From Bacteriovoracaceae bacterium (GTDB lineage: Bacteria > Bdellovibrionota > Bacteriovoracia > Bacteriovoracales > Bacteriovoracaceae): 64,000 bases of DNA. A program made the translations under genes and the position numbers. Of the stretch, positions 1 to 64,000 are shown in pieces; position 1 is the first letter of the stretch; each line of letters opens with the position of its first letter. Below the pieces are notes generated by a model that saw only the letters and a program-made list of their open reading frames with translations, did not search any database and was not told where the DNA came from. The stretch lies in the NCBI GenBank assembly GCA_023701435.1, contig JAMPXB010000002.1:112171-176170 (forward strand), written 5' to 3'.

Positions 1-446
1 GCGTGGAGAAAGTCATCACTAATTTCATCAAAGGCATGAGGTCGCAATGAATCAGCGGTAAGAATACCTATTGTTTTGTCCTCAACAATTAAAGGACAAC
101 CCATACAAGCATGAACATGCTCTAGGGCCTTCGGGTCATCCTCCACCATTCCATCAAAAGGATCAGGCAAATCACAATCCAGAGGAAAGCGTATAGGGGA
201 TTTAGCGTTAGCAATAATATCTAATCGCGGATGCTCTTTTAATGTGTAGGCTTTTTCAGTTGCTTCCGAGATCAAACCAAAACTGGCGAGTGGAATAAGT
301 TGATCTTTTTCCAGAATCATTAAAACTGCAGCATCGTAAGGAACAATCTCTCGGAAAATTCTCAAGAGTTCGTGATAACGATCTTTTGAGGTAAGGGTGG
401 CATTGAGATTTACTGCTATTTGGATCAAGTTTTGGAGGTCTTTCAT
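1..446 (-). CDS. norR: NorR, N-terminal GAF part (cut by window edge)
   Basis: Nitric-oxide-sensing sigma-54 activator; only the first ~148 codons are present because the gene runs off the left edge. Translating the minus strand from the ATG at 446 gives MKDLQNLIQIAVNL, then the NorR-type GAF segments SKDRYHELL, EHPRLDI, PIRFPLDCDLPDP and HVHACMGCPL. In the NorR family the GAF domain holds a mononuclear iron that binds NO; the AAA+ and HTH domains would lie outside the window. It is divergent from ytfE, with two GT-N7-AC operators and a sigma-54 promoter in between, the classic NorR arrangement. Family assignment is from remembered motif similarity, with the genetic context as independent support. 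Confidence 0.85.
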   Translation of the reverse strand, partial: MKDLQNLIQIAVNLNATLTSKDRYHELLRIFREIVPYDAAVLMILEKDQLIPLASFGLISEATEKAYTLKEHPRLDIIANAKSPIRFPLDCDLPDPFDGMVEDDPKALEHVHACMGCPLIVEDKTIGILTADSLRPHAFDEISDDFLH

Positions 447-447
447 G

Positions 448-466
448 TGATGTATTATACACATCA
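448..466. promoter_or_regulatory. NorR-type operator 1
   Basis: TGATGT, seven bases, ACATCA: a perfect 6-bp inverted repeat whose core is GT-N7-AC, the consensus known for NorR enhancer sites. It lies just upstream of the norR start, so it may also give autoregulation. Confidence 0.75.
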
Positions 467-491
467 TGATATGAAAAATATATCTCTTTAA

Positions 492-510
492 AGATGTGGT
501 TTTTACATCA
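492..510. promoter_or_regulatory. NorR-type operator 2
   Basis: AGATGT, seven bases, ACATCA: the same GT-N7-AC core as the site at 448-466, with centres 44 bp apart. It sits about 55 bp upstream of the -24/-12 promoter, a normal enhancer distance for a sigma-54 activator. Confidence 0.75.
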
Positions 511-547
511 CAAGTTCATAAGTGCCTGGAAAGATTCGTCTCGTACG

Positions 548-563
548 TTGGCATTGAGCTTGC
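548..563 (+). promoter_or_regulatory. Sigma-54 promoter of ytfE
   Basis: TTGGCATTGAGCTTGC matches the -24/-12 consensus (TGGCA-N6-TTGC). The invariant GG (550-551) and GC (562-563) are separated by exactly 10 bp. Transcription would start near 575, with the ytfE start codon at 593. Confidence 0.8.
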
Positions 564-592
564 GATAGGAAAGTCAAAGAAAAGGAGTGCTT

Positions 593-1246
593 ATGCAATT
601 TGCTGATCAACCATTGTCGGAATTGGCCATCAAACTACCGATGGCCACAGAAATTTTTCGTAAAAATCGTTTAGACTTTTGCTGTGGGGGAAAACAAACC
701 CTACGGGAAGCCTGTGTGAAAAGAAATCTTGATTTAAATGCTTTAGTTAAGCAACTAGAAGGGCTGACTCCTAAAGATGATCCGACCTTTAGTGAGATGC
801 CTTTGGATAAAATGACCTTCTATATTGTGGATCGATATCACAATGATCTTCGTAGAAGATTCCCTGAACTTTTAGCTCTCTCTCAAAAAGTAGAACAAGT
901 TCATGCTGAACATTCCGCATGTCCAACAGGTCTCTTTTCGCTGTTGAGTGATATGCATAATGAGATGTTGATGCATATGTTGAAAGAGGAGAATGTCTTA
1001 TTTCCCATGATTCAAAATGGGGCCGGTCATAATGCTTTTATGCCAATTAAAGTAATGAATGCCGAACATGAATCCCACGGTAAGCAACTTGAGGAAGCTC
1101 ACAGATTGACTTCTGATTTTGTTCCACCAGAAGGGGCCTGTGGAACCTGGCGGGCCTTATATGCAGGACTTGAAAAATTAGAAGAAGAGATCATGGATCA
1201 CATCCATCTTGAAAATAATATTCTTTTTCCTCGGGCCTTGGGCTAA
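593..1246 (+). CDS. ytfE: RIC/YtfE/ScdA di-iron repair protein
   Basis: Di-iron protein that helps restore iron-sulfur clusters damaged by NO or peroxide; cytoplasmic, 217 residues, full family length. The N-terminal ScdA/DUF542 domain carries the LDFCCGG motif (Cys30-Cys31). The rest is a hemerythrin-like four-helix bundle with repeated H..E ligands, for example HLENNILFP near the C-terminus. ATG 593 is preferred to an in-frame GTG at 587 because AAAGGAG ends at 587, six bases upstream. The NorR sites and sigma-54 promoter in front predict strict induction by NO. Confidence 0.93.
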   Translation: MQFADQPLSELAIKLPMATEIFRKNRLDFCCGGKQTLREACVKRNLDLNALVKQLEGLTPKDDPTFSEMPLDKMTFYIVDRYHNDLRRRFPELLALSQKVEQVHAEHSACPTGLFSLLSDMHNEMLMHMLKEENVLFPMIQNGAGHNAFMPIKVMNAEHESHGKQLEEAHRLTSDFVPPEGACGTWRALYAGLEKLEEEIMDHIHLENNILFPRALG

Positions 1247-1276
1247 CGAATTTTTGTTAATTACAAATAAATGAAA

Positions 1277-1302
1277 CAGGATGATGAATCATCATCATCC
1301 TG
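1277..1302 (+). terminator. Hairpin after ytfE
   Basis: A perfect 11-bp stem (CAGGATGATGA) with a four-base loop lies 30 bp after the ytfE stop. The tract that follows (CTTCTTCTC) is only pyrimidine-rich, so termination may be weak. The next transcription unit starts about 115 bp further on. Confidence 0.5.
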
Positions 1303-1368
1303 CTTCTTCTCGTTCACACTTAAAGTAAATTCATTAATTTTTTTCTCTCGGAAATTATTTTCTTAAAG

Positions 1369-1410
1369 CTGATATCTGTCATGTTTGTTCTTTTACCTGA
1401 TTGATATATT
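1369..1410 (+). promoter_or_regulatory. FNR-like class II promoter of the nos cluster
   Basis: CTGATATCTGTCAT (1369-1382) matches TGAY-N4-RTCA. A -10 box TATATT (1405-1410) puts the start at ~1417, exactly 41.5 bp from the site centre. The -10 box lies inside a separate 8-bp inverted repeat (TTGATATA at 1401-1408, TATATCAA at 1416-1423) that could hold a second regulator. Confidence 0.7.
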
Positions 1411-1458
1411 TTACATATATCAAAAGAGTGATCTTCAACAACTCTAAGAGGAAGAAAT

Positions 1459-3375
1459 ATGAAACCAATCTTTGTTGCTTTATGTCTCATGCTTCTGCTC
1501 TCTGCCTGCTCTAAAAAAACGGGCGAAGAACAAAATGCTGAACTGTCTGACCAGTTTGTGAATGGTGAGCTTGCCGAAATCGCAAAGGCCCGTGGCCTTA
1601 AACCCGATGATCTTGTATCAGCAGTTAAAACTTACAATCCAAGCGGTGCACTGGATGAATACCTGGCCTTCTTTGGCACTGGTGTCTCTGGTCGTTTGGC
1701 AGTTGTAGGTATGCCTTCAATGAAAATTCTGAAATACGTGGCAGTTTTCTCTGCAGAGCCATGGCAGGGATTTGCTTTTGATGATGAAAGTAAAGCGATT
1801 ATTAAAGGCAGTGCTCGCGAAGAAATTGAATATAGCTTTGGTGACATGGGAACTCCGGCACTCTCGCTTTCGAAGGGAATCCATGACGGCAGGGCCTTGT
1901 TTGTAGCCGATGGAGCTAACGGACGTATCGGTATTGTAGATCTTGCTGAATACGAAACAAAACAAATCGTAACCCATCCTTATCTAAGAAATAGTAACGC
2001 CGACATTTCTGTCAGTGCCAATTCAGAGTATGTTGCCCAGACCACAGCTAATCCTGAATTTTTTATGAGTGCAGGACATGAAAGTAAGCCTATTGGTGGA
2101 GCAAGTTTTTGGCGATTTATTGAAAAAGAAATAGATGGGCATAAGCACTTTTTTATTGATCCTTCAACTTCCTTTACAGTGCTATTACCGAAAGGAAAAC
2201 AATCTTCACCGGCAATGGGGAGAGGTGATAGTGATGGTTTGATGCTTTCAATTACTCAAGATGATAAACCTCATCTAAACGTAATTGACTGGAAAAAAGC
2301 TGAAAGCTTGATTTCCACTAAAGCTTTTAAAGTAAATGGGCATTTTACTCTGGATGAGAAAATAGCACTGGCCTCAAAGGTCTTGGTCCGCCATGAGCTT
2401 CCAGCCGGCGCCTATAAGGTTATGATCTCTGGTAACGGTAAGTATGCTGCTATTTCTAGTAAAACCAGTTCAAATCTCCATTTGCTTGATTTAAAAACTG
2501 TAGCAACCGGATCTATTTCACTTACCCGTATAGACGTGGGGGGAGCATCGGTTGATGCTGCTTTTACAGATAAAAATCTTTATGTGACTGTCCATAATCC
2601 AAATAAGGTTGTGAAGATCAGTCTTTCCGACAAATCTGTTAAATCCAGTCACTCTTTGGATTTTCCTGCAGGAAGTATCATCATCCCTGAAGCGGATACA
2701 AATAAAACTCAGGAGCGCTACGCTGTTATCGTTAACCACTCGCCTTATGGAAGATTCACAAAGGTCGGGCCGCAAACTGGATTGTCTGCTCACTTATTGG
2801 ACATTCGTGAAGATAAAATGAGCAGCATCTATGATGCCTCGATCCCGCAATCAACTCGTCTGGCCGGTGTCGTGATGTCGACTTCCATCAATAAACCTAT
2901 CTTCCGCTATAAAATCGGTACTGATCCAAGATCAGGACTCATCTCTTCTTACAAAACCCCATCTGGGCAGGAAAAAGTTGTAAGAGATGGAAAGCGTGTC
3001 CACGTATATGCCACTGTGATTCGAAGTCACATCACTCCAGATTATATTGAAGTGGAGCAAGGTGATACTGTGAGTATTCACATTACCAGTAATGAGCAGT
3101 CAAGAGATCAGACTCACGGTTTTACTATTGACACATACAACGTTCACGGAAGCTGGGAGCCGGGAAAAACTGCCACTGTTACTTTTGTAGCAGATCGTTC
3201 CGGTGTCTTCCCGTTCTATTGCACAGAGTTTTGTTCTGCTCTTCACTTAGAAATGCAAGGCTACTTATTGGTCAAGCCTATGAGTGATAAGAAAATTTCT
3301 CAGAATGATAGCTTACAAAAATTACGAAATAACCCAAAAATGAAGAGTTTCTTCAATTATATAAAAGGTGAATAA
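1459..3375 (+). CDS. nosZ: NosZ-like subunit with CuA only (CuZ ligands lost)
   Basis: 638-residue homolog of nitrous oxide reductase: beta-propeller followed by a cupredoxin domain. The N-terminus is lipoprotein-like (lipobox LSAC, Cys17). The CuA site is complete: His553 in THGF, then Cys588, Cys592, His596 and Met599 in CTEFCSALHLEM. All seven CuZ histidine positions are replaced: the HH pair is Met130-Gly131, and by alignment to the next gene the others are Asn180, Ala316, Ser364, a GHL position (apparently Gly) and an EPH position (apparently Leu). The propeller otherwise aligns well (PSMKILKY, DDESKAII, YETKQI), with an open frame and a GAGGAAG ribosome site. It cannot reduce N2O alone and probably passes electrons to the partner encoded 2 bp downstream. 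A decaying duplicate is the alternative, but perfect CuA conservation argues against it. Confidence 0.9.
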   Translation: MKPIFVALCLMLLLSACSKKTGEEQNAELSDQFVNGELAEIAKARGLKPDDLVSAVKTYNPSGALDEYLAFFGTGVSGRLAVVGMPSMKILKYVAVFSAEPWQGFAFDDESKAIIKGSAREEIEYSFGDMGTPALSLSKGIHDGRALFVADGANGRIGIVDLAEYETKQIVTHPYLRNSNADISVSANSEYVAQTTANPEFFMSAGHESKPIGGASFWRFIEKEIDGHKHFFIDPSTSFTVLLPKGKQSSPAMGRGDSDGLMLSITQDDKPHLNVIDWKKAESLISTKAFKVNGHFTLDEKIALASKVLVRHELPAGAYKVMISGNGKYAAISSKTSSNLHLLDLKTVATGSISLTRIDVGGASVDAAFTDKNLYVTVHNPNKVVKISLSDKSVKSSHSLDFPAGSIIIPEADTNKTQERYAVIVNHSPYGRFTKVGPQTGLSAHLLDIREDKMSSIYDASIPQSTRLAGVVMSTSINKPIFRYKIGTDPRSGLISSYKTPSGQEKVVRDGKRVHVYATVIRSHITPDYIEVEQGDTVSIHITSNEQSRDQTHGFTIDTYNVHGSWEPGKTATVTFVADRSGVFPFYCTEFCSALHLEMQGYLLVKPMSDKKISQNDSLQKLRNNPKMKSFFNYIKGE

Positions 3376-3376
3376 C

Positions 3377-5698
3377 ATGAAAAATAGATGTCTCACATTC
3401 ATGGCCTTCGTCAGTATAGTGGGATCAGCTTATGCTGACAGTAATTTAACCCAAAAACTCATGGATATCGCCAAGGAGAGAAAACTTAAACCGGATGATG
3501 TTTTATCGGCCGTGCAAACTTTCACTCCCGCAGGCAAAGAAGATGAGTTCCTTTGTGTGAACTCCGGTGGACAGGCCGCTTCGGCCATCCTTTATGGGGT
3601 TCCATCAATGAGAATTTATAAGTATGTGCCTACTGCTGCCCATGATCCGGCATCAGGGTATATGCATGATCTCCAAACCCGGGCAATGGTTAGAAAGGGC
3701 CGCATGATTGATTCTCAGGAATTATCCTGGGCCGACACTCACCACCCAGCCTTTTCTGAAACTAATGGGAAATATGACGGTCGGTATGCCTTTTTAAATG
3801 ACAAGGCCAATCCCCGCATATTTGTCATTGATCTTAAGGATTTCGAAACTAAGCAAGTTATCCATAATCCCATTTTCATGTCGGCCCACGGTGGTGCCTT
3901 CGCTACACCTAATACAGAATATATCGTTGAAGGTGCCCAGTATGCGGCCCCTGCTGATCGCAAGTATGTGCCACTAAATCAGGAGAACTATAACAAGCAC
4001 TATCGCGGAGGAATAACATTTCACAAGTTTGATAATGGGAAAGGGAAAATTGATCCTAAGAAATCTTTTACTGTTATTGCTCCACCTTACTCTCAGGATT
4101 TAAGTGATGCCGGGAAGGGGGAGAGTTACGGCTACAGCTTTACTAACTCTTTTTGTTCTGAGCGCTACATTGGAACAGGCCCGGATGGGAAGCAGCCTCC
4201 CTTTGAAGCAGGTTGTTCTGCCCGGGATACCGACTTTATGCATGTTGTTCACTGGCAAAAAGCTGAAGAGTTGTTTAAGAAGGGCAAATTTAAAATGGTC
4301 AACAACCATGCGGTTATTCCTATGGACGTAGCTGCTAAGGAAGGAGTGCTTTTTTTAATTCCTGAGCCGAAGTCACCGCACGGTAATGATGTTTCCCCTG
4401 ATGGGCGTTTCATCATTGTTGCAGGGAAATTGGATACCCACGCTTCTGTCTATGATTTCCGTAAAATTAAAAAGCTTGTGGAAGATAAGGATTTTGCCGG
4501 TCATGATGAGTACGGAATTCCTATTCTTGATCTTCAGAAATCGCTCCATGGTCAAGTACAAGTGGGTCTGGGACCTCTTCACACTCAGTATGGCTCTGAA
4601 CCAGGAGTGGTTTACACTTCATTGTATCTTGATTCACAAGTTGTAAAATGGGATTACATCAACAAGAAAGTCCTGGATAAGGTTTCAGTTAACTACAACA
4701 TTGGCCACCTGGTTTCAATGCAAGGGGACTCCATTGAACCGGCCGGAAAATATTTGATTGCTCTCAATAAACTGGCAATCGACAGATTTGACCCGGTAGG
4801 TCCTTTACTGCCTCAGAACCACCAGCTCATTGACACTTCTAAACCTAAGATGCGGGTGATTTATGATCTACCCCTTCCATTAGGTGAGCCTCATTATACT
4901 GTCTGTATTGACAATAAGAAGCTCAGTCCAATTACAACTTATCCCATTGGAACTGATCCAGTTGAGATGAAAATTTCATCTGTTGCAACCATGAAGGGTA
5001 AAGAGAAAGTGCTTCGTAAAGGTAAGAAAGTTGAAATCTTTGGAACTCTTTCACGTCATGGAATTGTTCCCATGAATGTTGATGTTACCCAGGGTGATGA
5101 AGTGATCTTCCACTTAACTAACATCGAACAGGAAGCAGGAAAGCTCATTAAGTTCACTGTCAATGGCATGGGTGTACTGGGAGTTTTTACTCCAGGAAAA
5201 ACATCGAGCTTAAGGTTTGTGGCCTCTCAAAAAGGCAGTTACTCTTACAGTGCTGAGGATATCGCTTCTCCTTTTGGAGTTCAGGAATATGGTCAGTTAA
5301 ATGTGAAGTATGACCATCAGTTTGAGAATCGTCGTCAAGAAGCAAGAAAACTTGAGTCAGAATATGTCGCGGCCCTCTTCAAGCTTCCAGAGGTTGATTC
5401 TAAAGTCGCTTCTCTAGAAAAACTTCATCCGGGAGCAATTAAATTTGAAGAGTATGGTTGTATTGGATGTCACATTCATGGTGAAGCCGAGACTGCTCCG
5501 GATCTCACTGACGTCACTGTTCGTCGATCCAAGGACTGGATCAAGAAGTTCGTGGCCAATCCTGAGAACTACTATACTGATCCGACAATTGCTCCTCTGG
5601 TAGCAAAATACGCTCTGGAAATGCCAAACCTGGAGGTACCTCCTGAAGATATTGACCAGATTATTGAATACCTGGATCAATTTAAGACTAAAAAATAG
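3377..5698 (+). CDS. nosZ: NosZ-like catalytic subunit: CuZ only, fused cytochrome c
   Basis: 773 residues. A Sec signal (cleavage likely after AYA) is followed by the NosZ propeller. All seven CuZ histidines are in place: His122-His123 (ADTHHP), His171 (SAHGG), His335 (SPHGND), His402 (GPLHT), His444 (IGHL) and His506 (GEPH). The cupredoxin domain is present but every CuA ligand is gone: an ungapped alignment with the upstream protein gives Ala626, Ala630, Gly634 and Glu637 at the Cys, Cys, His and Met positions, and Ile at the first histidine. A C-terminal cytochrome c domain has CIGCH (695-699), as in clade II cNosZ of Wolinella type. ATG 3377 follows AAAAGG and is preferred to GTG 3368. 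The cognate CuA would come from the upstream subunit. Confidence 0.93.
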   Translation: MKNRCLTFMAFVSIVGSAYADSNLTQKLMDIAKERKLKPDDVLSAVQTFTPAGKEDEFLCVNSGGQAASAILYGVPSMRIYKYVPTAAHDPASGYMHDLQTRAMVRKGRMIDSQELSWADTHHPAFSETNGKYDGRYAFLNDKANPRIFVIDLKDFETKQVIHNPIFMSAHGGAFATPNTEYIVEGAQYAAPADRKYVPLNQENYNKHYRGGITFHKFDNGKGKIDPKKSFTVIAPPYSQDLSDAGKGESYGYSFTNSFCSERYIGTGPDGKQPPFEAGCSARDTDFMHVVHWQKAEELFKKGKFKMVNNHAVIPMDVAAKEGVLFLIPEPKSPHGNDVSPDGRFIIVAGKLDTHASVYDFRKIKKLVEDKDFAGHDEYGIPILDLQKSLHGQVQVGLGPLHTQYGSEPGVVYTSLYLDSQVVKWDYINKKVLDKVSVNYNIGHLVSMQGDSIEPAGKYLIALNKLAIDRFDPVGPLLPQNHQLIDTSKPKMRVIYDLPLPLGEPHYTVCIDNKKLSPITTYPIGTDPVEMKISSVATMKGKEKVLRKGKKVEIFGTLSRHGIVPMNVDVTQGDEVIFHLTNIEQEAGKLIKFTVNGMGVLGVFTPGKTSSLRFVASQKGSYSYSAEDIASPFGVQEYGQLNVKYDHQFENRRQEARKLESEYVAALFKLPEVDSKVASLEKLHPGAIKFEEYGCIGCHIHGEAETAPDLTDVTVRRSKDWIKKFVANPENYYTDPTIAPLVAKYALEMPNLEVPPEDIDQIIEYLDQFKTKK

Positions 5699-5706
5699 AA
5701 GTTTGT

Positions 5707-6981
5707 ATGAAGCAGCTCCGGTTCTTAATAATATTCATCTTGTCATCATGGGCCCTCTTGGGGGCCTGTGATGACAGCATGAATTCCCAAGCGCCAAGTG
5801 AGGGGTGGCATCAGGAAGTTAAGACCGGACCTTTACAAAAAGAAATAAACAAACTTTTGCCCAACCAAACTCTCAAGCTCTCTCCAGGTCTTCATCACGG
5901 GCCGATTCATATCAAAACTCCGGGAGTAAAGATCGAAGGTTTACCCGGGACTATCATTACCGGCGATGAAATTGGAAGTGTTATAGTGATAGAGGCCAAT
6001 GACGTCACTATCAAAGGCCTGACCATCAAGGGCTCAGGTCTCTCTTATACTCAAGCGGATTCAGGGATTGGTCTCAGATCGGTTAGCAACATTAAACTTC
6101 TGGAAAATAAGATCGAGGATTGTCTTTTTGGTATAGATGTCTACAGCGGGAATAATAACCTTATTCAAGACAATGTTATTTCCTCTAAGAATCTTGAAAT
6201 CGGTCTGCGCGGTGACGCTATCCGTTTGTGGTCTGTCACAAATTCAAAAGTGTTAAACAATCAATGGAGCCACTCTCGTGATGTGGTGTCCTGGTATTCC
6301 CAAAAAATTGATTTTCATGGGAATAGAGGAAGTGATTCCCGCTACAGTATTCATAGCATGTACAGTAAGGGACTAAAGATTCAGAACAATACTTTTAAGA
6401 GAAATCAAGTGGGAATCTTTCTGATGTATGGAAGTGATTTCATTATCAGTAATAACTATATCGAAAGGGCCCAGGGTGCGACTGGGATGGGCATAGGGCT
6501 TAAAGAGACTTCCAATATCATCGCTCAAAATAACACCATTAATTATTCTGCTGTCGGTGTTCTGGTGGATAACTCACCATTTAATTCCGGAAGCAGAAAC
6601 TGGTTTCATGGGAATAAATTTTCCTTCAACGGTAAAGGTGTTGTTCTGAGCAATGATTTAGTGGGGGGCGAGTTCAAAAGAAATTCTTTCGTTGGGAACT
6701 TGCAGGATGTGGATACTGAGCACAGGAGAGGAAGTCAGAGTGTTTGGGATAAAAATTACTGGGATAAGTATGTGGGTTTTGATGAGGATAAAAATGACAT
6801 CGGAGATACCCCTTTTGTGATCAGAATTTACGGAGATTCACTCAGGAAATCAAACCCAAAGTCATCACTCTTCTATGGCACTCCACTTTTTACTTTAATG
6901 GGAATTATTGAAGAGGTGGCCAATCTGGGGGAGCCGATTATCGTCTTGATCGATAAGAACCCTAATATTTTAAAGAAGTGA
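5707..6981 (+). CDS. nosD: NosD, beta-helix maturation factor of NosZ
   Basis: 424-residue exported protein made of right-handed beta-helix (carbohydrate-binding/sugar-hydrolysis-like) repeats: many short turns of the type IEDCLFGIDVY and NNLIQDNVIS. In the Nos system NosD works with the NosFY transporter to assemble the CuZ sulfide-copper cluster in the periplasm. A lipobox (LGAC, Cys21) makes this copy a likely lipoprotein. It starts 8 bp after the catalytic nosZ gene and overlaps the 3' neighbour's alternative GTG start, so it belongs to the same operon. No CuZ could form without it, which supports the downstream NosZ being active. Confidence 0.93.
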   Translation: MKQLRFLIIFILSSWALLGACDDSMNSQAPSEGWHQEVKTGPLQKEINKLLPNQTLKLSPGLHHGPIHIKTPGVKIEGLPGTIITGDEIGSVIVIEANDVTIKGLTIKGSGLSYTQADSGIGLRSVSNIKLLENKIEDCLFGIDVYSGNNNLIQDNVISSKNLEIGLRGDAIRLWSVTNSKVLNNQWSHSRDVVSWYSQKIDFHGNRGSDSRYSIHSMYSKGLKIQNNTFKRNQVGIFLMYGSDFIISNNYIERAQGATGMGIGLKETSNIIAQNNTINYSAVGVLVDNSPFNSGSRNWFHGNKFSFNGKGVVLSNDLVGGEFKRNSFVGNLQDVDTEHRRGSQSVWDKNYWDKYVGFDEDKNDIGDTPFVIRIYGDSLRKSNPKSSLFYGTPLFTLMGIIEEVANLGEPIIVLIDKNPNILKK

Positions 6982-6983
6982 TT

Positions 6984-7847
6984 ATGATTAAAGTACAGAA
7001 AGTCGTTAAAACCTTTAAAGCAGTTTCAGTTCTCAAGGGGCTTAGTCTGGAGATAAAACCCAGAGAGCGAGTGGCCTTAGTGGGACAAAATGGTTGTGGA
7101 AAAACAACGCTCATTAGATGTCTTCTGGGTCTGTACCGCTTTGAGGGAGATATTGAAATATTTAAATCCAATATTAAGAGTGAGCGTGAAGAGGCCTTAA
7201 AGAAAATCGCCTTTGTTCCCCAGACACCGCCGGCCTTAAAGAATACAGTCGGTGAGATTATAAATCTTACTTCTGAGTTATGTGGCTTTCCGGCCTCTGA
7301 GATCGACCCCGTGGCCCGACGTCTGGGTCTGGATATTTCTAAATGCAGCTCAATTCCCTTTAAGAGTCTCTCTGGTGGGATGAAGCAGAAATTGTTAATT
7401 GCCTGTGCTTTAGCACGAAAACCACAGTTACTCATTATGGATGAGCCTTCTGCTAATCTTGATCCACAGGCCAGAGCGGTCTTTTTCAAACTCCTCTCAG
7501 AGTTGCCAGAAGAGACAACAATGCTTTTAACTTCTCACCGCGTGGATGAACTCTCTGGCATTGTTTCAAGAGTGATCGAGCTTGATGCTGGAGTTATCAC
7601 CATTGATGACATCGTAGAGAGCGGTGATACCAATATCTTAACTGGCGAACAAAGTTGTGTACTTGAACTAAAACGCATCCCTGATTCAGTTCAAGCGGTA
7701 CTTCAGGAGTGGTCATTTACCGCCCAGGATAGGGATCAATTAAAGTGGGAAGGGATCATTGCTTCGGCCGATAGTTTTAGGTTTCATGCCACACTCACTA
7801 GATGGTCTGGAATAATTGAAAGTGTCAATATCAGGAGAATAAAATGA
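6984..7847 (+). CDS. nosF: NosF, ABC transporter ATPase
   Basis: 287-residue cytoplasmic ATPase that energises NosY for CuZ assembly. Walker A is GQNGCGKT (about residues 34-41), the ABC signature is LSGGM (about 130), and Walker B with the catalytic Glu is LLIMDEPSANLD. A variable ~70-residue C-terminal tail follows. ATG 6984 is chosen over the in-frame GTG at 6978, which overlaps the nosD stop; AAGAAG precedes it. The stop overlaps the nosL start (ATGA). Confidence 0.93.
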   Translation: MIKVQKVVKTFKAVSVLKGLSLEIKPRERVALVGQNGCGKTTLIRCLLGLYRFEGDIEIFKSNIKSEREEALKKIAFVPQTPPALKNTVGEIINLTSELCGFPASEIDPVARRLGLDISKCSSIPFKSLSGGMKQKLLIACALARKPQLLIMDEPSANLDPQARAVFFKLLSELPEETTMLLTSHRVDELSGIVSRVIELDAGVITIDDIVESGDTNILTGEQSCVLELKRIPDSVQAVLQEWSFTAQDRDQLKWEGIIASADSFRFHATLTRWSGIIESVNIRRIK

Positions 7848-8230
7848 AAATAATAATCACGATACTTATGATGTTAATTTTAACTTCTTGCCAGGAGTCC
7901 GGAGAACTGAAACCTCAGGAACCTTTGTGGGGTCGTGAGGGATGCGCCAGATGCAGAATGGTCTTGAGTGAAAAACGCTATGCGGTTCAAAGAGTTCTCT
8001 CTAATGGAGAAATTCATTTCTACGATGATTTAAACTGTGCCTTACAACACAAGCATGATGAAGATAAGGGCACCCTTTATGTCCATCCTCATGGCAAAGA
8101 TCAGTGGATTCTTGCAGAACAAGCTAAGTATCAGTCAGGTTTAAGAACTCCCATGAATTCGGGATATGGTGCCGTTAATGAGGGAGGAGAGATAACTTTC
8201 TCTGAAGTTCAGGAAAAGTTTAAGGAATAA
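7844..8230 (+). CDS. nosL: NosL, copper-chaperone lipoprotein
   Basis: 128 residues with a lipobox (LTSC, Cys16). The CARCRM motif (Cys34, Cys37, Met39) matches the Cu(I)-binding region of NosL, and the FYDDLNCAL segment is typical of the family. NosL delivers copper to NosD/NosZ in the periplasm. The start follows AGGAG and overlaps the nosF stop. It is a little shorter than many NosL proteins but shows no sign of truncation. Confidence 0.88.
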   Translation: MKIIITILMMLILTSCQESGELKPQEPLWGREGCARCRMVLSEKRYAVQRVLSNGEIHFYDDLNCALQHKHDEDKGTLYVHPHGKDQWILAEQAKYQSGLRTPMNSGYGAVNEGGEITFSEVQEKFKE

Positions 8231-8231
8231 A

Positions 8232-9059
8232 ATGAAACATACAATATTATTAACTATGCTTGAAATGAAGGAAACTTTCCGGGCAAAATGGTATCAGTTT
8301 TATGTTCTCACTGTCGCAACCATGATCAGTATTTTCTTTTATTTTGGATTGGCAGAGTCAAGAGCGTTGGGATTCACTGGTCTAGGCCGCCTTTTGTTAA
8401 CATTGATTCAAATTAGCATTATTGTCCTTCCCATCTTTACCATGATGACCACCGTAAGGACCTTGGTAGGAGATAGAGAGGCCGGCGTTTGGGAATATAA
8501 CTTATCAGTTCCGGTTAAATTATCCTCATTTTATTGGGGTAAAGGACTTGGCCGCTTTCTTTCTTTATACCTACCTCTCGCCTTTGGAATGATTGCTGCT
8601 GGGGTGGTGACTCTGATTAGAGGCTATCCGGTTCCTTGGTTAATGATTTTTTTATATACAGGCTTTATTGGGGCCAATCTGTTATTTTTCACAGGAATTG
8701 CTTTTCTTCTTTCCGTTCTTTCAAAGACTCAGGAAATGGCCCTTGGTCTGGGATTTATATTGTGGTTAGCCTTTGAGGCCATGATTGATGCACTTCTTTT
8801 AGGTCTTTTACTCAAACAAAGAGTCTTATCTGAAATTATTCTGGGAGCTGCCTTTTTAAATCCTTTGCAGTCATTCAGGATGGCGGCCATCGGGCTGTTT
8901 GATCCGGAACTAACTGTTCTCGGACCTATTGCTTATACCATCATCGAAAAGATTGGGCTTAATAATCTTCTTGCTTGGGCCATTTTGTGGCCTTCGCTGG
9001 CAGGGCTAGGACTATCTGCCTTGGGTTACGTTGTCTTTAAAAAGAAGGATTTGATATGA
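8232..9059 (+). CDS. nosY: NosY, ABC transporter permease
   Basis: 275-residue integral membrane protein with about six hydrophobic segments, ABC-2 type. The loop TVRTLVGDREAGVWEYNLS after the second segment and the motif LNPLQSFRM are typical of NosY. It forms the NosDFY complex with NosF. It starts one base after the nosL stop, with its AAGGA ribosome site inside nosL, and overlaps the next gene by 4 bp. Confidence 0.92.
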   Translation: MKHTILLTMLEMKETFRAKWYQFYVLTVATMISIFFYFGLAESRALGFTGLGRLLLTLIQISIIVLPIFTMMTTVRTLVGDREAGVWEYNLSVPVKLSSFYWGKGLGRFLSLYLPLAFGMIAAGVVTLIRGYPVPWLMIFLYTGFIGANLLFFTGIAFLLSVLSKTQEMALGLGFILWLAFEAMIDALLLGLLLKQRVLSEIILGAAFLNPLQSFRMAAIGLFDPELTVLGPIAYTIIEKIGLNNLLAWAILWPSLAGLGLSALGYVVFKKKDLI

Positions 9060-9637
9060 AACAGATATTCTCCAAAACATTTTTCTTATCACTTATATGT
9101 GTGGTCTGTTATGGACTCGTTTACTCACAGCCGATGTGGAACTTTAAGTTCAAAGCTCCCCAGTATCCGATGGGTCTGGAGCTGGATATTTTTATGACCG
9201 GGGCCCAAGGAGATGTCGCTGAGATTGATATCATTAACCACTACATTGGGATGCAGAAGCTAGAAGATGCCGCTAAAAATGAAAAAGCGATGGCGCCCTT
9301 TGTACTAATTGGTTTGTCAGTTATTTCTCTTGCTCTTGGATTGTTTCCTAATAAAAAGTTATTCCATGTTCTTTCGTTGGCGATTTTAGGGTTTCCCCTG
9401 GCCTTTGTGGCCATTTTTCAATTGTGGCTTTATAAATTTGGGCATGAACTGAATCCTGCTGCTCCGGTGAGGCTCACTCCCTTTACTCCTGTCATCTTAG
9501 GCGAGGGGATCATTGGTCAGTTTACAACTTATGCTGTTCCGGGAAATGGATTTTATCTGACTTGTTTTGCAGCTCTTTGTGTGGTTGTGACAATCCTTAC
9601 TTCTCATAAGGACATAAGTATTGTTACTAAGCGATGA
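9056..9637 (+). CDS. Nos-cluster membrane protein with NHYIGM motif
   Basis: 193 residues and four likely membrane segments (about 8-25, 82-99, 104-130 and 167-185). Two extracytoplasmic loops carry conserved-looking residues: FKAPQYPMGLEL and INHYIGM in the first, and PFTPVILGEGIIGQFTTYA in the second. His and Met residues in INHYIGM could bind copper. I do not recognise a named family with certainty; a NosB-like role is possible. Translational overlap with nosY makes it part of the nos operon. It overlaps the convergent gene on the other strand by 11 bp. Confidence 0.75.
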   Translation: MKQIFSKTFFLSLICVVCYGLVYSQPMWNFKFKAPQYPMGLELDIFMTGAQGDVAEIDIINHYIGMQKLEDAAKNEKAMAPFVLIGLSVISLALGLFPNKKLFHVLSLAILGFPLAFVAIFQLWLYKFGHELNPAAPVRLTPFTPVILGEGIIGQFTTYAVPGNGFYLTCFAALCVVVTILTSHKDISIVTKR

Positions 9638-9995
9638 TGATTGGCCTTTCTTGTCTGTCTAGGATGACATATCTGGATAGATCATTTCCACTAGCCACAT
9701 CATTACTCATTTTGGTCAACTGAGGTTCCACATCGGCATGGGCCCCAAGGCAACCGATAAAAATAAAGTCCCACTTATCGGTGATAGTATCGGCTTCATT
9801 TATTAAAGCGGTCAGGGTGGTTAATTCCTCTGCCGTTTTATCCACACACATGATGGGGGTTATTGTGCCGCTGCTATGGTGGGACTTAATATCATTTTTT
9901 AGGGCCGTGGCCTTGGCAAACAAGAAGAGAACTCGTTGTGGTACTGGTTCACTTCTTGCTGCTATAAGAAGTTCATTAAAATTAGTGATTTTCAT
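9627..9995 (-). CDS. Small conserved protein often labelled 'ribonucleotide reductase subunit alpha'
   Basis: 122 residues. The pattern (FNELLIAARSEPVPQRVLF, a PIMCVDKTAEEL core, a LDRQERPI end) resembles a small soluble family that databases label ribonucleotide reductase subunit alpha, although it is far too short to be one. Its real function is unknown. The start at 9995 is chosen because GACAGGAC lies upstream; the upstream ATG at 10025 falls inside the predicted -10 box. The promoter has an FNR-like box, so expression probably follows low oxygen or NO. Identification is from memory of the family. Confidence 0.65.
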   Translation of the reverse strand: MKITNFNELLIAARSEPVPQRVLFLFAKATALKNDIKSHHSSGTITPIMCVDKTAEELTTLTALINEADTITDKWDFIFIGCLGAHADVEPQLTKMSNDVASGNDLSRYVILDRQERPIIIA

Positions 9996-10023
9996 AAAGA
10001 GTCCTGTCATTACTATTAAATTC

Positions 10024-10064
10024 ATTATAGCAGCATACAGATGATTGACTCTGACCTAGATCAG
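10024..10064 (-). promoter_or_regulatory. FNR/DNR-like promoter for the 9627-9995 gene
   Basis: CTGACCTAGATCAG (10051-10064) is an FNR/DNR-type palindrome. Reading leftward, a perfect TATAAT (10024-10029) gives a start at ~10017, with the site centred at -40.5. The start codon is 22 bp further on. Confidence 0.7.
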
Positions 10065-10074
10065 GCTAAGCAGT

Positions 10075-10284
10075 CTATTTGATGTAGTTTACTAATCCTA
10101 GTATCAAAATGAAGCATAAGAGACTGGCCCCTGCCGCAGGCCAGACAAAAGTCAGGTCATTGGCAAGGTAGGCGTTCATGGTGGCCATTAGGAGCCACAG
10201 CTGAAGAATAACCAAAACCAGAACAATAGCGAGAACTCCGGTCAATATAGTTGATGCATTTTTATCGTAGTGGGGTCCTTTCAT
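10075..10284 (-). CDS. Small two-helix membrane protein (DUF6755-like)
   Basis: 69 residues with two membrane helices (about 15-37 and 46-67), including the QLWLLMATMNAYL stretch typical of a small family usually found beside Rieske/molybdoenzyme genes (I believe DUF6755). It overlaps the Rieske stop by 4 bp (ATGA) and is the last gene of the five-gene operon starting at 14696. It is probably a small structural subunit of the same membrane complex; no catalytic residues are visible. Confidence 0.75.
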   Translation of the reverse strand: MKGPHYDKNASTILTGVLAIVLVLVILQLWLLMATMNAYLANDLTFVWPAAGASLLCFILILGLVNYIK

Positions 10285-10796
10285 ATGACCATTCCTTCGG
10301 CATAGATATCACCGTTATGAAATTTTAATTTGACCCTTGCCAGGGCCCTTGGCGGAGGTCCTGCTAAGGGGGAGCCATTGTTCATGTCAAAATAACCGGC
10401 ATGGCATGGACAGTAGAGTTGTTTTTCTTCCATCTTGGGAATTACTGGACACATGAGATGAGTACATTTATTTGAGTAGGCCACAAATTTAGTCTCACTT
10501 AATCTGATCAGTAGACAGGTATCTCCTTTTGCAGGATAGGTGAAAGTGATAAAATTATTAACCTGTATGCTATCTATGGACGCAATTTTTTTTATTGGCA
10601 GTTGAGCCGCGGATTTTCTGAAAAAATTTTGTAGGCCAATGTAGAGCTGGCCCACAACGAAAGAACCACTGATCAAAAGAAGAAACTTAGTAAATTCCCT
10701 GCGTTCAATGAAATGTTCTTTAACCTCATCCACTGGAAAATCTTCTCTCCATTTTGTGGTTTCATTCAAAGGTTGAACTTTTTTGATTTTGTCCAT
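10281..10796 (-). CDS. Membrane-anchored Rieske iron-sulfur protein
   Basis: 171 residues: a ~35-residue N-terminal tail, one membrane helix (about 37-56), then a Rieske domain. Box I is CTHLMC (Cys111, His113, with Cys116 as a likely disulfide partner); box II is CPCHAG (Cys129, Cys131, His132). The third-to-last residue of box I is Met where Gly is usual, and box II has Ala for Gly. The helix would place the 2Fe-2S cluster on the periplasmic side. It is translationally coupled to the ferredoxin gene upstream and to the small membrane gene downstream. It is not part of a bc1 operon, since no bc1-type cytochrome b is nearby. Confidence 0.9.
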   Translation of the reverse strand: MDKIKKVQPLNETTKWREDFPVDEVKEHFIERREFTKFLLLISGSFVVGQLYIGLQNFFRKSAAQLPIKKIASIDSIQVNNFITFTYPAKGDTCLLIRLSETKFVAYSNKCTHLMCPVIPKMEEKQLYCPCHAGYFDMNNGSPLAGPPPRALARVKLKFHNGDIYAEGMVI

Positions 10797-11441
10797 CTAT
10801 TCCCCCAGAAAATCCAGACTAACATCGGCAAGATGATCTTCCATGTTTTGACTAATACTTGAGTCATTCATGGAAGCAGTGACATCAATGTATTGCTCTT
10901 TTGTATTTTTGGGAACCATCATAAAAACTTTTGTCTTGATATGTTGATTCCCGAACTTGAATTCATTAACAGGTGTAGAACTTTGTCTTAATTTGATAAT
11001 TTCATCCTTGGGCCCAAAAGTCAGTGCCTGACTTGGACAGACAGTGGCGCACATTGGTTTTTTACCTTCTGATGTCCTGTCATAGCACATGTCACATTTC
11101 ATCATCAGCTCAAACTTGGTTTCCATCTTGGGAACGCCAAAAGGACAGGAGAGAACACAGTTGTTACAGGCAATACATCTTGGCTTCTTGGCCGATTGTA
11201 CGACGCCGTCGCTGGTCCGTTTGATGGCATCGGCCGGACAAACTTCGGCACAAGTTGGGGAATCACAATGCATACAAACTACCGGAACAGTCTGAGGAGA
11301 ATCTGCTCTTTGGATCGTTTCCAGATGAATCATAGAGTGACCCTTGTGAGTGTCACATTCTGCACAGGCCTGCACACATGATTGACAACCGATACAACGA
11401 TTGGCGTCTATGAAAAAGGCCATTTCAGGGGATACACTCAT
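10797..11441 (-). CDS. Four-cluster ferredoxin subunit (NrfC/DmsB-like)
   Basis: 214 residues with four cysteine groups for 4Fe-4S clusters: [37 protein letters not shown] and CDMCYDR with CATVCP. There is no signal peptide, so it should be cytoplasmic and carry electrons between the molybdoenzyme and the membrane cytochrome. It overlaps the molybdoenzyme stop by 4 bp. The last ~50 residues have no cysteine and are variable in this family. Confidence 0.92.
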
Positions 11442-13648
11442 TGAATTACCTCTTTAGCACTTTTATAGATTTTCACAGCACAGGCCTTGTACTCCGGAAT
11501 CTTGGAAATAGGATCCTGTGCTGAATTAGTCAGCTGATTGGCACTTTTTTTGCCTTCCCAGTGGTAAGGAATGAATACAGTGTCGGGACGGATAGTTTTT
11601 ACTACCAGTGCCTTAAAATTTGCTCTACCTCGTCGGCTTTCAACGGTGACCATATCACCATCGACAATGCCATAATGCTGGGCAAGTTTTGGATGTATTT
11701 CAACAAATGGATCAGGACATTGATCATTCAAAGGACCTATTCTTCTAGTCTGATTCCCAGAAAGGAATTGGCTGACTACCCTGCCTGTTGTGAGGATGAT
11801 CGGGTACTCTTTATCGGTTTCTTCTTTCGGTGGTGAATACTTTGCAGCATGAAAGCGTGCTTTACCGTCGGCAAAATAAAAGGGACCGGCACCTTTAGCG
11901 ATGGGATTCCATGAACCGGGCTCGAAGAGGCGGGGAGTGCCAGGATGATCTTCTGAAGGACATGGCCAGAAGACACCCATTTGTTTTTCAATCTTTTCCC
12001 AAGTAATGCCGTAGTAGTCGCTGATGCCACCTTTACTGGCAATTCTTAATTCTTCGAAGATTTCTCGGGGACCTTCAAATTTTAGTCCATGATTTCGCCC
12101 CACTTCGCGAGCAATATCCTGGATGATTTTCCAGTCTGCTCTGGCGTCTCCTGGTGAGTCGACGACTTTATTAATTTTGATGACCCGACCTTCAACCTGA
12201 GTAACTGTTCCTTCATCTTCTTCCTGGAGTGAACCTGGGAGAACAATGTCTGCGTATTGTGCAGTCTCACTCATGAAAAAATCGATGGCGACGTAGAAGT
12301 CCAGTTTCTCTAACATTTTGCGGATAAAATTATTATCCGGGAGAGAGACCAGGGGATTAAAACAAATGGAAAGAAGACCCTTAATTTCTCCGCGATCCAC
12401 TTTGCGGAAGATTTCATAAGCATCCACACCTTTTCGGGGGATGTCTTTTTCATCCACTCCCCAAACTTTTGCAATGTAGGCCCGGTGTTCTGGATTTTCA
12501 ATATCACGATTTCCCGGAAGCTGATCACATTTTTGACCGTGTTCCCTTCCGCCTTGACCATTGGCCTGTCCGGTTATCATTGCGTAGCCACAACCTTCCC
12601 GGCCAATTCTTCCAGAGGCCAGGACAAGGTTGATTGCGCCCAGACAGTTTTCAACTCCATGACTATGATGTTCTATGCCCCGGGCATGAAGCATAAAACT
12701 CTTAGAAGCTTGTCCCCATAGCTCAGCTGCCTTCATGATGCTCTTCTCATCAATCCCGGTTTCTTTGGCGGTCTTCTCTAGGGTCCACTGGGAGACATGC
12801 TCTTTTAACTCTTCGAATCCCACTGTGTGCTGATCAATGAAATTCTGATCAACCCAATTATTCTGGATCATGATATTAAGCACACCATGAAAAAGAACAA
12901 TGTCACGCCCAGGTTTTACCGGAAGGTAGAGGTCACAGGTGCGTGCAATCGGTGTGATTCTTGGATCAACCACGATAATTTTGGCTCCTTTTTCTCGGGC
13001 GGCCCAAATATATTCGGTGGTGATAGGCGAACATTCCGCAACGTTAGAGCCAGCAATCCAAATGACGTCTGATTTAGTGATATCTTCCCAAGCATTGGCA
13101 GAGCGGTCAATCCCAAAGGCCTTTTTACTGGCGGCTCCCGCACTCACCATACAAAGGCGTCCATTATAATCAATATTAGCGGTTTTAAGACAAAGACGAG
13201 CAAACTTTCCCATGAGATAAGTTTTCTCAGTTGTCAGGCTGGCACCGGTTAAAACAGCAAAGGAATCATAACCATGTTGTGCTTGTATTTTATTTATTTC
13301 CTGGGCCACTCTTTTAACAGCTTCATCATAATCCATCGCCCGGAATCCTTCGGGTGAAGTTGGATCTTTAGCATAAGCATGCAGGAGTCGATCTGGATGA
13401 GAATTCTGTAGATAGCGTTTGACACCTTTAGGGCAAAGCATACCTCGATTAAAGGGAAATTCTTCCCAAGGCTCAATTCCAATGATTTTATTGTCTCTTA
13501 CTTTAAGTTGCATACCGCACTGCTGGCCACAGAAGCAGCAATGAGTTTTTACCAGTTTCTCTGGTTCAAGACCTCGATCACTTCTTTGCTGATCATCCAA
13601 TTGATAAGAGGTATGAGGACCAAACTTTTTAAAATAGGCATTTTCCAC
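11438..13648 (-). CDS. Nap/Nas-type molybdopterin oxidoreductase (nitrate reductase candidate)
   Basis: 736 residues of the DMSO reductase superfamily. The N-terminal 4Fe-4S site is HCCFCGQQC with Cys72 (Cys37, Cys40, Cys44, Cys72). Cys166 in NGRLCMVSA is at the molybdenum-ligand position of NapA, NasA and NarB. The C-terminal guanylate-binding domain starts near [18 protein letters not shown]. It has no Tat signal, so it is cytoplasmic, unlike periplasmic NapA. It starts at GTG 13648, supported by AAAGGAATAAC. Partner genes for a ferredoxin, a Rieske protein and a cytochrome b indicate a membrane-bound quinone-linked enzyme. The substrate cannot be read from sequence: nitrate is likely by family, but formate or another oxo-compound is possible. 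Confidence 0.8.
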
Positions 13649-13649
13649 G

Positions 13650-14696
13650 TTATTCCTTTACTGGTTTCATATGCCAGAGTTTACCTTGAGAAAGACCCAA
13701 CAAAAGTCTTCGGCAACGGGGACAAATTCTTTGATAGTGTCCGGTTCCGTCATTCATTTCATAGGCGTAACCTAGTTTTTTTTGAACTTTAATCAAATCA
13801 TTTACATGCATTTCAGAGGCATATTCGGTTTCACAACGGTCGCACTTGGCCAGTTTTTCTTTTCCTATTTTTTTATAGATTGCGACACCGAACTGTGCCG
13901 GCCGCATAAAGATGTGAAAGAACTTTCCAAACGGCAGGCTGATAAGCGTAAATATAACAGTAATAGCATGAAAGATACTCAAGAAGCTGTAACCATAACC
14001 TTTGAGCCAGGTGTAACTTACTGTTAGAAAAAGACCAGTGATACTAATGGAGAACAAAAGGACTAAGGGCATGATATCTTCACTAAAGCTTTGAAGTACT
14101 GCCGCATCTCTGTCACGCATTCGTCTTCTAAAGGCCAGCATCACTCCCAAAATAACAAGAAATGAGGCCACCACTAGTCCATGGAAAATCAAATGTCCTA
14201 AAGTGGTCTCAATTTTAAAGGCAATTGTTGGAAAACCGAAGGCAACGATTTTATAAGAAGATAGATCTCCATCCGGAACAATAAAATAAAGCCATCCAAA
14301 AACTAATGGAAAAGTTATGGCCGCTGCCAGAACGCATCCCCACATGATGAGCCAGTGAGCAAGACCTCTCTCTTTACTCCGTTTCCAGATGAAACTGTTA
14401 CCACCAATGATGGTTATGATGCGTTCGATGAGAAACTTCACATTGGATAAAAAATACTTGGGATTAAACATCAACTGCCAGCCTCGCTGCCAGTAAAGTT
14501 CCGTAGGGGGCCTTTGTAACCACATGGTGTAGCGATAAGTAATGGCAAAGGCTGCAAAAAGAGTGGCGAAGGTATAACCCACTAAAGCAGCATCAAAATG
14601 TCTTAAATTCCTTGAACCCAGCCAAATGGAAAGTGCCAGCATTAAAGTTACTAATATTGAATTAAGGAGGGATTTTTTTACTTCTTTTTGCATCAA
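13650..14696 (-). CDS. Cytochrome b-like membrane subunit with C-terminal zinc ribbon
   Basis: 348 residues with about six membrane helices and several helix-embedded histidines (for example LGHLIFHG and FHAIT), as in NarI/HdrE-type di-heme cytochromes b that exchange electrons with quinone. The soluble C-terminal ~70 residues hold two CxxC pairs (CDRC, CPRC), a probable zinc ribbon or rubredoxin-like knuckle. It is the first gene of the five-gene molybdoenzyme operon; the next gene starts 2 bp after it. The FNR-like promoter is at 14745-14785. No close named family is recognised. Confidence 0.72.
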
Positions 14697-14744
14697 GAAA
14701 TCCTAATGAGAATTCATCACTTTTTAAAGGTGGGTATGGCAAAA

Positions 14745-14785
14745 AGTATAACATGCATCAGGATTCAGTGAATGACATTTGTCAG
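14745..14785 (-). promoter_or_regulatory. FNR-like class II promoter of the molybdoenzyme operon
   Basis: ATGACATTTGTCAG (14772-14785) matches TGAY-N4-RTCA. Reading leftward, TATACT (14745-14750) is a 5/6 match to the -10 box, giving a start at ~14738 with the box at -40.5. The site overlaps the last codon of ctaA. Confidence 0.7.
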
Positions 14786-15651
14786 GTTTTAAGATTTATT
14801 TTCCACAACAACCCTAGTGAGAGTGCTGCTCCTCCTAAATGAAGCATGGTGTATGTCGGCCTCAATGCGGTGGCAACGGTTATGATTCCTAACACAATCT
14901 GCATGATGATGATAAGGCCCGTTAATACAGGCAAGAGGTAAAATTGTTGTTTGTTTATTTTAATGATCATGACGTTTAAAGATATAACGCAAAGTCCTAC
15001 AATTAATCCCAAAAAACGATGAAACATATGGAGGTTTTGTGAAAGGGAGCCGGGCAGGAATTGACCTGAACAAAGGATAGAGTGGTTGAAGCCCAAACCA
15101 CAAGCGGTTCCAAATCCCTTATGGCGTATGAATGCGCCTAAAATGATTTGGAAATATAGAAGGAGTAGAGTGATTCCTAAAGCTTTTTTAAAAAAAAGAG
15201 AACTTTGGATCCTAGATGGTTTGAGAATTAAATGATGAAGGTAAATAAGGGTACAGAAGAAAATCAAGGATAAACCAAGATGGGCCGTTGAGATCAGTGG
15301 TGGCAGTTTAAAAATTACCGTTAGACCACCCAATAGACCCTGGATCACAACCATAATTAGTGCTGTATAGGAAACTGTGGCTTCCTTGCTGTCTTTTTTC
15401 ACAATAATAACAGTTATTAGAGTTAAAAATCCAATCAGAGTCGCCAGCAGACGATGACTGTGTTCAATGAGAACACCTCCTCTCATTTCAGGCATGAGTT
15501 GATTATGACAAAGGGGCCAGTCGGGGCAGGCGAGACTCGAGCCGGTGTTATGAACGTATCCACCCAAATTTATCAAAGTAAAAGTGAGAAAGATTAAAAG
15601 GGGAAGCAGTTGTTTTAAACTCATGATGAGAAATTTACCTCTCTTTATCAT
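14782..15651 (-). CDS. ctaA: Heme A synthase (CtaA/COX15)
   Basis: Membrane enzyme that converts heme O to heme A for aa3-type oxidases. 289 residues, eight helices. Conserved features are GGYVHNTGSSLACPDWPLC near the N-terminus, the EHSHRLLA motif with paired heme histidines, and HMFHRFLG and MLHLGG in the second half. Either ATG 15651 (AAGG upstream) or ATG 15624 could be the start. No cytochrome oxidase gene lies in the window, so the product is used elsewhere. It shares its upstream region with a divergent barrel gene, and an FNR-like box lies between them. Confidence 0.88.
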   Translation of the reverse strand: MIKRGKFLIMSLKQLLPLLIFLTFTLINLGGYVHNTGSSLACPDWPLCHNQLMPEMRGGVLIEHSHRLLATLIGFLTLITVIIVKKDSKEATVSYTALIMVVIQGLLGGLTVIFKLPPLISTAHLGLSLIFFCTLIYLHHLILKPSRIQSSLFFKKALGITLLLLYFQIILGAFIRHKGFGTACGLGFNHSILCSGQFLPGSLSQNLHMFHRFLGLIVGLCVISLNVMIIKINKQQFYLLPVLTGLIIIMQIVLGIITVATALRPTYTMLHLGGAALSLGLLWKINLKT

Positions 15652-15659
15652 TTATAACC

Positions 15660-15701
15660 TTGATCAGAATCATAATTATTTGGGAATCCAAGTGTTATTT
15701 T
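15660..15701 (+). promoter_or_regulatory. FNR-like class II promoter of the barrel gene
   Basis: TTGATCAGAATCAT (15660-15673) is one mismatch from the classic TTGAT-N4-ATCAA box. TATTTT (15696-15701) is correctly placed as a -10 box, start ~15708, box at -41.5. A leftward -10 (TAAATT, 15632-15637) would let the same site serve ctaA. Confidence 0.65.
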
Positions 15702-15731
15702 CATAATTAACTAATTCAAGCGAGGATGGTT

Positions 15732-17000
15732 ATGAAGATTATGTTACCGATAGTTTCACTTTTATTTACATTTTCTGCTTTGGCAGAAGAAGCCCCTCTT
15801 AAGAACTTTAAAGTCAGTGGCTGGGGATTTATTCGCCATGAAACAAAAAAAGATGCTGATTATGATTCAAAACTCAAAGACAAGACTGAAGCGACTCAAA
15901 CCAGGATCAATGTATCGGTGAAGGCCGACCTGGCAGAAAATTATGGATATGTCTTTTTAGCGCCACAATTTTCAAAAGTCTCAGGACAAGATGAATTTGC
16001 GGCCACCGGCACGGCCAATACACGGACATCGACCTCGGGAAGTCTTTATGACTCCAGGCTTGATATGCATGAGGCCTACTTTGCTATAATGCCCACTAAA
16101 AATGAGCGATTTTTAGTTTTCGCTGGCCGGCAGGAGCTCTCTTATGGTGATCATCTGTTACTGGGCTCTGTTCCCTGGCACCGTATTGGTCGCAGCTTTG
16201 ATGGAGCGAGAGCGAGATATCAATTTGCTGATAATTTAACACTTGATGCTTTTACCATGAAGCTTCAGGAGAATAATTCGGCCGCTAACGATCTTCGCGG
16301 TCAAGATGCAAATTTTCACGGTGCCTATCTCATGGGAAGTTTGGGACCTAATATGAAAAGTGCTGATCTCTACTTTCTTAGAAAAGACAATCAAAAGAGC
16401 GGTAGTTTCAGGGATACCAGTGCCTATGGACTTCGTTTTAAGTCAAAAATTGGTGAGAGCGCTTTTGATTATCGAGTTGAAGGAACATTAGAACAAGTTC
16501 GCCTGGCAACAGAGAGTAATATAAAAAAGAGTGAATATCAGTATGACATTGAGCTCGGGTGGACTCTTCCGATCTACAGCACACGTTTAGCGTTGGAATA
16601 TTTCGATTCTTCCCGGGACTTTGATCAGTTATTTCCTACCGCCCACAAATGGCTAGGATTTGCAGATCAATTTTCGCGTCGTAACTTAAAGGGATATGTT
16701 GCCCATCTTTCAACCTCACCTATAGAGAAAGTTACTTTCTTTGCTGACTATCACATATTTCAAAGACATGACTCAAAAAGAGGGGCCTATAATTTTGCAG
16801 GCAACCCTTTAGGTACAGAGGGTTCATCTCAGGATGTTGCCCAGGAATTGGACTTGATCGTGGCCTATGATTTCACCAAGAATCTTCAGTTAAGTTATGG
16901 TTACTCCTGGGTTATGCCCGGCAAATATTTCAAAGACCAAAATGCCAGTAAAACAACTGACACCAATTGGTCTTATCTCCAGTTACTTGCTCGATTCTAA
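15732..17000 (+). CDS. Outer-membrane beta-barrel protein, alginate-export-like
   Basis: 422 residues: signal peptide (cleavage after SALA) and then an all-beta barrel ending in phenylalanine (LLARF), as outer-membrane proteins do. Features such as DSRLDMHEAYF, the FAGRQELSYGDHLLLG strand pair and DGARARYQF match the alginate-export porin family (AlgE-like); the name does not imply alginate. ATG 15732 is better spaced from GAGG than ATG 15726. With an FNR-like promoter it may be a channel for nitrate, nitrite or another solute under anoxia. It overlaps the convergent hemerythrin gene by 18 bp. Confidence 0.8.
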   Translation: MKIMLPIVSLLFTFSALAEEAPLKNFKVSGWGFIRHETKKDADYDSKLKDKTEATQTRINVSVKADLAENYGYVFLAPQFSKVSGQDEFAATGTANTRTSTSGSLYDSRLDMHEAYFAIMPTKNERFLVFAGRQELSYGDHLLLGSVPWHRIGRSFDGARARYQFADNLTLDAFTMKLQENNSAANDLRGQDANFHGAYLMGSLGPNMKSADLYFLRKDNQKSGSFRDTSAYGLRFKSKIGESAFDYRVEGTLEQVRLATESNIKKSEYQYDIELGWTLPIYSTRLALEYFDSSRDFDQLFPTAHKWLGFADQFSRRNLKGYVAHLSTSPIEKVTFFADYHIFQRHDSKRGAYNFAGNPLGTEGSSQDVAQELDLIVAYDFTKNLQLSYGYSWVMPGKYFKDQNASKTTDTNWSYLQLLARF

Positions 17001-17651
17001 CATCTCTTCCAGCTGGCCCGGAGTTAAATGCTTCTGGGCCAGTGAAAACACAATGTCATCTTCTCGAAAAATATGAAGCCGCATCATCTCTAGCAGGGTG
17101 TGGGATCTTCTCAGGAAATTACCTAGAAGTATGGTTTGTGATGAAGGGTCAATAATCTGCTGAATCAGCTTCCAGGTGCATCTTGCTTCAGCACCCATTT
17201 GCATTGCTTCAATATGTTCATTCCTGAGAATGTCGATGGGGGTCACTGGTTTAGAGGATTTACTATGTTCTCCAATTTCTAAAAAACGTTTTGCAAGAGG
17301 GGGGAAAAGAATTTTCTCTTCTTGTTGGTTATGCAAAATGAATTCAGTCGTGAAAACATCAAAAAAACGGTCAATGACTTTTGCATTCTTGCCAAGTACA
17401 TCCTGGTTGTGACTTAACTCCTGAAGCACCCTTTGAAAAATGTCCATCTCACTTTTAAGTTTATTATGATCATCCACTAATAATTTTAAATAGGGGTGAA
17501 GACCGTCGTAAGGAACTTTGACATTTGAGGGAGGAGTCAAAGCATCTGGAGGACTCAAGGGTGAGTATTGAGTTCCGCGGTCAGTGGCAGAAACTTCGGC
17601 TTGTTTTTTAATGGGGTCTAACTGTTGTAGTTGATTGGGATTCATTTTCAT
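16983..17651 (-). CDS. Hemerythrin-domain protein
   Basis: 222 residues. After a ~45-residue proline-rich, probably flexible start comes a four-helix hemerythrin-like bundle. Candidate iron ligands are His67 in DDHNKL, HNQQEE, NEHIEAM and HIFREDD. Such proteins bind O2, NO or iron. No signal peptide is visible. No clear ribosome site precedes the ATG. Read leftward from the FNR-like box at 17686-17699, a -10-like TAAAAC (17658-17663) would start the RNA exactly at this ATG. Confidence 0.85.
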   Translation of the reverse strand: MKMNPNQLQQLDPIKKQAEVSATDRGTQYSPLSPPDALTPPSNVKVPYDGLHPYLKLLVDDHNKLKSEMDIFQRVLQELSHNQDVLGKNAKVIDRFFDVFTTEFILHNQQEEKILFPPLAKRFLEIGEHSKSSKPVTPIDILRNEHIEAMQMGAEARCTWKLIQQIIDPSSQTILLGNFLRRSHTLLEMMRLHIFREDDIVFSLAQKHLTPGQLEEMLESSK

Positions 17652-17685
17652 GCTGCAGTTTTAACTGAGAAAGCAGACCAATAAA

Positions 17686-17727
17686 ATGACTTGAATCAGG
17701 GTTAGGGTCTTTGTTAGATGTTATCCT
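17686..17727 (+). promoter_or_regulatory. FNR-like class II promoter between divergent genes
   Basis: ATGACTTGAATCAG (17686-17699) matches TGAY-N4-RTCA. TATCCT (17722-17727) is the rightward -10 box, start ~17734, box at -41.5. A weaker leftward -10 exists at 17658-17663 for the hemerythrin gene. Confidence 0.65.
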
Positions 17728-17748
17728 GACTTACATGGAGGATTAGTG

Positions 17749-18117
17749 ATGTCAAAAGAAGTCACCGTTTATTCTTGTTCTGGATGTTCCAATGTTGCCC
17801 AACTTGCCAATTCGGTGGCAGTTAAACTGGATCGTTCAGGAATTGCTAAAATGTCCTGCATTGCCGGAGTGGGCGGTGACGTAAAACACTTAGTTAAAAT
17901 AGCAGAAAAATCATATAAGATACTGGCCTTAGATGGCTGCCCTTTACAGTGTGTTGCTCAATGCCTTAAGCGCCATAATATTGAACCGACTGTCCACCTT
18001 GTGCTAACTGAGCATGGTCTTGTTAAAAACGCCACTCAAGATGTGACACCCGATACGGTTGAAGAGTTTTTTCAAAAGACATCTGCCATTGTAAAAAACA
18101 TCCAGAGTGATGAATAA
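17749..18117 (+). CDS. DGC-type putative zinc-binding protein
   Basis: 122 residues. Motifs are YSCSGCSNVAQ at the N-terminus, a single Cys in KMSCIAGVGG, and DGCPLQCVAQC, from which the DGC domain takes its name (four or more cysteines able to bind metal). The function of the family is unknown; members occur near NO and anaerobic-respiration genes. ATG 17749, eight bases after GGAG, is chosen over GTG 17746. An FNR-like promoter precedes it, and its stop overlaps the radical SAM start region. Confidence 0.8.
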   Translation: MSKEVTVYSCSGCSNVAQLANSVAVKLDRSGIAKMSCIAGVGGDVKHLVKIAEKSYKILALDGCPLQCVAQCLKRHNIEPTVHLVLTEHGLVKNATQDVTPDTVEEFFQKTSAIVKNIQSDE

Positions 18118-19018
18118 TCCTCTTAATCTATACTCCCGCTACATTAAAACGACCTACGGGCAAAGAGTTCAAAAAATTCCTATTGATGGAGGATTTACTT
18201 GTCCCAACCGGGATGGTTCCAAAGGTTATGGCGGTTGCACATTTTGTAATAACGACAGCTTCTCCATGGGGGTTAAGGAACATTCCATTAAGACCCAAGT
18301 TTACAACGGAATTGAACTCTATCGCCGCAGGTTCCCTGATCTTCAAAAATTTATTGTCTATTTTCAGAGCTATTCCAATACTTATAAGGACGTCAAGGAA
18401 TTGGAAAGAATATATCTGGAGGCCCTCAGTATTGAGGGAGTCATAGGAATTGCCATTGGCACAAGACCAGATTGTATTGATAAGGAAAAAATAGCATTGT
18501 TACAAAACCTGGCCCAGCACTACGAAGTAACAGTTGAATATGGAGTAGAGTCGTTAAGTGATGAAACATTAAGGAGGGTGAACCGAGGTCACAGTGTAAA
18601 AGATTTTGAATCTGCCCTTGATATGACATATGGAAGAGGAATTAAATTGTGCACCCATTTAATCCTTGGGTTCCCCTGGGAGACGGAAGACGATTTAAAG
18701 AAAACCTGTCATCGGATTAAAAAATATCCGTTAGATTTTATCAAAATTCATCAGCTCCAGGTCATCAAGGGAACAATTATGGGAGCAGAATTTGAAAAGA
18801 ACCCTTTTAAGGTCATAGGGAAAGAGGAATATTTTAAAATGCTCATGGAAATCATTTCTCACCTTGATCCAAAGATTGTGATCCAGAGGCTTTTTTCGGA
18901 TTACCACCGAGACTATTTAATCTCAGGGCCCTGGCCACAATCTTTATCTCAATTAACTTCTGAATTTATTTCATACTTGCAATCTTCTCGCTCCTTTCAG
19001 GGTAAGAATTTTTTTTGA
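18110..19018 (+). CDS. YhcC-like radical SAM protein (TIGR01212 type)
   Basis: 302 residues. The N-terminal YGQRVQKIPIDGGFTCPNRDG and GGCTFCNN hold the widely spaced radical-SAM cysteines (Cys-x7-9-Cys-x2-Cys) of the YhcC/TIGR01212 family. Later motifs are YFQSYSNTY, IGTRPDCID and TVEYGVES. The reaction is unknown; an anaerobic modification role is likely since YhcC of enteric bacteria is linked to anaerobic growth. The start overlaps the 3' end of the DGC gene. It overlaps the convergent narK gene by 53 bp at the 3' end. Confidence 0.85.
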   Translation: MNNPLNLYSRYIKTTYGQRVQKIPIDGGFTCPNRDGSKGYGGCTFCNNDSFSMGVKEHSIKTQVYNGIELYRRRFPDLQKFIVYFQSYSNTYKDVKELERIYLEALSIEGVIGIAIGTRPDCIDKEKIALLQNLAQHYEVTVEYGVESLSDETLRRVNRGHSVKDFESALDMTYGRGIKLCTHLILGFPWETEDDLKKTCHRIKKYPLDFIKIHQLQVIKGTIMGAEFEKNPFKVIGKEEYFKMLMEIISHLDPKIVIQRLFSDYHRDYLISGPWPQSLSQLTSEFISYLQSSRSFQGKNFF

Positions 19019-20759
19019 AAAAATGATCTACCGAAACCTTTCCTCCGCCTTCCCAAAGGCATAGAAAGAGGGCAACCAGCACGAAGATACTGAATTGGAG
19101 CCCTTGTTGTTCAAACAGGCCTTCACCTAAGTGAATGAAAAAGATCGCCCCTAAAAGGATAGGTATATTAAGCGCCACTGCCAGTCGTGTCCCCATTCCA
19201 AAAAGAAGACAGGCCCCTCCAATAACATGAGCGGTTATGACATACCAGGAGATGACTGTCTGTGAATGGCCAATAGTGCCTGCCATAAGCTCAATGGTCT
19301 GCATGTTTAGAATGAAATAGATACCCTTAATCGCCAATGCGCCCCCTAGAAATATTCTTAGAGCATCCATGGGTCTAACCTGATAGATGAGGGGTGATAA
19401 GGAAAATCCAGGTTCTGCAGGAAGAGTCATTGATTCTTCTTTGCTGCGTTCTTTGAGGGCCTTATTTAACTCTTCACTGGCAAGTTTTTCATCTGCTTCC
19501 GAGAAGCGAACCAAAAAGACTAAAAAGGAACAACAAAAAATAATACATCCAATGATGAGAAGAGACGTTGGCCAGGAGATGTCACCATTTCTAAAAAGAA
19601 AGCTCGCTGCAACGGCGCCAATATTTCCTCCGGCGGCCACGATACCAGTGACTGATCCCAGAGCATTTTTATTTATGAAAGGAACGACCGAATAAGTTGC
19701 TCCTTCAGACATTTGAACGAATAAACTAAAGATGATCATGGAGCCAATGGCCAGAGGAAGGTTATTCATTCGGGAGAAGAGGATTAAGGCCAGGCCTTCA
19801 AATAAGATAGCAATAAAGAGCCATTTTACTCTGCCTTTGAGTCCCTCTTTTTGGCCGATACGGTCTCCTACTATTCCGCCCAAACTTCGGGCAAAGATGT
19901 TCATCAGGCCAAAAGTTCCGGCCACTAAACCGGCAGTTTTTAAACCTAATCCAAAATAATCTGTGAAGTAGAGAGCAGCAATATTATTAATTGTTATTTC
20001 TATACCAAAACATGCAGCATAAACCAAAAAAAGAATCCATACCCGAATGTCTTTGGCCGCTTCCAAAAAGCTACCTTTGTTTTTTGAAGGCCCGACGATG
20101 ACTCCTTGTTCTCTTAGTTCTTTAAAGTTTCCTCCTGGCATATCTGTGGTTAAAAAGAAATAGGCAATACCAGTGATAAAACACAGAAATCCGGCAACCA
20201 CCATTGATAGACGCCATGATTCACCGGAGGTCAGTCCCAGTGTGACAAAGCCAGCAAATATTAAGGGCATAATCATTTGAGTAACACCACCCCCTAAATT
20301 TCCCCAGCCGGCGACTGTTGCGTTAGCAGTTCCAACACAATTGGGAGCGAACATTACCGAGGTATGGTACTGAGTGATGACAAATGAAGCTCCAATGGCC
20401 CCTATGGCCAGACGAAAAATCAGAAAGGTTTCATAGTTATGTGCTAGTCCTATTCCCATAACTGGTAGAGAACCGATAGTCAGGAGTAAAGTATAAGACA
20501 AGCGGGGTCCAATTTTATCACACAGCCAGCCGATGAAGAGTCGGGCAACAATAGTGATTGCAACTGATGCTATGATGGTATTTCCGACTTGTTCTTTAGT
20601 TAGATTAAATTCATCCCGTATAATTGGCATGAGCGGGGCGATTCCAAACCAGGCAAAAAAGCATAGAAAGAAAGCAAACCAAGTCATGTGAAAGGCGCGC
20701 ATTTGTCTCGAGCTGAAATTCAGGAGGTCTATTCCTGTGGCTTTGTCATTTGATTGCAT
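18966..20759 (-). CDS. narK: NarK-type transporter fused to a DoxX domain
   Basis: 597 residues. Residues ~15-430 form a 12-helix MFS nitrate/nitrite carrier: FHMTWFAFFLCFFAWFGIAPLMP at the start, VMFAPNCVGTANATVAGWGNLGGGVTQ in the nitrate-signature region, and FGLMNIFARSLGG in the second half. After a ~35-residue linker, residues ~460-580 form a four-helix DoxX domain (ALRIFLGGALAIKGIYFIL, FIHLGEGLF). DoxX proteins are linked to quinone or thiosulfate oxidation, so this may be a transporter with a membrane redox partner. The frame is continuous across the junction. The promoter at 20789-20830 has an FNR-like box. Confidence 0.9.
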   Translation of the reverse strand: MQSNDKATGIDLLNFSSRQMRAFHMTWFAFFLCFFAWFGIAPLMPIIRDEFNLTKEQVGNTIIASVAITIVARLFIGWLCDKIGPRLSYTLLLTIGSLPVMGIGLAHNYETFLIFRLAIGAIGASFVITQYHTSVMFAPNCVGTANATVAGWGNLGGGVTQMIMPLIFAGFVTLGLTSGESWRLSMVVAGFLCFITGIAYFFLTTDMPGGNFKELREQGVIVGPSKNKGSFLEAAKDIRVWILFLVYAACFGIEITINNIAALYFTDYFGLGLKTAGLVAGTFGLMNIFARSLGGIVGDRIGQKEGLKGRVKWLFIAILFEGLALILFSRMNNLPLAIGSMIIFSLFVQMSEGATYSVVPFINKNALGSVTGIVAAGGNIGAVAASFLFRNGDISWPTSLLIIGCIIFCCSFLVFLVRFSEADEKLASEELNKALKERSKEESMTLPAEPGFSLSPLIYQVRPMDALRIFLGGALAIKGIYFILNMQTIELMAGTIGHSQTVISWYVITAHVIGGACLLFGMGTRLAVALNIPILLGAIFFIHLGEGLFEQQGLQFSIFVLVALFLCLWEGGGKVSVDHFFKKNSYPERSEKIASMK

Positions 20760-20788
20760 ATTAATTCCTCTGATTAATGATTACTCAA

Positions 20789-20830
20789 TATTTAACATTC
20801 ATTAAAAGAAATTAAGCTGATTTTAATCAG
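20789..20830 (-). promoter_or_regulatory. FNR-like class II promoter of narK-doxX
   Basis: CTGATTTTAATCAG (20817-20830) is a perfect palindrome of the TGAY-N4-RTCA type. Reading leftward, TAAATA (20789-20794) is placed as a -10 box, start ~20782, box at -41.5, 22 bp before the ATG. Confidence 0.7.
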
Positions 20831-20874
20831 TTTGAGCAATGTTTGAAATCAGTAGTCTTACTGTGTATGGAAAC

Positions 20875-20888
20875 ATGACAGGAGTCAT
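20875..20888. promoter_or_regulatory. FNR-like site without a matched -10 box
   Basis: ATGACAGGAGTCAT matches TGAY-N4-RTCA, but no -10 sequence lies at the class II distance on either side. It may be an upstream site for nar or narK in the 307-bp divergent region 20760-21066, which holds no gene I can support. Confidence 0.5.
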
Positions 20889-20980
20889 GGAAAATGTAGG
20901 AAAAATCAAATCCCGGAATTTTAGCAGGGGTTTCGTTAAAAAAAGTATCTCTTAAAACATGATCACAAAAATTTAATTTA

Positions 20981-21022
20981 GTGATCCATCTCATGTCTAA
21001 GATTTTAGACTTCAATTAAGAT
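20981..21022 (+). promoter_or_regulatory. Candidate nar promoter with degenerate FNR-like box
   Basis: GTGATCCATCTCAT (20981-20994) has one mismatch in the right half of TGAY-N4-RTCA. TAAGAT (21017-21022) fits as a -10 box, start ~21029, box at -41.5. The start would fall inside the palindrome at 21020-21048. Confidence 0.5.
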
Positions 21023-21048
21023 TCAATATATTTTTAATATATTGAATC
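21020..21048. repeat. 29-bp perfect palindrome in the nar leader
   Basis: Two 13-bp arms (GATTCAATATATT and its complement) with a three-base spacer, 18 bp before the narC start codon. It could be an operator, or an RNA hairpin next to the ribosome site (TTGAGGAAG). Confidence 0.75.
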
Positions 21049-21066
21049 TGTGTTGAGGAAGAACTT

Positions 21067-21891
21067 ATGACGAAAGTACGCACGTTACTCTCTGCTGCGC
21101 TGGTAGTGGTGTTATTTACTCCTTTAACTGCTTTCCCTTTTGATGCCCCTGAATACTTTGAGAACAAGTGTTTAAGCTGCCATAGCATAGGTGGCGGGGA
21201 TGAGGTAGGTCCTGATCTAAAAGGTGTGGGAGAGAAACGTTCAGAGAAATGGCTAATTGAGTTTATCCGCGACTCTGAGAAAGTTATTAGTTCTGGAGAT
21301 CCTGTCGCCAACGAGTTATTTGCCAAGTTTAAATATAAGAAAATGCCGGCCCAGGAACTTACTGATGCCCAGATTAAGTCTTTATTAGAATTCATAAAAA
21401 CTGGCAAAGGTGGAGGTGCTTCCTCTTATAGAGCTGCGACTGAGGCCAATACCTTCGATGTATCAAAAGGACATGACTTATTCATTGGTACTGCCAAATT
21501 TAAAAATGGCGGCCCTTCCTGTCTTTCTTGCCATAGCGGCGGTCCCAACCTCACAAGTTTCGGCGGGGGAACTCTCGGACCTGATCTTGTTACAAAAAGT
21601 TACGCCGATTATCAGGACAAAGGACTGAATAAGGTTTTGTCTAAGATTTCTTTTCCAACCATGGCCGAAATTTATACTGCCTCTCCCCTCACTGAGGAGG
21701 AAAACTATTATCTCAGGGCCTTCCTTCGCGTGGAAAATCTTAAGTATCAGCAAACAATTAATGAAGCTCACCACAATGGAGATCCGAAAAATAAATTTGT
21801 ACTTCTAGGAATGGTGGGAGCGTTATCGGGCCTATTGGGGGCAGATGCAATTTTCCGTAAAAGAAGAAAGAAAACCAAAAAGCCTTACTGA
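21067..21891 (+). CDS. narC: NarC-like diheme cytochrome c
   Basis: 274 residues: signal peptide, two c-type heme sites (CLSCH at 35-39 and 152-156) and a C-terminal membrane helix (about 243-262) followed by a basic tail. Placed first in narCGHJI, it resembles NarC of Thermus, a cytochrome needed for attachment and electron exchange of the nitrate reductase. Methionines in KKMPAQELTD and the second domain could be axial ligands. A GAGGAAG ribosome site lies just after the 29-bp palindrome. It likely links Nar to periplasmic carriers or to alternative complex III downstream. Confidence 0.85.
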   Translation: MTKVRTLLSAALVVVLFTPLTAFPFDAPEYFENKCLSCHSIGGGDEVGPDLKGVGEKRSEKWLIEFIRDSEKVISSGDPVANELFAKFKYKKMPAQELTDAQIKSLLEFIKTGKGGGASSYRAATEANTFDVSKGHDLFIGTAKFKNGGPSCLSCHSGGPNLTSFGGGTLGPDLVTKSYADYQDKGLNKVLSKISFPTMAEIYTASPLTEEENYYLRAFLRVENLKYQQTINEAHHNGDPKNKFVLLGMVGALSGLLGADAIFRKRRKKTKKPY

Positions 21892-21917
21892 AAAAAATAG
21901 ATTAGGAGAAGAATAAT

Positions 21918-24900
21918 ATGAGTAATTGGATTGATGAACTCGTTTCACCTCAGACGAGAGAGTGGGAAAGCTTTTATCGGAATCGTTTTCAACATGATAA
22001 GGTCGTGCGTTCTACCCATGGAGTGAATTGTACCGGTTCTTGTTCATGGAATGTTTTTGTAAAGAATGGAATTGTAACCTGGGAACTTCAAGCATTGGAT
22101 TATCCAAAATTCAGTAAAGATGTTCCTCCTTATGAACCCAGAGGCTGTCAAAGGGGTATTTCATTTTCTTGGTACTTGTATAGTCCCATTCGCATAAAAT
22201 ACCCTTACGTTCGTGGTGCTCTGATTGATATCTGGCGTGAAGCGAAGAAAAAATTCGCTGACCCGGTTGAGGCCTTTGATTATATTCAAAATAATCCAGA
22301 TCTTCGCAGCCGCTATCAGCGGGCCAGGGGAAAAGGTGGGTTCAGACGCGCCAGTTGGGATGAGGCCCTTGAGATTGTGGCCGCTTCCTCAGTCAGAACA
22401 GCAAAAAAATATGGGCCCGATCGTGTGGTAGGTTTCTCGCCAATTCCAGCGATGTCCATGATCTCTTATGCTGCCGGTGGCAGATTCCTTCAATTGTTTG
22501 GTGGAGTGAATTTGTCGTTCTATGACTGGTATTGCGATCTTCCACCTGCTTCACCTGAAATATGGGGAGAGCAGACTGATGTGGCGGAATCTGCTGATTG
22601 GTTTAATTCCAAATTTGTTGCCATCATGGGTGCCAATCTCAATATGACCCGAACGCCAGATGCTCACTTTATTCCGGAAGCACGGATGAATGGTACAAAG
22701 GTTACAGTGTTTTCACCGGACTTTAGTCAGGTGTCAAAGATGGCAGATGAATGGGTACCCGTTCATCAAGGACAGGATGGTGCTTTCTGGATGTCAGTCA
22801 ATCATGTTATCTTAAAAGAGTTTCATCATGAAAAAAAGACTCCTTACTTCCTGGATTATCAAAAGCAGTACACCGATAATCCATTCTTAATTGAAATTGA
22901 AAATAAAAATGACAAATACTTTGCAGGTCGTTTTGTTCGCGCCGGCGATCTTGACCAGTATGGTGATGAAGAAAACGGTGATTGGAAGTTCCTGATGTGG
23001 GATGATGTTACCAATTCCCCGAAAATGCCTATGGGTGCCATGGGACAAAGATGGCAGGAGAAAAAAGGGCAGTGGAACTTGCTATTAAAAGATGGCAAAG
23101 ATGGCAGCGAAATCAGGCCTGCACTGACTTTAATTGATAATAACGATGAAGTTATAAATGTCGATGTTCATGATTTTGGAAATGAGCTTTCTTTCAAACG
23201 TGGTGTTCCTGTCAAAAAACTAAAAACCAAGAAAGGCGAAATTCTGGTTGCCACAGTGTATGACATGATGATGGCCCAGTTTGGCGTTAATCGTAATCTT
23301 GGTGGAGACTATCCGGAGAGTTATGATGATGAAAACCAATCTTATACCCCGGCATGGCAGGAAAAGTTCACAGGAATTGATAAGGCGACAGTTATCAAAT
23401 TCGCCAGAGAATGGTGCTTAACCGCAGAAAAAACTGAAGGTAAGTGCTGTGTGATCATCGGAGCAGGAATCGATCACTGGTATCATAACAATCTTATCTA
23501 TCGTGCTGCTATTAATGCGCTTATTTTTACAGGTTGTGTGGGTAAGAATGGCGGAGGTCTCAATCACTATGTTGGGCAGGAAAAATTAGCGCCGGCAGCA
23601 CCTTGGGCCTCTATTGCTTTTGCCAAAGACTGGCAGGCGCCAAGTCGCTTGCAGAATGCGCCTTCTTGGCATTACATGCATTCTGACCAGTGGAGATATG
23701 ACAGTAATTATGAAAATTGTAACGTTAACCTTGGCAGACATAAAATGTCTCATGGTCATACAGCTGATCTTAACGTGCAGGCCGTAAAGTCCGGCTGGCT
23801 CCCCTTCTATCCTCAGTATAAAGAAAGTACTTTGAAAATTTGTGAAGAGGCCCAGAAGAAAGGTGCCTTAACACACGAAGAAATTAAAAAATACGTCCTG
23901 GAAATGGTTAAAACTAAAAAATTAACCCATGCCATTGAAGACATTGATGCAGAGGAGTCATTCCCTCGTCATTGGTTTATTTGGAGAGGGAATGCAATTG
24001 GTACAAGTTCTAAAGGTCATGAATTCTTTTTAAATCATTACCTGGGTACTCACACCAATATCGACGGTGAGGAAGTCGCTAAAGATCTGGTCAAAGAAGT
24101 CAAATGGTATGAGGAAGCTCCGACCGGAAAGATGGATCTTGTCGTGGACATCAATTTTAGAATGGACACTTCTGCGCTTTATTCTGATATCGTCCTGCCA
24201 ACCGCATCCTGGTATGAAAAAACAGACTTGAACTCAACTGATATGCACACGTTTATTCATCCTTTATCCCCGGCGATTGCTCCTGTCTGGGAATCAAAAA
24301 CGGACTGGGCGATTTTTAGAAATATTGCCCAGAAAGTTTCAGAGTTATCCGAGAAGCATTTCCCACACCCATTTATGGATGTGGTGACATTACCGTTGTC
24401 GCACGATTCTGCAGATGAGATTACTCAAAAGGATATCAAGGACTGGACTAAAGGTGAGTGTGAGGCCATCCCCGGCAAAACCATGTACAAGATCGTTCCT
24501 GTGGAACGTGACTACACCAAACTTTATAAAAAGTTCTGCTCACTAGGACCGAATGTCGCAAAAGACGGAGTAGGTGCGCACGGTGTGAAATATGAAGTGG
24601 CCGACTTCTATGAAGGAATGCTTAAGACTCATCCAACTTTTGAAGCTGACGGTGTTGTATATCCGTCTCTTAAAGAAGATGTTGAAGTTTGTAATGCTAT
24701 CCTTCATCTGGCATCTGAAACTAACGGGGAACTTGCTTACCGGGCCTATAAAAATATGGAAGTTAAAGTAGGTCTTCCACTAGCTGATTTGGCAGAAAAA
24801 AATCGTTCAGTGAGAATGCAGTTTTCTGACTTGCAAGCAGCGCCTAAGCGTTATCATTCTTCACCTATCTGGTCAGGCATTATTGAAGAGGGAAGAACTT

Positions 24901-25535
24901 ATACTGCCTTCTCCTATAACATCGAGCGGATGGTTCCCTGGAGAACTTTAACAGGACGCCAGAGTTTGTATCTCGATCACGAAGGCTACATTGCTTTTGA
25001 TGAACATCTTCCCACTTATAAACCATCTCCAAAACCGGATGCTTATGGAGATCTCAGAAAAACTAAAGCTGAACCAAACAGCATTAAACTCAATTATCTC
25101 ACTCCTCATGGTAAATGGCATATTCACTCCACTTACGGTGACACTCTACGCATGTTGACTTTATCCAGAGGGGCGGAACCTTTCTGGATGAATCCAAAAG
25201 ACGCGGAAAAAATCGGAGTCAGGGATAATGACTGGGTTGAAGTTTATAACGACAACGGTGTGGTTTGTACTCGGGCCAATGTATCGATCCGGATTCCGCA
25301 AGGCATGTGTATTGTCTACCACGCGACAGAAAGAACTTATTCAGCTCCTAGGACACAGATGCGAGGGAATAAGCGAGCTGGAATGAACAACTCACTCACA
25401 AGAGTGCATTTGAAACCTAATCTCATGATGGGCGGATATGGACAGTTCAGTTACCACTTCAATTATTGGGGTCCGACTGGAGTTAACCGGGATACACACA
25501 TTCTAGTCCGTAAGATGGACAAAGTTGATTGGTAG
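21918..25535 (+). CDS. narG: Respiratory nitrate reductase alpha subunit
   Basis: 1205 residues, normal NarG length. It reduces nitrate to nitrite at a Mo-bisMGD centre. The N-terminal HGVNCTGSC provides His34 and the first cysteines of the FS0 4Fe-4S cluster. Asp207 in YCDLPPASP is the molybdenum ligand characteristic of NarG. The cofactor-binding end is seen in [14 protein letters not shown] and [14 protein letters not shown]. No Tat motif is seen at the N-terminus, so the catalytic side is most likely cytoplasmic. The gene starts 26 bp after narC and its end is followed 8 bp later by the narH start. Confidence 0.97.
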
Positions 25536-25543
25536 GAGAATAT

Positions 25544-27031
25544 ATGAAAGTTAGATCGCAAATATCGATGGTTTTTCACCTGGATAAATGTATCGGGTGT
25601 CATACCTGCTCAGTGGCCTGTAAAAATCTGTGGACTGACAGAAAAGGTGCTGAGTACATGTGGTGGAATAATGTTGAAACGAAACCAGGTACTGGCTATC
25701 CCTTCAGATGGGAAGATCAGAATGACTACAATGGCGGTTGGATAAAGAAGGGAAGTAGGATTGAGCTGAAAGGTTCATCTAAACTTCAGGCCTTTAAAAA
25801 TATTTTCCATAATCCTAATCTTCCAGTAATGGATGATTATTACGAGCCATGGACATATAAGTATGAAGACCTGATTAATTCTCCTGAGCAGGATACCCAA
25901 CCTACGGCACGACCTGTGTCTCTGGTTACCGGAGAGTACATTGACATTAAAGGTGGCCCTAACTGGGATGACGATCTTTCGGGGTCTGAGGAGTTTGCCA
26001 AGAATGATCCCAACTTTGATAAAATGTCGGCCGAAGAAAAAGATGGACTTTTCAATTTACAGCGAATGGTAATGATGTACCTGCCGCGTATTTGTAATCA
26101 CTGCTTAAATCCATCTTGTCTGGCCTCTTGTCCATCGGGAGCAATTTATAAACGTGGAGAAGACGGTATTGTCCTAATCAATCAGGATGCTTGTCGTGGC
26201 TGGAGAATGTGTGTCAGTGCATGTCCATATAAAAAGACATTCTATAACTGGGAAACGGGTAAGTCTGAAAAATGTATTCTTTGCTTTCCTCGATTAGAGG
26301 TAGGAGAAGTGCCTGCTTGTATGCATTCCTGCGTGGGAAGGATTCGTTATCTTGGAGTGCTCCTTTATGATCAGGACCAGATTGAGAATGTTGCTCACAT
26401 GGAAGAAGGGCAATTAATTGATGGTCAGGTAAATGCTATCCTCAATCCATTTGATCCAGAAGTCATTAAGGCCGCTAAAGAATCAGGACTTGCTGATTCT
26501 ATGATTGAGGCCGCTCAGAAGTCTCCTGTCTACAAATGGGTTAAGGAGTGGAAGGTTGCCCTTCCGCTTCATGCTGAATATCGAACCCTGCCGATGTTAT
26601 TTTATGTTCCACCTCTTTTACCAATCATGGGAAATATTTCAGAGAATGGTTATGACAATAGTAACCATACTTATTTTACCTCCATCGAAAAAAGTCGTCT
26701 TCCTATTCAGTATCTAGCAAGCCTTTTTAGTTGCGGAGATGAGGGAAAAGTCAGAGACGTATTAAAAAAACTTATGGCGGTTAGAATCTTCCGTCGGGAA
26801 GAGTCAGTGGGGGATCAAAGTAAACCTTGGGTGCAAAAGGCCTTAAGCGAGGTTGGATTGGATGAAAAGACGGCAAATGCCATCTTTAAACTGACCTCAA
26901 TGTGTACCTTTGAAGAACGATTTGTCATCCCGGCCTCACATCGGGAGATGGCCATTGAGATGACGAAAATGGTTCTGGAGGCCAAAGGTGAAACAGGTTT
27001 TGGAACCAGTAATAAACCAGAGAGGATTTAA
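25544..27031 (+). CDS. narH: Respiratory nitrate reductase beta subunit
   Basis: 495 residues carrying the iron-sulfur wire from NarI to NarG. Cysteine groups are CIGCHTCSVACKN, CNHCLNPSCLASCP, CRGWRMCVSACP (the Trp variant that holds the 3Fe-4S cluster) and CILCFPRLEVGEVPACMHSC. ATG 25544 follows TAGGAGAATAT and is chosen over the in-frame TTG at 25529, which lies in narG. The stop overlaps the narJ start (TAATG). Confidence 0.97.
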   Translation: MKVRSQISMVFHLDKCIGCHTCSVACKNLWTDRKGAEYMWWNNVETKPGTGYPFRWEDQNDYNGGWIKKGSRIELKGSSKLQAFKNIFHNPNLPVMDDYYEPWTYKYEDLINSPEQDTQPTARPVSLVTGEYIDIKGGPNWDDDLSGSEEFAKNDPNFDKMSAEEKDGLFNLQRMVMMYLPRICNHCLNPSCLASCPSGAIYKRGEDGIVLINQDACRGWRMCVSACPYKKTFYNWETGKSEKCILCFPRLEVGEVPACMHSCVGRIRYLGVLLYDQDQIENVAHMEEGQLIDGQVNAILNPFDPEVIKAAKESGLADSMIEAAQKSPVYKWVKEWKVALPLHAEYRTLPMLFYVPPLLPIMGNISENGYDNSNHTYFTSIEKSRLPIQYLASLFSCGDEGKVRDVLKKLMAVRIFRREESVGDQSKPWVQKALSEVGLDEKTANAIFKLTSMCTFEERFVIPASHREMAIEMTKMVLEAKGETGFGTSNKPERI

Positions 27032-27585
27032 TGAAAGAAAATCTCTATTCTCTTTTTGCTTCTGCCCTTTGTTATCCCGAAGCTTTTACCAGGGACAATG
27101 CAAAGGAGCTTGAAGCCGAATTAAATGAAATCGATGCCAAATATGCTGAGCTCATTAGGCCCTACATGTATTTTTTGGGTAATGAGACGATGGAAAGTCT
27201 GGAAGAGGCCTATACCAATACCTTTGACATCCAGGCCGTCTGTCCCCTGGAAATTGGGTATACTCTTTTTGGTGAAGATTACAAACGCGGAGAGTTTTTA
27301 GTAAGAATGTCTGAACTTCACAAAGAGCATAACACGCCACTAGTGAGTTCTGAATTAGGCGACTATTTACCCAATGTTCTTTTACTTCTGGAAAGAATGC
27401 CAGATGGACCGTTTAAAAAAGATTTCATTGAAAAAATTCTGATGCCAGCGATGGGAAAAATGCTCAAAAATTTTGATGAAAAAAAAGATGCAAATCCTTT
27501 TTCACTTCCTTTGAGGGTGATGAATGCAATGCTCGCTTCTTCTTACACATTAAACCCTAAGATATTAGAGGCACGATATGAGTGA
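27031..27585 (+). CDS. narJ: NarJ chaperone
   Basis: 184-residue TorD/NarJ-family chaperone that holds apo-NarG during molybdenum cofactor insertion. All-helical, with the typical start LYSLFASALCYPE and the DIQAVCPLEIGYTLFGEDYKRGEFL region. It is not part of the finished enzyme. It is coupled to narH at the start and overlaps narI by 8 bp. Confidence 0.92.
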   Translation: MKENLYSLFASALCYPEAFTRDNAKELEAELNEIDAKYAELIRPYMYFLGNETMESLEEAYTNTFDIQAVCPLEIGYTLFGEDYKRGEFLVRMSELHKEHNTPLVSSELGDYLPNVLLLLERMPDGPFKKDFIEKILMPAMGKMLKNFDEKKDANPFSLPLRVMNAMLASSYTLNPKILEARYE

Positions 27586-28264
27586 CCAATTACTTTTTTC
27601 AGTTTTTCCTTATGTGGCAGTTATAATGGCCGTGGTGGTGACTCTTGTTCGTTACCGCTTTCAAAAATTCAAATTCTCATCTTTATCTTCACAGTTTTTG
27701 GAGGGGAAGAGTTTGTTTTGGGGGTCAGTACCATGGCATATAGGGATTATTATTGTTTTGGCCGGACATTTTGTTGCCTTCCTTCTCCCAGAACAAATTC
27801 TCGCCTTTAACAGCGTTCCTGCCCGATTAGTCTTGTTGGAAGTCACTGGTTTGGCGATGGCCTTGCTTGCTCTGGTGGGTCTGGCCCTTTTGATTTTCAG
27901 AAGATTAAATAACAAGAGAATTCAGGCCGTAACTACAACCAGTGATTATGTTGTACTGCTTGTTTTATTGGTTCAAGTTATCAGCGGAATTATGATTGCT
28001 GTTGGCCATCGTTGGGGTTCAAACTGGTATGCCTCATCCATGGTTCCTTATCTGAGATCACTTTTCTTACTGAAACCGAATCTAGGCTTTGTTGTCAGTA
28101 TGCCTTGGACAGTGAAAATTCATATTCTCAATGCCTTTGTCTTCATCATGCTTATTCCCTTTACCCGCTTTGTTCACTTCCTGGTTGTCCCTTTTCAATA
28201 TGTGAACCGCCCTTGGCAAATTGTCCGATGGAATTGGGATCCCTCCAGATCTCGAAAAAGTTGA
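27578..28264 (+). CDS. narI: Respiratory nitrate reductase gamma subunit
   Basis: 228 residues, five membrane helices, binding two b hemes and oxidising quinol on the periplasmic side. Visible histidine positions are GHFVAFLLP in the first half and KIHILNAFVFIMLIPFTRFVHFLV near the end. Length is normal for NarI. It is followed 10 bp later by actA, with no terminator between, so Nar and alternative complex III probably share a transcript. Confidence 0.95.
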   Translation: MSDQLLFSVFPYVAVIMAVVVTLVRYRFQKFKFSSLSSQFLEGKSLFWGSVPWHIGIIIVLAGHFVAFLLPEQILAFNSVPARLVLLEVTGLAMALLALVGLALLIFRRLNNKRIQAVTTTSDYVVLLVLLVQVISGIMIAVGHRWGSNWYASSMVPYLRSLFLLKPNLGFVVSMPWTVKIHILNAFVFIMLIPFTRFVHFLVVPFQYVNRPWQIVRWNWDPSRSRKS

Positions 28265-28274
28265 AGGTGAGTAG

Positions 28275-28820
28275 ATGAAAATAATTTTTACAGTTTTATT
28301 ACTTGTTGGAATAGGCCTTGGAGCGACCGAATTAATAAGTTTTAGTCGTTCAATTGATTTTACGGAAAACTACGCTCCAGTTCAACCACTTAAGTTTTCA
28401 CATAAAACCCATGCAGGTGATAACAAAATCGCATGTGTTTATTGTCACTTTTCTGCAGAACAGGGGCGCCATGCCGGTATTCCACCGGTTGGTCTTTGTA
28501 TGAATTGCCATACTCATGTGAAGAAGGATTCACCGGAAATTCAAAAAGTGGTTAAGGCAATGGACAGTGGAAAAAGTATTGAATGGCAAAAAGTCCATCA
28601 TCTTCCTGACTTTGCTTATTTTAATCACAGCCAGCATGTCAATGTCGGTAAAGTTTCCTGCCAGGATTGTCATGGTCAAGTTCAAACCATGGATGTCATG
28701 AAGCAGACCGGTAATCTTTCGATGGGTTGGTGTATTGACTGTCATCGAACTAAAGAAATAGCTCCACCACAGGATCATAAGTCCTTATCTGGCGGTGACT
28801 GCGCTAAATGTCATTATTGA
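28275..28820 (+). CDS. actA: Alternative complex III subunit A, pentaheme cytochrome c
   Basis: 181 residues with an N-terminal membrane anchor (about 4-22) and five CxxCH sites: 54-58, 75-79, 129-133, 153-157 and 176-180. HKTHAGDNKIACVYCH and LCMNCHT are typical of ActA. It is the periplasmic electron outlet of alternative complex III, which oxidises quinol and reduces cytochrome c, copper proteins or an oxidase. Its stop precedes the actB start by 7 bp. Confidence 0.92.
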   Translation: MKIIFTVLLLVGIGLGATELISFSRSIDFTENYAPVQPLKFSHKTHAGDNKIACVYCHFSAEQGRHAGIPPVGLCMNCHTHVKKDSPEIQKVVKAMDSGKSIEWQKVHHLPDFAYFNHSQHVNVGKVSCQDCHGQVQTMDVMKQTGNLSMGWCIDCHRTKEIAPPQDHKSLSGGDCAKCHY

Positions 28821-28827
28821 GGAAAGT

Positions 28828-31752
28828 ATGGATAATAAAAAAAATGAAATGACTCTGGAAAGTTACTGGCAAGACGTTGATGATAAGGCATATGACCAAA
28901 TCAATCTGAAGGAAGAATTTGCTGAAGGAACCTATCAAGTAGGTCTGACTAGAAAAAGTCGCCGTGACTTCTTAAAGATCATGGGTTTTAGTCTTTCCGT
29001 TCTTCCTATGGCCACATCTTGCAAAAAGATTTCTGCCCAAAAAGCAATACCGTATTTACACAAGAGTGATCAGGTCACACCGGGTGTGGCCAACTGGTAT
29101 GCCACTACCAGCAGTATGTGTCCGTCACATTGTTCACTATTAGTGAAGACGAGGGAAGGTCGTCCTATCAAAATTGAAGGCAATCCTCTTTCGCCTGTAT
29201 CCAAAGGCGGGACCTGCCCTGTGTGTCAGGCGAGTGTGCTTTCCCTATATGATTCTTCACGCTTTAAAGCTCCTAAGAAAAATGGCCAGTACACTACATT
29301 TACAACCATTGATTCAGAAATCAGGGCTTCACTCTTAAAAGCGATTTCTGATGAGAAAAGAACCGCCTTGGTATTGAGTGGTATTTATGGCCCTTCACTG
29401 ACCAGTGTGGTCAGCGATTTTAAAAAGAGTTTTGGAAACGTCGATGTGATTGTCTATAACCCTTTTGGAAATTCGGCCCAAGTGCGCGCCAATAGGGAGA
29501 GCTTTGGAAGAGAGGATATTTTTCAATATAATCTTGAAAAGGCTAAAGTCATCGTAGGGATTTCTTCTGATTTTCTCGCCACAGGTGTAGATCCTGTTAA
29601 TCTTACCAAACAGTACTCTAAGAGAAGAGACTTATTTCTTGATAAGAAACTTATTCGCCACATCCAAGTAGAAAGCTTGATGACTTTGACGGGATCAAAT
29701 GCGGATTCAAGGATTCTTATTTCTCATGATGATGAAAGTGTTTTTATCAATAACCTTTTGTTTTATATTCAAAAAGCGACAGAAACGAATTTATTGGACA
29801 TAAAAGCATATAGTTCAGAACTCAATCCTAAAGTGCAGTCTGTGGCCTCTGAATTACTGAAGGCCAAAGGTGAGTCACTTGTGATTTTAGGCTCAATGGA
29901 TGCCTCTGATCAGGTAAAAGTCAATGCCATCAACTTCCTATTGGGAAATATTAACAAGACGCTTTCACTTACAAATCGTGAATACATCCAGCATGAAAAC
30001 GATTTAGATTTTATTAAATTCCTTGCGGATGCTGAAGAGGGCCGTTACAGCAATGTCATTTTTTATGATGTGAACCCTTATTACGATTATTTTAACCAAT
30101 CCAAACTTCAAGGTGCCTTAAAAAAGATTGCAACTAAAATCTCCCTTGCCACGGCCCCTGATGAAACGACCGAACATTCAAATTACGTGGCCCCGGATCG
30201 ACACTATTTAGAAAAGTGGGATGATTTTGAATTAAGTAAAGGTGTATTTGCTTTCTCCCAACCAGTGATCGAGTCATTATTTAATAACCGTGCTGCTCAG
30301 GAAAGTCTTCTTATATGGGCGGGTCGTAAGACTATCTATGAAGATTACATCAAAAATCTCTGGCAAAACAAACTTCTGAAAGATTTGGGTCAAACAGGGT
30401 TGTTTGGAACCTTCTGGAATAAGGCCATCCATGATGGGGTTTTTGATGCAAAACTGGTCCTTTCTCAGAGTCCTGCCTTTAATTTCACAGGAAAGCTTTT
30501 GGATAGAAAGGCGAGTGCAGAAACACTTAAAATAAAAGTGTATGAAAAAATTGCATTAAGAAAAGGCAAATTTGCCAACAACCCTTGGCTTCAGGAAATG
30601 CCTGATCCCATTACCAAAGTGACTTGGGATAACTACCTGATGTTGTCATCGAGACTGGCCAAGGCCAAAAACATCACAAACGGTGATTTGATTCTCCTTA
30701 AGGCCGGTGGTCACGAGGTCACAGTACCGGCATTAGTACAACCGGGTGTTCATGATGCCGTTTTGGGATTGGCCTTGGGTTACGGGCGCACAGTCAGTGG
30801 AAAGGCAGGCAAAGGAGTTGGAGTGAATGGATATGTCTTCACCAACTTTGCACGCGATTCATTTCAGACAGGAATGAGCGTTGATTCCATGGAAAATACT
30901 GGCAAGAAATATAAACTTGCCTTGACCCAGACTCATCATTCAATGGAGGGTCGGGACATTGTGAGAGAAACCACTCTTGGCAAATATGTGGTGGATCCTT
31001 CAGCAGGCAATCCTGCTGGGGTGAAGCTTGTATCAATGTGGGGAGACCATAAAAAAGACGGTCATCAGTGGGCCATGATGATTGATTTGAATAAATGCAC
31101 CGGTTGCTCAGGATGTGTCATCAGTTGTAATGCCGAAAATAATGTTCCAGTAGTTGGAAAAGAAGAAGTTTATAATCGCCGTGAAATGCATTGGATGAGA
31201 CTAGATCGGTATTATAAGGGTGATGCTGAAAATCCGGAAGTCGTTCATCAGCCGATGTTGTGTGCCCACTGTGACAATGCTCCTTGTGAAACAGTTTGTC
31301 CGGTCTTGGCGACAGTTCAGAGTTCAGATGGGCTAAATCAACAGGTGTACAACCGCTGCGTGGGAACTCGTTATTGCGCCAATAACTGTCCTTATAAAGT
31401 TCGTCGTTTCAACTGGTTTGATTATGCCCATGACGACAAATTGGAAAATATGGTTCTTAACCCGGACATTGCTGTCAGAACCCGTGGGGTAATGGAAAAA
31501 TGTTCCATGTGCATTCAAAGAATTCAGGAAGGAAAACTTCAGGCCAAAAAAGAAGGACGTCCACTTAAAGACGGTGAAATTAAACTGGCCTGTCAACAAA
31601 GCTGTCCGGCAGATGCCATTGTCTTTGGTGATATAAACGACCCTGAATCCGAAATTTCGATGAAGCTTAAAGATCCGAGATACTACCGGGTTCTGGAAGA
31701 ATTGGGAGTTGCTCCGAGAGTGGGATATCTCACCAAAGTCAGGAACAAATAG
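28828..31752 (+). CDS. actB: Alternative complex III subunit B, iron-sulfur protein
   Basis: 974 residues. A Tat motif ([10 protein letters not shown], about 43-52) with a lipobox-like ATSC follows a ~40-residue leader, so the protein is exported. Residues ~60-720 resemble a molybdopterin oxidoreductase fold that in this family carries no cofactor. The C-terminal ~230 residues bind clusters: [37 protein letters not shown] and CSMCIQRI with CQQSCP. ATG 28828 follows GAGGAAAG and is chosen over an upstream in-frame ATG inside actA. Confidence 0.94.
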
Positions 31753-31760
31753 GAAAAAAT

Positions 31761-33128
31761 ATGAGTGAAGTCGTAAGTAGATTAAGAAAGCCTTTGGTCA
31801 GTAAAGATAGAACTTATACAGAAGTTTCGGATGATGTCTTATCTGTCATCGAAAAACCTCCTGGTCATTTATGGAAAATTTGTATTTCCATATCTGCGTC
31901 CTTACTTTTAATGGGCATTATCGTTGTGGGTTATCAGGTCTCCACTGGAATAGGGACATGGGGGCTGAACAAAACAATCGGATGGTCCTGGGATATCACT
32001 AACTTTGTTTTTTGGGTTGGTATTGGACATGCGGGGACTCTTATTTCCGCCATCCTACTTTTATTCAGACAGAAATGGCGTACATCCATCAACCGTGCAG
32101 CTGAGGCAATGACTATTATTGCTGTTATGTGCGCCGGTATTTATCCCATTATTCACATGGGTAGACCATGGCTGGCCCATTGGGTATTTCCTTATCCTAA
32201 TACTAGAAGTCTTTGGCTCAATTTCCGTTCTCCACTTCTTTGGGATGTTTTTGCCATTAGCACTTACTTCAGTGTTTCGGCCGTTTTCTGGTACATCGGA
32301 CTCATTCCTGATCTGGCCAACATGAGAGATCGTGCTAAAACTCCGCTTAAAAAACGTATTCTCACTATCGTAAGTTTAGGCTGGAGTGGTTCACACCGTA
32401 CCTGGCACCGCTATGAAATGCTATGCTTAATTCTGGCAGGTCTTGCTACTCCTTTGGTAGTATCAGTTCACACTATTGTAAGTATGGACTTTGCAACTTC
32501 GATCATTCCAGGCTGGCACGCGACCATTTTTCCACCATATTTTGTAGCAGGGGCCGTGTTTTCTGGATTTGCGATGGTTCTCACACTTTTGATTATTCTG
32601 CGAAAAGTGATGAATTTTGAACACTACATCACTGCTTCTCACATTGAAGCTATGTGCAAGGTTCTACTCTGTACAGGTATGCTGGTTGGTCTGGCCTATG
32701 GGACAGAATTCTTTATTGCCTGGTATAGTGGGAATCAATATGAACGATTCGTATTTTTAAACCGCGCCTTTGGACCCTATGCCTGGGCCTATTGGACGAT
32801 GGTAGTTTGTAACGTTTTCATTCCTCAGTTCTTTTGGCTCAAGAGTGTGAGGAATAATCTGGTGATTGTTTTCATCATTTCAATTTTTGTCAACATAGGT
32901 ATGTGGTTTGAGCGATTCGTGATTATCACTACTTCTCTTCACCGTGATTTCCTCCCATCTAGTTGGGCAATGTTCTCTCCTACCTGGGTTGAGATCTGCA
33001 CTTTTATTGGAAGTTTTGGTTTATTTTTCACTCTATTCTTCTTGTTTGTAAGATTCCTTCCGGCAATTGCCATCTCAGAGGTAAAGACAGTTCTGAACTA
33101 TGCAAAACACAAGGATCACCATGAGTAA
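31761..33128 (+). CDS. actC: Alternative complex III subunit C (NrfD-like)
   Basis: 455-residue membrane protein with about ten helices, NrfD/PsrC family, providing a quinol-binding site. Motifs are [34 protein letters not shown] and [30 protein letters not shown], both highly typical of ActC. Its last 8 bp overlap actD. It is probably the proton-translocating quinol subunit together with ActF. Confidence 0.95.
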
Positions 33129-33642
33129 TAAATATCTCTTAGGCGTATTTCATGACGAGCATGACATGATCCACGCTGCTAAAGCATTAAAAAAGTCGAA
33201 AATAGTCATTCATGACATCTATACACCGTTTCCTGTCCATGGTTTGGATCAGTATCTTGATATTAAACCAACCAGACTTCCGGTTGTAACTCTTGTCGCG
33301 GGAACTACTGGTTTAGTTCTGGCACTGTTATTTCAGTATTGGGTCTCAGTGATAGACTGGCCTATAAATGTGGGGGGGAAGCCATTTAATTCATTTGCTG
33401 CTTTCATCCCTGTGGCCTTCGAGATTACCGTTTTATTTGGGGCATTCATTACTGTTTTTGCCTTTTTAATGAGAAGTAAGCTCGCTCCTGTCTTCAGCAG
33501 TGGCATCATGCACTCCGGGGCAACTCAAGATAAATTTGTGATTGCGTTAGCAGTGAAAGATGCTTCTTTTGATACACAGAATACTTCGAAAACTCTTGCT
33601 GACTTAGGTGCATCGGAAGTGAGCATAAGAGAGGTAAAATAA
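33121..33642 (+). CDS. actD: Alternative complex III subunit D (DUF3341)
   Basis: 173 residues with two central membrane helices. The start pattern ([21 protein letters not shown]) and the [21 protein letters not shown] stretch are those of ActD/DUF3341. It has a structural role in the membrane part of the complex. ATG 33121 follows AAGGATCACC and overlaps the actC stop; an earlier ATG at 33100 lies inside actC. Its stop overlaps the actE start (TAATG). Confidence 0.92.
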
Positions 33643-34178
33643 TGAAAATTTTAATACTGATTTTTCTCATACCATTTTTTCAATCGTGTTCAAAAAGCTC
33701 CGATGTTCGGGGATATACCATCATTGATGATATGGTCCATTCACCTGCCTATGAAGCTTTTTCCGAAAATAGTCTGACTCCAGATGGTAAGACCATGATG
33801 ATGCCTGTTAAAGGAAGCATAGCCAGGGGAAAAATGCCACATCCTTATAGTGATTCAGAAGCTGATGCTTTGAAAGCTGCAGAAGAGCTGCAGGACCCTT
33901 ATCCGGAAACGGCTGCATCACTAAGGCGAGGTGAATATCTCTATAAAGGCTTTTGTATTTCCTGTCATGGTGAAACCGGGGAAGGGGATGGGCCTATTAC
34001 CTCAAAGAAATTCCCAGCACCACCTTCTTTTAAATCCTCACGAGTTAAAAGCTTTAATAAAGCACGTATTTATCATGTCATCACCGCTGGCTTTGGATCC
34101 ATGCCGGCCCATGGTTCTCAATTAACCATACAGGACCGTTGGTATCTTGCTCAATACGTGAAGAAATTTCAAAAATAA
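33642..34178 (+). CDS. actE: Alternative complex III subunit E, cytochrome c lipoprotein
   Basis: 178 residues: lipobox FQSC (Cys16) and one c-type heme site CISCH (105-109) in a class I cytochrome domain, with a likely Met axial ligand in GFGSMPAHG. It sits on the periplasmic face and completes the electron exit with ActA. Most ActE proteins have one heme, as here. The start is coupled to actD. Confidence 0.92.
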   Translation: MKILILIFLIPFFQSCSKSSDVRGYTIIDDMVHSPAYEAFSENSLTPDGKTMMMPVKGSIARGKMPHPYSDSEADALKAAEELQDPYPETAASLRRGEYLYKGFCISCHGETGEGDGPITSKKFPAPPSFKSSRVKSFNKARIYHVITAGFGSMPAHGSQLTIQDRWYLAQYVKKFQK

Positions 34179-34187
34179 AAGGTTTTT

Positions 34188-35366
34188 ATGACGATTTATA
34201 AAAATAACTGCCAGTTGAATAAAATTTTAATTTTAATGATGGGTCTGGGGATGGTGGGAATCGCAGGGGCCTTTTATCTTCTGCCGATTAAGGTTTGGAT
34301 AAATATTCTTACTGCCAATTTTATGTTTCTGTCTATTGGGCTATTTGGTCTTTTTATGCTGGCCATAACCAATATTGTCGGAGCTTCTTTTGTAACACCT
34401 TACCGCAAAGTACTTGAGGCCCTGGCAGGGACTGTACCTTATCTGGGACTATCCATGCTGGTGATCCTGCTGGGATCACATTCTCTCTATGAGTGGACTC
34501 ATGTAGATGTGGTGCTGAAAGATAAAATTCTGATGGAGAAAGCAGCTTATCTTAATCTTCCCTTCTTTTCTATCAGGATGATTATTTGCATAGGACTATG
34601 GTCACTGATGTCATTTGTGCTGGTGAGAAAATTCCGGGAACAGGAAAAATTTCCGGAAAGAGCAGAACGCATACAGGAATCATTAGGCGGTATTTCTGCA
34701 GCTTTTCTGATTGTCTTCGCTGTCACTTATTGTATGGCAAGTTTTGATTGGATCATGTCTCTTGAACCACATTGGTTTAGCACCATCTTTGGAGTTTTTA
34801 CTTTTTCTGGCCTGGTGGTTTCAGGTCTGGCCGCACTAATCCTGATATTAATTTATCTCCAGGGATTAGGTCATCTTAAAGGTCTAAACCTAAATCACTA
34901 CCATGATTTAGGTAAACTCTTATTAGGGTTTACTACCTTCTGGGCCTACATCTGGTTTTCCCAATATCTATTGATTTGGTACGCGAATATTCCTGAGGAA
35001 GGGGAGTATTACGTATTAAGGGAACATTTTGGATGGTCATGGCTCTTCTGGATAAACATTGTACTGAATTGGGTTGTTCCCTTTTTCGTGCTGTTGCCGC
35101 GTTGGACGAAAAGGAACAAAACGGTATTGCAAAGGATTTGTCTCATCATACTTTTAGGTCAATGGTTAAATCTTTATGTTATGATTGCCCCTAAAGTGAT
35201 GGAGCACCACGGAGTAATGGATCCGACAATAACCTGGATTGAACTCTTCATCACCTTAGGTTATGTGGGACTGTTTCTCTTTATTTTCTTCAAACGCCTC
35301 AGTCAGTCATCCTTGGTGGCCACAAATTCTCCTTTCCTTGAGGAAGGTTTGGCCTTGGAGCAATAG
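34188..35366 (+). CDS. actF: Alternative complex III subunit F (NrfD-like)
   Basis: 392-residue membrane protein with about ten helices, the second NrfD-like quinol subunit. Recognisable segments are SFDWIMSLEPHWFSTIFGVF, FTTFWAYIWFSQYLLIWYANIPEE and NWVVPFFVLLP. It ends the act cluster; the next gene follows after 12 bp. No cytochrome oxidase gene is adjacent, although oxidases follow act clusters in many genomes. Confidence 0.94.
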   Translation: MTIYKNNCQLNKILILMMGLGMVGIAGAFYLLPIKVWINILTANFMFLSIGLFGLFMLAITNIVGASFVTPYRKVLEALAGTVPYLGLSMLVILLGSHSLYEWTHVDVVLKDKILMEKAAYLNLPFFSIRMIICIGLWSLMSFVLVRKFREQEKFPERAERIQESLGGISAAFLIVFAVTYCMASFDWIMSLEPHWFSTIFGVFTFSGLVVSGLAALILILIYLQGLGHLKGLNLNHYHDLGKLLLGFTTFWAYIWFSQYLLIWYANIPEEGEYYVLREHFGWSWLFWINIVLNWVVPFFVLLPRWTKRNKTVLQRICLIILLGQWLNLYVMIAPKVMEHHGVMDPTITWIELFITLGYVGLFLFIFFKRLSQSSLVATNSPFLEEGLALEQ

Positions 35367-35378
35367 AGGGAGTTTTTT

Positions 35379-36161
35379 ATGGATTTAGATTTTTGTTCTC
35401 AAAAAGTGAGACAAAGGGCCATGGAGCCTAAATTTGTCGGTAGTGAAAGCGAATGCGATGATTACTTGAAGAAGAAAAATCACTTTATGTGTCACTTCCA
35501 TTTTCCTAATTCCAACGGAGAAATCACCGTTTATGGCCAATTAATAACTGAAGGCCAATCAGAGGTCATAGGTGAGGCGAAGTTTTTTACTAACGTCCAG
35601 GGGGCCCCGCTGGCCTTCCTGGATGCTTTGATTGAGTTAGCGCACAAACGGGATTATCATTCCTTACCTCTGTTGCGGCTCAAAGAAATTGAGGCCTATC
35701 TGAGGGCCAAGAATTCAGAACCTTCCTTTCCTAATGATGGCATTCAATTGCTTCGTTATTATGAGCTGATTCATGCTCTTAAGAATTCAATTTCAAAAAA
35801 GATGGCCTATCTTCCAAAAGATGCCACTGAGAATGAAAAGAAGTCTCCCACGATTGAGGAATACCGCCCTCATTCCATACTTCTTTTTAACAAAGAAAAA
35901 ATGGGAGAGTTTGTTAATTTAGAAACAGCTCTTAAAGTTGAAATAGTCAGCGATGTCCTCGCCGCCCATGTCCGCCCTCTCCTTCAAAGAGATGGAGGAG
36001 ATGTCGAATGTATACATGTCATGGAGAATTTAGTTGTCTTGATTTTCCATGGCAGTTGCGGGACATGCGGAATGTCATTAACCACCACGATGGATTTTAT
36101 TAAAAAAGTCCTGCGAACGGAGCTTTTTGACACAAATATCGACATTATTACTGATTCATGA
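35379..36161 (+). CDS. NifU-domain protein, probable iron-sulfur scaffold
   Basis: 260 residues. The C-terminal ~75 residues are a NifU C-terminal domain (VRPLLQRDGGDVECI, then CGTC at 227-230), able to hold a 4Fe-4S cluster for transfer. The first ~110 residues, with CHFHFPNSNGEITVYGQL and DALIELAHKRD, look like a NifU N-terminal/SufE-like domain but lack its usual cysteine set. It follows actF by 12 bp, so it may supply clusters to NarGH and ActB. Its stop codon overlaps the FNR-like box of the next operon. Confidence 0.8.
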   Translation: MDLDFCSQKVRQRAMEPKFVGSESECDDYLKKKNHFMCHFHFPNSNGEITVYGQLITEGQSEVIGEAKFFTNVQGAPLAFLDALIELAHKRDYHSLPLLRLKEIEAYLRAKNSEPSFPNDGIQLLRYYELIHALKNSISKKMAYLPKDATENEKKSPTIEEYRPHSILLFNKEKMGEFVNLETALKVEIVSDVLAAHVRPLLQRDGGDVECIHVMENLVVLIFHGSCGTCGMSLTTTMDFIKKVLRTELFDTNIDIITDS

Positions 36162-36199
36162 TCTGAGTCATATTTACTTTAGGCACTAACCTCTATATT
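36158..36199 (+). promoter_or_regulatory. FNR-like class II promoter of the molybdenum cofactor operon
   Basis: ATGATCTGAGTCAT (36158-36171) matches TGAY-N4-RTCA. TATATT (36194-36199) is the -10 box, start ~36206, box at -41.5, the same geometry and -10 sequence as the nos promoter. The leader to moeA is ~105 bp. Confidence 0.7.
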
Positions 36200-36310
36200 T
36201 TTAATAGGTTTCCTTATCTCTTTACTCTAAATCTCTACTTGAGACATGAGTAAGAGACGACTACGGCATTCCTGGAAACGGGATTGTTCTTCCAATTTGA
36301 AGGGGAAAAA

Positions 36311-37513
36311 ATGATTACTTCATATCAGGCACAGACGACTGTCTTGTCTTATCAACTACAACCACGAGTTGTAACGATTCCTTTAGAAGATTCTCTCTCC
36401 CGCATTTTGGCAGAAGATGTTGTGGCCGACATAGATCAGCCCCCTTTCCACCGTGTTGCCATGGATGGAATCGCTGTCAAAAAAGAACAACTACTTTCTT
36501 CCAGGAATTTTCAGATACTCGGGACTGTTTCCGCAGGCAGTGCGGTGGCAACGCTTCCCCCTGGAAATGTGTGTTTTGAAATCATGACAGGTGCTGTGCT
36601 TCCGATTAATGCGGATTTTGTTATCCGTTATGAGGATTTAAAAATTTCACATGTGGCGGAAGTTTGTTGTGACTTGGAAAAACTGTCGGCCAACTTCCAC
36701 CCCCAAGGCAATGATTACCGCAAGGGAGATAAGGTACTTTCTTTGGGGACTCAGATCAAGTCCACCACCACTGCAATCTTGGCTTCAGTAGGAAAATCAG
36801 AAGTGAAAGTTTTTGATCTCCCCCGTGTGGCGATTTTGAGTACTGGTGACGAACTCGTTGATATTGGAGTGTTACCGGGACCCCATCAGATTCGTTGGTC
36901 AAACGGCGTAAGCTTAAAGCAACAGCTTGCCGCCTTTAACTACAACGAGGTTACCCTGCATAAAGTGGGCGATGATGAAGCTGCCATGAAGAAAATGATG
37001 ATGGAACTTCTTCAAACCAAGGACGTTCTTCTCCTTACTGGGGGAGTGTCAGCGGGTAAATTTGATTTTGTTCCTAAGCTTTTGAAAGAGTGCCAGGTTG
37101 ATGAAATTTTTCACAAAGTCGCTCAACGCCCCGGTAAGCCTTTGTGGTTTGGGAAAACAGCTTCAAATGTTTTTGTTTTTGGATTGCCGGGAAATCCAGT
37201 TTCCTGTCTCGTTAACTTGCGTAAATTTGTCATCCCTTTCTTAGGGGGATCGTATCCCGGTTATAGGGCCCCGATGCAAAAAGCCTTTTTAGCTCAAGAG
37301 GTTAAATTCAACAAGTCACTGACTTATTATTGTCCAATTAAGCTTAGTAATATTGAGGGCAAATTAATGGCCACTCCACTGGCCGGAAATGGTTCTGGTG
37401 ACTTTTATCAATTAAGGGATTCCGACGGCTTCATCGAACTAAGACCTGAAGAGGGGCCTTTTAAAAAAGACTTGCTGGCCGAAATTTATCTCTGGGAAAG
37501 AAATAATGAATAA
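36311..37513 (+). CDS. moeA: MoeA, molybdenum insertase
   Basis: 400 residues. It inserts molybdate into adenylated molybdopterin. Motifs are DQPPFHRVAMDGIAV at the N-terminus (DxPPFxxSxMDG family pattern), FEIMTGAVLP, STGDEL, LLTGGVSAGKFDF and VFGLPGNPVS. ATG 36311, after AAGGGGAAAAA, is preferred to an upstream alternative start in the leader. It is the first gene of the cofactor operon and overlaps moaA by 8 bp. No moaB or mogA gene is seen nearby, so the adenylation step is encoded elsewhere. Confidence 0.96.
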   Translation: MITSYQAQTTVLSYQLQPRVVTIPLEDSLSRILAEDVVADIDQPPFHRVAMDGIAVKKEQLLSSRNFQILGTVSAGSAVATLPPGNVCFEIMTGAVLPINADFVIRYEDLKISHVAEVCCDLEKLSANFHPQGNDYRKGDKVLSLGTQIKSTTTAILASVGKSEVKVFDLPRVAILSTGDELVDIGVLPGPHQIRWSNGVSLKQQLAAFNYNEVTLHKVGDDEAAMKKMMMELLQTKDVLLLTGGVSAGKFDFVPKLLKECQVDEIFHKVAQRPGKPLWFGKTASNVFVFGLPGNPVSCLVNLRKFVIPFLGGSYPGYRAPMQKAFLAQEVKFNKSLTYYCPIKLSNIEGKLMATPLAGNGSGDFYQLRDSDGFIELRPEEGPFKKDLLAEIYLWERNNE

Positions 37514-38447
37514 ACTGATGACTGACCAATACGGAAGAACTATGCGAAAACTTCGGGTTTCGCTTCTCGACGCATGTAATTTCCGTTGTACCTATTGTAT
37601 GCCGGCATCGGCCACTTTTGCTAATATACACGACCTACTCACCCCCGATGAAATAGGATTGATTGTTTCTAACTTAACAAAATTAGGCATTGAAGAAGTT
37701 CGTCTTACTGGAGGAGAGCCCACACTTCGCTCAGAATTAGTGCCGATTGCTGAGCGCCTCTCTGAGCTGCCTTTACGCCGTCTAGGCATTACAACCAATG
37801 GTCTTCTTCTGAAGCGAGTTCTTCCGGGACTTAAGAAAACTAAACTTACCAGTATTAATGTCAGCCTCGACTCCCTCAATAGGGATAATTTCACTTCACT
37901 GGCACGTTTTGATGGCCTCAAACAAGTCACTGATGCTATCGACAGCGCCGTAGAGATGGGGTTTAAAGTGAAGATCAATACGGTATTGATGAAACAAAAC
38001 GTGGGTGAAATGGATCAATTCTTGGAATACGCCCGCAGTCGTAACATTGAGATCAGATTTTTGGAACTGATGAAGATTGGCGTTGCCGTTGACTCTTACG
38101 AAGATACTTTCCTGCCGGCAGCATACGTCATTCATCAACTTCGTCGACAGTACAAAATGAAACAAGTTAATGTGGAAGCGGATTCCACCGCATTTAAGTA
38201 TCAGCTTGATAACGGTGTACAGGTGGGATTCATTGCTTCTGAATCCATGCCTTTTTGTGGAAGTTGCTCACGGCTTCGTTTAGATAGCAAAGGGGCCCTT
38301 CGTTCATGCTTGATGCAGGAACATAAATTGAACCTTCGTGGCCTTCTCTTTGATCAGTACCCAGCAGTTGTTTCACAGGTCATCAAGTGGAAACCCCACG
38401 ACAGGATCGAAAAAGTTGCACAACCTATGTATCAAATCGGAGGCTAG
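37506..38447 (+). CDS. moaA: MoaA, GTP 3',8-cyclase
   Basis: 313-residue radical SAM enzyme for the first step of molybdopterin synthesis. The radical-SAM cluster cysteines are Cys24, Cys28 and Cys31 (CNFRCTYC); the C-terminal substrate cluster uses Cys251, Cys254 and Cys268 (CGSC...C). It ends in the conserved Gly-Gly tail. The LTGGEPTLR motif is present. Confidence 0.97.
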   Translation: MNKLMTDQYGRTMRKLRVSLLDACNFRCTYCMPASATFANIHDLLTPDEIGLIVSNLTKLGIEEVRLTGGEPTLRSELVPIAERLSELPLRRLGITTNGLLLKRVLPGLKKTKLTSINVSLDSLNRDNFTSLARFDGLKQVTDAIDSAVEMGFKVKINTVLMKQNVGEMDQFLEYARSRNIEIRFLELMKIGVAVDSYEDTFLPAAYVIHQLRRQYKMKQVNVEADSTAFKYQLDNGVQVGFIASESMPFCGSCSRLRLDSKGALRSCLMQEHKLNLRGLLFDQYPAVVSQVIKWKPHDRIEKVAQPMYQIGG

Positions 38448-38449
38448 AG

Positions 38450-38920
38450 ATGCTCACTCATATCAGTCAGGACAATCGTCCCCAGATGGTAGATGTATCA
38501 GGTAAGGAGATTACTACCAGAGAGGCCATCGCCACCGGTGTTGTTTGGATTGGGAAAGAAATCATGCAGGAATTAAAATCCGGCGATATTCAATCAAAAA
38601 AAGGCCCAGTTTTCACCACGGCAATCATTGCTGCAACCATGGCCGTGAAAAAGGCCCACGAACTCATTCCTTTTTGCCACCCTTTGATGTTGGAGAAAAT
38701 AAACGTTGAAATTAATCCTATGGATGAGGAGCGTTTAAATATAAGTTGTCAGGTCAGCTGCACAGGAAAAACGGGAGTCGAAATGGAAGCCTTAACTGGA
38801 GTTCATGTGGCCGCTTTGACAATTCATGATATGTGCAAGGCCATGAGTCCTGAAATAACTGTTGAAAATATCCGCTTAATGAAAAAAACCGGTGGAAAAA
38901 AAGATTTTATTAAAGAGTAG
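38450..38920 (+). CDS. moaC: MoaC, cyclic pyranopterin monophosphate synthase
   Basis: 156 residues, complete. It converts the MoaA product to cyclic pyranopterin monophosphate. Motifs are MVDVSGKEITTREA, LIPFCHPLMLEKI and GVEMEALTGVHVAALTIHDMCKA. The start at ATG 38450 is set by GGAGG upstream and by the family's usual N-terminus; a longer frame reaching into moaA is not credible. Confidence 0.96.
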   Translation: MLTHISQDNRPQMVDVSGKEITTREAIATGVVWIGKEIMQELKSGDIQSKKGPVFTTAIIAATMAVKKAHELIPFCHPLMLEKINVEINPMDEERLNISCQVSCTGKTGVEMEALTGVHVAALTIHDMCKAMSPEITVENIRLMKKTGGKKDFIKE

Positions 38921-38923
38921 ATT

Positions 38924-40033
38924 ATGAAATTAAAAAAAGATTTTCATCCCAGGATGTTCGGATTTGCCGGGTTTTCAGGCTCGGGTAAAACCACCTTAAT
39001 TGAAAAGATCATCAGCGGGATGCCTGGATATAAGATCGGTTATATTAAACATGATGCTCACCGCTTCAACTTAGATCATGAAGGCAAGGATACTTACCGG
39101 CAGTACCAGGCCGGAGCTCAGGTTGTTTTTATTAATGATCCTGAACATTATGCCTTACAAGTAAAAGGGGAGAGTTACACCCTTGAAAAAGAATTTTTTA
39201 AAGATTGTGATCTAGTTGTGGTTGAAGGTCATAAATATTCGGATCATCCAAAATTTCTTTTTTTGGATGAAGAAGGTCTGGCCGAAAAAGAATTCCTTGA
39301 AGGGAAGCTCACCGGTGTAATCGGTACCATTTCTTTGAATGGAGCATTAAAAAAAATTGATGGACTCCCGGCCTTTCATCGGGATGATGTGAAATGTCTG
39401 ATCTCCTTTATCCTGGATAAAATGAACGATTCAGTAGAAGCATCCCTGCTCCAAGGACTCATTCTTGCCGGAGGCAGAAGTTCAAGAATGGGAGAAGATA
39501 AGGCACTCTTAAATTATCATGGTCTCCCCCAGGCCAGGTATCTGCACCAGACTCTTGAGAGTCTTAACATTAAGAGTTTCATCTCGTGTCGCAGTGATCA
39601 GTTAACGAGAGAGGGTCTTGAAGATCTTCCCACAATTGCCGACCGCTTCATTGACTTTGGTTCCTTGGGTGGGATTTTATCGGCCATGTCTGAATATCCC
39701 AAGAAGGCATGGCTAGTGATTGCTTGTGATTTGCCCTTTGTCACTGCCCATAAGATCGCAGATTTAATATCTGAGCGGGATGGCCTTAAGCAAGCTACAG
39801 CTTTTTATAATGAAGAAAGAAAACAGTTTGAACCTTTGTTTGCCATCTATGAGCCAGGTATGTATTCAAGAATGCTTCATTTTTTGGCCGAGGGAATTCA
39901 CTGCCCGCAAAAAGTTCTCTTTAACTCATCCATAAAAAAACTTCGACTGGAAACTCAGGATTTTCTGGTAAACGCCAATACCCCTGAAGAAAGACATAAG
40001 GTACGAAAAATTTTAGAAGGACTTTCTCTATGA
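38924..40033 (+). CDS. mobBA: MobB-MobA fusion
   Basis: 369 residues with two domains. Residues 10-165 are a MobB GTPase (P-loop GFSGSGKT at 16-23; VVEGHKYSDHPKF). Residues ~175-369 are MobA, the molybdopterin guanylyltransferase (LILAGGRSSRMGEDKALL from residue 179, VIACDLPFVT). It attaches GMP to form the bis-MGD cofactor used by NarG and the Nap/Nas-type enzyme. The fusion is in one open frame. It overlaps moaD by 4 bp. Confidence 0.93.
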   Translation: MKLKKDFHPRMFGFAGFSGSGKTTLIEKIISGMPGYKIGYIKHDAHRFNLDHEGKDTYRQYQAGAQVVFINDPEHYALQVKGESYTLEKEFFKDCDLVVVEGHKYSDHPKFLFLDEEGLAEKEFLEGKLTGVIGTISLNGALKKIDGLPAFHRDDVKCLISFILDKMNDSVEASLLQGLILAGGRSSRMGEDKALLNYHGLPQARYLHQTLESLNIKSFISCRSDQLTREGLEDLPTIADRFIDFGSLGGILSAMSEYPKKAWLVIACDLPFVTAHKIADLISERDGLKQATAFYNEERKQFEPLFAIYEPGMYSRMLHFLAEGIHCPQKVLFNSSIKKLRLETQDFLVNANTPEERHKVRKILEGLSL

Positions 40034-40272
40034 AAATAAAAGTTCGCTATTTTGCGAGTCTTCGCGAAAAGGCCGGTAAATCCCAGGAAGAGATGACTAT
40101 CCAAACTGGAAAAGATCTTAGTGATCTCTATCGAGCTTTACGTCTGAAATATGATTTTTCACTGGCCGAAAACGAAATCAAGTATTCCGTAAATAACGAG
40201 TATGTGGAACCCAATATACCGATTAATGAAAATGATGTGATTGTTTTCATTCCACCAGTGGCAGGGGGCTAA
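40030..40272 (+). CDS. moaD: MoaD, molybdopterin synthase sulfur carrier
   Basis: 80 residues of ubiquitin-like fold ending in VAGG. The terminal glycine is adenylated by MoeB and then thiocarboxylated to give dithiolene sulfur. RYFASLREKAGK at the N-terminus is typical. It lies directly before moaE, its partner. Confidence 0.94.
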   Translation: MKIKVRYFASLREKAGKSQEEMTIQTGKDLSDLYRALRLKYDFSLAENEIKYSVNNEYVEPNIPINENDVIVFIPPVAGG

Positions 40273-40274
40273 TC

Positions 40275-40733
40275 ATGTTTCGAATGACCCAGACGCCGAT
40301 AAAGGTGCATGACCTGTTTGATACGACTTTGGATCAAGTGGGCGGTATTGTCACTTTTGAAGGCCGTGTTCGGAATGATAATCACGGACGAAGAGTTGAG
40401 AAGCTTGAGTATGAAGCATTTCCAGAAATGGCCGAAACTGAAGGCAACAAGATCATCCAGGAGGCCATGAGTAAATTTGCCATAGAAGGCGCCTATTGTG
40501 TTCATCGCACAGGAGTTCTGGTCATCAGGGATATTGCGATCTGGATTGTGGTTTATGCCAAACACCGGGAAGCTGCTTATCGTGCCTCTGAATATATCAT
40601 TGACCAGGTGAAAACCCGGGTTCCTATATGGAAAAAAGAATACTATGTGGATGGACAAACAGACTGGGTGAAATGTCTTGCTTGTGCCGCTAAAGGAATC
40701 CCTCATCATGACCACTTCCATCACGTTAAATGA
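40275..40733 (+). CDS. moaE: MoaE, molybdopterin synthase large subunit
   Basis: 152 residues. It transfers sulfur from MoaD to form molybdopterin. Motifs are GGIVTFEGRVRNDNHGRRVEKLEYEA, HRTGVLVIRDIAIWIVVYAKHREAAY and PIWKKEYYVDGQTDWV (catalytic Lys region). It starts three bases after the moaD stop, and its 3' end overlaps the moeB start by 26 bp. Confidence 0.95.
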   Translation: MFRMTQTPIKVHDLFDTTLDQVGGIVTFEGRVRNDNHGRRVEKLEYEAFPEMAETEGNKIIQEAMSKFAIEGAYCVHRTGVLVIRDIAIWIVVYAKHREAAYRASEYIIDQVKTRVPIWKKEYYVDGQTDWVKCLACAAKGIPHHDHFHHVK

Positions 40734-41772
40734 ACTCTATCAAAGGCAGATCACCTTACTTGGTGAAGCCGCCTTTGAAAAAATTCGCAACTCCCGCATC
40801 TTGATCATAGGGGCCGGTGGACTGGGATGTCCGGCCTTACAGTATCTGTCTTCATCTGGGGTAGGTGTCATAGGTATTGTGGACTTTGATATAGTGAGTG
40901 CTTCTAATCTTCAAAGACAGATCCTCTTTGAGATCAACGATATTGGCCGAAAAAAAGTAGAAGCCGCTGCAGAAAAACTCAAAAAATTGGCACCCTTTTG
41001 CAATATTCAGGTTTTTCCCTTTAGGCTTGATGCGACCAATTCTTTGGAGATCTTTTCAACTTTTGACGTGATCCTGGACTGTACGGATAATTTTTATACT
41101 AAATTTCTTATCCATGATGCTTGTTTTAAAACCGGTAAAGTTTTGATTCAAGCTTCTGTGTACCAATATGAAGGTCAAGTACAGATGTTTGACTTTAGGG
41201 AGCGTCAGGGGCCTTGCTTGAGGTGCCTGTGGCCCGAGGAACCATTAGACGGGTGCACTGCTACTTGTGCTGAAGCAGGTGTCATGGGTCCTTTATTGGG
41301 AGTCATGGGATCTATTCAGGCAATGGAGGCCCTAAAGCTCATCACTGAAAAGGAACACTTAAATAATGGTGAAACATTATTTGTTGATCTTATGTCCAGA
41401 GAATTTGACGTTCGGCGATTTAAGCAAAAAAGTGACTGCCCTTGTTGCGTTAAACACGAATGTAAGGTCCAGGAAGTACTGCAGGTTGACTGGCCTGTGG
41501 ATCTGAAAGAATTCGTTCTTGTGGATGTGCGCTCGCTTGAAGAATCTGATCAATGCCCCCTCGTGGAGCAATTTAAAAAACACTACAGAGTTCTACAAAT
41601 TCCATTAGATAAAATTAAGGATTTTGTACCGCCGAGTGATCAAAAATACCTCACGATATGTGCGCGAGGGCTCAGATCACTCAATGCATGTCATTACCTT
41701 AGGGCCCAAGGACTAGAAGTTTACTCGCTTCGGGGAGGAACTAATAACATTTTAAGCATGGAGAACCTATGA
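40708..41772 (+). CDS. moeB: MoeB-like adenylyltransferase with rhodanese domain
   Basis: 354 residues. Residues 1-245 are a ThiF/MoeB E1-like domain (GAGGLGCPALQYL near 35, zinc cysteines CLRC and CPCC). Residues ~260-354 are a rhodanese domain with active-site CARGLRS. It adenylates MoaD and can pass the sulfur itself, as in MoeZ/MOCS3. ATG 40708 lies downstream of AAAGGA; an earlier in-frame ATG at 40678 is possible but lies deeper in moaE. The stop overlaps the next small gene. Confidence 0.92.
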   Translation: MTTSITLNELYQRQITLLGEAAFEKIRNSRILIIGAGGLGCPALQYLSSSGVGVIGIVDFDIVSASNLQRQILFEINDIGRKKVEAAAEKLKKLAPFCNIQVFPFRLDATNSLEIFSTFDVILDCTDNFYTKFLIHDACFKTGKVLIQASVYQYEGQVQMFDFRERQGPCLRCLWPEEPLDGCTATCAEAGVMGPLLGVMGSIQAMEALKLITEKEHLNNGETLFVDLMSREFDVRRFKQKSDCPCCVKHECKVQEVLQVDWPVDLKEFVLVDVRSLEESDQCPLVEQFKKHYRVLQIPLDKIKDFVPPSDQKYLTICARGLRSLNACHYLRAQGLEVYSLRGGTNNILSMENL

Positions 41773-41948
41773 AGCAGGATAATTTGAATTACAAGGCAAC
41801 AATGGACAAGCTTTTAGTTGATTTAAGAAAAACCTGTCATGCCATGATAGACCAGGATTATGTTTCTGAGTCTCCGATGAAGCTCATACGCGAAGCTTTA
41901 GATTATTTGGACCAAAAATATTTGGAAAAAAAAGAAGGTAAAGAATGA
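41769..41948 (+). CDS. Small helical ORF between moeB and nnrS
   Basis: 59 residues, largely helical and charged (MDKLLVDLRKTCHAMID, LIREALDYLDQKYLEKKE), with one Cys-His pair (TCHAM). It overlaps the moeB stop (ATGA) at its start and the nnrS start (ATGA) at its end. This double translational coupling is strong evidence that it is a real gene. No family is recognised. Confidence 0.72.
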   Translation: MKQDNLNYKATMDKLLVDLRKTCHAMIDQDYVSESPMKLIREALDYLDQKYLEKKEGKE

Positions 41949-43117
41949 GTCACCATCCTGTATGGGGCCTGGCCTTCAGGCCTTTTTTTTTAATGGGCTC
42001 ACTAATTGGTGCCGTACTTGTTCTCTTTTGGGCGCTATCCTTTTTTAAAGGAGATCTGCCTACAGGTATTTTTGATCCCATCATCTGGCATGGGCATGAA
42101 ATGATTTATGGTTTCACAATGGCGATTGTGGCCGGGTTTATCCTCACTGCTGGGGCCAATTGGACGAGTACCAAAGGGATCTCAGGAAAAAATCTGATCA
42201 TTTTGTTTTCTGTGTGGCTTTCCGGCCGGTTAATGTTTGCTCTTTCTCTTTTTAAACCATCTATACCATCTTTTCTCTATCTTTTAGTTGATATGCTCTT
42301 TATTCCAGCTCTGATTTGGGCCCTGGCTGGACCGCTTATTAAATCCCGGCAATGGCGGAACATTCAATTCTTATTGGTGTTTGCACTTCTTGCAACAGGA
42401 AATCTTCTCATTCACCTGGCCTCTCTTGAGGTCATCGCTTTTACTTACGCCAATAAAGGAATTTATCTTGGGGTTAATCTTATTCTTCTCATCTTGGTAA
42501 TCATTGGTGGAAGAGTGGTACCATTTTTCACCGCCAACGCCATTGCAGGTCTTGAAATCAAAAAATATGATTGGCTTGAAAAGGCCGTACTTATCAGCAT
42601 TTGTAGTTATGTCTTTCTGGATTTCGTTGAATATGAGACAGGCCACGCCGGCCAGGTGGCCCTTATCGCGGCAGCCTTCAGCTTTGTCCGCATGTTAGGG
42701 TGGAAGTCCTGGAAGACGATCAAATATCCCATCCTGTGGGTCCTTCATTTGGGTTATTTGTGGATTGTAGCTGGTTTAATTTTAATCTTTCTGAGCGACA
42801 TCCTATCCTTATTGCCGAGGTCTGTGGCCATTCACGCTTTCACTGCAGGGGCGATGAGTACTTTCATTATCGGTATGATGTCGCGGGTTTCTCTTGGACA
42901 CACCGGACGACCTCTTAGACTTGCCAAAGGATTTGTGACTTCATATGTCCTGATTACTGTTTCCGGAATCGTCCGGGTAGCATCGGGGTTTATGCCTGAA
43001 TATTATGGAGAAGGAATTCTCCTCTCTGGGATTTTTTGGGCCTTGGGTTTTTTCATCTTTATTTTGTTTTATTTCTCAATTCTCACTAGTCCACGAGCTG
43101 ATGGAAGGCCTGGTTAA
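41945..43117 (+). CDS. nnrS: NnrS family heme-copper membrane protein
   Basis: 390 residues with about twelve helices. The NnrS start GLAFRPFFLMG is followed by conserved histidines (IIWHGHEMIYGF, IHAFTAGAMSTFIIGMMSRVSLGHTGRP). NnrS eases nitrosative stress during denitrification. It belongs to the cofactor operon by overlap with the small gene before it. A GC-rich hairpin with a nine-T run lies inside its first codons (41966-41991). It converges on the MOSC gene with only 2 bp between stops. Confidence 0.92.
   Translation: MSHHPVWGLAFRPFFLMGSLIGAVLVLFWALSFFKGDLPTGIFDPIIWHGHEMIYGFTMAIVAGFILTAGANWTSTKGISGKNLIILFSVWLSGRLMFALSLFKPSIPSFLYLLVDMLFIPALIWALAGPLIKSRQWRNIQFLLVFALLATGNLLIHLASLEVIAFTYANKGIYLGVNLILLILVIIGGRVVPFFTANAIAGLEIKKYDWLEKAVLISICSYVFLDFVEYETGHAGQVALIAAAFSFVRMLGWKSWKTIKYPILWVLHLGYLWIVAGLILIFLSDILSLLPRSVAIHAFTAGAMSTFIIGMMSRVSLGHTGRPLRLAKGFVTSYVLITVSGIVRVASGFMPEYYGEGILLSGIFWALGFFIFILFYFSILTSPRADGRPG
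41966..41991 (+). terminator. Terminator-like hairpin inside nnrS
   Basis: GGCCTG and CAGGCC form a perfect 6-bp GC-rich stem with a five-base loop, followed at once by nine T (41983-41991). It lies ~20 bp inside the nnrS coding region, over codons for GLAFRPFF. If active it would limit nnrS expression from the long upstream operon. Confidence 0.55.
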
Positions 43118-43119
43118 GT

Positions 43120-43791
43120 TCATATTTCTCCCAAGCGCTTTCGGTCATCTGGAAGTACACCCGTCTTTAAAAATTCCTGGCTAGGCCCTCTCCAATTTTC
43201 TGAGAGGGCCTGGTTTTTTGCCATTAATTCCAAGACAGCTGGATCTGGTTTAACCAGAAGTGCCTCTACACAGGAGGCAATATTAAGTTCAGGATAGGGT
43301 CGATCTTTGAGAAAAATCTCATCACCCACTCGAATTTTACCAGGGGTAATAACTTTAAAAAACCAGCCAGTTCTGCCACTTTCTTGAACTAATCGGGCAA
43401 GGGAGTTTATTTTAAATTGATAATTTATTGTCGCGCAGGGTTTCCGAGGCTCAGTGACAGCACATAGAACTTCTCCCATTTGGAAGAGATCACCGATACA
43501 TACATTTTGTTCCAAGAGATCTGAAGCGTTGACATTTTCTCCCATCGATCCAGATAAAAATGAGGTCTCAGGGAATTGGCCCCGCCAGTAATCGTAATGC
43601 TGTAATGGATAATAATGTATGATTCGCTGGGGTCCTCCGTGATGAAACTTATTAAAAACAGCGTCACCTTCGATTTGGTCTATAAAAATATTTAAGTCAT
43701 GGCAGGGCGTACGGTTGATTGCCGAGATCAGGGCAGGATTAGTAGGAAGTGGTGACGGTTTGCCTTTAAATAAATGATGAACTTTGGGCAT
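43120..43791 (-). CDS. MOSC domain protein (YiiM-like)
   Basis: 223 residues. MOSC domains bind sulfur-carried molybdenum cofactor. Motifs are INRTPCHDLNIFIDQIEGDAVFNKFHHGGPQRIIHYYP at the start and PRKPCATINYQF with the conserved Cys of the MOSC core; a C-terminal helical 3-alpha segment follows, as in YiiM, which reduces N-hydroxylated compounds. Next to a cofactor operon this is a natural neighbour. The start at ATG 43791 lacks a strong ribosome site. Confidence 0.88.
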   Translation of the reverse strand: MPKVHHLFKGKPSPLPTNPALISAINRTPCHDLNIFIDQIEGDAVFNKFHHGGPQRIIHYYPLQHYDYWRGQFPETSFLSGSMGENVNASDLLEQNVCIGDLFQMGEVLCAVTEPRKPCATINYQFKINSLARLVQESGRTGWFFKVITPGKIRVGDEIFLKDRPYPELNIASCVEALLVKPDPAVLELMAKNQALSENWRGPSQEFLKTGVLPDDRKRLGEI

Positions 43792-43851
43792 AAACTAATT
43801 TGAGGAAGCTTTCAGGGACTGTCAATGAAGGGTTAGACCCCGATTTCATTT

Positions 43852-43866
43852 TAACTTAATAAGTTA
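43852..43866. repeat. Inverted repeat upstream of tatA
   Basis: TAACTT-AAT-AAGTTA is a perfect 6-bp inverted repeat in the region between the MOSC gene and tatA. It overlaps a second palindrome (TTAATAAGTTATTAA, 43856-43870). It could be an operator; there is no direct evidence of function. Confidence 0.35.
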
Positions 43867-43920
43867 TTAATATCTTAAGATTGTAGACCTGAAAAGTTGG
43901 TCGGAATTTTTTTGATATTT

Positions 43921-43962
43921 CTGATCTTGGTTAGGTTATTTCATAAAATGATCCTATAAGAT
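43921..43962 (+). promoter_or_regulatory. Degenerate FNR-like promoter of tatA-narK
   Basis: CTGATCTTGGTTAG (43921-43934) has one mismatch to TGAY-N4-RTCA. TAAGAT (43957-43962) is the -10 box, start ~43969, box at -41.5. The same -10 sequence is used in the candidate nar promoter. Confidence 0.5.
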
Positions 43963-43984
43963 GAGATTAATTAAAGGAGAACTT

Positions 43985-44158
43985 ATGTTCGGATTAGGGA
44001 TTGGAGAAATCGCCATTGTCGTTTTGATTGTTGTTCTTTTTTTTGGACCTAAAAAGTTACCGCAATTGGGAAAAGGCTTGGGTCAGGCAATACGGGAATT
44101 TAAGAATGCTGGATCCGAACTTAATTCTGAATCTGGAGAGGAAAAGAGGAAAACATGA
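43985..44158 (+). CDS. tatA: TatA/TatE-type translocase subunit
   Basis: 57 residues: a short membrane helix (IGEIAIVVLIVVLFF), the FGP hinge, then an amphipathic helix (KKLPQLGKGLGQAIREFKNA) and a charged tail, as in TatA. It forms the Tat pore for folded proteins; Tat clients here include ActB. ATG 43985 follows AAAGGAGAACTT; an earlier in-frame ATG at 43961 would overlap the promoter. It is coupled to narK by an ATGA overlap. tatB and tatC are not in the window. Confidence 0.9.
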   Translation: MFGLGIGEIAIVVLIVVLFFGPKKLPQLGKGLGQAIREFKNAGSELNSESGEEKRKT

Positions 44159-45708
44159 GCACAATAAAAGAATGGAAAGTAGATGATGAGAAATTTTGGG
44201 TTGAAAAAGGCAATAAAATTGCCAATAGAAATTTATGGATTTCTATTCCTTCACTTTTTTTAGCTTTTGCCACATGGATGATGTGGTCTATCATCATTGT
44301 AAAAATGCAAGACCTAGGATTTACGCTCGGTGAAACAGACCCGGATAAAATAAAAGGCTTGCTTTATTCATTACCGGCCATCGCTGGTCTTGCCGGGGCC
44401 ACCCTGAGAATTCCCAATTCATTTTTAATTCCCATTGGCGGCGGACGTAATGTTAATTTTTTTACAACCGCCTGCCTGCTTATTTCGGCAGTGGGTACCG
44501 GGATGGCACTCATGTCTCGTGAGACTCCCTATATCGTGTTTGCCTTGTTAGCAGTGGTGTCTGGTTTTGGGGGCGGTAACTTCTCTTCATCCATGGCCAA
44601 CATTACAACTTTCTTTCCTAAAAAAATGCAAGGAACTGCTCTTGGATTGAATGCAGGATTAGGCAATCTAGGTGTAAGTGGTATGCAATTCATCTTACCT
44701 GTTGTCATGGGTTTCCAATTATTTGGTCCTTTGACAGGTGCCCCTCACGTGAGCGGTGAAGGTCAGGAAATCTTCATTCAAAATGCTGGACTATTTTGGG
44801 TACCTTTAATTCTTATTTCCATCACCGCCATCTGGTTTGGAATGCATAATTTAAAGAGTATTTCTCCCGGTTTAACAACCACTCGTGGGGCCTTTCTAAA
44901 TATCGCTCTTATGGTGGGTATAGGTCTGGTGACTTCACTTCTTGGTGCTTGGATGCTTGTGGGCCTTAAGGTTAATGTTTTTTTGATTCTACCTGTAATC
45001 GTCTTGTTGACTTTGTTTTTGATGAAAATTTCTGCACCCGCCACAATTAAAGACCGTTTGAATAAGCAATTTATCATTTTAAGAAATAAGCACAACTGGA
45101 TCATGACCATAATTTACGTCATGACCTTCGGATCTTTTATCGGCTATGCAGCTTCCTTTCCTAAACTCATTCAGGATGTTTTTGGCTACCTTCCTGATGG
45201 GACTAAAAATCCATTGGCACCTAATCCTATGGCCTGGGCATGGTTAGGACCTTTTTTAGGTGCCCTTATTCGCCCTATCGGAGGCTGGCTTTCAGATAAA
45301 GTAAATAGCGGATCAAAGGTTACTGCCTGGTCAACTCTGATTCAGGTTGTGGGTGCTTTAGGGGCCGCCTATTTTGTTATTCAGGCCCGAGAGGCGGCAT
45401 CACCGGATAGTTATTGGTGGCCATTTTTCTTTTGTTTTATGCTTTTATTTTTAGGATCTGGTCTGGGAAATGGTTCGACCTTTAGAAGCATCCCTTACAT
45501 TTTCGATAAAGATATTGCACCGGCAATATTAGGTTGGACAGGGGCCATAGGTGCCTATGGTTCATTTATTATTCCAAAAATGTTTGGAGAGCAGATTGCC
45601 AACAAGACTCCAGAATATGCCTTATATGGATTTACTGTTTATTATGTCATTTGCCTTGCACTGAACTGGTATTACTATGATCGGAAAAACAGCGGCATTA
45701 AGTGCTAA
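44155..45708 (+). CDS. narK: NarK-type nitrate/nitrite transporter
   Basis: 517 residues, 12 or more helices, MFS. Signature segments are FATWMMWS near the start, GFGGGNFSSSMANITTFFPKKMQGTALGLNAGLGNLG (nitrate signature 1) and GSGLGNGSTFRSIPYIF (signature 2). It is a distinct type from the DoxX-fused NarK at 18966-20759 and closer to the E. coli NarK nitrate/nitrite exchanger. No extra domain is present. Confidence 0.95.
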   Translation: MSTIKEWKVDDEKFWVEKGNKIANRNLWISIPSLFLAFATWMMWSIIIVKMQDLGFTLGETDPDKIKGLLYSLPAIAGLAGATLRIPNSFLIPIGGGRNVNFFTTACLLISAVGTGMALMSRETPYIVFALLAVVSGFGGGNFSSSMANITTFFPKKMQGTALGLNAGLGNLGVSGMQFILPVVMGFQLFGPLTGAPHVSGEGQEIFIQNAGLFWVPLILISITAIWFGMHNLKSISPGLTTTRGAFLNIALMVGIGLVTSLLGAWMLVGLKVNVFLILPVIVLLTLFLMKISAPATIKDRLNKQFIILRNKHNWIMTIIYVMTFGSFIGYAASFPKLIQDVFGYLPDGTKNPLAPNPMAWAWLGPFLGALIRPIGGWLSDKVNSGSKVTAWSTLIQVVGALGAAYFVIQAREAASPDSYWWPFFFCFMLLFLGSGLGNGSTFRSIPYIFDKDIAPAILGWTGAIGAYGSFIIPKMFGEQIANKTPEYALYGFTVYYVICLALNWYYYDRKNSGIKC

Positions 45709-45728
45709 GAAAAGAGTTTTGAATTAAA

Positions 45729-47621
45729 ATGAAAAAAGCGGAATTAGAGAATCTTCAGAATCTTTTCTTTTTAGGTCCCAAAGGGGAGCAACGAAAATTT
45801 TTTCAGGAGATGATTGAATTAATCAATAATGACATCATCTTTTGGCGTAGAAATTTTCACCCAAAAGATCCTCCGGTTATCCCTTACCGCAATTTGACTT
45901 CCCCTATAGGCCAGGACTATCAGGAAAATTTCATTCAATCCTTAGTGCAACTACTGGCGGAATTGAAAATGGATATTCCATTTTTTTCACCCCGGTACAT
46001 GGCACACATGACAGCAGATGTCTCATTGCCGGGTCTGCTAGGCTACTATGCGGGGCTGCTTTATAACGCCAATAACGTCTCGGGGGAGGCCTCCCCCGTC
46101 ACCTTAAGGTATGAACTTGAAGTGGGTAAGCAGTTTGCCCGCTTGTTTGAATACAATGATAAAGAATCCTTCGGACACATCACTAGTGGTGGGACCGTAG
46201 CAAACTTTGAATCTGTGTTTTATAACAAAGCGGCCCGCTTCATTCCTGCCACCTTGGGCATGATTCTGAAACAAAAGAACTTACCCTGGCCTTCTTTCCT
46301 ACCGAAGGATCTTTGGAAGCTTCTTAATTTGAAGTTATGTGAAATACCTTCTTTGCTCAATGAATTTAGAGATCTTGATCTTGACTTGGAAAAATCAATT
46401 CAAGCTAACTCACCTGCCTATTTGGGAGACAGGGAGTACTGGCATCAATTGCAGTCTACTTTTAAAACCACCATCGGGCAGCCCGTAATCATTGTTCCGG
46501 CCACGGCCCACTATTCATGGTCTAAAGCATCCCATCTTTTTGGCATGGGGAAGGTCAATTGCCTGCAGGTGAAAATTGATAGCAATCTGGCGATGTCCTC
46601 AGCTGAATTTGGTGAGGTCTTAAATTATTGTCAGAATGAGAAGCGGCCCATTATCCAAACGGTATGTGTTTTAGGCTCAACGGAATTTGGCAGCTTTGAT
46701 CCCTTGGATGAGATATTAAATATCTTAAAAGAAAGAGAAGAGAGCATTTATTCACCAGTTCACATTGATGCTGCTTATGGTGGTTATTTTAAGGCAATGT
46801 TTGTACCTGGTCCCCGCTACGCTGAATTTGCTCATGAAGCCGGACTAAAGAATGCCAGACTGCAAGAGATCTTCTCTTGTGTGAAAGATACAGATTCCAT
46901 CACCGTTGATCCTCATAAATTAGGACACACTCCCTATGGGGCGGGATTGTTTTTGACCAAACATGGTTTCTCAAAGGAATTTATCGCAGAAGAGGCCGAT
47001 TATTGCCTGACCTCTCAAGAGGCCAATGATGAAGATTTTCCTTTAGGTAAATATATTCTCGAAGGCTCTAAATCTGGGGCCAGTGCCACTTCTGTTTATT
47101 TTTCAAACAAGATCATTCCGCTTAACTCCGATGGTTATGGGGGTCTTTTACAAGACCTGATTTCCAAAACAAATGAATTTTACGATCTTCTGAACAGATC
47201 AAATATGGATGATAGAGAATTTTCAGCAGAGATGGAAATCATACCGGTCAGTCTTCCTCAATCTAATCTGCTGTGTTTTTATTTGAAACCGAAAAGTATG
47301 AAAAGCATGGCCAAAATTAATGATTTTAATTTGAAGATTCTTCACAATTATTTTCCTCATCCAACGGATCACATTCAGGATTTTAGTTATTTCATCTCCA
47401 AAACCAAGCTGAAAGTGGATAAAATCACCGATTCTGAAAAATCAAAAATATTTTCTGACCTGGTAATCGATTCAGATGCCTTACAGCTTTTGAGAATCGT
47501 TTTATTGAACCGCTGGTCTCATGTTCCAAGTGGCAATGGGTTGGATTACATGACTGATTTTTTAAACAGGATAAAATCGAAAAGTCTTGAATATCATCGA
47601 GAAAGTCAAAAAAAAACCTAA
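45729..47621 (+). CDS. PLP-dependent group II amino acid decarboxylase
   Basis: 630 residues, pyridoxal phosphate enzyme of the glutamate/tyrosine/aromatic decarboxylase group. Motifs are GHITSGGTVANFES (cofactor phosphate), the aspartate in HIDAAYGGYF, and DPHKLGH with Lys397 as the PLP lysine. The extra length relative to ~480-residue enzymes lies in inserts in the middle and at the C-terminus. Substrate is unknown; long bacterial relatives act on tyrosine or aspartate. It follows narK by 20 bp and may be read through from it. It overlaps the convergent gene by 4 bp. Confidence 0.85.
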   Translation: MKKAELENLQNLFFLGPKGEQRKFFQEMIELINNDIIFWRRNFHPKDPPVIPYRNLTSPIGQDYQENFIQSLVQLLAELKMDIPFFSPRYMAHMTADVSLPGLLGYYAGLLYNANNVSGEASPVTLRYELEVGKQFARLFEYNDKESFGHITSGGTVANFESVFYNKAARFIPATLGMILKQKNLPWPSFLPKDLWKLLNLKLCEIPSLLNEFRDLDLDLEKSIQANSPAYLGDREYWHQLQSTFKTTIGQPVIIVPATAHYSWSKASHLFGMGKVNCLQVKIDSNLAMSSAEFGEVLNYCQNEKRPIIQTVCVLGSTEFGSFDPLDEILNILKEREESIYSPVHIDAAYGGYFKAMFVPGPRYAEFAHEAGLKNARLQEIFSCVKDTDSITVDPHKLGHTPYGAGLFLTKHGFSKEFIAEEADYCLTSQEANDEDFPLGKYILEGSKSGASATSVYFSNKIIPLNSDGYGGLLQDLISKTNEFYDLLNRSNMDDREFSAEMEIIPVSLPQSNLLCFYLKPKSMKSMAKINDFNLKILHNYFPHPTDHIQDFSYFISKTKLKVDKITDSEKSKIFSDLVIDSDALQLLRIVLLNRWSHVPSGNGLDYMTDFLNRIKSKSLEYHRESQKKT

Positions 47622-48652
47622 ACAACTAGTTTTCGCTGCTGTGGTTCGGCCATGGATAAAAGGTAGGGAGAGTGATTTTGAAATTGTTTAAATTCATCCT
47701 TACTTGTCATGGCCTTGAGTTTTTTATTGATTAAGACCTGGGCCACCGCCCCACCTAATGTCATCCCTGGCCCGGTTATAATTAGATAGTCAGGGGCAAA
47801 TTCTTTTACACATACTTCGATGGATTTAGAAAAATTATAAGTCTGATCTACTTGATGGCCTAAGGTATAATCCCAAAGTTCTTCTACCTTTGTTGAATAA
47901 GGCATCCAGATTTTCCCTCTTCCATCGATAAGGGGTATTTGTGGCGGCCGGAAAAGATTTGATTTCAAAATCTGCTTAGCTTTTAGAGAAGTTTCCGTAA
48001 GAAGTGGGGTGTGAAAAGCGGCATTTCCCAGGAGTTTAAAGGGATATCTGCCTTCCCGTGGAGGCAACTCTTTTAAGAGTTCTCGAAGTCCTTTTTCTGT
48101 TCCCCCAATAATCCTGAAACCTCCTAGGAAGATGGAATTAAAAACTTCTTCTCCCTGACTATTTACTTTTTTTATCTTCTCATCAATGAATTCAGAGATT
48201 TCCTTTGAATAGACCCAGTTTTCATCCACTTCAGGATAAATGATTTGTCCTCCAATAATACGGTCCTTCATTTGAGAACCCATTGTGTTAATGACATGGG
48301 TTCCGTTATCCCTTTCTAATGCCCCAGCACACACACAGGCGAGGTACCAGCCCATGCTGTTGCCTGTTACTGCGAGAATATCGATTTTATTTTGATCAAT
48401 ATCCAGGTAATCACAATAGGAACAAGCATAAATGAGTGCCGCGGAATTCTCTCCGGGGATGTGTTCTTTTGAAGAGTACTCACTTCTGCCGTCAAGCTCC
48501 CAGATTGAGGACTGATTTTGTATCATCCGGTAATTGTCTATGGAATCAATGAGTTCATTTTTGTTTTGATGATACTGATGCAGATAGCCTAGTTCCGATT
48601 TGTTATAAGTTCCCCGCCCAGGACAAATGACAACAGCTGTTTTTTTATTCAT
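47618..48652 (-). CDS. Malonyl-CoA:ACP transacylase-like protein
   Basis: 344 residues with the FabD-like acyltransferase fold. It has a nucleophile elbow GNSMGW (in place of GHSLG) with Ser as candidate nucleophile, the catalytic-histidine motif AAFHTPLL, and an IITGPGMTLGGAV end. The family usually loads acyl-CoA onto acyl carrier protein; the changed elbow suggests a different acyl group or partner. It is the last gene of an operon with acyl-CoA dehydrogenase and fused E1 genes and overlaps the E1 gene by 8 bp. Confidence 0.78.
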   Translation of the reverse strand: MNKKTAVVICPGRGTYNKSELGYLHQYHQNKNELIDSIDNYRMIQNQSSIWELDGRSEYSSKEHIPGENSAALIYACSYCDYLDIDQNKIDILAVTGNSMGWYLACVCAGALERDNGTHVINTMGSQMKDRIIGGQIIYPEVDENWVYSKEISEFIDEKIKKVNSQGEEVFNSIFLGGFRIIGGTEKGLRELLKELPPREGRYPFKLLGNAAFHTPLLTETSLKAKQILKSNLFRPPQIPLIDGRGKIWMPYSTKVEELWDYTLGHQVDQTYNFSKSIEVCVKEFAPDYLIITGPGMTLGGAVAQVLINKKLKAMTSKDEFKQFQNHSPYLLSMAEPQQRKLVV

Positions 48653-50846
48653 ATTTTTTACTCAATAAACTTTTGGAGGCCTCAATAATGTCATTGGTTT
48701 GGACTAAAACAAGATTGGCCGCATCCGCAAGGGGAATGAAAGTATCAAGCGAACAGATCCTTTTAATTTTAGGAAGAGGGGAGCAATTTTCCATCATCAT
48801 GGTGATGAGACCTTCACTAAGCGAACCGGTTTTTCTACACTCATCTACTACCAACACGTTCCGATAGAGGGAGAGTGTTTCAGAGAGTTGTTTCTCATCC
48901 AATGGGGCCAGCCATCGGAGATCGATGATTGTTGGAACAATCCCTTCGTTGGATAAAATCTCTTTTGCCTGACGACATAAATAATAACCATTACCATAAG
49001 TTAAAAGGCAAAGTTCCCGTTCGCCACCCTCAACATGGAAAGTTCCAATGGGGAGTTTTTCTTCTAAATTTTCGGGATAGACAGTGTTCCAGAGTCCATC
49101 TCCTGGCACATTTAAATCACGAACAGGATATAAGGCTATCGGCTCGATAAAAACACAGACTCGTCCAAAACGGTAAGCCTCTTCCACACAGGCCCTCATC
49201 ATCAATACAGCATCTCTGCCATTAGAAGGACAGGCCACAACGAGTCCTGGGATATCTCGGAAAATGGTGAGGGAATTATCATTGTGGAAATGGCCGCCAA
49301 ATCCTTTTTGATAACCTAGTCCTGCGATTCTAATCACCATGCCATTGGTATATTGCCCATTGGAGAAATAGCTCAAAGTCGCAGCTTCACCCCTTAACTG
49401 ATCTTCAGCGTTGTGAAAGTAAGCCAGGAATTGGATTTCTGGAATCGGGAGTAATCCATTGTGGGCCAGCCCAATGGCCGTACCTAGGATATTTGTTTCA
49501 TCAAGCAGGGAATTAAATACTTTATTTTTACCAAAACGTGTTTCAAGATTGGCGGTAACATTATAGACGCCGCCTTTTCTTGCTATATCTTCTCCGAACA
49601 CTACCGCTTCTTTATATTGTAGCAGGATATCAGTGAGGGCCCAATTAATAAGCTTTGCAAGAGTCTGACCTGTCTTAAAGTTATCCCATTCATTACCAAA
49701 GATCTTTTTTCTGAGGTGCTCCTCAGGAAGAGGGGGGCGTGATCTGAGTTCTTTATCTGGAATGACAGTGGAAACAATCTCTTGTGGTAATGTCAATCGA
49801 GGTTTAAGAATAACTTCATTAGCAACTCGGTCAATTCTGTTTTCTAATTCCTGATACATAGTTAGAATTTGATCATGTGTCAGGATCTGGTTGCCAATGA
49901 GTGTTTTGGCCGTTTTTAAAACAGGATCTTCTTTTTCAGAACTTTCAATTTCCTTATGACTTCTGTAAACATTTTCAATGTCACTTCCTGCATGTCCCAT
50001 AAGCCTCACAGTCCTGAAGCGTAAAAAGGCCGGGCGTCTTGTTTTTCGGCTATAATCAAAAGTTTCTTCTACGGTTTTTAAACTTTCAACGACATCCGTG
50101 CCATCACATTCAAAATACTTAATGGCCGGTGACTTTACTCTTGAATCTTTAACCCATTCTCCGGGGGTCCTGACCGAAATTCCAATCCCGTTATCCTCAC
50201 ATATGAAAATCAATGGTAGTGGTAAATTCTGATAACTTATCCAGTCAGCGCAATTCAGAGCGGCCTGGGCGGAAGCGTGATTCAAGGAAGCGTCTCCGAA
50301 GGTACAGATGATGACTGCATCATCGGGCATAATAGCATTGGTTCCGAGCTTCTTGGTCTTATTAATGGACAAGGCCGCCCCAATTGCCTTCGGCAGATGC
50401 GAGGCGATTGTAGATGTTTGAGGCGGTATAAAGAGCTCTCTGTGGCCTAAAACTTTATGTCTTCCCCCGCTAATTGGATCTTCACTTGAAGCACAAAATG
50501 ATAATAAAAAATCGTGCAGGGGAGTGTGGCCGCAGAGTTTTTTACTCCTGTGAATCTGAAAAGCAGCATCTCGATAATGCAGAAAGGCCATGTCTGTTAA
50601 ACGGGATATTTCACCCACTACGGCCATGCCCTCATGGCCGCTTGAGCCGATGGTGTAAAAACTTTTGCCAAGTGATCGAAGTTTTCGCGCCTTGATATCC
50701 AATAAACGCGAAATGATCTGGCTCTCAAAGAGATCGATGATCTTTAAGGGATCGCATCCGATTGCGTCAGAAAAATCATCACTAAGAGTCTTATTAGAAA
50801 GAAAACTCCTGAAGGTTGCATCAATGATTTTTGCACGGTCAAACAT
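48645..50846 (-). CDS. Fused alpha-beta E1 of a branched-chain-type 2-oxoacid dehydrogenase
   Basis: 733 residues. Residues ~1-370 are the E1-alpha domain with the thiamine diphosphate motif (GDASLNHASAQAALNCADW). Residues ~390-733 are E1-beta (VVFGEDIARKGGVYNVTANL, RGEAATLSYFSNGQYTNGMVIRIAG). It would decarboxylate a branched-chain or similar 2-oxoacid and pass the acyl group to an E2 lipoyl protein. No E2 or E3 gene lies near. The ribosome site is weak, suggesting coupling to the gene 5 bp upstream. Confidence 0.9.
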   Translation of the reverse strand: MFDRAKIIDATFRSFLSNKTLSDDFSDAIGCDPLKIIDLFESQIISRLLDIKARKLRSLGKSFYTIGSSGHEGMAVVGEISRLTDMAFLHYRDAAFQIHRSKKLCGHTPLHDFLLSFCASSEDPISGGRHKVLGHRELFIPPQTSTIASHLPKAIGAALSINKTKKLGTNAIMPDDAVIICTFGDASLNHASAQAALNCADWISYQNLPLPLIFICEDNGIGISVRTPGEWVKDSRVKSPAIKYFECDGTDVVESLKTVEETFDYSRKTRRPAFLRFRTVRLMGHAGSDIENVYRSHKEIESSEKEDPVLKTAKTLIGNQILTHDQILTMYQELENRIDRVANEVILKPRLTLPQEIVSTVIPDKELRSRPPLPEEHLRKKIFGNEWDNFKTGQTLAKLINWALTDILLQYKEAVVFGEDIARKGGVYNVTANLETRFGKNKVFNSLLDETNILGTAIGLAHNGLLPIPEIQFLAYFHNAEDQLRGEAATLSYFSNGQYTNGMVIRIAGLGYQKGFGGHFHNDNSLTIFRDIPGLVVACPSNGRDAVLMMRACVEEAYRFGRVCVFIEPIALYPVRDLNVPGDGLWNTVYPENLEEKLPIGTFHVEGGERELCLLTYGNGYYLCRQAKEILSNEGIVPTIIDLRWLAPLDEKQLSETLSLYRNVLVVDECRKTGSLSEGLITMMMENCSPLPKIKRICSLDTFIPLADAANLVLVQTNDIIEASKSLLSKKYE

Positions 50847-50851
50847 AAGCT

Positions 50852-52018
50852 TTAGTTAAAGGCGGAAATGCCAGTAACCTCACGTCCAATGATTAAGCGA
50901 TGAATGTCTTCAGTTCCTTCATAGGTATTGACTGTCTCTAGATTTAATAAATGACGGATCACCGGGTATTCATCAATAATCCCATTTGCACCCAACATGT
51001 CCCGGGCCTCTCTGGCAATATCAAGGGCCATCCGGACATTGTTCATTTTTACTAAACTTATTTGAGCAGGTTTGAGTTGGTCTCGTTCTTTCAACTGGCT
51101 TAAATGCCAGGATAACAGCTGAGCTTTGGAAATCTCCTGAACCATTTTGGCCAGCTTCGCCTGCACTAACTGGTAACCAGCAAGGGGCCTATCAAACATC
51201 GGTCGGTCAAGTACATAATTTAAGGCTTCATGATAACAGGCATTGGCAGCGCCAATAGCTCCCCATGCGATGCCAAAGCGGGCCTGAGACAAGCAACCCA
51301 GAGGTCCTTTAAGGCCCTCAACACCGGTTAGAATATTCTTCTTCGGAATTTTACAATTTTCAAAATGGAGTTCAGAAGTAATTGAAGCACGTAGAGAAAA
51401 CTTCCCTTTCATCAGACTTGTACTAAAGCCGGGAGTTCCTTTTTCAACAATAAAACCTCTAACCACGCCATTTAGTTTTGCCCAAACAATGGCAATGTCT
51501 GCAATTGAGCCGTTTGTGATCCACATTTTATTTCCATTAAGGACATATCCATCGGAAGTTTCTGTGGCCGTGGTTATCATGCCGCCGGGATTAGATCCAT
51601 AATCCGGCTCTGTTAAACCAAAACAACCAATGACCTCACCTCGGGCCATCGGAGGAAGATATTTTTGTTTTTGTTCTTCGTTTCCATAGGCATAGATGGG
51701 ATACATGCATAGTGCCCCTTGAACCGAGACAAATGAACGAATTCCAGAGTCGGCCCGTTCAATTTCCTGCATGACTAAACCGTAAGAAACAGTGTCAATT
51801 CCTGAGCATTCGTATCCCTTGAGATTGGCCCCTAAAAGGCCTAGATCTGCAAAACGTTTAATCAGTTCCTTGGGAAAGCTCTCCTCTCTGAATGAATTCT
51901 GCATGAGGGGCATGACCTCATCATCCACAAATTTTCGTACAGAATCACGTATCTCTTTTTGTTCAGAAGTAAGTAACGAATCAAAATCAATAAAGTTCAA
52001 CGACTCAAACTTTTTCAT
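50852..52018 (-). CDS. Acyl-CoA dehydrogenase, glutaryl-CoA dehydrogenase type
   Basis: 388-residue FAD enzyme. Motifs are GCFGLTEPDYGSNPGGM and MWITNGSIADIAIVWAK (FAD contacts), and Glu367 in NTYEGTED at the catalytic-base position used by glutaryl-CoA dehydrogenase. It has full family length. ATG 52018 has AAAAGGAAA upstream. First gene of the operon; its promoter carries an FNR-like box with a 5/6 -10 match, unusual for a fatty or amino acid breakdown enzyme. Confidence 0.9.
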   Translation of the reverse strand: MKKFESLNFIDFDSLLTSEQKEIRDSVRKFVDDEVMPLMQNSFREESFPKELIKRFADLGLLGANLKGYECSGIDTVSYGLVMQEIERADSGIRSFVSVQGALCMYPIYAYGNEEQKQKYLPPMARGEVIGCFGLTEPDYGSNPGGMITTATETSDGYVLNGNKMWITNGSIADIAIVWAKLNGVVRGFIVEKGTPGFSTSLMKGKFSLRASITSELHFENCKIPKKNILTGVEGLKGPLGCLSQARFGIAWGAIGAANACYHEALNYVLDRPMFDRPLAGYQLVQAKLAKMVQEISKAQLLSWHLSQLKERDQLKPAQISLVKMNNVRMALDIAREARDMLGANGIIDEYPVIRHLLNLETVNTYEGTEDIHRLIIGREVTGISAFN

Positions 52019-52044
52019 CGGGGTTTCCTTTTGGTAGTGATCAA

Positions 52045-52086
52045 ATCATATGCAAGTTTAAATCTTGTAACCATGACTTAAGTCAC
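52045..52086 (-). promoter_or_regulatory. FNR-like class II promoter of the acyl-CoA dehydrogenase operon
   Basis: ATGACTTAAGTCAC (52073-52086) holds the palindrome TGAC-TTAA-GTCA. Reading leftward, TATGAT (52045-52050) gives a start at ~52038, box at -41.5. The leader is 20 bp with a good ribosome site. Confidence 0.65.
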
Positions 52087-52087
52087 A

Positions 52088-52456
52088 CTATTCAAATTTT
52101 TGAGCCCCCGCAGGAAACATAATTTTATAGAGATCAGACTGTTTTTCGTTGATAATTTTGATTATATCAGACTTAGGTAACAGAATAAGTTGTGAGTTTC
52201 CTTTAACTCGGCACTTGAATCTAAAGGGAATGTTATTAACAAGGTTTTGGAGTCCTAATATGTAGCCGGGGGCATTAAGAATAATCGATCTTTTTTTGTT
52301 GAGTAAATTTATTTCCCCATCAATTAATACAATTCCTGTATTAGGAATCTGTTTTTCGTAAATCAAATTGAACTCATGATTAAAGGTCGTAGTTTCAAAG
52401 TGATTTCTTAATATATCTAAATCATCTAATAATAATGTTTGAATTGGTGTTTTCAT
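52088..52456 (-). CDS. Stand-alone cyclic-nucleotide-binding-like domain protein
   Basis: 122 residues. The pattern TGIVLIDGEINLLN followed by APGYILGLQNLVNN matches the beta-roll of CRP/FNR-type sensor domains, ending in a short helix. There is no DNA-binding helix-turn-helix, so it is not itself a transcription factor. It could bind a ligand and act on a partner. It may not bind cAMP, because the usual phosphate-binding Arg-x-Ala motif is not visible. It sits between the acyl-CoA dehydrogenase promoter and the hemerythrin-PAS gene. Confidence 0.65.
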   Translation of the reverse strand: MKTPIQTLLLDDLDILRNHFETTTFNHEFNLIYEKQIPNTGIVLIDGEINLLNKKRSIILNAPGYILGLQNLVNNIPFRFKCRVKGNSQLILLPKSDIIKIINEKQSDLYKIMFPAGAQKFE

Positions 52457-52583
52457 TTGATCATTCTATATACTTTGAAAGATAGAAAAATGTTCTGGAT
52501 CAGCTTATTTACGCTAGTTTGTTGATAATTATTGATCTCCATTTAGACAGGGGGGAAAAGCTTGATTTAAATTCTCTTTAAAC

Positions 52584-52624
52584 ATGACATGAATCATTTA
52601 TGTTCTGTTTTGCAAGTGTATTTT
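52584..52624 (+). promoter_or_regulatory. FNR-like class II promoter of the hemerythrin-PAS gene
   Basis: ATGACATGAATCAT (52584-52597) matches TGAY-N4-RTCA. TATTTT (52619-52624) as -10 box gives a start at 52631, box at -40.5. This is the first base of the start codon. Confidence 0.6.
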
Positions 52625-52630
52625 TAATTC

Positions 52631-53620
52631 ATGAAGAATCATCAAATGCACATTATAGATAAAAGTTATCCCGAATACGTAAAAGTGCTTCCAGAAGGAC
52701 ATCCAGTAAGGATCTATTTTGACGAGAATTATTATCTGCAAGACTTACTGAGGGAATTAGACAAGACAAATGCTGAGTCTGATTTTCAAAAATTCTTTAA
52801 TTTATTTAATGAATTATGTGAAGTTGAAAAAAGATATGCACGAAAAGAAAATCAATTATTTCCTTATCTGGAAAAATATGGATGGAATGGGCCAAGCCAG
52901 GGGATGTGGGCCTTCCATGATGCCAATCGGGATCTACTCAGAGGAGTTCGAAAAAAAATAGAGGCCCGGCAATTGGAAGGAATTGATTATGATATCGATA
53001 TTATAATTGGTGAAATGCAAAGACTTGCCATGGTTGAAGAAATGCGTCTCTTTCCTTATTCTCTGGAGCTATTATCCGAGGAAGACTGGTATAGCATGAG
53101 ACAAGGGGATGAAGAAATAGGTTGGATGCTAAAAGAGGTTCCATCAACCTATGAAAAGGATGGGATAAAAAAGGCAGAGACGAAAGCGGTATCCCAGGAT
53201 AACCCTTTCGCGGCCCTGCATTTAGAGGAGGGGTATCTTAATCAAGAACAGATCAATCTTCTTTTGAAATTCATTCCTGTTGATTTAACTTATGTCGATG
53301 AACATGATCGTGTCCTGTTTTATAATCGTGGTGATCACCGGGTATTTCCCAGAAGTGCCGGTATTATCGGTAGAGAAGTACGCTTTTGTCATCCTCCAAA
53401 AAGTGTAGGGACAGTTTTAAAAATTCTGGAGGAGTTTAAAAAAGGAACAAAAGATGAAGCCGAGTTTTGGATACGCTTTAAAGATAGAGTGATCCATATC
53501 AGATACTTCGCTTTGAGAAATAAAGAAAGAATTTATAAAGGTGTCATTGAAATGTCTCAAGATATTACTGACATTCAAAAACTTGAAGGTGAGCAAAGAC
53601 TTTTGAGCTGGGATAACTAA
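52631..53620 (+). CDS. Hemerythrin-PAS (DUF438-like) protein
   Basis: 329 residues. Residues ~20-160 are a hemerythrin-like helical domain (GHPVRIYFDENYYL, RKENQLFPYLEKYGWNGPSQGMWAFHDANRDLLR, VEEMRLFPYSLELL). Residues ~215-320 are a PAS domain (DLTYVDEHDRVLFYNRGDHRVFPRS, RFCHPPKS, YKGVIEMSQDITD), the DUF438 layout found in NO- and O2-linked proteins. No ribosome site precedes ATG 52631, and the predicted transcript starts at this base. A later in-frame ATG (52646) is possible. Confidence 0.88.
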   Translation: MKNHQMHIIDKSYPEYVKVLPEGHPVRIYFDENYYLQDLLRELDKTNAESDFQKFFNLFNELCEVEKRYARKENQLFPYLEKYGWNGPSQGMWAFHDANRDLLRGVRKKIEARQLEGIDYDIDIIIGEMQRLAMVEEMRLFPYSLELLSEEDWYSMRQGDEEIGWMLKEVPSTYEKDGIKKAETKAVSQDNPFAALHLEEGYLNQEQINLLLKFIPVDLTYVDEHDRVLFYNRGDHRVFPRSAGIIGREVRFCHPPKSVGTVLKILEEFKKGTKDEAEFWIRFKDRVIHIRYFALRNKERIYKGVIEMSQDITDIQKLEGEQRLLSWDN

Positions 53621-53634
53621 AACAAGGAATTAAA

Positions 53635-53775
53635 ATGGAAACAAAAAATCAGATCACAAATGAAGAAAATGAAAAGAAAACATCTGAACAAGTAGTTAAG
53701 GAAGGGACCGAAAAAAAAGATGAAAATAAAGACCAGCATGAGAAAGGCTCATGTTGCGGAGGATGTGGAGGTTAA
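53635..53775 (+). CDS. 46-residue protein ending CCGGCGG
   Basis: Starts at ATG 53635 after AACAAGGA, 14 bp downstream of the hemerythrin-PAS stop. The body is almost entirely charged and polar (EENEKKTSEQ, EKKDENKDQHEKG), so it is probably disordered, and the last eight residues are SCCGGCGG. The Cys-Cys-Gly-Gly tail resembles the CCGG of YtfE/RIC and could bind iron or another metal. A strong terminator follows 48 bp later, which supports a two-gene operon. No family is recognised with confidence. Confidence 0.72.
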   Translation: METKNQITNEENEKKTSEQVVKEGTEKKDENKDQHEKGSCCGGCGG

Positions 53776-53823
53776 ACACCATTTAAATCACTCATAATTA
53801 GGGCTATTCGCATTAAAGTTTTG

Positions 53824-53864
53824 TGGCAGTCTTCCTTTTTCTTTATGAGGACTGCCATTTTTTT
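53824..53864 (+). terminator. Intrinsic terminator
   Basis: TGGCAGTCTTC pairs with GAGGACTGCCA (one mismatch) around a 12-base loop, followed by seven T. It ends the hemerythrin-PAS/46-residue gene pair. Confidence 0.88.
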
Positions 53865-54125
53865 ATTTCATTTTTTAATCCGCGTAAACATTCATGTAAT
53901 GGGGACAGCTCCCACGTCCGAATTTTAATTCAATTCTGTTAACTTATATCCTTATGGATATGCGAAAAAATTTAATTGTAGTCACCCATTGGAGATCAAA
54001 AATTGGCCTGAACTTAGTCGTCATTATAAGTGACTTTTCGGAAAGCATTTAAAACCTGATCTTCCTTAGGAAAATAGTTGATAATTACAACATATAGTTA
54101 CTTGTCATAAATGTGACGCCATTTT

Positions 54126-54146
54126 TGCCTATATATTGTGTTGACG
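54126..54146 (+). promoter_or_regulatory. NrdR-type box and -35 of nrdJ
   Basis: TGCCTATATATTGTGT (54126-54141) matches the NrdR box from its fourth base on (CwATATaTwGTGT). TTGACG (54141-54146) abuts it as a -35 box, with an AT-rich -10 region near 54164-54171. NrdR boxes normally come in pairs; no good second copy is seen. Confidence 0.5.
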
Positions 54147-54201
54147 AAATTTCTTAATCACTCAATCATAAACTTAAGTAAAACATTCCTGGAGAGTATC
54201 A

Positions 54202-57200
54202 ATGAAGATAAAAAGATTTTTTACCACGAAAGGTAAAGGCCCCTACGCAGATCAAAAATTCGTAAAAAAAATGAGTGAAGTAAGAAACGTCGATGGTTCC
54301 AAAAAACTAGCGATGGAAGTGACAGTACCTGAAGCATGGTCACAAGTCGCCGCAGACATTCTTGCTCAGAAGTATTTTCGAAAACAGGGAGTCCCTCAAC
54401 TAGATGAGAATGAAAAAGTTTTATTGGATGAAAGTGGCAGGCCATTGTTAGGTAGTGAAACCGATGCAAGACAGGTCTTTAATCGCCTTGCCGATTGCTG
54501 GACTTCATGGGGAACTCGTTACAATTATTTTGACTCTAAAGAGGATGCTAATGCCTTTAGAGATGAAATTGCTTATACCTTGTCTCATCAGATGGCAGCA
54601 CCAAATTCTCCCCAATGGTTTAATACAGGTCTATTCACTTCCTATGGCCTTTCTGGAAATCCGCAAGGTCATTATTATGTTGATCCCAAGACTGAAAAAA
54701 TAATGAAATCAACTTCTGCCTATGAGCGACCGCAACCTCATGCCTGTTTCATTCAATCAATCAAGGATGATCTGGTTAATGAAGGTGGCATCATGGATCT
54801 CTGGAGCCGTGAGGCCCGTTTGTTCAAATATGGCTCAGGAACAGGAACGAACTTTTCAAACATTCGTGGAGACGGCGAGAGACTCTCTGGCGGGGGTTAT
54901 TCCTCAGGTCTTATGTCTTTCTTAAAAATTGGTGATCGTGCGGCCGGCGCCATTAAGTCAGGAGGAACTACCAGAAGAGCTGCTAAGATGATTTGTTTGG
55001 ATCTTGATCATCCTGACATAGAGGATTTTGTCACATGGAAAGTGAAGGAAGAAAGAAAAGTTGCTTCACTTGTCACCGGTTCAAAGATTTGTAAAAAACA
55101 TATTGATAATATCTTCAAGTCGATAACTCATTCCTCACTCACTGGTGAAGAAAAATATACCCCTAAGGCCAATCATGCACTCAATATGGCCTTAAAAGAT
55201 GCTCATCGGGATATGGTTCCTATGAACTATGTTTCCCGTACTATAGATCTGGCCCGTCAAGGTTTTGAGAGTATTGAATTTGAAGTTTATGATACTGACT
55301 GGAATTCAGAGGCCTATAACACTGTTTCTGGACAAAACTCTAATAATTCCATTCGCGTTCCAAATCGTTTTATCAAAAGTCTTGAACAAGATGCAGACTG
55401 GCCTTTGATCGCCCGCAGTGACAAAAAAGTTGTTAAGAAATTAAAGGCCCGTGATCTCTGGGATAAAATAAATGAAGCTGCCTGGCAGTGTGCCGATCCG
55501 GGAGTTCAATTCGATGACACCATTAATGAGTGGCATACTTGTCCTGAAGATGGCCGTATTAATGCCTCTAATCCGTGTTCGGAATATATGTTCCTGGATG
55601 ATACTGCCTGTAATCTCGCCTCCCTCAATTTAGTTTCATTCATTGATCCAGTTACAAACATGTTTGATGTAGAAAAATACATACACGCCTGCGAACTTTG
55701 GACGATGGTTCTGGAGATATCAGTCTTGATGGCGCAATTCCCATCTAAGGAAATTGCCGAAAGATCCTTTAAGTACAGGACTCTGGGACTAGGTTATGCC
55801 AATATTGGCGCCCTTTTGATGATCATGGGTGTTCCTTATGATTCAGAGAAAGGTCGAAATATGGCGGGAGCACTTGCCGCGATTATGGGTGGTACTGCTT
55901 ACAAAACCTCGGCCTTGATGGCAAAAGAGCATGGACCCTTTAAAGGTTACGAAAGCAATAAAGAGCACATGCTGAAAGTTATTCGTAATCATCGTCGTGC
56001 CGTTTATGGGGCCGAAACAAATGATTATGAAGGACTAACCGTTACTCCTCAAGGCCTAAATCCTGAACATGTAGATAGTTTTATAGTAAGTGCCGCTCAG
56101 GCCGCCTGGGATGATGCTTTATCTCTGGGTGAACAATATGGTTACAGAAATGCTCAAACCACAGTACTGGCCCCTACTGGGACGATTGGTCTGGTCATGG
56201 ATTGCGACACTACCGGAATTGAGCCGGACTTTTCTTTGGTTAAGTTTAAAAAACTCGCCGGGGGTGGTTATTTCAAAATCATCAATCAGTCCGTTCCAAG
56301 AGCGCTCAAAAGTTTAGGTTATAAAGAAAAAGAAATTAAAGACATCACTGACTATGCTGTCGGCAGAGGAACTTTAGTTGGATCACCTGTTCTAACTCAC
56401 GAACAACTTCGTCAGAAGGGATTTAGCGATGAGAAAATTTCCCTCATCGAAGCTCATCTGGCGACGGCCTTTGATATCACCTTTGCCTTCACCAGATATA
56501 TCTTGGGAGATGAATTTCTTAGGGATACTTTGAAATTAAGTGAGCAGCAAATAAACAATCCTGAATTAAATGTGCTCAAAGAAATTGGCCTTTCAAATGA
56601 GGAGATTCAAAAGGCGACTGATTTTGTCTGCGGTACTATGACCTTAGAAGGAGCGCCATTATTAAAAGAAGAACACCTTCCGGTCTTTGATTGTGCCAAT
56701 AAATGCGGGCGTTATGGAACCCGTATTATTTCAGCTTCCGGACATATTCGCATGATGGCAGCTGCTCAGCCTTACCTCTCTGGCGCGATTTCTAAAACGA
56801 TTAACATGCCAAATGATTGCTCTGTAAAAGATATTGCGGATGCCTATCTTCTTTCCTGGAAATTAATGGTTAAGGCCAATGCTATCTACCGGGACGGCTC
56901 AAAACTCTCTCAACCGCTGAATGCAGCGGCATTTGAAGATCTCGCCTTGTTGGACTCAGGTACCTCTCAAAATGAAAAGATCATCATGATGGCGGAAAAA
57001 ATAGTTGAGAAAATCGTTTATAAAGAAATTTCTGCCCGTAAGAGTCTGCCTAACCGAAGAATTGGTTATACCCAGAAAGCAAATATTGCTGGTCACAAAG
57101 TGTATTTGAGAACCGGGCAATATGACGATGGCACTCTGGGAGAGATCTTCATTGATATGCATAAAGAAGGAGCCGCTTACCGCTCCCTTATGAACTGTTT

Positions 57201-57699
57201 CTCAATTGCCATCTCTCTGGGGCTTCAATATGGAGTACCGCTGGAAGAATTCGTAGATGCCTTTACCTTCACCCGCTTTGAACCCAATGGTGTTGTTACC
57301 GGCCATGATAATATCAAGATGGCCACATCGGTTATCGATTACATCTTCCGGGATCTGGCCTGTCGTTATTTAGGTCGTCATGACCTGGTTCATGTTAAGC
57401 CTAGTGATCTTAAGCCTGGTTCTATTCAAGATGAAGATGAGGCTACGGAAGGGCCACTGCTTGCTATCATGTCTAAGGAGCAAGTTCAGTATGCTGACGG
57501 ACAAACAACGATTCACACTCAAAAGGTCTTTACTCCAGAAGCAGATTACAAAATGACAGAAGTTGCTAAAAAACGTCAAATGGCCCGAGTGAAGGGTTAT
57601 GAGGGTGATCCATGTCCTGAGTGTCAAAGTTTTACAATGGTGAGAAATGGTTCTTGTTTAAAATGTGATTCCTGCGGAACGACGACCGGTTGTTCTTAA
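54202..57699 (+). CDS. nrdJ: Class II (adenosylcobalamin-dependent) ribonucleotide reductase
   Basis: 1165 residues. It makes deoxyribonucleotides with or without oxygen. Motifs are [10 protein letters not shown] near the start, [14 protein letters not shown], the active-site stretch [48 protein letters not shown] and the C-terminal redox cysteines ([18 protein letters not shown]). No ATP-cone is seen at the N-terminus. An oxygen-independent enzyme suits a denitrifier. A clear terminator follows. No B12 riboswitch is seen upstream, as expected for a B12-using enzyme. Confidence 0.95.
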
Positions 57700-57709
57700 G
57701 TCGTATTAA

Positions 57710-57758
57710 AGTATTTAAGGCAATCCCTTCCCTTTCAGAGCGGGATTGCCTAAATACT
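57710..57758 (+). terminator. Long hairpin terminator after nrdJ
   Basis: AGTATTTAAGGCAATCCC pairs with GGGATTGCCTAAATACT (one bulged A) around a ~14-base loop. T-rich sequence is short on the right and A-rich on the left, so it may work for both convergent units. Confidence 0.75.
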
Positions 57759-57810
57759 GTTTGCCCCAAGTATGGACTAAGGCCACAAAAGAGGTGTGTA
57801 AGTAAAAATG

Positions 57811-58317
57811 TTACTTTAGCTTCATCACCACTTCATAACCATTAAGCAGCGGAAGGCCGCTAATGAAAGTCACTTTCGCCTGGCCCCAACCTACTGATGG
57901 AAGTTCTGGGTGATAAATGATTTCGATCTTAGATTTACCGTTCTTTGGCAGTACCAAGACTTCGAAAGCATCTTTTCTATTGCCCAAGGTGGTTCGCTTG
58001 ACGAATTTAATGACTCCATCGGTAAGTTTCATTGTACCGAGAGTTTCAAGTTCGAGATAACCCCGCTCATCTTTAAACTGCAGAGGTAGATCTACTATCA
58101 CTTCGCCTTTTAAGAGGTCGGAAGGTACAGGTGCCAAGGATTTTTTATCAATGGCGTAACCCATACGTACGGTAAAACTGGTCTGATTGGGTAACACATC
58201 GGTAAAGGCACTGCCGCCTTTATGAAGTTTTCCCGGAAGAATTTCGTACTGGGCCTTGGGGGCCGCAATCGCCATATTCATAAATAGAATAGTAAACAAA
58301 ATGATGAAGTTTTTCAT
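57811..58317 (-). CDS. Small secreted protein of unknown function
   Basis: 168 residues. A signal peptide (MKNFIILFTILFMNMAIAA) is followed by a ~148-residue, mostly beta domain with no cysteine and no motif I recognise. ATG 58317 is chosen because AAAGGAAC precedes it and the signal peptide begins there; a longer frame upstream reads through the metallopeptidase gene. It follows that gene by 17 bp and is probably co-transcribed, so it may be a partner, substrate or inhibitor of the peptidase. Confidence 0.72.
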   Translation of the reverse strand: MKNFIILFTILFMNMAIAAPKAQYEILPGKLHKGGSAFTDVLPNQTSFTVRMGYAIDKKSLAPVPSDLLKGEVIVDLPLQFKDERGYLELETLGTMKLTDGVIKFVKRTTLGNRKDAFEVLVLPKNGKSKIEIIYHPELPSVGWGQAKVTFISGLPLLNGYEVVMKLK

Positions 58318-58334
58318 GACACATGTTCCTTTAT

Positions 58335-59144
58335 TTAATAGCGATACCAACAAGACGGTCTTGCACCCGTTTGGTTGGCACCACAAGGGTAATTCTTTTC
58401 CGAACACAGGCTTCCTTGAAAGAGTGTATCGATGCGACATTGCTCTTCCGGGTAGGAATCAAAGAGAGTGGCCTTAACAACATTACGGCTAGGTGTATCG
58501 ATATCAATGCTCTTTTGATATTGCCCTAGATGAATCAGAACTTTCCTGAAAGCGTCAATCGCCTTGGAGGTATTAAGGCAAATGAGAAAGTCTACTTCGT
58601 CCTGATAAGTAATCCGGCACTGGGTGAAGGAGACCTCGGGAATATCATCGGGAATGGAGAGTTTTTTTAATTTATGCTTATGAGCAAAGTATCTTTTAAG
58701 ACAAATCCCACTGGCAAAATAATCTGACTGACCTTCTGAAGAAGACCACAGGAATTCCTTAATCTTAATCTTGGGTTTGCCCCCGATGACATGGGCCAGT
58801 TCATGACAGGCGGTGAGTGCGTGACCTTCATCATTCATGCCGGGAATACGGGCCATGCCACCCCAAAAATTCAAGGAATAATGAGTGGCACTCTCCTGAT
58901 GGGCCCAAGCGGTAAAGAAAGGCTTCGCCCAATCAGTTTTAATTTCAATCGTGCATCCCTGATCCTGCACTTCCTTAAAGTGAAGTGCATAAACAAGCGC
59001 CGGAATATTTCGAAAACTCTCCGGAGTGATAGTGGAGTTAGTGGGATCAGTCGTAAGAATTTGATAGCGGAAATGCTCGGGATATTCCCCTTGAGCAAAT
59101 GCAGTAGATAAAAAAATGGCGAGACACAGTATGATGAATGACAT
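58335..59144 (-). CDS. Secreted HExxH zinc metallopeptidase
   Basis: 269 residues. Signal peptide (cleavage near FAQ), then a catalytic domain with HELAH (114-118) as the zinc and catalytic motif and a possible third ligand or second shell in SSSEGQSDYF (Glu137, Asp141). There are several cysteines, consistent with an exported disulfide-bonded enzyme, and a Cys-rich end. ATG 59144 is taken because it opens the signal peptide, though no clear ribosome site precedes it; GTG 59228 is an alternative. No exact peptidase family is assigned. Confidence 0.75.
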   Translation of the reverse strand: MSFIILCLAIFLSTAFAQGEYPEHFRYQILTTDPTNSTITPESFRNIPALVYALHFKEVQDQGCTIEIKTDWAKPFFTAWAHQESATHYSLNFWGGMARIPGMNDEGHALTACHELAHVIGGKPKIKIKEFLWSSSEGQSDYFASGICLKRYFAHKHKLKKLSIPDDIPEVSFTQCRITYQDEVDFLICLNTSKAIDAFRKVLIHLGQYQKSIDIDTPSRNVVKATLFDSYPEEQCRIDTLFQGSLCSEKNYPCGANQTGARPSCWYRY

Positions 59145-59361
59145 AGGAGTCAACAATACCAGAGATTTCAAGCCGATAAGCGGGGTCTGAAGATTTGACA
59201 GGGTCAGAGTGCAAACTTTTTGGGTCACCAGGATTAGTTCAAAACGAATAAAAAAAATTTTTCCTTAAGAAGGAATAAAAGAGGGATTCCAAGTATTTAG
59301 GGTCAAAAAGAGAGGTCTCTAAGATAAAAGTGGGTCCTTGAAGCGTGTATAATTCTTTTCC

Positions 59362-59970
59362 ATGGCCTTAGAAAAAGACGTAAAAAACATAGAAGAACTT
59401 ATCTCTCAAATCACCCAGGCGGCACTCCACCAGACTGTCGCCTATGTGTGGAAAAGATCTCCCGAGGGGATCACCGTCATTAATGAGAAGGTCTTAATTC
59501 TCAGAGTGAATGAACGAAAAGAACTTAAAATTCAATTCCTGGATGACGTCACTATTCCGGTCGGAGAAGATATCCTATTTGCTCTGGAAGGCGGGATACT
59601 GGTCTTTAAATCTAAAGTATTAAGTTGTACCGGACGTTTTGCTACTCTTAGCATTCCGTCGATGGCCAAAGGTATTGAGCGCAGACGCAGTCCCCGAGTT
59701 TCCTATAAATATGAAGAACGCATTGATTTTGATATTGAGATTCGAAACAATGTCACCACGGCTTTTTTACTGGATCTTTCCCAGCATGGGATGTGCTTGT
59801 CTCTTTCTGATGAAACAGTTCGAAATCTCCGCTTAGAGCAAAAAATTCGTATCCTCCGGGGAAGTAAGGGAGTCTCGCCTACGGAATGTATTGTGAGGTC
59901 CATTCGCGTCTTTAAAGGGGCCAAAATCGGGCGATCAATGATGTATGCCGTGGGACTCGAGTTTGTCTAA
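59362..59970 (+). CDS. PilZ-domain protein
   Basis: 202 residues. Residues ~105-200 form a PilZ domain: RRRSPR (107-112) and DLSQHG (138-143) are the two cyclic-di-GMP-binding motifs (RxxxR and [D/N]xSxxG). Residues 1-100 are a YcgR-like N-terminal beta domain (FKSKVLSCTGRFATLSIP). It likely senses c-di-GMP and adjusts motility or surface behaviour. Monocistronic; no ribosome site is obvious. It overlaps the convergent lysA end by 4 bp. Confidence 0.85.
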   Translation: MALEKDVKNIEELISQITQAALHQTVAYVWKRSPEGITVINEKVLILRVNERKELKIQFLDDVTIPVGEDILFALEGGILVFKSKVLSCTGRFATLSIPSMAKGIERRRSPRVSYKYEERIDFDIEIRNNVTTAFLLDLSQHGMCLSLSDETVRNLRLEQKIRILRGSKGVSPTECIVRSIRVFKGAKIGRSMMYAVGLEFV

Positions 59971-61160
59971 ACCATCCATTCCAGATTTGTCTTTGGAACT
60001 CTCGGCACCATAAGCTCATTGTGATGAACGATGGCCTCACCCACTAAATTGTGACACAGAAAATGAGGCATGCTTTCCGAGAAGCCGTAGGCCCCGGTGC
60101 GCTTAAACTCCAGCCAGTCACCAACTTTTAAACTCTCCGGCAGATCAAATTCACCCAGACTATCCAGGGCCGTACATAGAGGTCCATGAACGGCATAGCG
60201 CTTGTGAGTAGTTCCTTCAACCATAAAGGCTTCACAGGGAAAAGCTTCACCCACTAAAGCGGGTCTGGCCATGTGGTTGATACCACCTTCGGTCACGATG
60301 ATATTCTTCCCACGAACAGTTTTAATATCCACAATACGGGTCAGGTAGGAGCCAAACTTTCCAATGGAGAAGCGGCCTAGTTCCAACCAGATTTTATCCA
60401 GCTCATATTTCTTTTTAAGTTTCAGGAGCAGTTCGTGAACTTCGGAAAAATTCATTTCACGATTATCTGAGTAGGAGAGTCCGAGTCCACCGCCCAGATC
60501 TAAAACCTGAAGGGGAAATCCCATCGCTAAAGAAAGCTTCTGGCAGGCCTCCGTAGTGTGAGTCCAGACTTTTTCCAAATGAGCTAAGTCCAGCATATTG
60601 CCCCACTGAAAGCAGTGAAGACCCATGACTTGGATGTTCTTGTAGTCACTCAGTTGTATCGTTTGCCAGTCTTCCACTCCTAAGCCAAAAGGCGTGATAG
60701 TGGAGCCCCCAAGTACACTTTTTAAATCATCATTCCAGTCGAGCTGAACCCGCAAGAGAACTTCTTGAGTGCGTCCGAGTTTTCCGGCCACATCATTTAA
60801 GTCTTTTAACTGATTAAGGCTTTCCACCACGATCGCCTGAACTTCTGCCTGCATCATGGCCGCCAGGTAGTTCTTGGATTTGGCGGGACCGGTGGCAATT
60901 AAATCATGAGGTCCATATCCGGCGGATCTGGCCTGCTGAAGTTCACCCAGGCTTGCCACATCAGCGCCGAAGCCGTTCTTGTTTAAAATCCTGAGGATTT
61001 CAGACAAGGGATTGGCCTTGGTGGCGTACCACACACGAATGTCGGGATGGAGAGTTTTTTTAATGCTCTTGATGTGAGCTTCGAACTGATCGAGATCGTA
61101 GAAATAAAACGACGACTGATAGCGGTTAATCATCTCTTTGATATGATCAGTTCGGTTCAT
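59967..61160 (-). CDS. lysA: Diaminopimelate decarboxylase-type enzyme
   Basis: 397 residues, alanine-racemase-fold PLP decarboxylase. The PLP lysine is in WYATKANP; later motifs are LDLGGGLG and TEGGINHMARPAL. It decarboxylates meso-diaminopimelate to lysine. It is the last gene of the lysC-dapB-dapA-dapD-lysA operon and starts 2 bp after dapD (GAGG at the dapD end). Related ornithine/carboxynorspermidine enzymes share the fold, but the operon favours LysA. Confidence 0.88.
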   Translation of the reverse strand: MNRTDHIKEMINRYQSSFYFYDLDQFEAHIKSIKKTLHPDIRVWYATKANPLSEILRILNKNGFGADVASLGELQQARSAGYGPHDLIATGPAKSKNYLAAMMQAEVQAIVVESLNQLKDLNDVAGKLGRTQEVLLRVQLDWNDDLKSVLGGSTITPFGLGVEDWQTIQLSDYKNIQVMGLHCFQWGNMLDLAHLEKVWTHTTEACQKLSLAMGFPLQVLDLGGGLGLSYSDNREMNFSEVHELLLKLKKKYELDKIWLELGRFSIGKFGSYLTRIVDIKTVRGKNIIVTEGGINHMARPALVGEAFPCEAFMVEGTTHKRYAVHGPLCTALDSLGEFDLPESLKVGDWLEFKRTGAYGFSESMPHFLCHNLVGEAIVHHNELMVPRVPKTNLEWMV

Positions 61161-61162
61161 GG

Positions 61163-61906
61163 TTACCTCAAAAGACTTTCAAGTTCCAAAGCTGCTGATG
61201 TTTTAGCATCCTTGTATTTGATGATCATGGCACATCTGAGCTGAAGACCCATTTGACTTGCCCACCCTAATTTCTCTGAAACCGGACGAGAGCCCGTGAC
61301 CACGACAGCGTAAGGAGGAATCGGTTCACCCGCTTCCAAAACCCTTTCATTAACACAGTCATAAACAGGAATGCCCTTGGAGAGAATGGTTCCCGGAGCA
61401 ATGACTGCTCCTTCTGACACCTGAACACCTTCCACGATCACGGCCCCTGCTCCGATAAATGCATTGTCTTCAATCACCACAGGAGTTTGTCCCACAGGCT
61501 CCAAGACGCCGCCAATCTGTACACCTGCTGAGAGGTGAACGTTTTTACCAATCTGCGCACATGAACCCACCAGCGCGTGGGAGTCCACCATGGTGCCGGA
61601 ATCTACATAGGCCCCAACATTGATATAGGCCGGAGGCATGATGATGACCCCGGATGCCACATAGGCCCCACGACGGACACTTGATCCACCAGGAACCATA
61701 CGAACTTTGTCTTCTACTTTAAACTCACGGGCCGGAAGATTGTGTTTATCCACAAAGCCGCCAGCAAATTCTTTTAACTCTCCGGCCTTGAAGGCCGCAA
61801 GGATTGCTTCTTTCACTTCTGTCTGGGCCACCCACTTGCCGTCAATTTTCTGGGCCGAGCGCACTTGTCCTTTTTCTAATAGATCGAGAGTTTCTTGCCA
61901 ATTCAT
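61163..61906 (-). CDS. dapD: Tetrahydrodipicolinate N-succinyltransferase
   Basis: 247 residues with left-handed beta-helix hexapeptide repeats (for example INVGAYVDSGTMVDSHALVGSCAQIGKNVHLSAG and VIEDNAFIGAGAVIVEG). Catalyses the succinylation or acetylation step in diaminopimelate synthesis; the DapD/DapH distinction rests on length and the N-terminal helical domain. It overlaps the dapA stop and is followed at once by lysA. Confidence 0.92.
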   Translation of the reverse strand: MNWQETLDLLEKGQVRSAQKIDGKWVAQTEVKEAILAAFKAGELKEFAGGFVDKHNLPAREFKVEDKVRMVPGGSSVRRGAYVASGVIIMPPAYINVGAYVDSGTMVDSHALVGSCAQIGKNVHLSAGVQIGGVLEPVGQTPVVIEDNAFIGAGAVIVEGVQVSEGAVIAPGTILSKGIPVYDCVNERVLEAGEPIPPYAVVVTGSRPVSEKLGWASQMGLQLRCAMIIKYKDAKTSAALELESLLR

Positions 61907-62787
61907 TACATGATCTCCTTATACCAACGTTTAACATCCTGATCGGCCTTTAAGACCACTTCAGTTGAAGTCATATCCTCATGAGACAAAGGCGCCATCA
62001 TGCGGGCAGTTTTAATTACCCCTTGCTCATGCATTAAGTACTTCACAGGAACGGGATTAGAGACCACAAAGAGGCTATTAGCGGCACTGGTCCACAGATC
62101 CTTAGCATTGAAAGTTTTCTTTAAGCACTGTTCAACATAGAGATGAGTCTCTTTAGGCCAGGCATTAGAGGCCACAGAAACAAGTCCCGCCGATCCGGCC
62201 TGGGCAAATTCCGGCATGAGGCCATCGTCTCCGCAGAAGACTTTCTTGCCACCAGCAGCTGCCAGGTATTCTTTGAATTTTTCTACTGAGCCTGAAGCTT
62301 CTTTAATGGCCCAGAAGTTTTTATGAGTATTAAGACGTTTCACCGCTTCGGTTGACATCGCAACGGCCGTTCTACCGGGAACGTTATAAAGCATACAAGG
62401 GCGAGTGGCGGTATCCATTAAGGCCCCAAACCACTCATACTGGCCCACAGGACCTGGTTTTGCGTAATGAGGAGTTACTAGAAGATAAGCATGAACATTA
62501 AGGCCTTCCAGGTACTGGATCCACTCTTTTTGCTCATCCAGAAGGTTTCCGCCGACACCCACCATAATGGGAGACTTAGGCTTCATCTTCACTACGTGTT
62601 CAATGATTTGTTTTCTTGTTTGAAGGTTTAAGTTCAGGGCCTCACCGGTAGAACCCAGAATAAGAAGACCGTTGCCGGCAGCATCCTGGTCCTGCACAAC
62701 CTTTGTCAGACTCTCCAGATCAAGTGTTCCGTTGTCCAGTAGGGGAGTGACCACGGCAGTCCATAGTGAGTAATCGTTTAAGTTCAT
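61906..62787 (-). CDS. dapA: 4-Hydroxy-tetrahydrodipicolinate synthase
   Basis: 293 residues, TIM-barrel aldolase. Motifs are LGSTGEALNL, VTPHYAKPG, LYNVPGRT (catalytic Tyr) and FWAIKEASGS (Schiff-base Lys). ATG 62787 follows AGGAAGG and starts the family-typical N-terminus; the longer frame reading into dapB is rejected. It is 10 bp downstream of dapB. Confidence 0.95.
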   Translation of the reverse strand: MNLNDYSLWTAVVTPLLDNGTLDLESLTKVVQDQDAAGNGLLILGSTGEALNLNLQTRKQIIEHVVKMKPKSPIMVGVGGNLLDEQKEWIQYLEGLNVHAYLLVTPHYAKPGPVGQYEWFGALMDTATRPCMLYNVPGRTAVAMSTEAVKRLNTHKNFWAIKEASGSVEKFKEYLAAAGGKKVFCGDDGLMPEFAQAGSAGLVSVASNAWPKETHLYVEQCLKKTFNAKDLWTSAANSLFVVSNPVPVKYLMHEQGVIKTARMMAPLSHEDMTSTEVVLKADQDVKRWYKEIM

Positions 62788-62797
62788 AACCCTTCCT

Positions 62798-63463
62798 TTA
62801 TAGGGACAGATGAGACTCCACGACTTTTTGAAAAGCGTGAAGGCCCGGATCCATCTTGTTCTGAGTGATATAGTTTGCGGCCCACAGGGCGCCTTCGGCA
62901 AAGAGTGTGCGGTTTTTTGCCTCATGAGTGAGTCTGAGGATTTCCCCTGGGGTCTCCAGGGTTAAGGTATGAAGTCCTACCACGTCACCGGTGCGCTCAG
63001 AGGTGATTTCACAGGGCTCCGCTAGCCACTCTTTCATAGACAGTGCTGTCCCTGAGGGAGCGTCCAGTTTTTTAGTATGGTGAACTTCATGAATGGAAAG
63101 GGTCTTTTCTGAAAACAAGTGATCCACCTGGTGCAGTCTTTGGATCAACTGCTTTAAGACAACTACCCCAAGAGAAAAATTGGTGGCGTGAATCCACGAG
63201 AGATTTTTCTCCTGGAGAGTTTTGTCAAAAGAAGATGGCCAGGTAAAACCAGTGGAACCAGTTACAACCGGCAGCTGTGTTTCCAGCAGCACGGGAATCA
63301 AGGCATGGAACGCCTCCCCTGGGAGGAAGGAGACGATCACGTCATGCTTGATGAGTTTTTCATAAGTAGGAAGATTCTTCGAATCAAAGACTTCAACTTC
63401 GCCACTGGCCAGCTCCAGTACTTTTGAACCAGTTTTGCCTTTCCCGAGTAAAGCGATTTTCAT
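62798..63463 (-). CDS. dapB: Dihydrodipicolinate reductase, short form
   Basis: 221 residues, short relative to the usual ~270, mainly through missing loops in the N-terminal nucleotide-binding domain (GKGKTGSKVLEL). The catalytic region is intact: HHTKKLDAPSGTALSM, and HATNFSLGVVVL before it. It reduces the DapA product. Its start overlaps the lysC stop by 4 bp. Confidence 0.9.
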   Translation of the reverse strand: MKIALLGKGKTGSKVLELASGEVEVFDSKNLPTYEKLIKHDVIVSFLPGEAFHALIPVLLETQLPVVTGSTGFTWPSSFDKTLQEKNLSWIHATNFSLGVVVLKQLIQRLHQVDHLFSEKTLSIHEVHHTKKLDAPSGTALSMKEWLAEPCEITSERTGDVVGLHTLTLETPGEILRLTHEAKNRTLFAEGALWAANYITQNKMDPGLHAFQKVVESHLSL

Positions 63464-64000
63464 GCTTCCTCGATCAGCGCGCGGTGAAGATTTTGAATAA
63501 CTGTTTTGCAGTCTTCTTCACGAACCAGGAAGTTAAAGTTATACGGTGATGCCCCAAGGCTCATCATGCGGATATTAACGTCATCAACGGTATTAAAGAT
63601 GGCCTTGGCCAGAGAGGCCTTCTGAGTCAGCTCATTTCCGATGAGAGACACTAATGAGTAGCCGGCCTCAATATGGATGTTCCCGACTTTCTCCAGGTCC
63701 TTAATAAATTGGGCGTTTTCTAATGTCGCGTTCTCGACAGTGACCGCTACGGAAATTTCTGAAGTGGTGACACAGTCAACTGAAACGCGGTGACGGCCAA
63801 AGACTTCAAAGAGTCCGCTCATAAAGCCGTAAGCGTTGTACATGGTGGGTGTCGTAATCGTTAAGAGTGCCTGGGAGCCACGCTTAGTGATAGCGCGAAC
63901 AGCAGGACGCAGACCCACTTCAGATCTAATCCAGGTGCCTGGCAGATTTTTTTCAAAGCTTGATCCCACAAAAACGGGAATAGATTTTCTCACCGCCGGA
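63460..64000 (-). CDS. lysC: Aspartokinase, C-terminal part (cut by window edge)
   Basis: The frame is open to the right edge of the window; about 180 C-terminal residues are seen. They form the two ACT regulatory domains of aspartokinase (RAITKRGSQALLTITTPTMY, VDCVTTSEISVAV, GNELTQKASLAKAIF, MMSLGASPYNFNFLV), which bind lysine for feedback control. The catalytic domain lies beyond the window. First visible gene of the lysine/diaminopimelate operon. Confidence 0.92.
   Translation of the reverse strand, partial: PAVRKSIPVFVGSSFEKNLPGTWIRSEVGLRPAVRAITKRGSQALLTITTPTMYNAYGFMSGLFEVFGRHRVSVDCVTTSEISVAVTVENATLENAQFIKDLEKVGNIHIEAGYSLVSLIGNELTQKASLAKAIFNTVDDVNIRMMSLGASPYNFNFLVREEDCKTVIQNLHRALIEEA

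Follow-up and report, generated by a model that had tools for sequence, protein, structure and literature searches.

Nitrous oxide (N2O), a strong greenhouse gas, is converted to N2 by the nitrous oxide reductase NosZ, which PMC13122619 calls the sole known enzyme for this reaction. Described NosZ structures are homodimers with both copper centres, CuA and CuZ, on one chain, and in the Marinobacter nauticus homodimer these centres couple across the chains, giving two couples (PMC11573801, in its accessible text). According to the same text, Ca2+ ligands (E260/D274) hold a propeller loop that touches the cupredoxin domain of the partner (PMC11573801). A fusion of NosZ with cytochrome c, cNosZ, has also been described (excerpt of PMC8139620). 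In DPANN archaea, NosZ-like proteins with CuA present and CuZ absent were reported with low similarity to NosZ (bit scores of 20.1 to 57.9), from MAGs without other denitrification genes, and in two MAGs a short protein with five conserved histidines is encoded directly upstream (PMC10936187, as far as its accessible text goes). The same authors report on a heterologous complementation test and consider negative results hard to interpret (PMC10936187). Among the matches listed in our literature search, which covered titles and abstract openings with preprints and most subscription papers outside its scope, none describes a split or heteromeric NosZ.

Tandem NosZ homologues at a nos locus

The window analysed here is a 64,000-nucleotide stretch of a Bacteriovoracaceae assembly, and all features below lie on its forward strand. 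The two adjacent open reading frames named in a preliminary description of this DNA were both found in place. The first, Za (1459..3375, 638 aa), is a NosZ homologue with CuA as its sole copper centre and scored 353.6 bits against TIGR04246 (cut-off 625). The second, Zb (3377..5698), is a CuZ-only NosZ chain with haem c and scored 682.6 bits against the same model. Because Za scores under the NosZ cut-off whereas Zb exceeds it despite lacking CuA, surveys based on a single nosZ gene would misread both.

For Zb, ATG 3377 is a likelier start than GTG 3368 (773 and 776 aa, respectively), because it lies 1 base past the Za stop, is preceded by the Shine-Dalgarno-like AAAGGTGA and has the same layout at the other four Za loci. 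Since this AAAGGTGA (3364..3371) falls within the 3' end of the Za gene and precedes the Zb ATG by 5 bases, translational coupling of the two genes is likely. AAAGG and a gap of 1-2 bases between Za and Zb are common to the other four loci, so that the junction is alike in 5/5. Zb residues are numbered below from GTG 3368.

Zb ends in a cytochrome c domain (5435..5695; PF00034, 27.7 bits, cut-off 21.3) with the haem c motif CIGCH at residues 698-702 and a single Met 50 residues later. Read by eye, the N-terminal signal of Zb is Sec-like and that of Za is lipoprotein-like, with a Cys17 that is invariant in 5/5 Za. The haem c domain and the lipoprotein-like signal are additions to the preliminary description.

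Maturation genes adjoin the pair. Downstream of Zb lie nosD (5707..6981; TIGR04247, 327.6 bits, cut-off 300), an ABC ATPase in the nosF position (6978..7847; PF00005, synteny) and an ABC-2 permease in the nosY position (8232..9059; PF12679, synteny), the latter two named by position. Between them, 7844..8230 encodes a lipoprotein that resembles genes at the nos loci of relatives and that gave no Pfam or NCBIfam match; we take it to be nosL-like by position and weak similarity. A membrane-protein-like gene that also occurs in the nos clusters of relatives follows (9056..9637; synteny) and is presumably NosB-like, again by position. The upstream neighbour, outside the enzyme, encodes a YtfE/ScdA/RIC-type di-iron Fe-S repair protein (587..1246; TIGR03652 and NF008221 above cut-off).

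Complementary copper ligands and their distribution

Za and Zb have lost opposite copper centres. In the cupredoxin domain of Za (residues 503-606, 2965..3276), the side-chain CuA ligands are complete (5/5), with His553 upstream of the motif C588-TEF-C592-SAL-H596-LE-M599 (3220..3255). None of the seven CuZ histidines is present in Za, where G, T, N, Y, D, S and L occupy their positions. The propeller region of Zb (3530..4957) contains all seven, at residues 125, 126, 174, 338, 405, 447 and 509; the preliminary description gave these as 122, 123, 171, 335, 402, 444 and 506, which is the count from ATG 3377, three lower. The cupredoxin domain of Zb (4997..5308; PF13473, 21.6 bits, under the cut-off of 27) has 0/5 CuA side-chain ligands, with I, A, A, G and E in their place. 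Neither chain thus combines seven CuZ histidines with five CuA side-chain ligands. The complementary loss claimed earlier for the two proteins was borne out in 5/5 Za and 4/4 Zb, with slightly different replacing letters among sequences, and their C-terminal alignment is indeed ungapped. The preliminary description had named a supply of the missing ligands by other residues as a refutation; at the lost positions there is none, His, Cys and Met being absent from the CuZ positions in 5/5 Za and from the CuA positions in 4/4 Zb, although a new site could in principle lie elsewhere in either chain.

Other residues differ between the chains as well. The equivalents of the Ca2+ ligands E260/D274 are present in 4/4 Zb and lost in 5/5 Za, and a Lys near CuZ is present in Zb. 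Five histidines are invariant in Za (142, 379, 398, 427 and 445), at positions where neither Zb nor the 17 canonical rows conserve His.

The tandem pair with its nosD cluster was found in four genomes, 4/26 of the genus, in conserved order and with open frames. Across these four assemblies, identity to the window was 66-90% for Za and 76-95% for Zb. All four, the genomes with both genes complete, show the features by which we define a split NosZ, namely linked NosZ-family genes, reciprocal site loss and a conserved pair. NosD was found in the same four genomes and gave no match in the other 22/26, which indicates that the system is rare even in close relatives. A fifth genome, G006 (another genus, 87% complete), has a complete Za followed at the contig end by the start of a Zb-like frame, about 35 codons with an in-frame stop within 60 bases of that end; Zb may therefore be broken or misassembled there. 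An IS-like tail was considered for this contig and rejected, the tail having no second copy in G006. For G081 and G086, whose Za ORFs are long, the first 47 residues were removed so that both begin at the counterpart of the ATG of the window.

Among 368 genomes of the phylum Bdellovibrionota, searched with the Za profile at E 1e-20, a threshold at which remoter NosZ may be missed, 17 further NosZ genes were found. Sixteen are canonical with both full ligand sets. The remaining one (G150), in which seven His and the CuA His are readable, is cut off by a contig end and was excluded from trees and domain counts for that reason. The same loss in 5/5 Za and 4/4 Zb, set against both sets full in 16/17 other NosZ, places the complementary pattern beyond chance. 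No canonical NosZ was found in the five Za-bearing assemblies. The preliminary description had treated a canonical gene elsewhere in the genome, together with no co-occurrence of the pair in relatives, as evidence against its reading, and the four tandem loci answer the second point. For the first, NosZ-search matches outside the pair in the source assembly (93.6% complete) reached 33.8 bits or less and were a Cu nitrite reductase and two CoxB-type proteins. A hidden canonical NosZ was thus rejected for the assembly; the remaining ~6% of the genome could still hold one, as could the missing part of the less complete G006.

The GTDB r220 contig scan gave two loci, again those of G081 and G086, and the viral contig scan found no relative. 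Plasmid tblastn with Za gave 147 records, all below 60% identity; among the best 15 of these 147, the highest identity was 31.4%, and by annotation alone 12 are nosZ, one is an unannotated record and two have no feature there. A PF18793 search gave 0 matches in the source genome and also 0 in controls, which makes it uninformative.

Domain divergence and the probable pairing of Za with Zb

The divergence of Za and Zb is reciprocal by domain. Against the four nearest canonical NosZ (G226, G058, G107 and G292), identity was 62, 65, 63 and 62% for the Za cupredoxin and 29, 29, 28 and 30% for the Za propeller, respectively. For Zb, the propeller showed 60, 58, 60 and 48% and the cupredoxin 32, 31, 35 and 30%. 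Among non-ligand columns invariant in these four NosZ, all Za kept 39/46 in the cupredoxin and 57/206 in the propeller, and all Zb kept 21/46 and 159/206, respectively. Quick domain trees gave stem lengths of 0.28 (cupredoxin) and 2.25 (propeller) for Za and of 1.79 and 0.54 for Zb. Such a reciprocal split is expected if the cupredoxin of each chain faces the propeller of its partner, the arrangement reported for NosZ (PMC11573801). In Za, the CuA side-chain ligands and the domain around them are the most conserved part. This observation argues against Za being a pseudoenzyme that matures or regulates Zb, by copper delivery or as an assembly scaffold, with CuA as a copper depot. Such a role would fit the location of Za directly 5' of Zb and the nosD cluster and its lack of CuZ, and the five invariant histidines of Za might build another site. 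Zb, however, has no CuA of its own, and maturation is already covered by NosD and the ABC genes, so we regard this explanation as very unlikely.

The metal-free domains are also under purifying selection. dN/dS was 0.040-0.076 for the Za propeller (three pairs with a ratio), 0-0.026 for the Za cupredoxin (four pairs), 0.010-0.011 for the Zb propeller (two pairs) and 0.033-0.211 for the Zb cupredoxin (three pairs); these values are rough since most dS used exceeded 1. Canonical control cupredoxins gave 0.087 and 0.124. Of 20 pair-and-domain rows in all, four run on Za or Zb were saturated and yielded no ratio: those comparing the Za propeller with G082 and with G006, the Za cupredoxin with G006, and the Zb propeller with G082. 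Both canonical propeller rows likewise gave none. Purifying selection means that the domains are needed and says nothing on whether they pair with each other. It does bear on decay, in which both copies of a duplicated nosZ would be degenerating, or on an artefact of misassembly. Long stems of both copies (1.91 and 0.81) and the early stop in the Zb-like frame of G006 could be read that way. Pseudogene decay was rejected on the low dN/dS in all four domains wherever a ratio was obtained, and misassembly on the recurrence of the same structure, with open frames, in four assemblies; together they are the least probable of the explanations considered, and highly improbable.

A head-to-tail heterodimer of Za and Zb that takes the place of the NosZ homodimer is, in our view, likely. 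Since the canonical CuA-CuZ couple forms between chains, a Za:Zb dimer would have one working couple, with the CuA of Za facing the CuZ of Zb, and one empty couple, with the metal-free Zb cupredoxin above the metal-free Za propeller. Electrons would enter at the CuA site of the probably lipid-anchored Za, and N2O would be reduced at the CuZ of Zb. The haem c fused to Zb probably supplies electrons, via a linker of ~45 residues. With somewhat less assurance, we favour an obligate heterodimeric N2O reductase with a single active site per dimer, arisen by reciprocal loss of copper centres after nosZ duplication; this covers a lipid-anchored CuA chain for electron entry and a catalytic chain with CuZ and haem c. 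As to origin, a clade II nosZ plausibly duplicated, after which each copy is likely to have lost a different one of the two metal sites. A joint clade of Za and Zb is absent from the best tree, but a tree with such a clade is not rejected (lnL 3.36 lower, AU p 0.0995). A new role may have evolved for the metal-free Za propeller, with its five invariant histidines. Modelled on an alignment of six rows, the AlphaFold2 monomers had mean pLDDT of 46.1 and 42.2, which is low confidence.

The preliminary description had already read the pair as obligate partners; its facts and its evolutionary reasoning stand, and the reading as a whole is partly supported. It is now backed by the reciprocal divergence of the domains, by purifying selection acting on those without metal and by a Ca2+ clamp on the expected chain. 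From sequence we infer the heterodimer itself and its obligate nature, as well as a single active site, a lipid anchor on Za and the route of the electrons.

A different arrangement explains part of the same evidence. Zb may be a complete homodimeric N2O reductase in which its own haem c replaces CuA and hands electrons directly to CuZ, with Za a transiently docking, lipid-anchored CuA carrier. Zb alone passes the NosZ cut-off, its haem c domain lies above the Pfam cut-off, its Ca2+ ligands are in place, as is the Lys close to CuZ, and the invariant lipobox-like cysteine of Za suits a membrane-bound donor. The Ca2+ clamp on Zb would fit such a homodimer equally. In the heterodimer, haem c sits on Zb, whose cupredoxin is expected over the dead Za propeller, so that haem-to-CuA transfer needs a linker reaching across; a Zb homodimer with direct haem feed would need no such reach, which would count against the heterodimer. 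However, the Za propeller, superfluous for a mere CuA shuttle, is under purifying selection. The canonical-invariant cupredoxin columns retained by Za are expected if that domain still faces a CuZ domain, and the gene junction suggests translational coupling. We therefore judge a self-sufficient Zb homodimer unlikely.

A natural heterodimer, if true, would be direct genetic proof of inter-chain electron transfer. It would also make CuA and CuZ genetically separate, so that each could be studied or copper-loaded alone, and would provide a clean case of subfunctionalisation in a homomeric metalloenzyme.

Comparison with known systems

Zb resembles clade II (Sec-dependent) NosZ in passing the TIGR04246 cut-off, in its seven CuZ histidines and in the nosD and ABC genes nearby; Za fails the same cut-off. 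Similarity to clade III lactonase-type L-NosZ (NF052460) is weak, Za and Zb scoring 97.4 and 127.4 bits, respectively, far under its cut-off of 700. Like cNosZ of the Wolinella type, Zb has a C-terminal cytochrome c fusion. Unlike cNosZ, the haem c chain has no CuA ligands (4/4 Zb). Za shares with CoxB of haem-copper oxidases a similar CuA cupredoxin (TIGR02866, 33.1 bits, cut-off 147.7) and an analogous layout, in which a separate CuA subunit serves a catalytic subunit; Za nevertheless has the NosZ propeller and is far nearer to NosZ. The DPANN NosZ-like proteins, as the accessible text describes them, resemble Za in keeping CuA without CuZ, and their upstream protein has five conserved histidines compared with seven in Zb. 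In each of the 16 complete NosZ of relatives, some with CXXCH and some lacking it, both sites share a single chain, whereas Za and Zb place them on two. The Marinobacter nauticus enzyme has the same two-domain make-up by sequence, and because its couples span two chains, such chains could feasibly divide the work. That enzyme is a homodimer with two couples, whereas Za:Zb is probably a heterodimer with one.

The Za and Zb genes and their metal sites

Za (1459-3375, plus strand) encodes a NosZ homologue of 638 aa, and the adjacent Zb (ATG 3377, its likely start, to 5698, same strand; the mechanical ORF begins at GTG 3368) encodes 773 aa. Aligned over 631 columns, the two proteins share 28% identity. 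Sec-dependent NosZ (TIGR04246) was the top NCBIfam family for both, its curated cut-off of 625 bits being exceeded by Zb (682.6 bits) and missed by Za (353.6 bits). The top PDB matches of both were solved N2O reductases. Za carries the CuA ligands H553, C588, C592, H596, and M599, and its seven CuZ positions read G, T, N, Y, D, S, and L. Zb has histidine at 7/7 CuZ positions, and its CuA positions read I, A, A, G, and E. The preliminary description had given the first protein a CuA set without CuZ histidines and the second all seven CuZ histidines without CuA ligands, and both assignments were correct in detail; its residue numbers for Zb presuppose a start at ATG 3377. It contained neither the cytochrome c domain with CIGCH at the C-terminal end of Zb (PF00034, 27.7 bits; cut-off 21.3) nor the signal of Za, lipoprotein-like by eye, with Cys17 invariant in 5/5 Za. 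A single Met lies 50 residues past CIGCH in 4/4 Zb.

At 5/5 Za loci, 1-2 bases preceded by AAAGG separate the Za stop from the Zb start, a spacing that points to translational coupling of the two genes. A perfect inverted repeat, TTGATATAT-TTTAC-ATATATCAA, lies upstream of Za at window positions 1401-1423 and is possibly a regulator site. No inverted repeat with 8-base arms and 0 mismatches was found upstream of Za in the congeneric genomes G081, G086, and G082, and G006, from another genus of the family, has only a shorter, different one there.

Distribution of the pair and canonical NosZ in relatives

Searching the order returned NosZ-family matches in 8 of 129 genomes. The full tandem was present in four of these (the window's own genome G000, G081, G082, and G086), all of the window's genus, in the order Za, Zb, nosD, ABC ATPase, nosL-like gene, permease, and 9056-type gene. 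NosD matches occurred in 4 of the 26 genus genomes, namely those with the pair. Identities to the window in G081, G082, and G086 were 90%, 66%, and 89% for Za and 95%, 76%, and 95% for Zb. In G006, Za (66% identity; 65% by BLAST) lies close to a contig end and is followed by a Zb-like frame that meets an in-frame stop after ~35 codons, within the last 60 bases of the contig (L024, 6640-6698). No second match to this contig tail was found in that assembly. Zb may be broken in G006, or the contig end may be faulty. The genomes found to carry the pair are drafts, each assembled into 7 to 70 contigs, and two are titled as metagenome-assembled Bacteriovoracaceae genomes.

When 368 genomes of the phylum were searched with the Za alignment at E 1e-20, 21 had matches. 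Among 17 NosZ genes examined, from 16 genomes other than the five bearing Za, 16 encode complete CuZ (seven histidines) and CuA (five ligands) sets. The remaining gene (G150) is truncated where its contig stops; its seven CuZ histidines and the CuA histidine can be read. None of the five Za-bearing assemblies yielded a canonical NosZ. The three weak NosZ matches outside the pair in the window's genome were a Cu nitrite reductase (309.3 bits to TIGR02376, cut-off 296.3; L004, 1045-2316 on contig 20) and two proteins of CoxB type, which scored 165.3 and 145.8 bits where the cut-off is 147.7. With this nitrite reductase, the genome may carry several denitrification steps. An anaerobic respiration island at window 18966-36161 holds a NarK-type transporter (TIGR00886, 307.2 bits, narrowly missing the cut-off of 311.7), narG (TIGR01580, 1515.1 bits) followed by nar-like genes, and an alternative complex III-like set; the nar-like genes and the latter set were named from reading ORFs.

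A separate small gene matching the Zb haem domain lies near nosZ at nine nos loci of relatives (L025, L070, L075-L080, and L083), and a C-terminal CXXCH is fused to nosZ in G349 (two genes), G213, and G269. Based on this pattern, the haem-NosZ fusion may have been gained or lost more than once. The two nosZ genes of G349 are complete and canonical and lie on different contigs (L072 and L073).

Reciprocal domain divergence and selection

Against the four nearest canonical NosZ (G226, G058, G107, and G292, in this order), the Za cupredoxin domain was 62, 65, 63, and 62% identical and its propeller 29, 29, 28, and 30%. For Zb, the propeller was 60, 58, 60, and 48% identical and the cupredoxin domain 32, 31, 35, and 30%. 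As a canonical yardstick, G058 and G107 compared with G292 gave 51-52% for the propeller and 55-59% for the cupredoxin domain. Among non-ligand columns invariant in the four, all Za kept 39/46 in the cupredoxin domain and 57/206 in the propeller (Fisher p 8e-13), and all Zb kept 21/46 and 159/206 (p 5e-5); with all 17 canonical rows, the counts were 12/13 and 16/55 for Za (p 4e-5) and 7/13 and 48/55 for Zb (p 0.013), these p-values being descriptive with columns taken as independent. In quick domain trees, midpoint-rooted for drawing, with several forks open and long branches meeting, cupredoxin and propeller stems were 0.28 and 2.25 for Za and 1.79 and 0.54 for Zb. Taken together, the identities, column retention, and stems indicate at the sequence level that each chain is retaining its own metal-bearing domain and that its other domain is drifting.

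Pairwise Nei-Gojobori dN/dS, rough because most dS values used exceeded 1 and limited to pairs yielding a ratio (others were saturated), was 0.040, 0.047, and 0.076 for the Za propeller, 0.005, 0.009, 0, and 0.026 for the Za cupredoxin domain, 0.010 and 0.011 for the Zb propeller, and 0.033, 0.034, and 0.211 for the Zb cupredoxin domain; in canonical controls the cupredoxin domain had ratios of 0.087 and 0.124, and the propeller yielded none. Constraint acts on the metal-free domains too, more weakly than on the domain of each chain that carries metal. It shows that they are needed, which is compatible with a structural part within a dimer.

Histidines 142, 379, 398, 427, and 445 of Za are invariant in 5/5 Za and are His in 0/4 Zb and 0/17 canonical rows; His 427 stands in place of the Lys near CuZ. 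They may mark a new site or remodelled surface in the metal-free propeller. Outside the haem motif, Zb cysteines 63, 263, 283, and 513 (numbered from GTG 3368) are invariant in 4/4 Zb. Cys 263 and 283, which correspond to N and M in canonical G058, lie within the Ca2+-loop region and might form a disulfide.

Proposed dimer, origin, and known systems

Compared with the Marinobacter nauticus NosZ structure (PMC11573801), 4/4 Zb retain the Ca2+ ligands corresponding to E260 and D274, and 5/5 Za lack them. The Lys near CuZ, which corresponds to K450, is present in 4/4 Zb and replaced by His in 5/5 Za. The equivalents of E465 (Gln in Zb and most canonical rows) and N321 (variable among canonical rows) were uninformative. 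From the retained and lost residues, the Zb propeller and Za cupredoxin seem to have an intact interface, and the Zb cupredoxin and Za propeller a degenerate one. Most simply read, a Za:Zb dimer would hold one working CuA-CuZ couple. Two monomer structure predictions had mean pLDDT of 46.1 and 42.2.

The haem c of Zb would presumably feed the CuA of Za. In cNosZ, a fused cytochrome c domain brings electrons to the active site, according to PMC8139620. Because the haem hangs from the Zb cupredoxin domain, a linker of ~45 residues would have to span to the CuA of Za, which is the weakest step of the mechanism. The main rival is a Zb homodimer in which the haem would pass electrons directly to CuZ.

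Za and Zb likely arose when a clade II nosZ was duplicated. The full 26-row tree grouped Za and Zb with the same-phylum canonical NosZ of G226, G058, and G107 (support 88/84), on long stems (1.91 for Za and 0.81 for Zb). The best tree lacked a joint Za+Zb clade, which the AU test nevertheless did not reject (p 0.0995).

Judged by titles and abstract openings, none of the papers listed in the literature searches dealt with a split NosZ. The nearest case is a DPANN NosZ-like protein with CuA and without CuZ, which in two MAGs has a short protein with five histidines upstream; the available excerpt of that paper (PMC10936187) contains no heterodimer proposal. The DPANN protein is much less similar to NosZ than the window's pair, and we rate Za and Zb as a new variant of the known enzyme NosZ.
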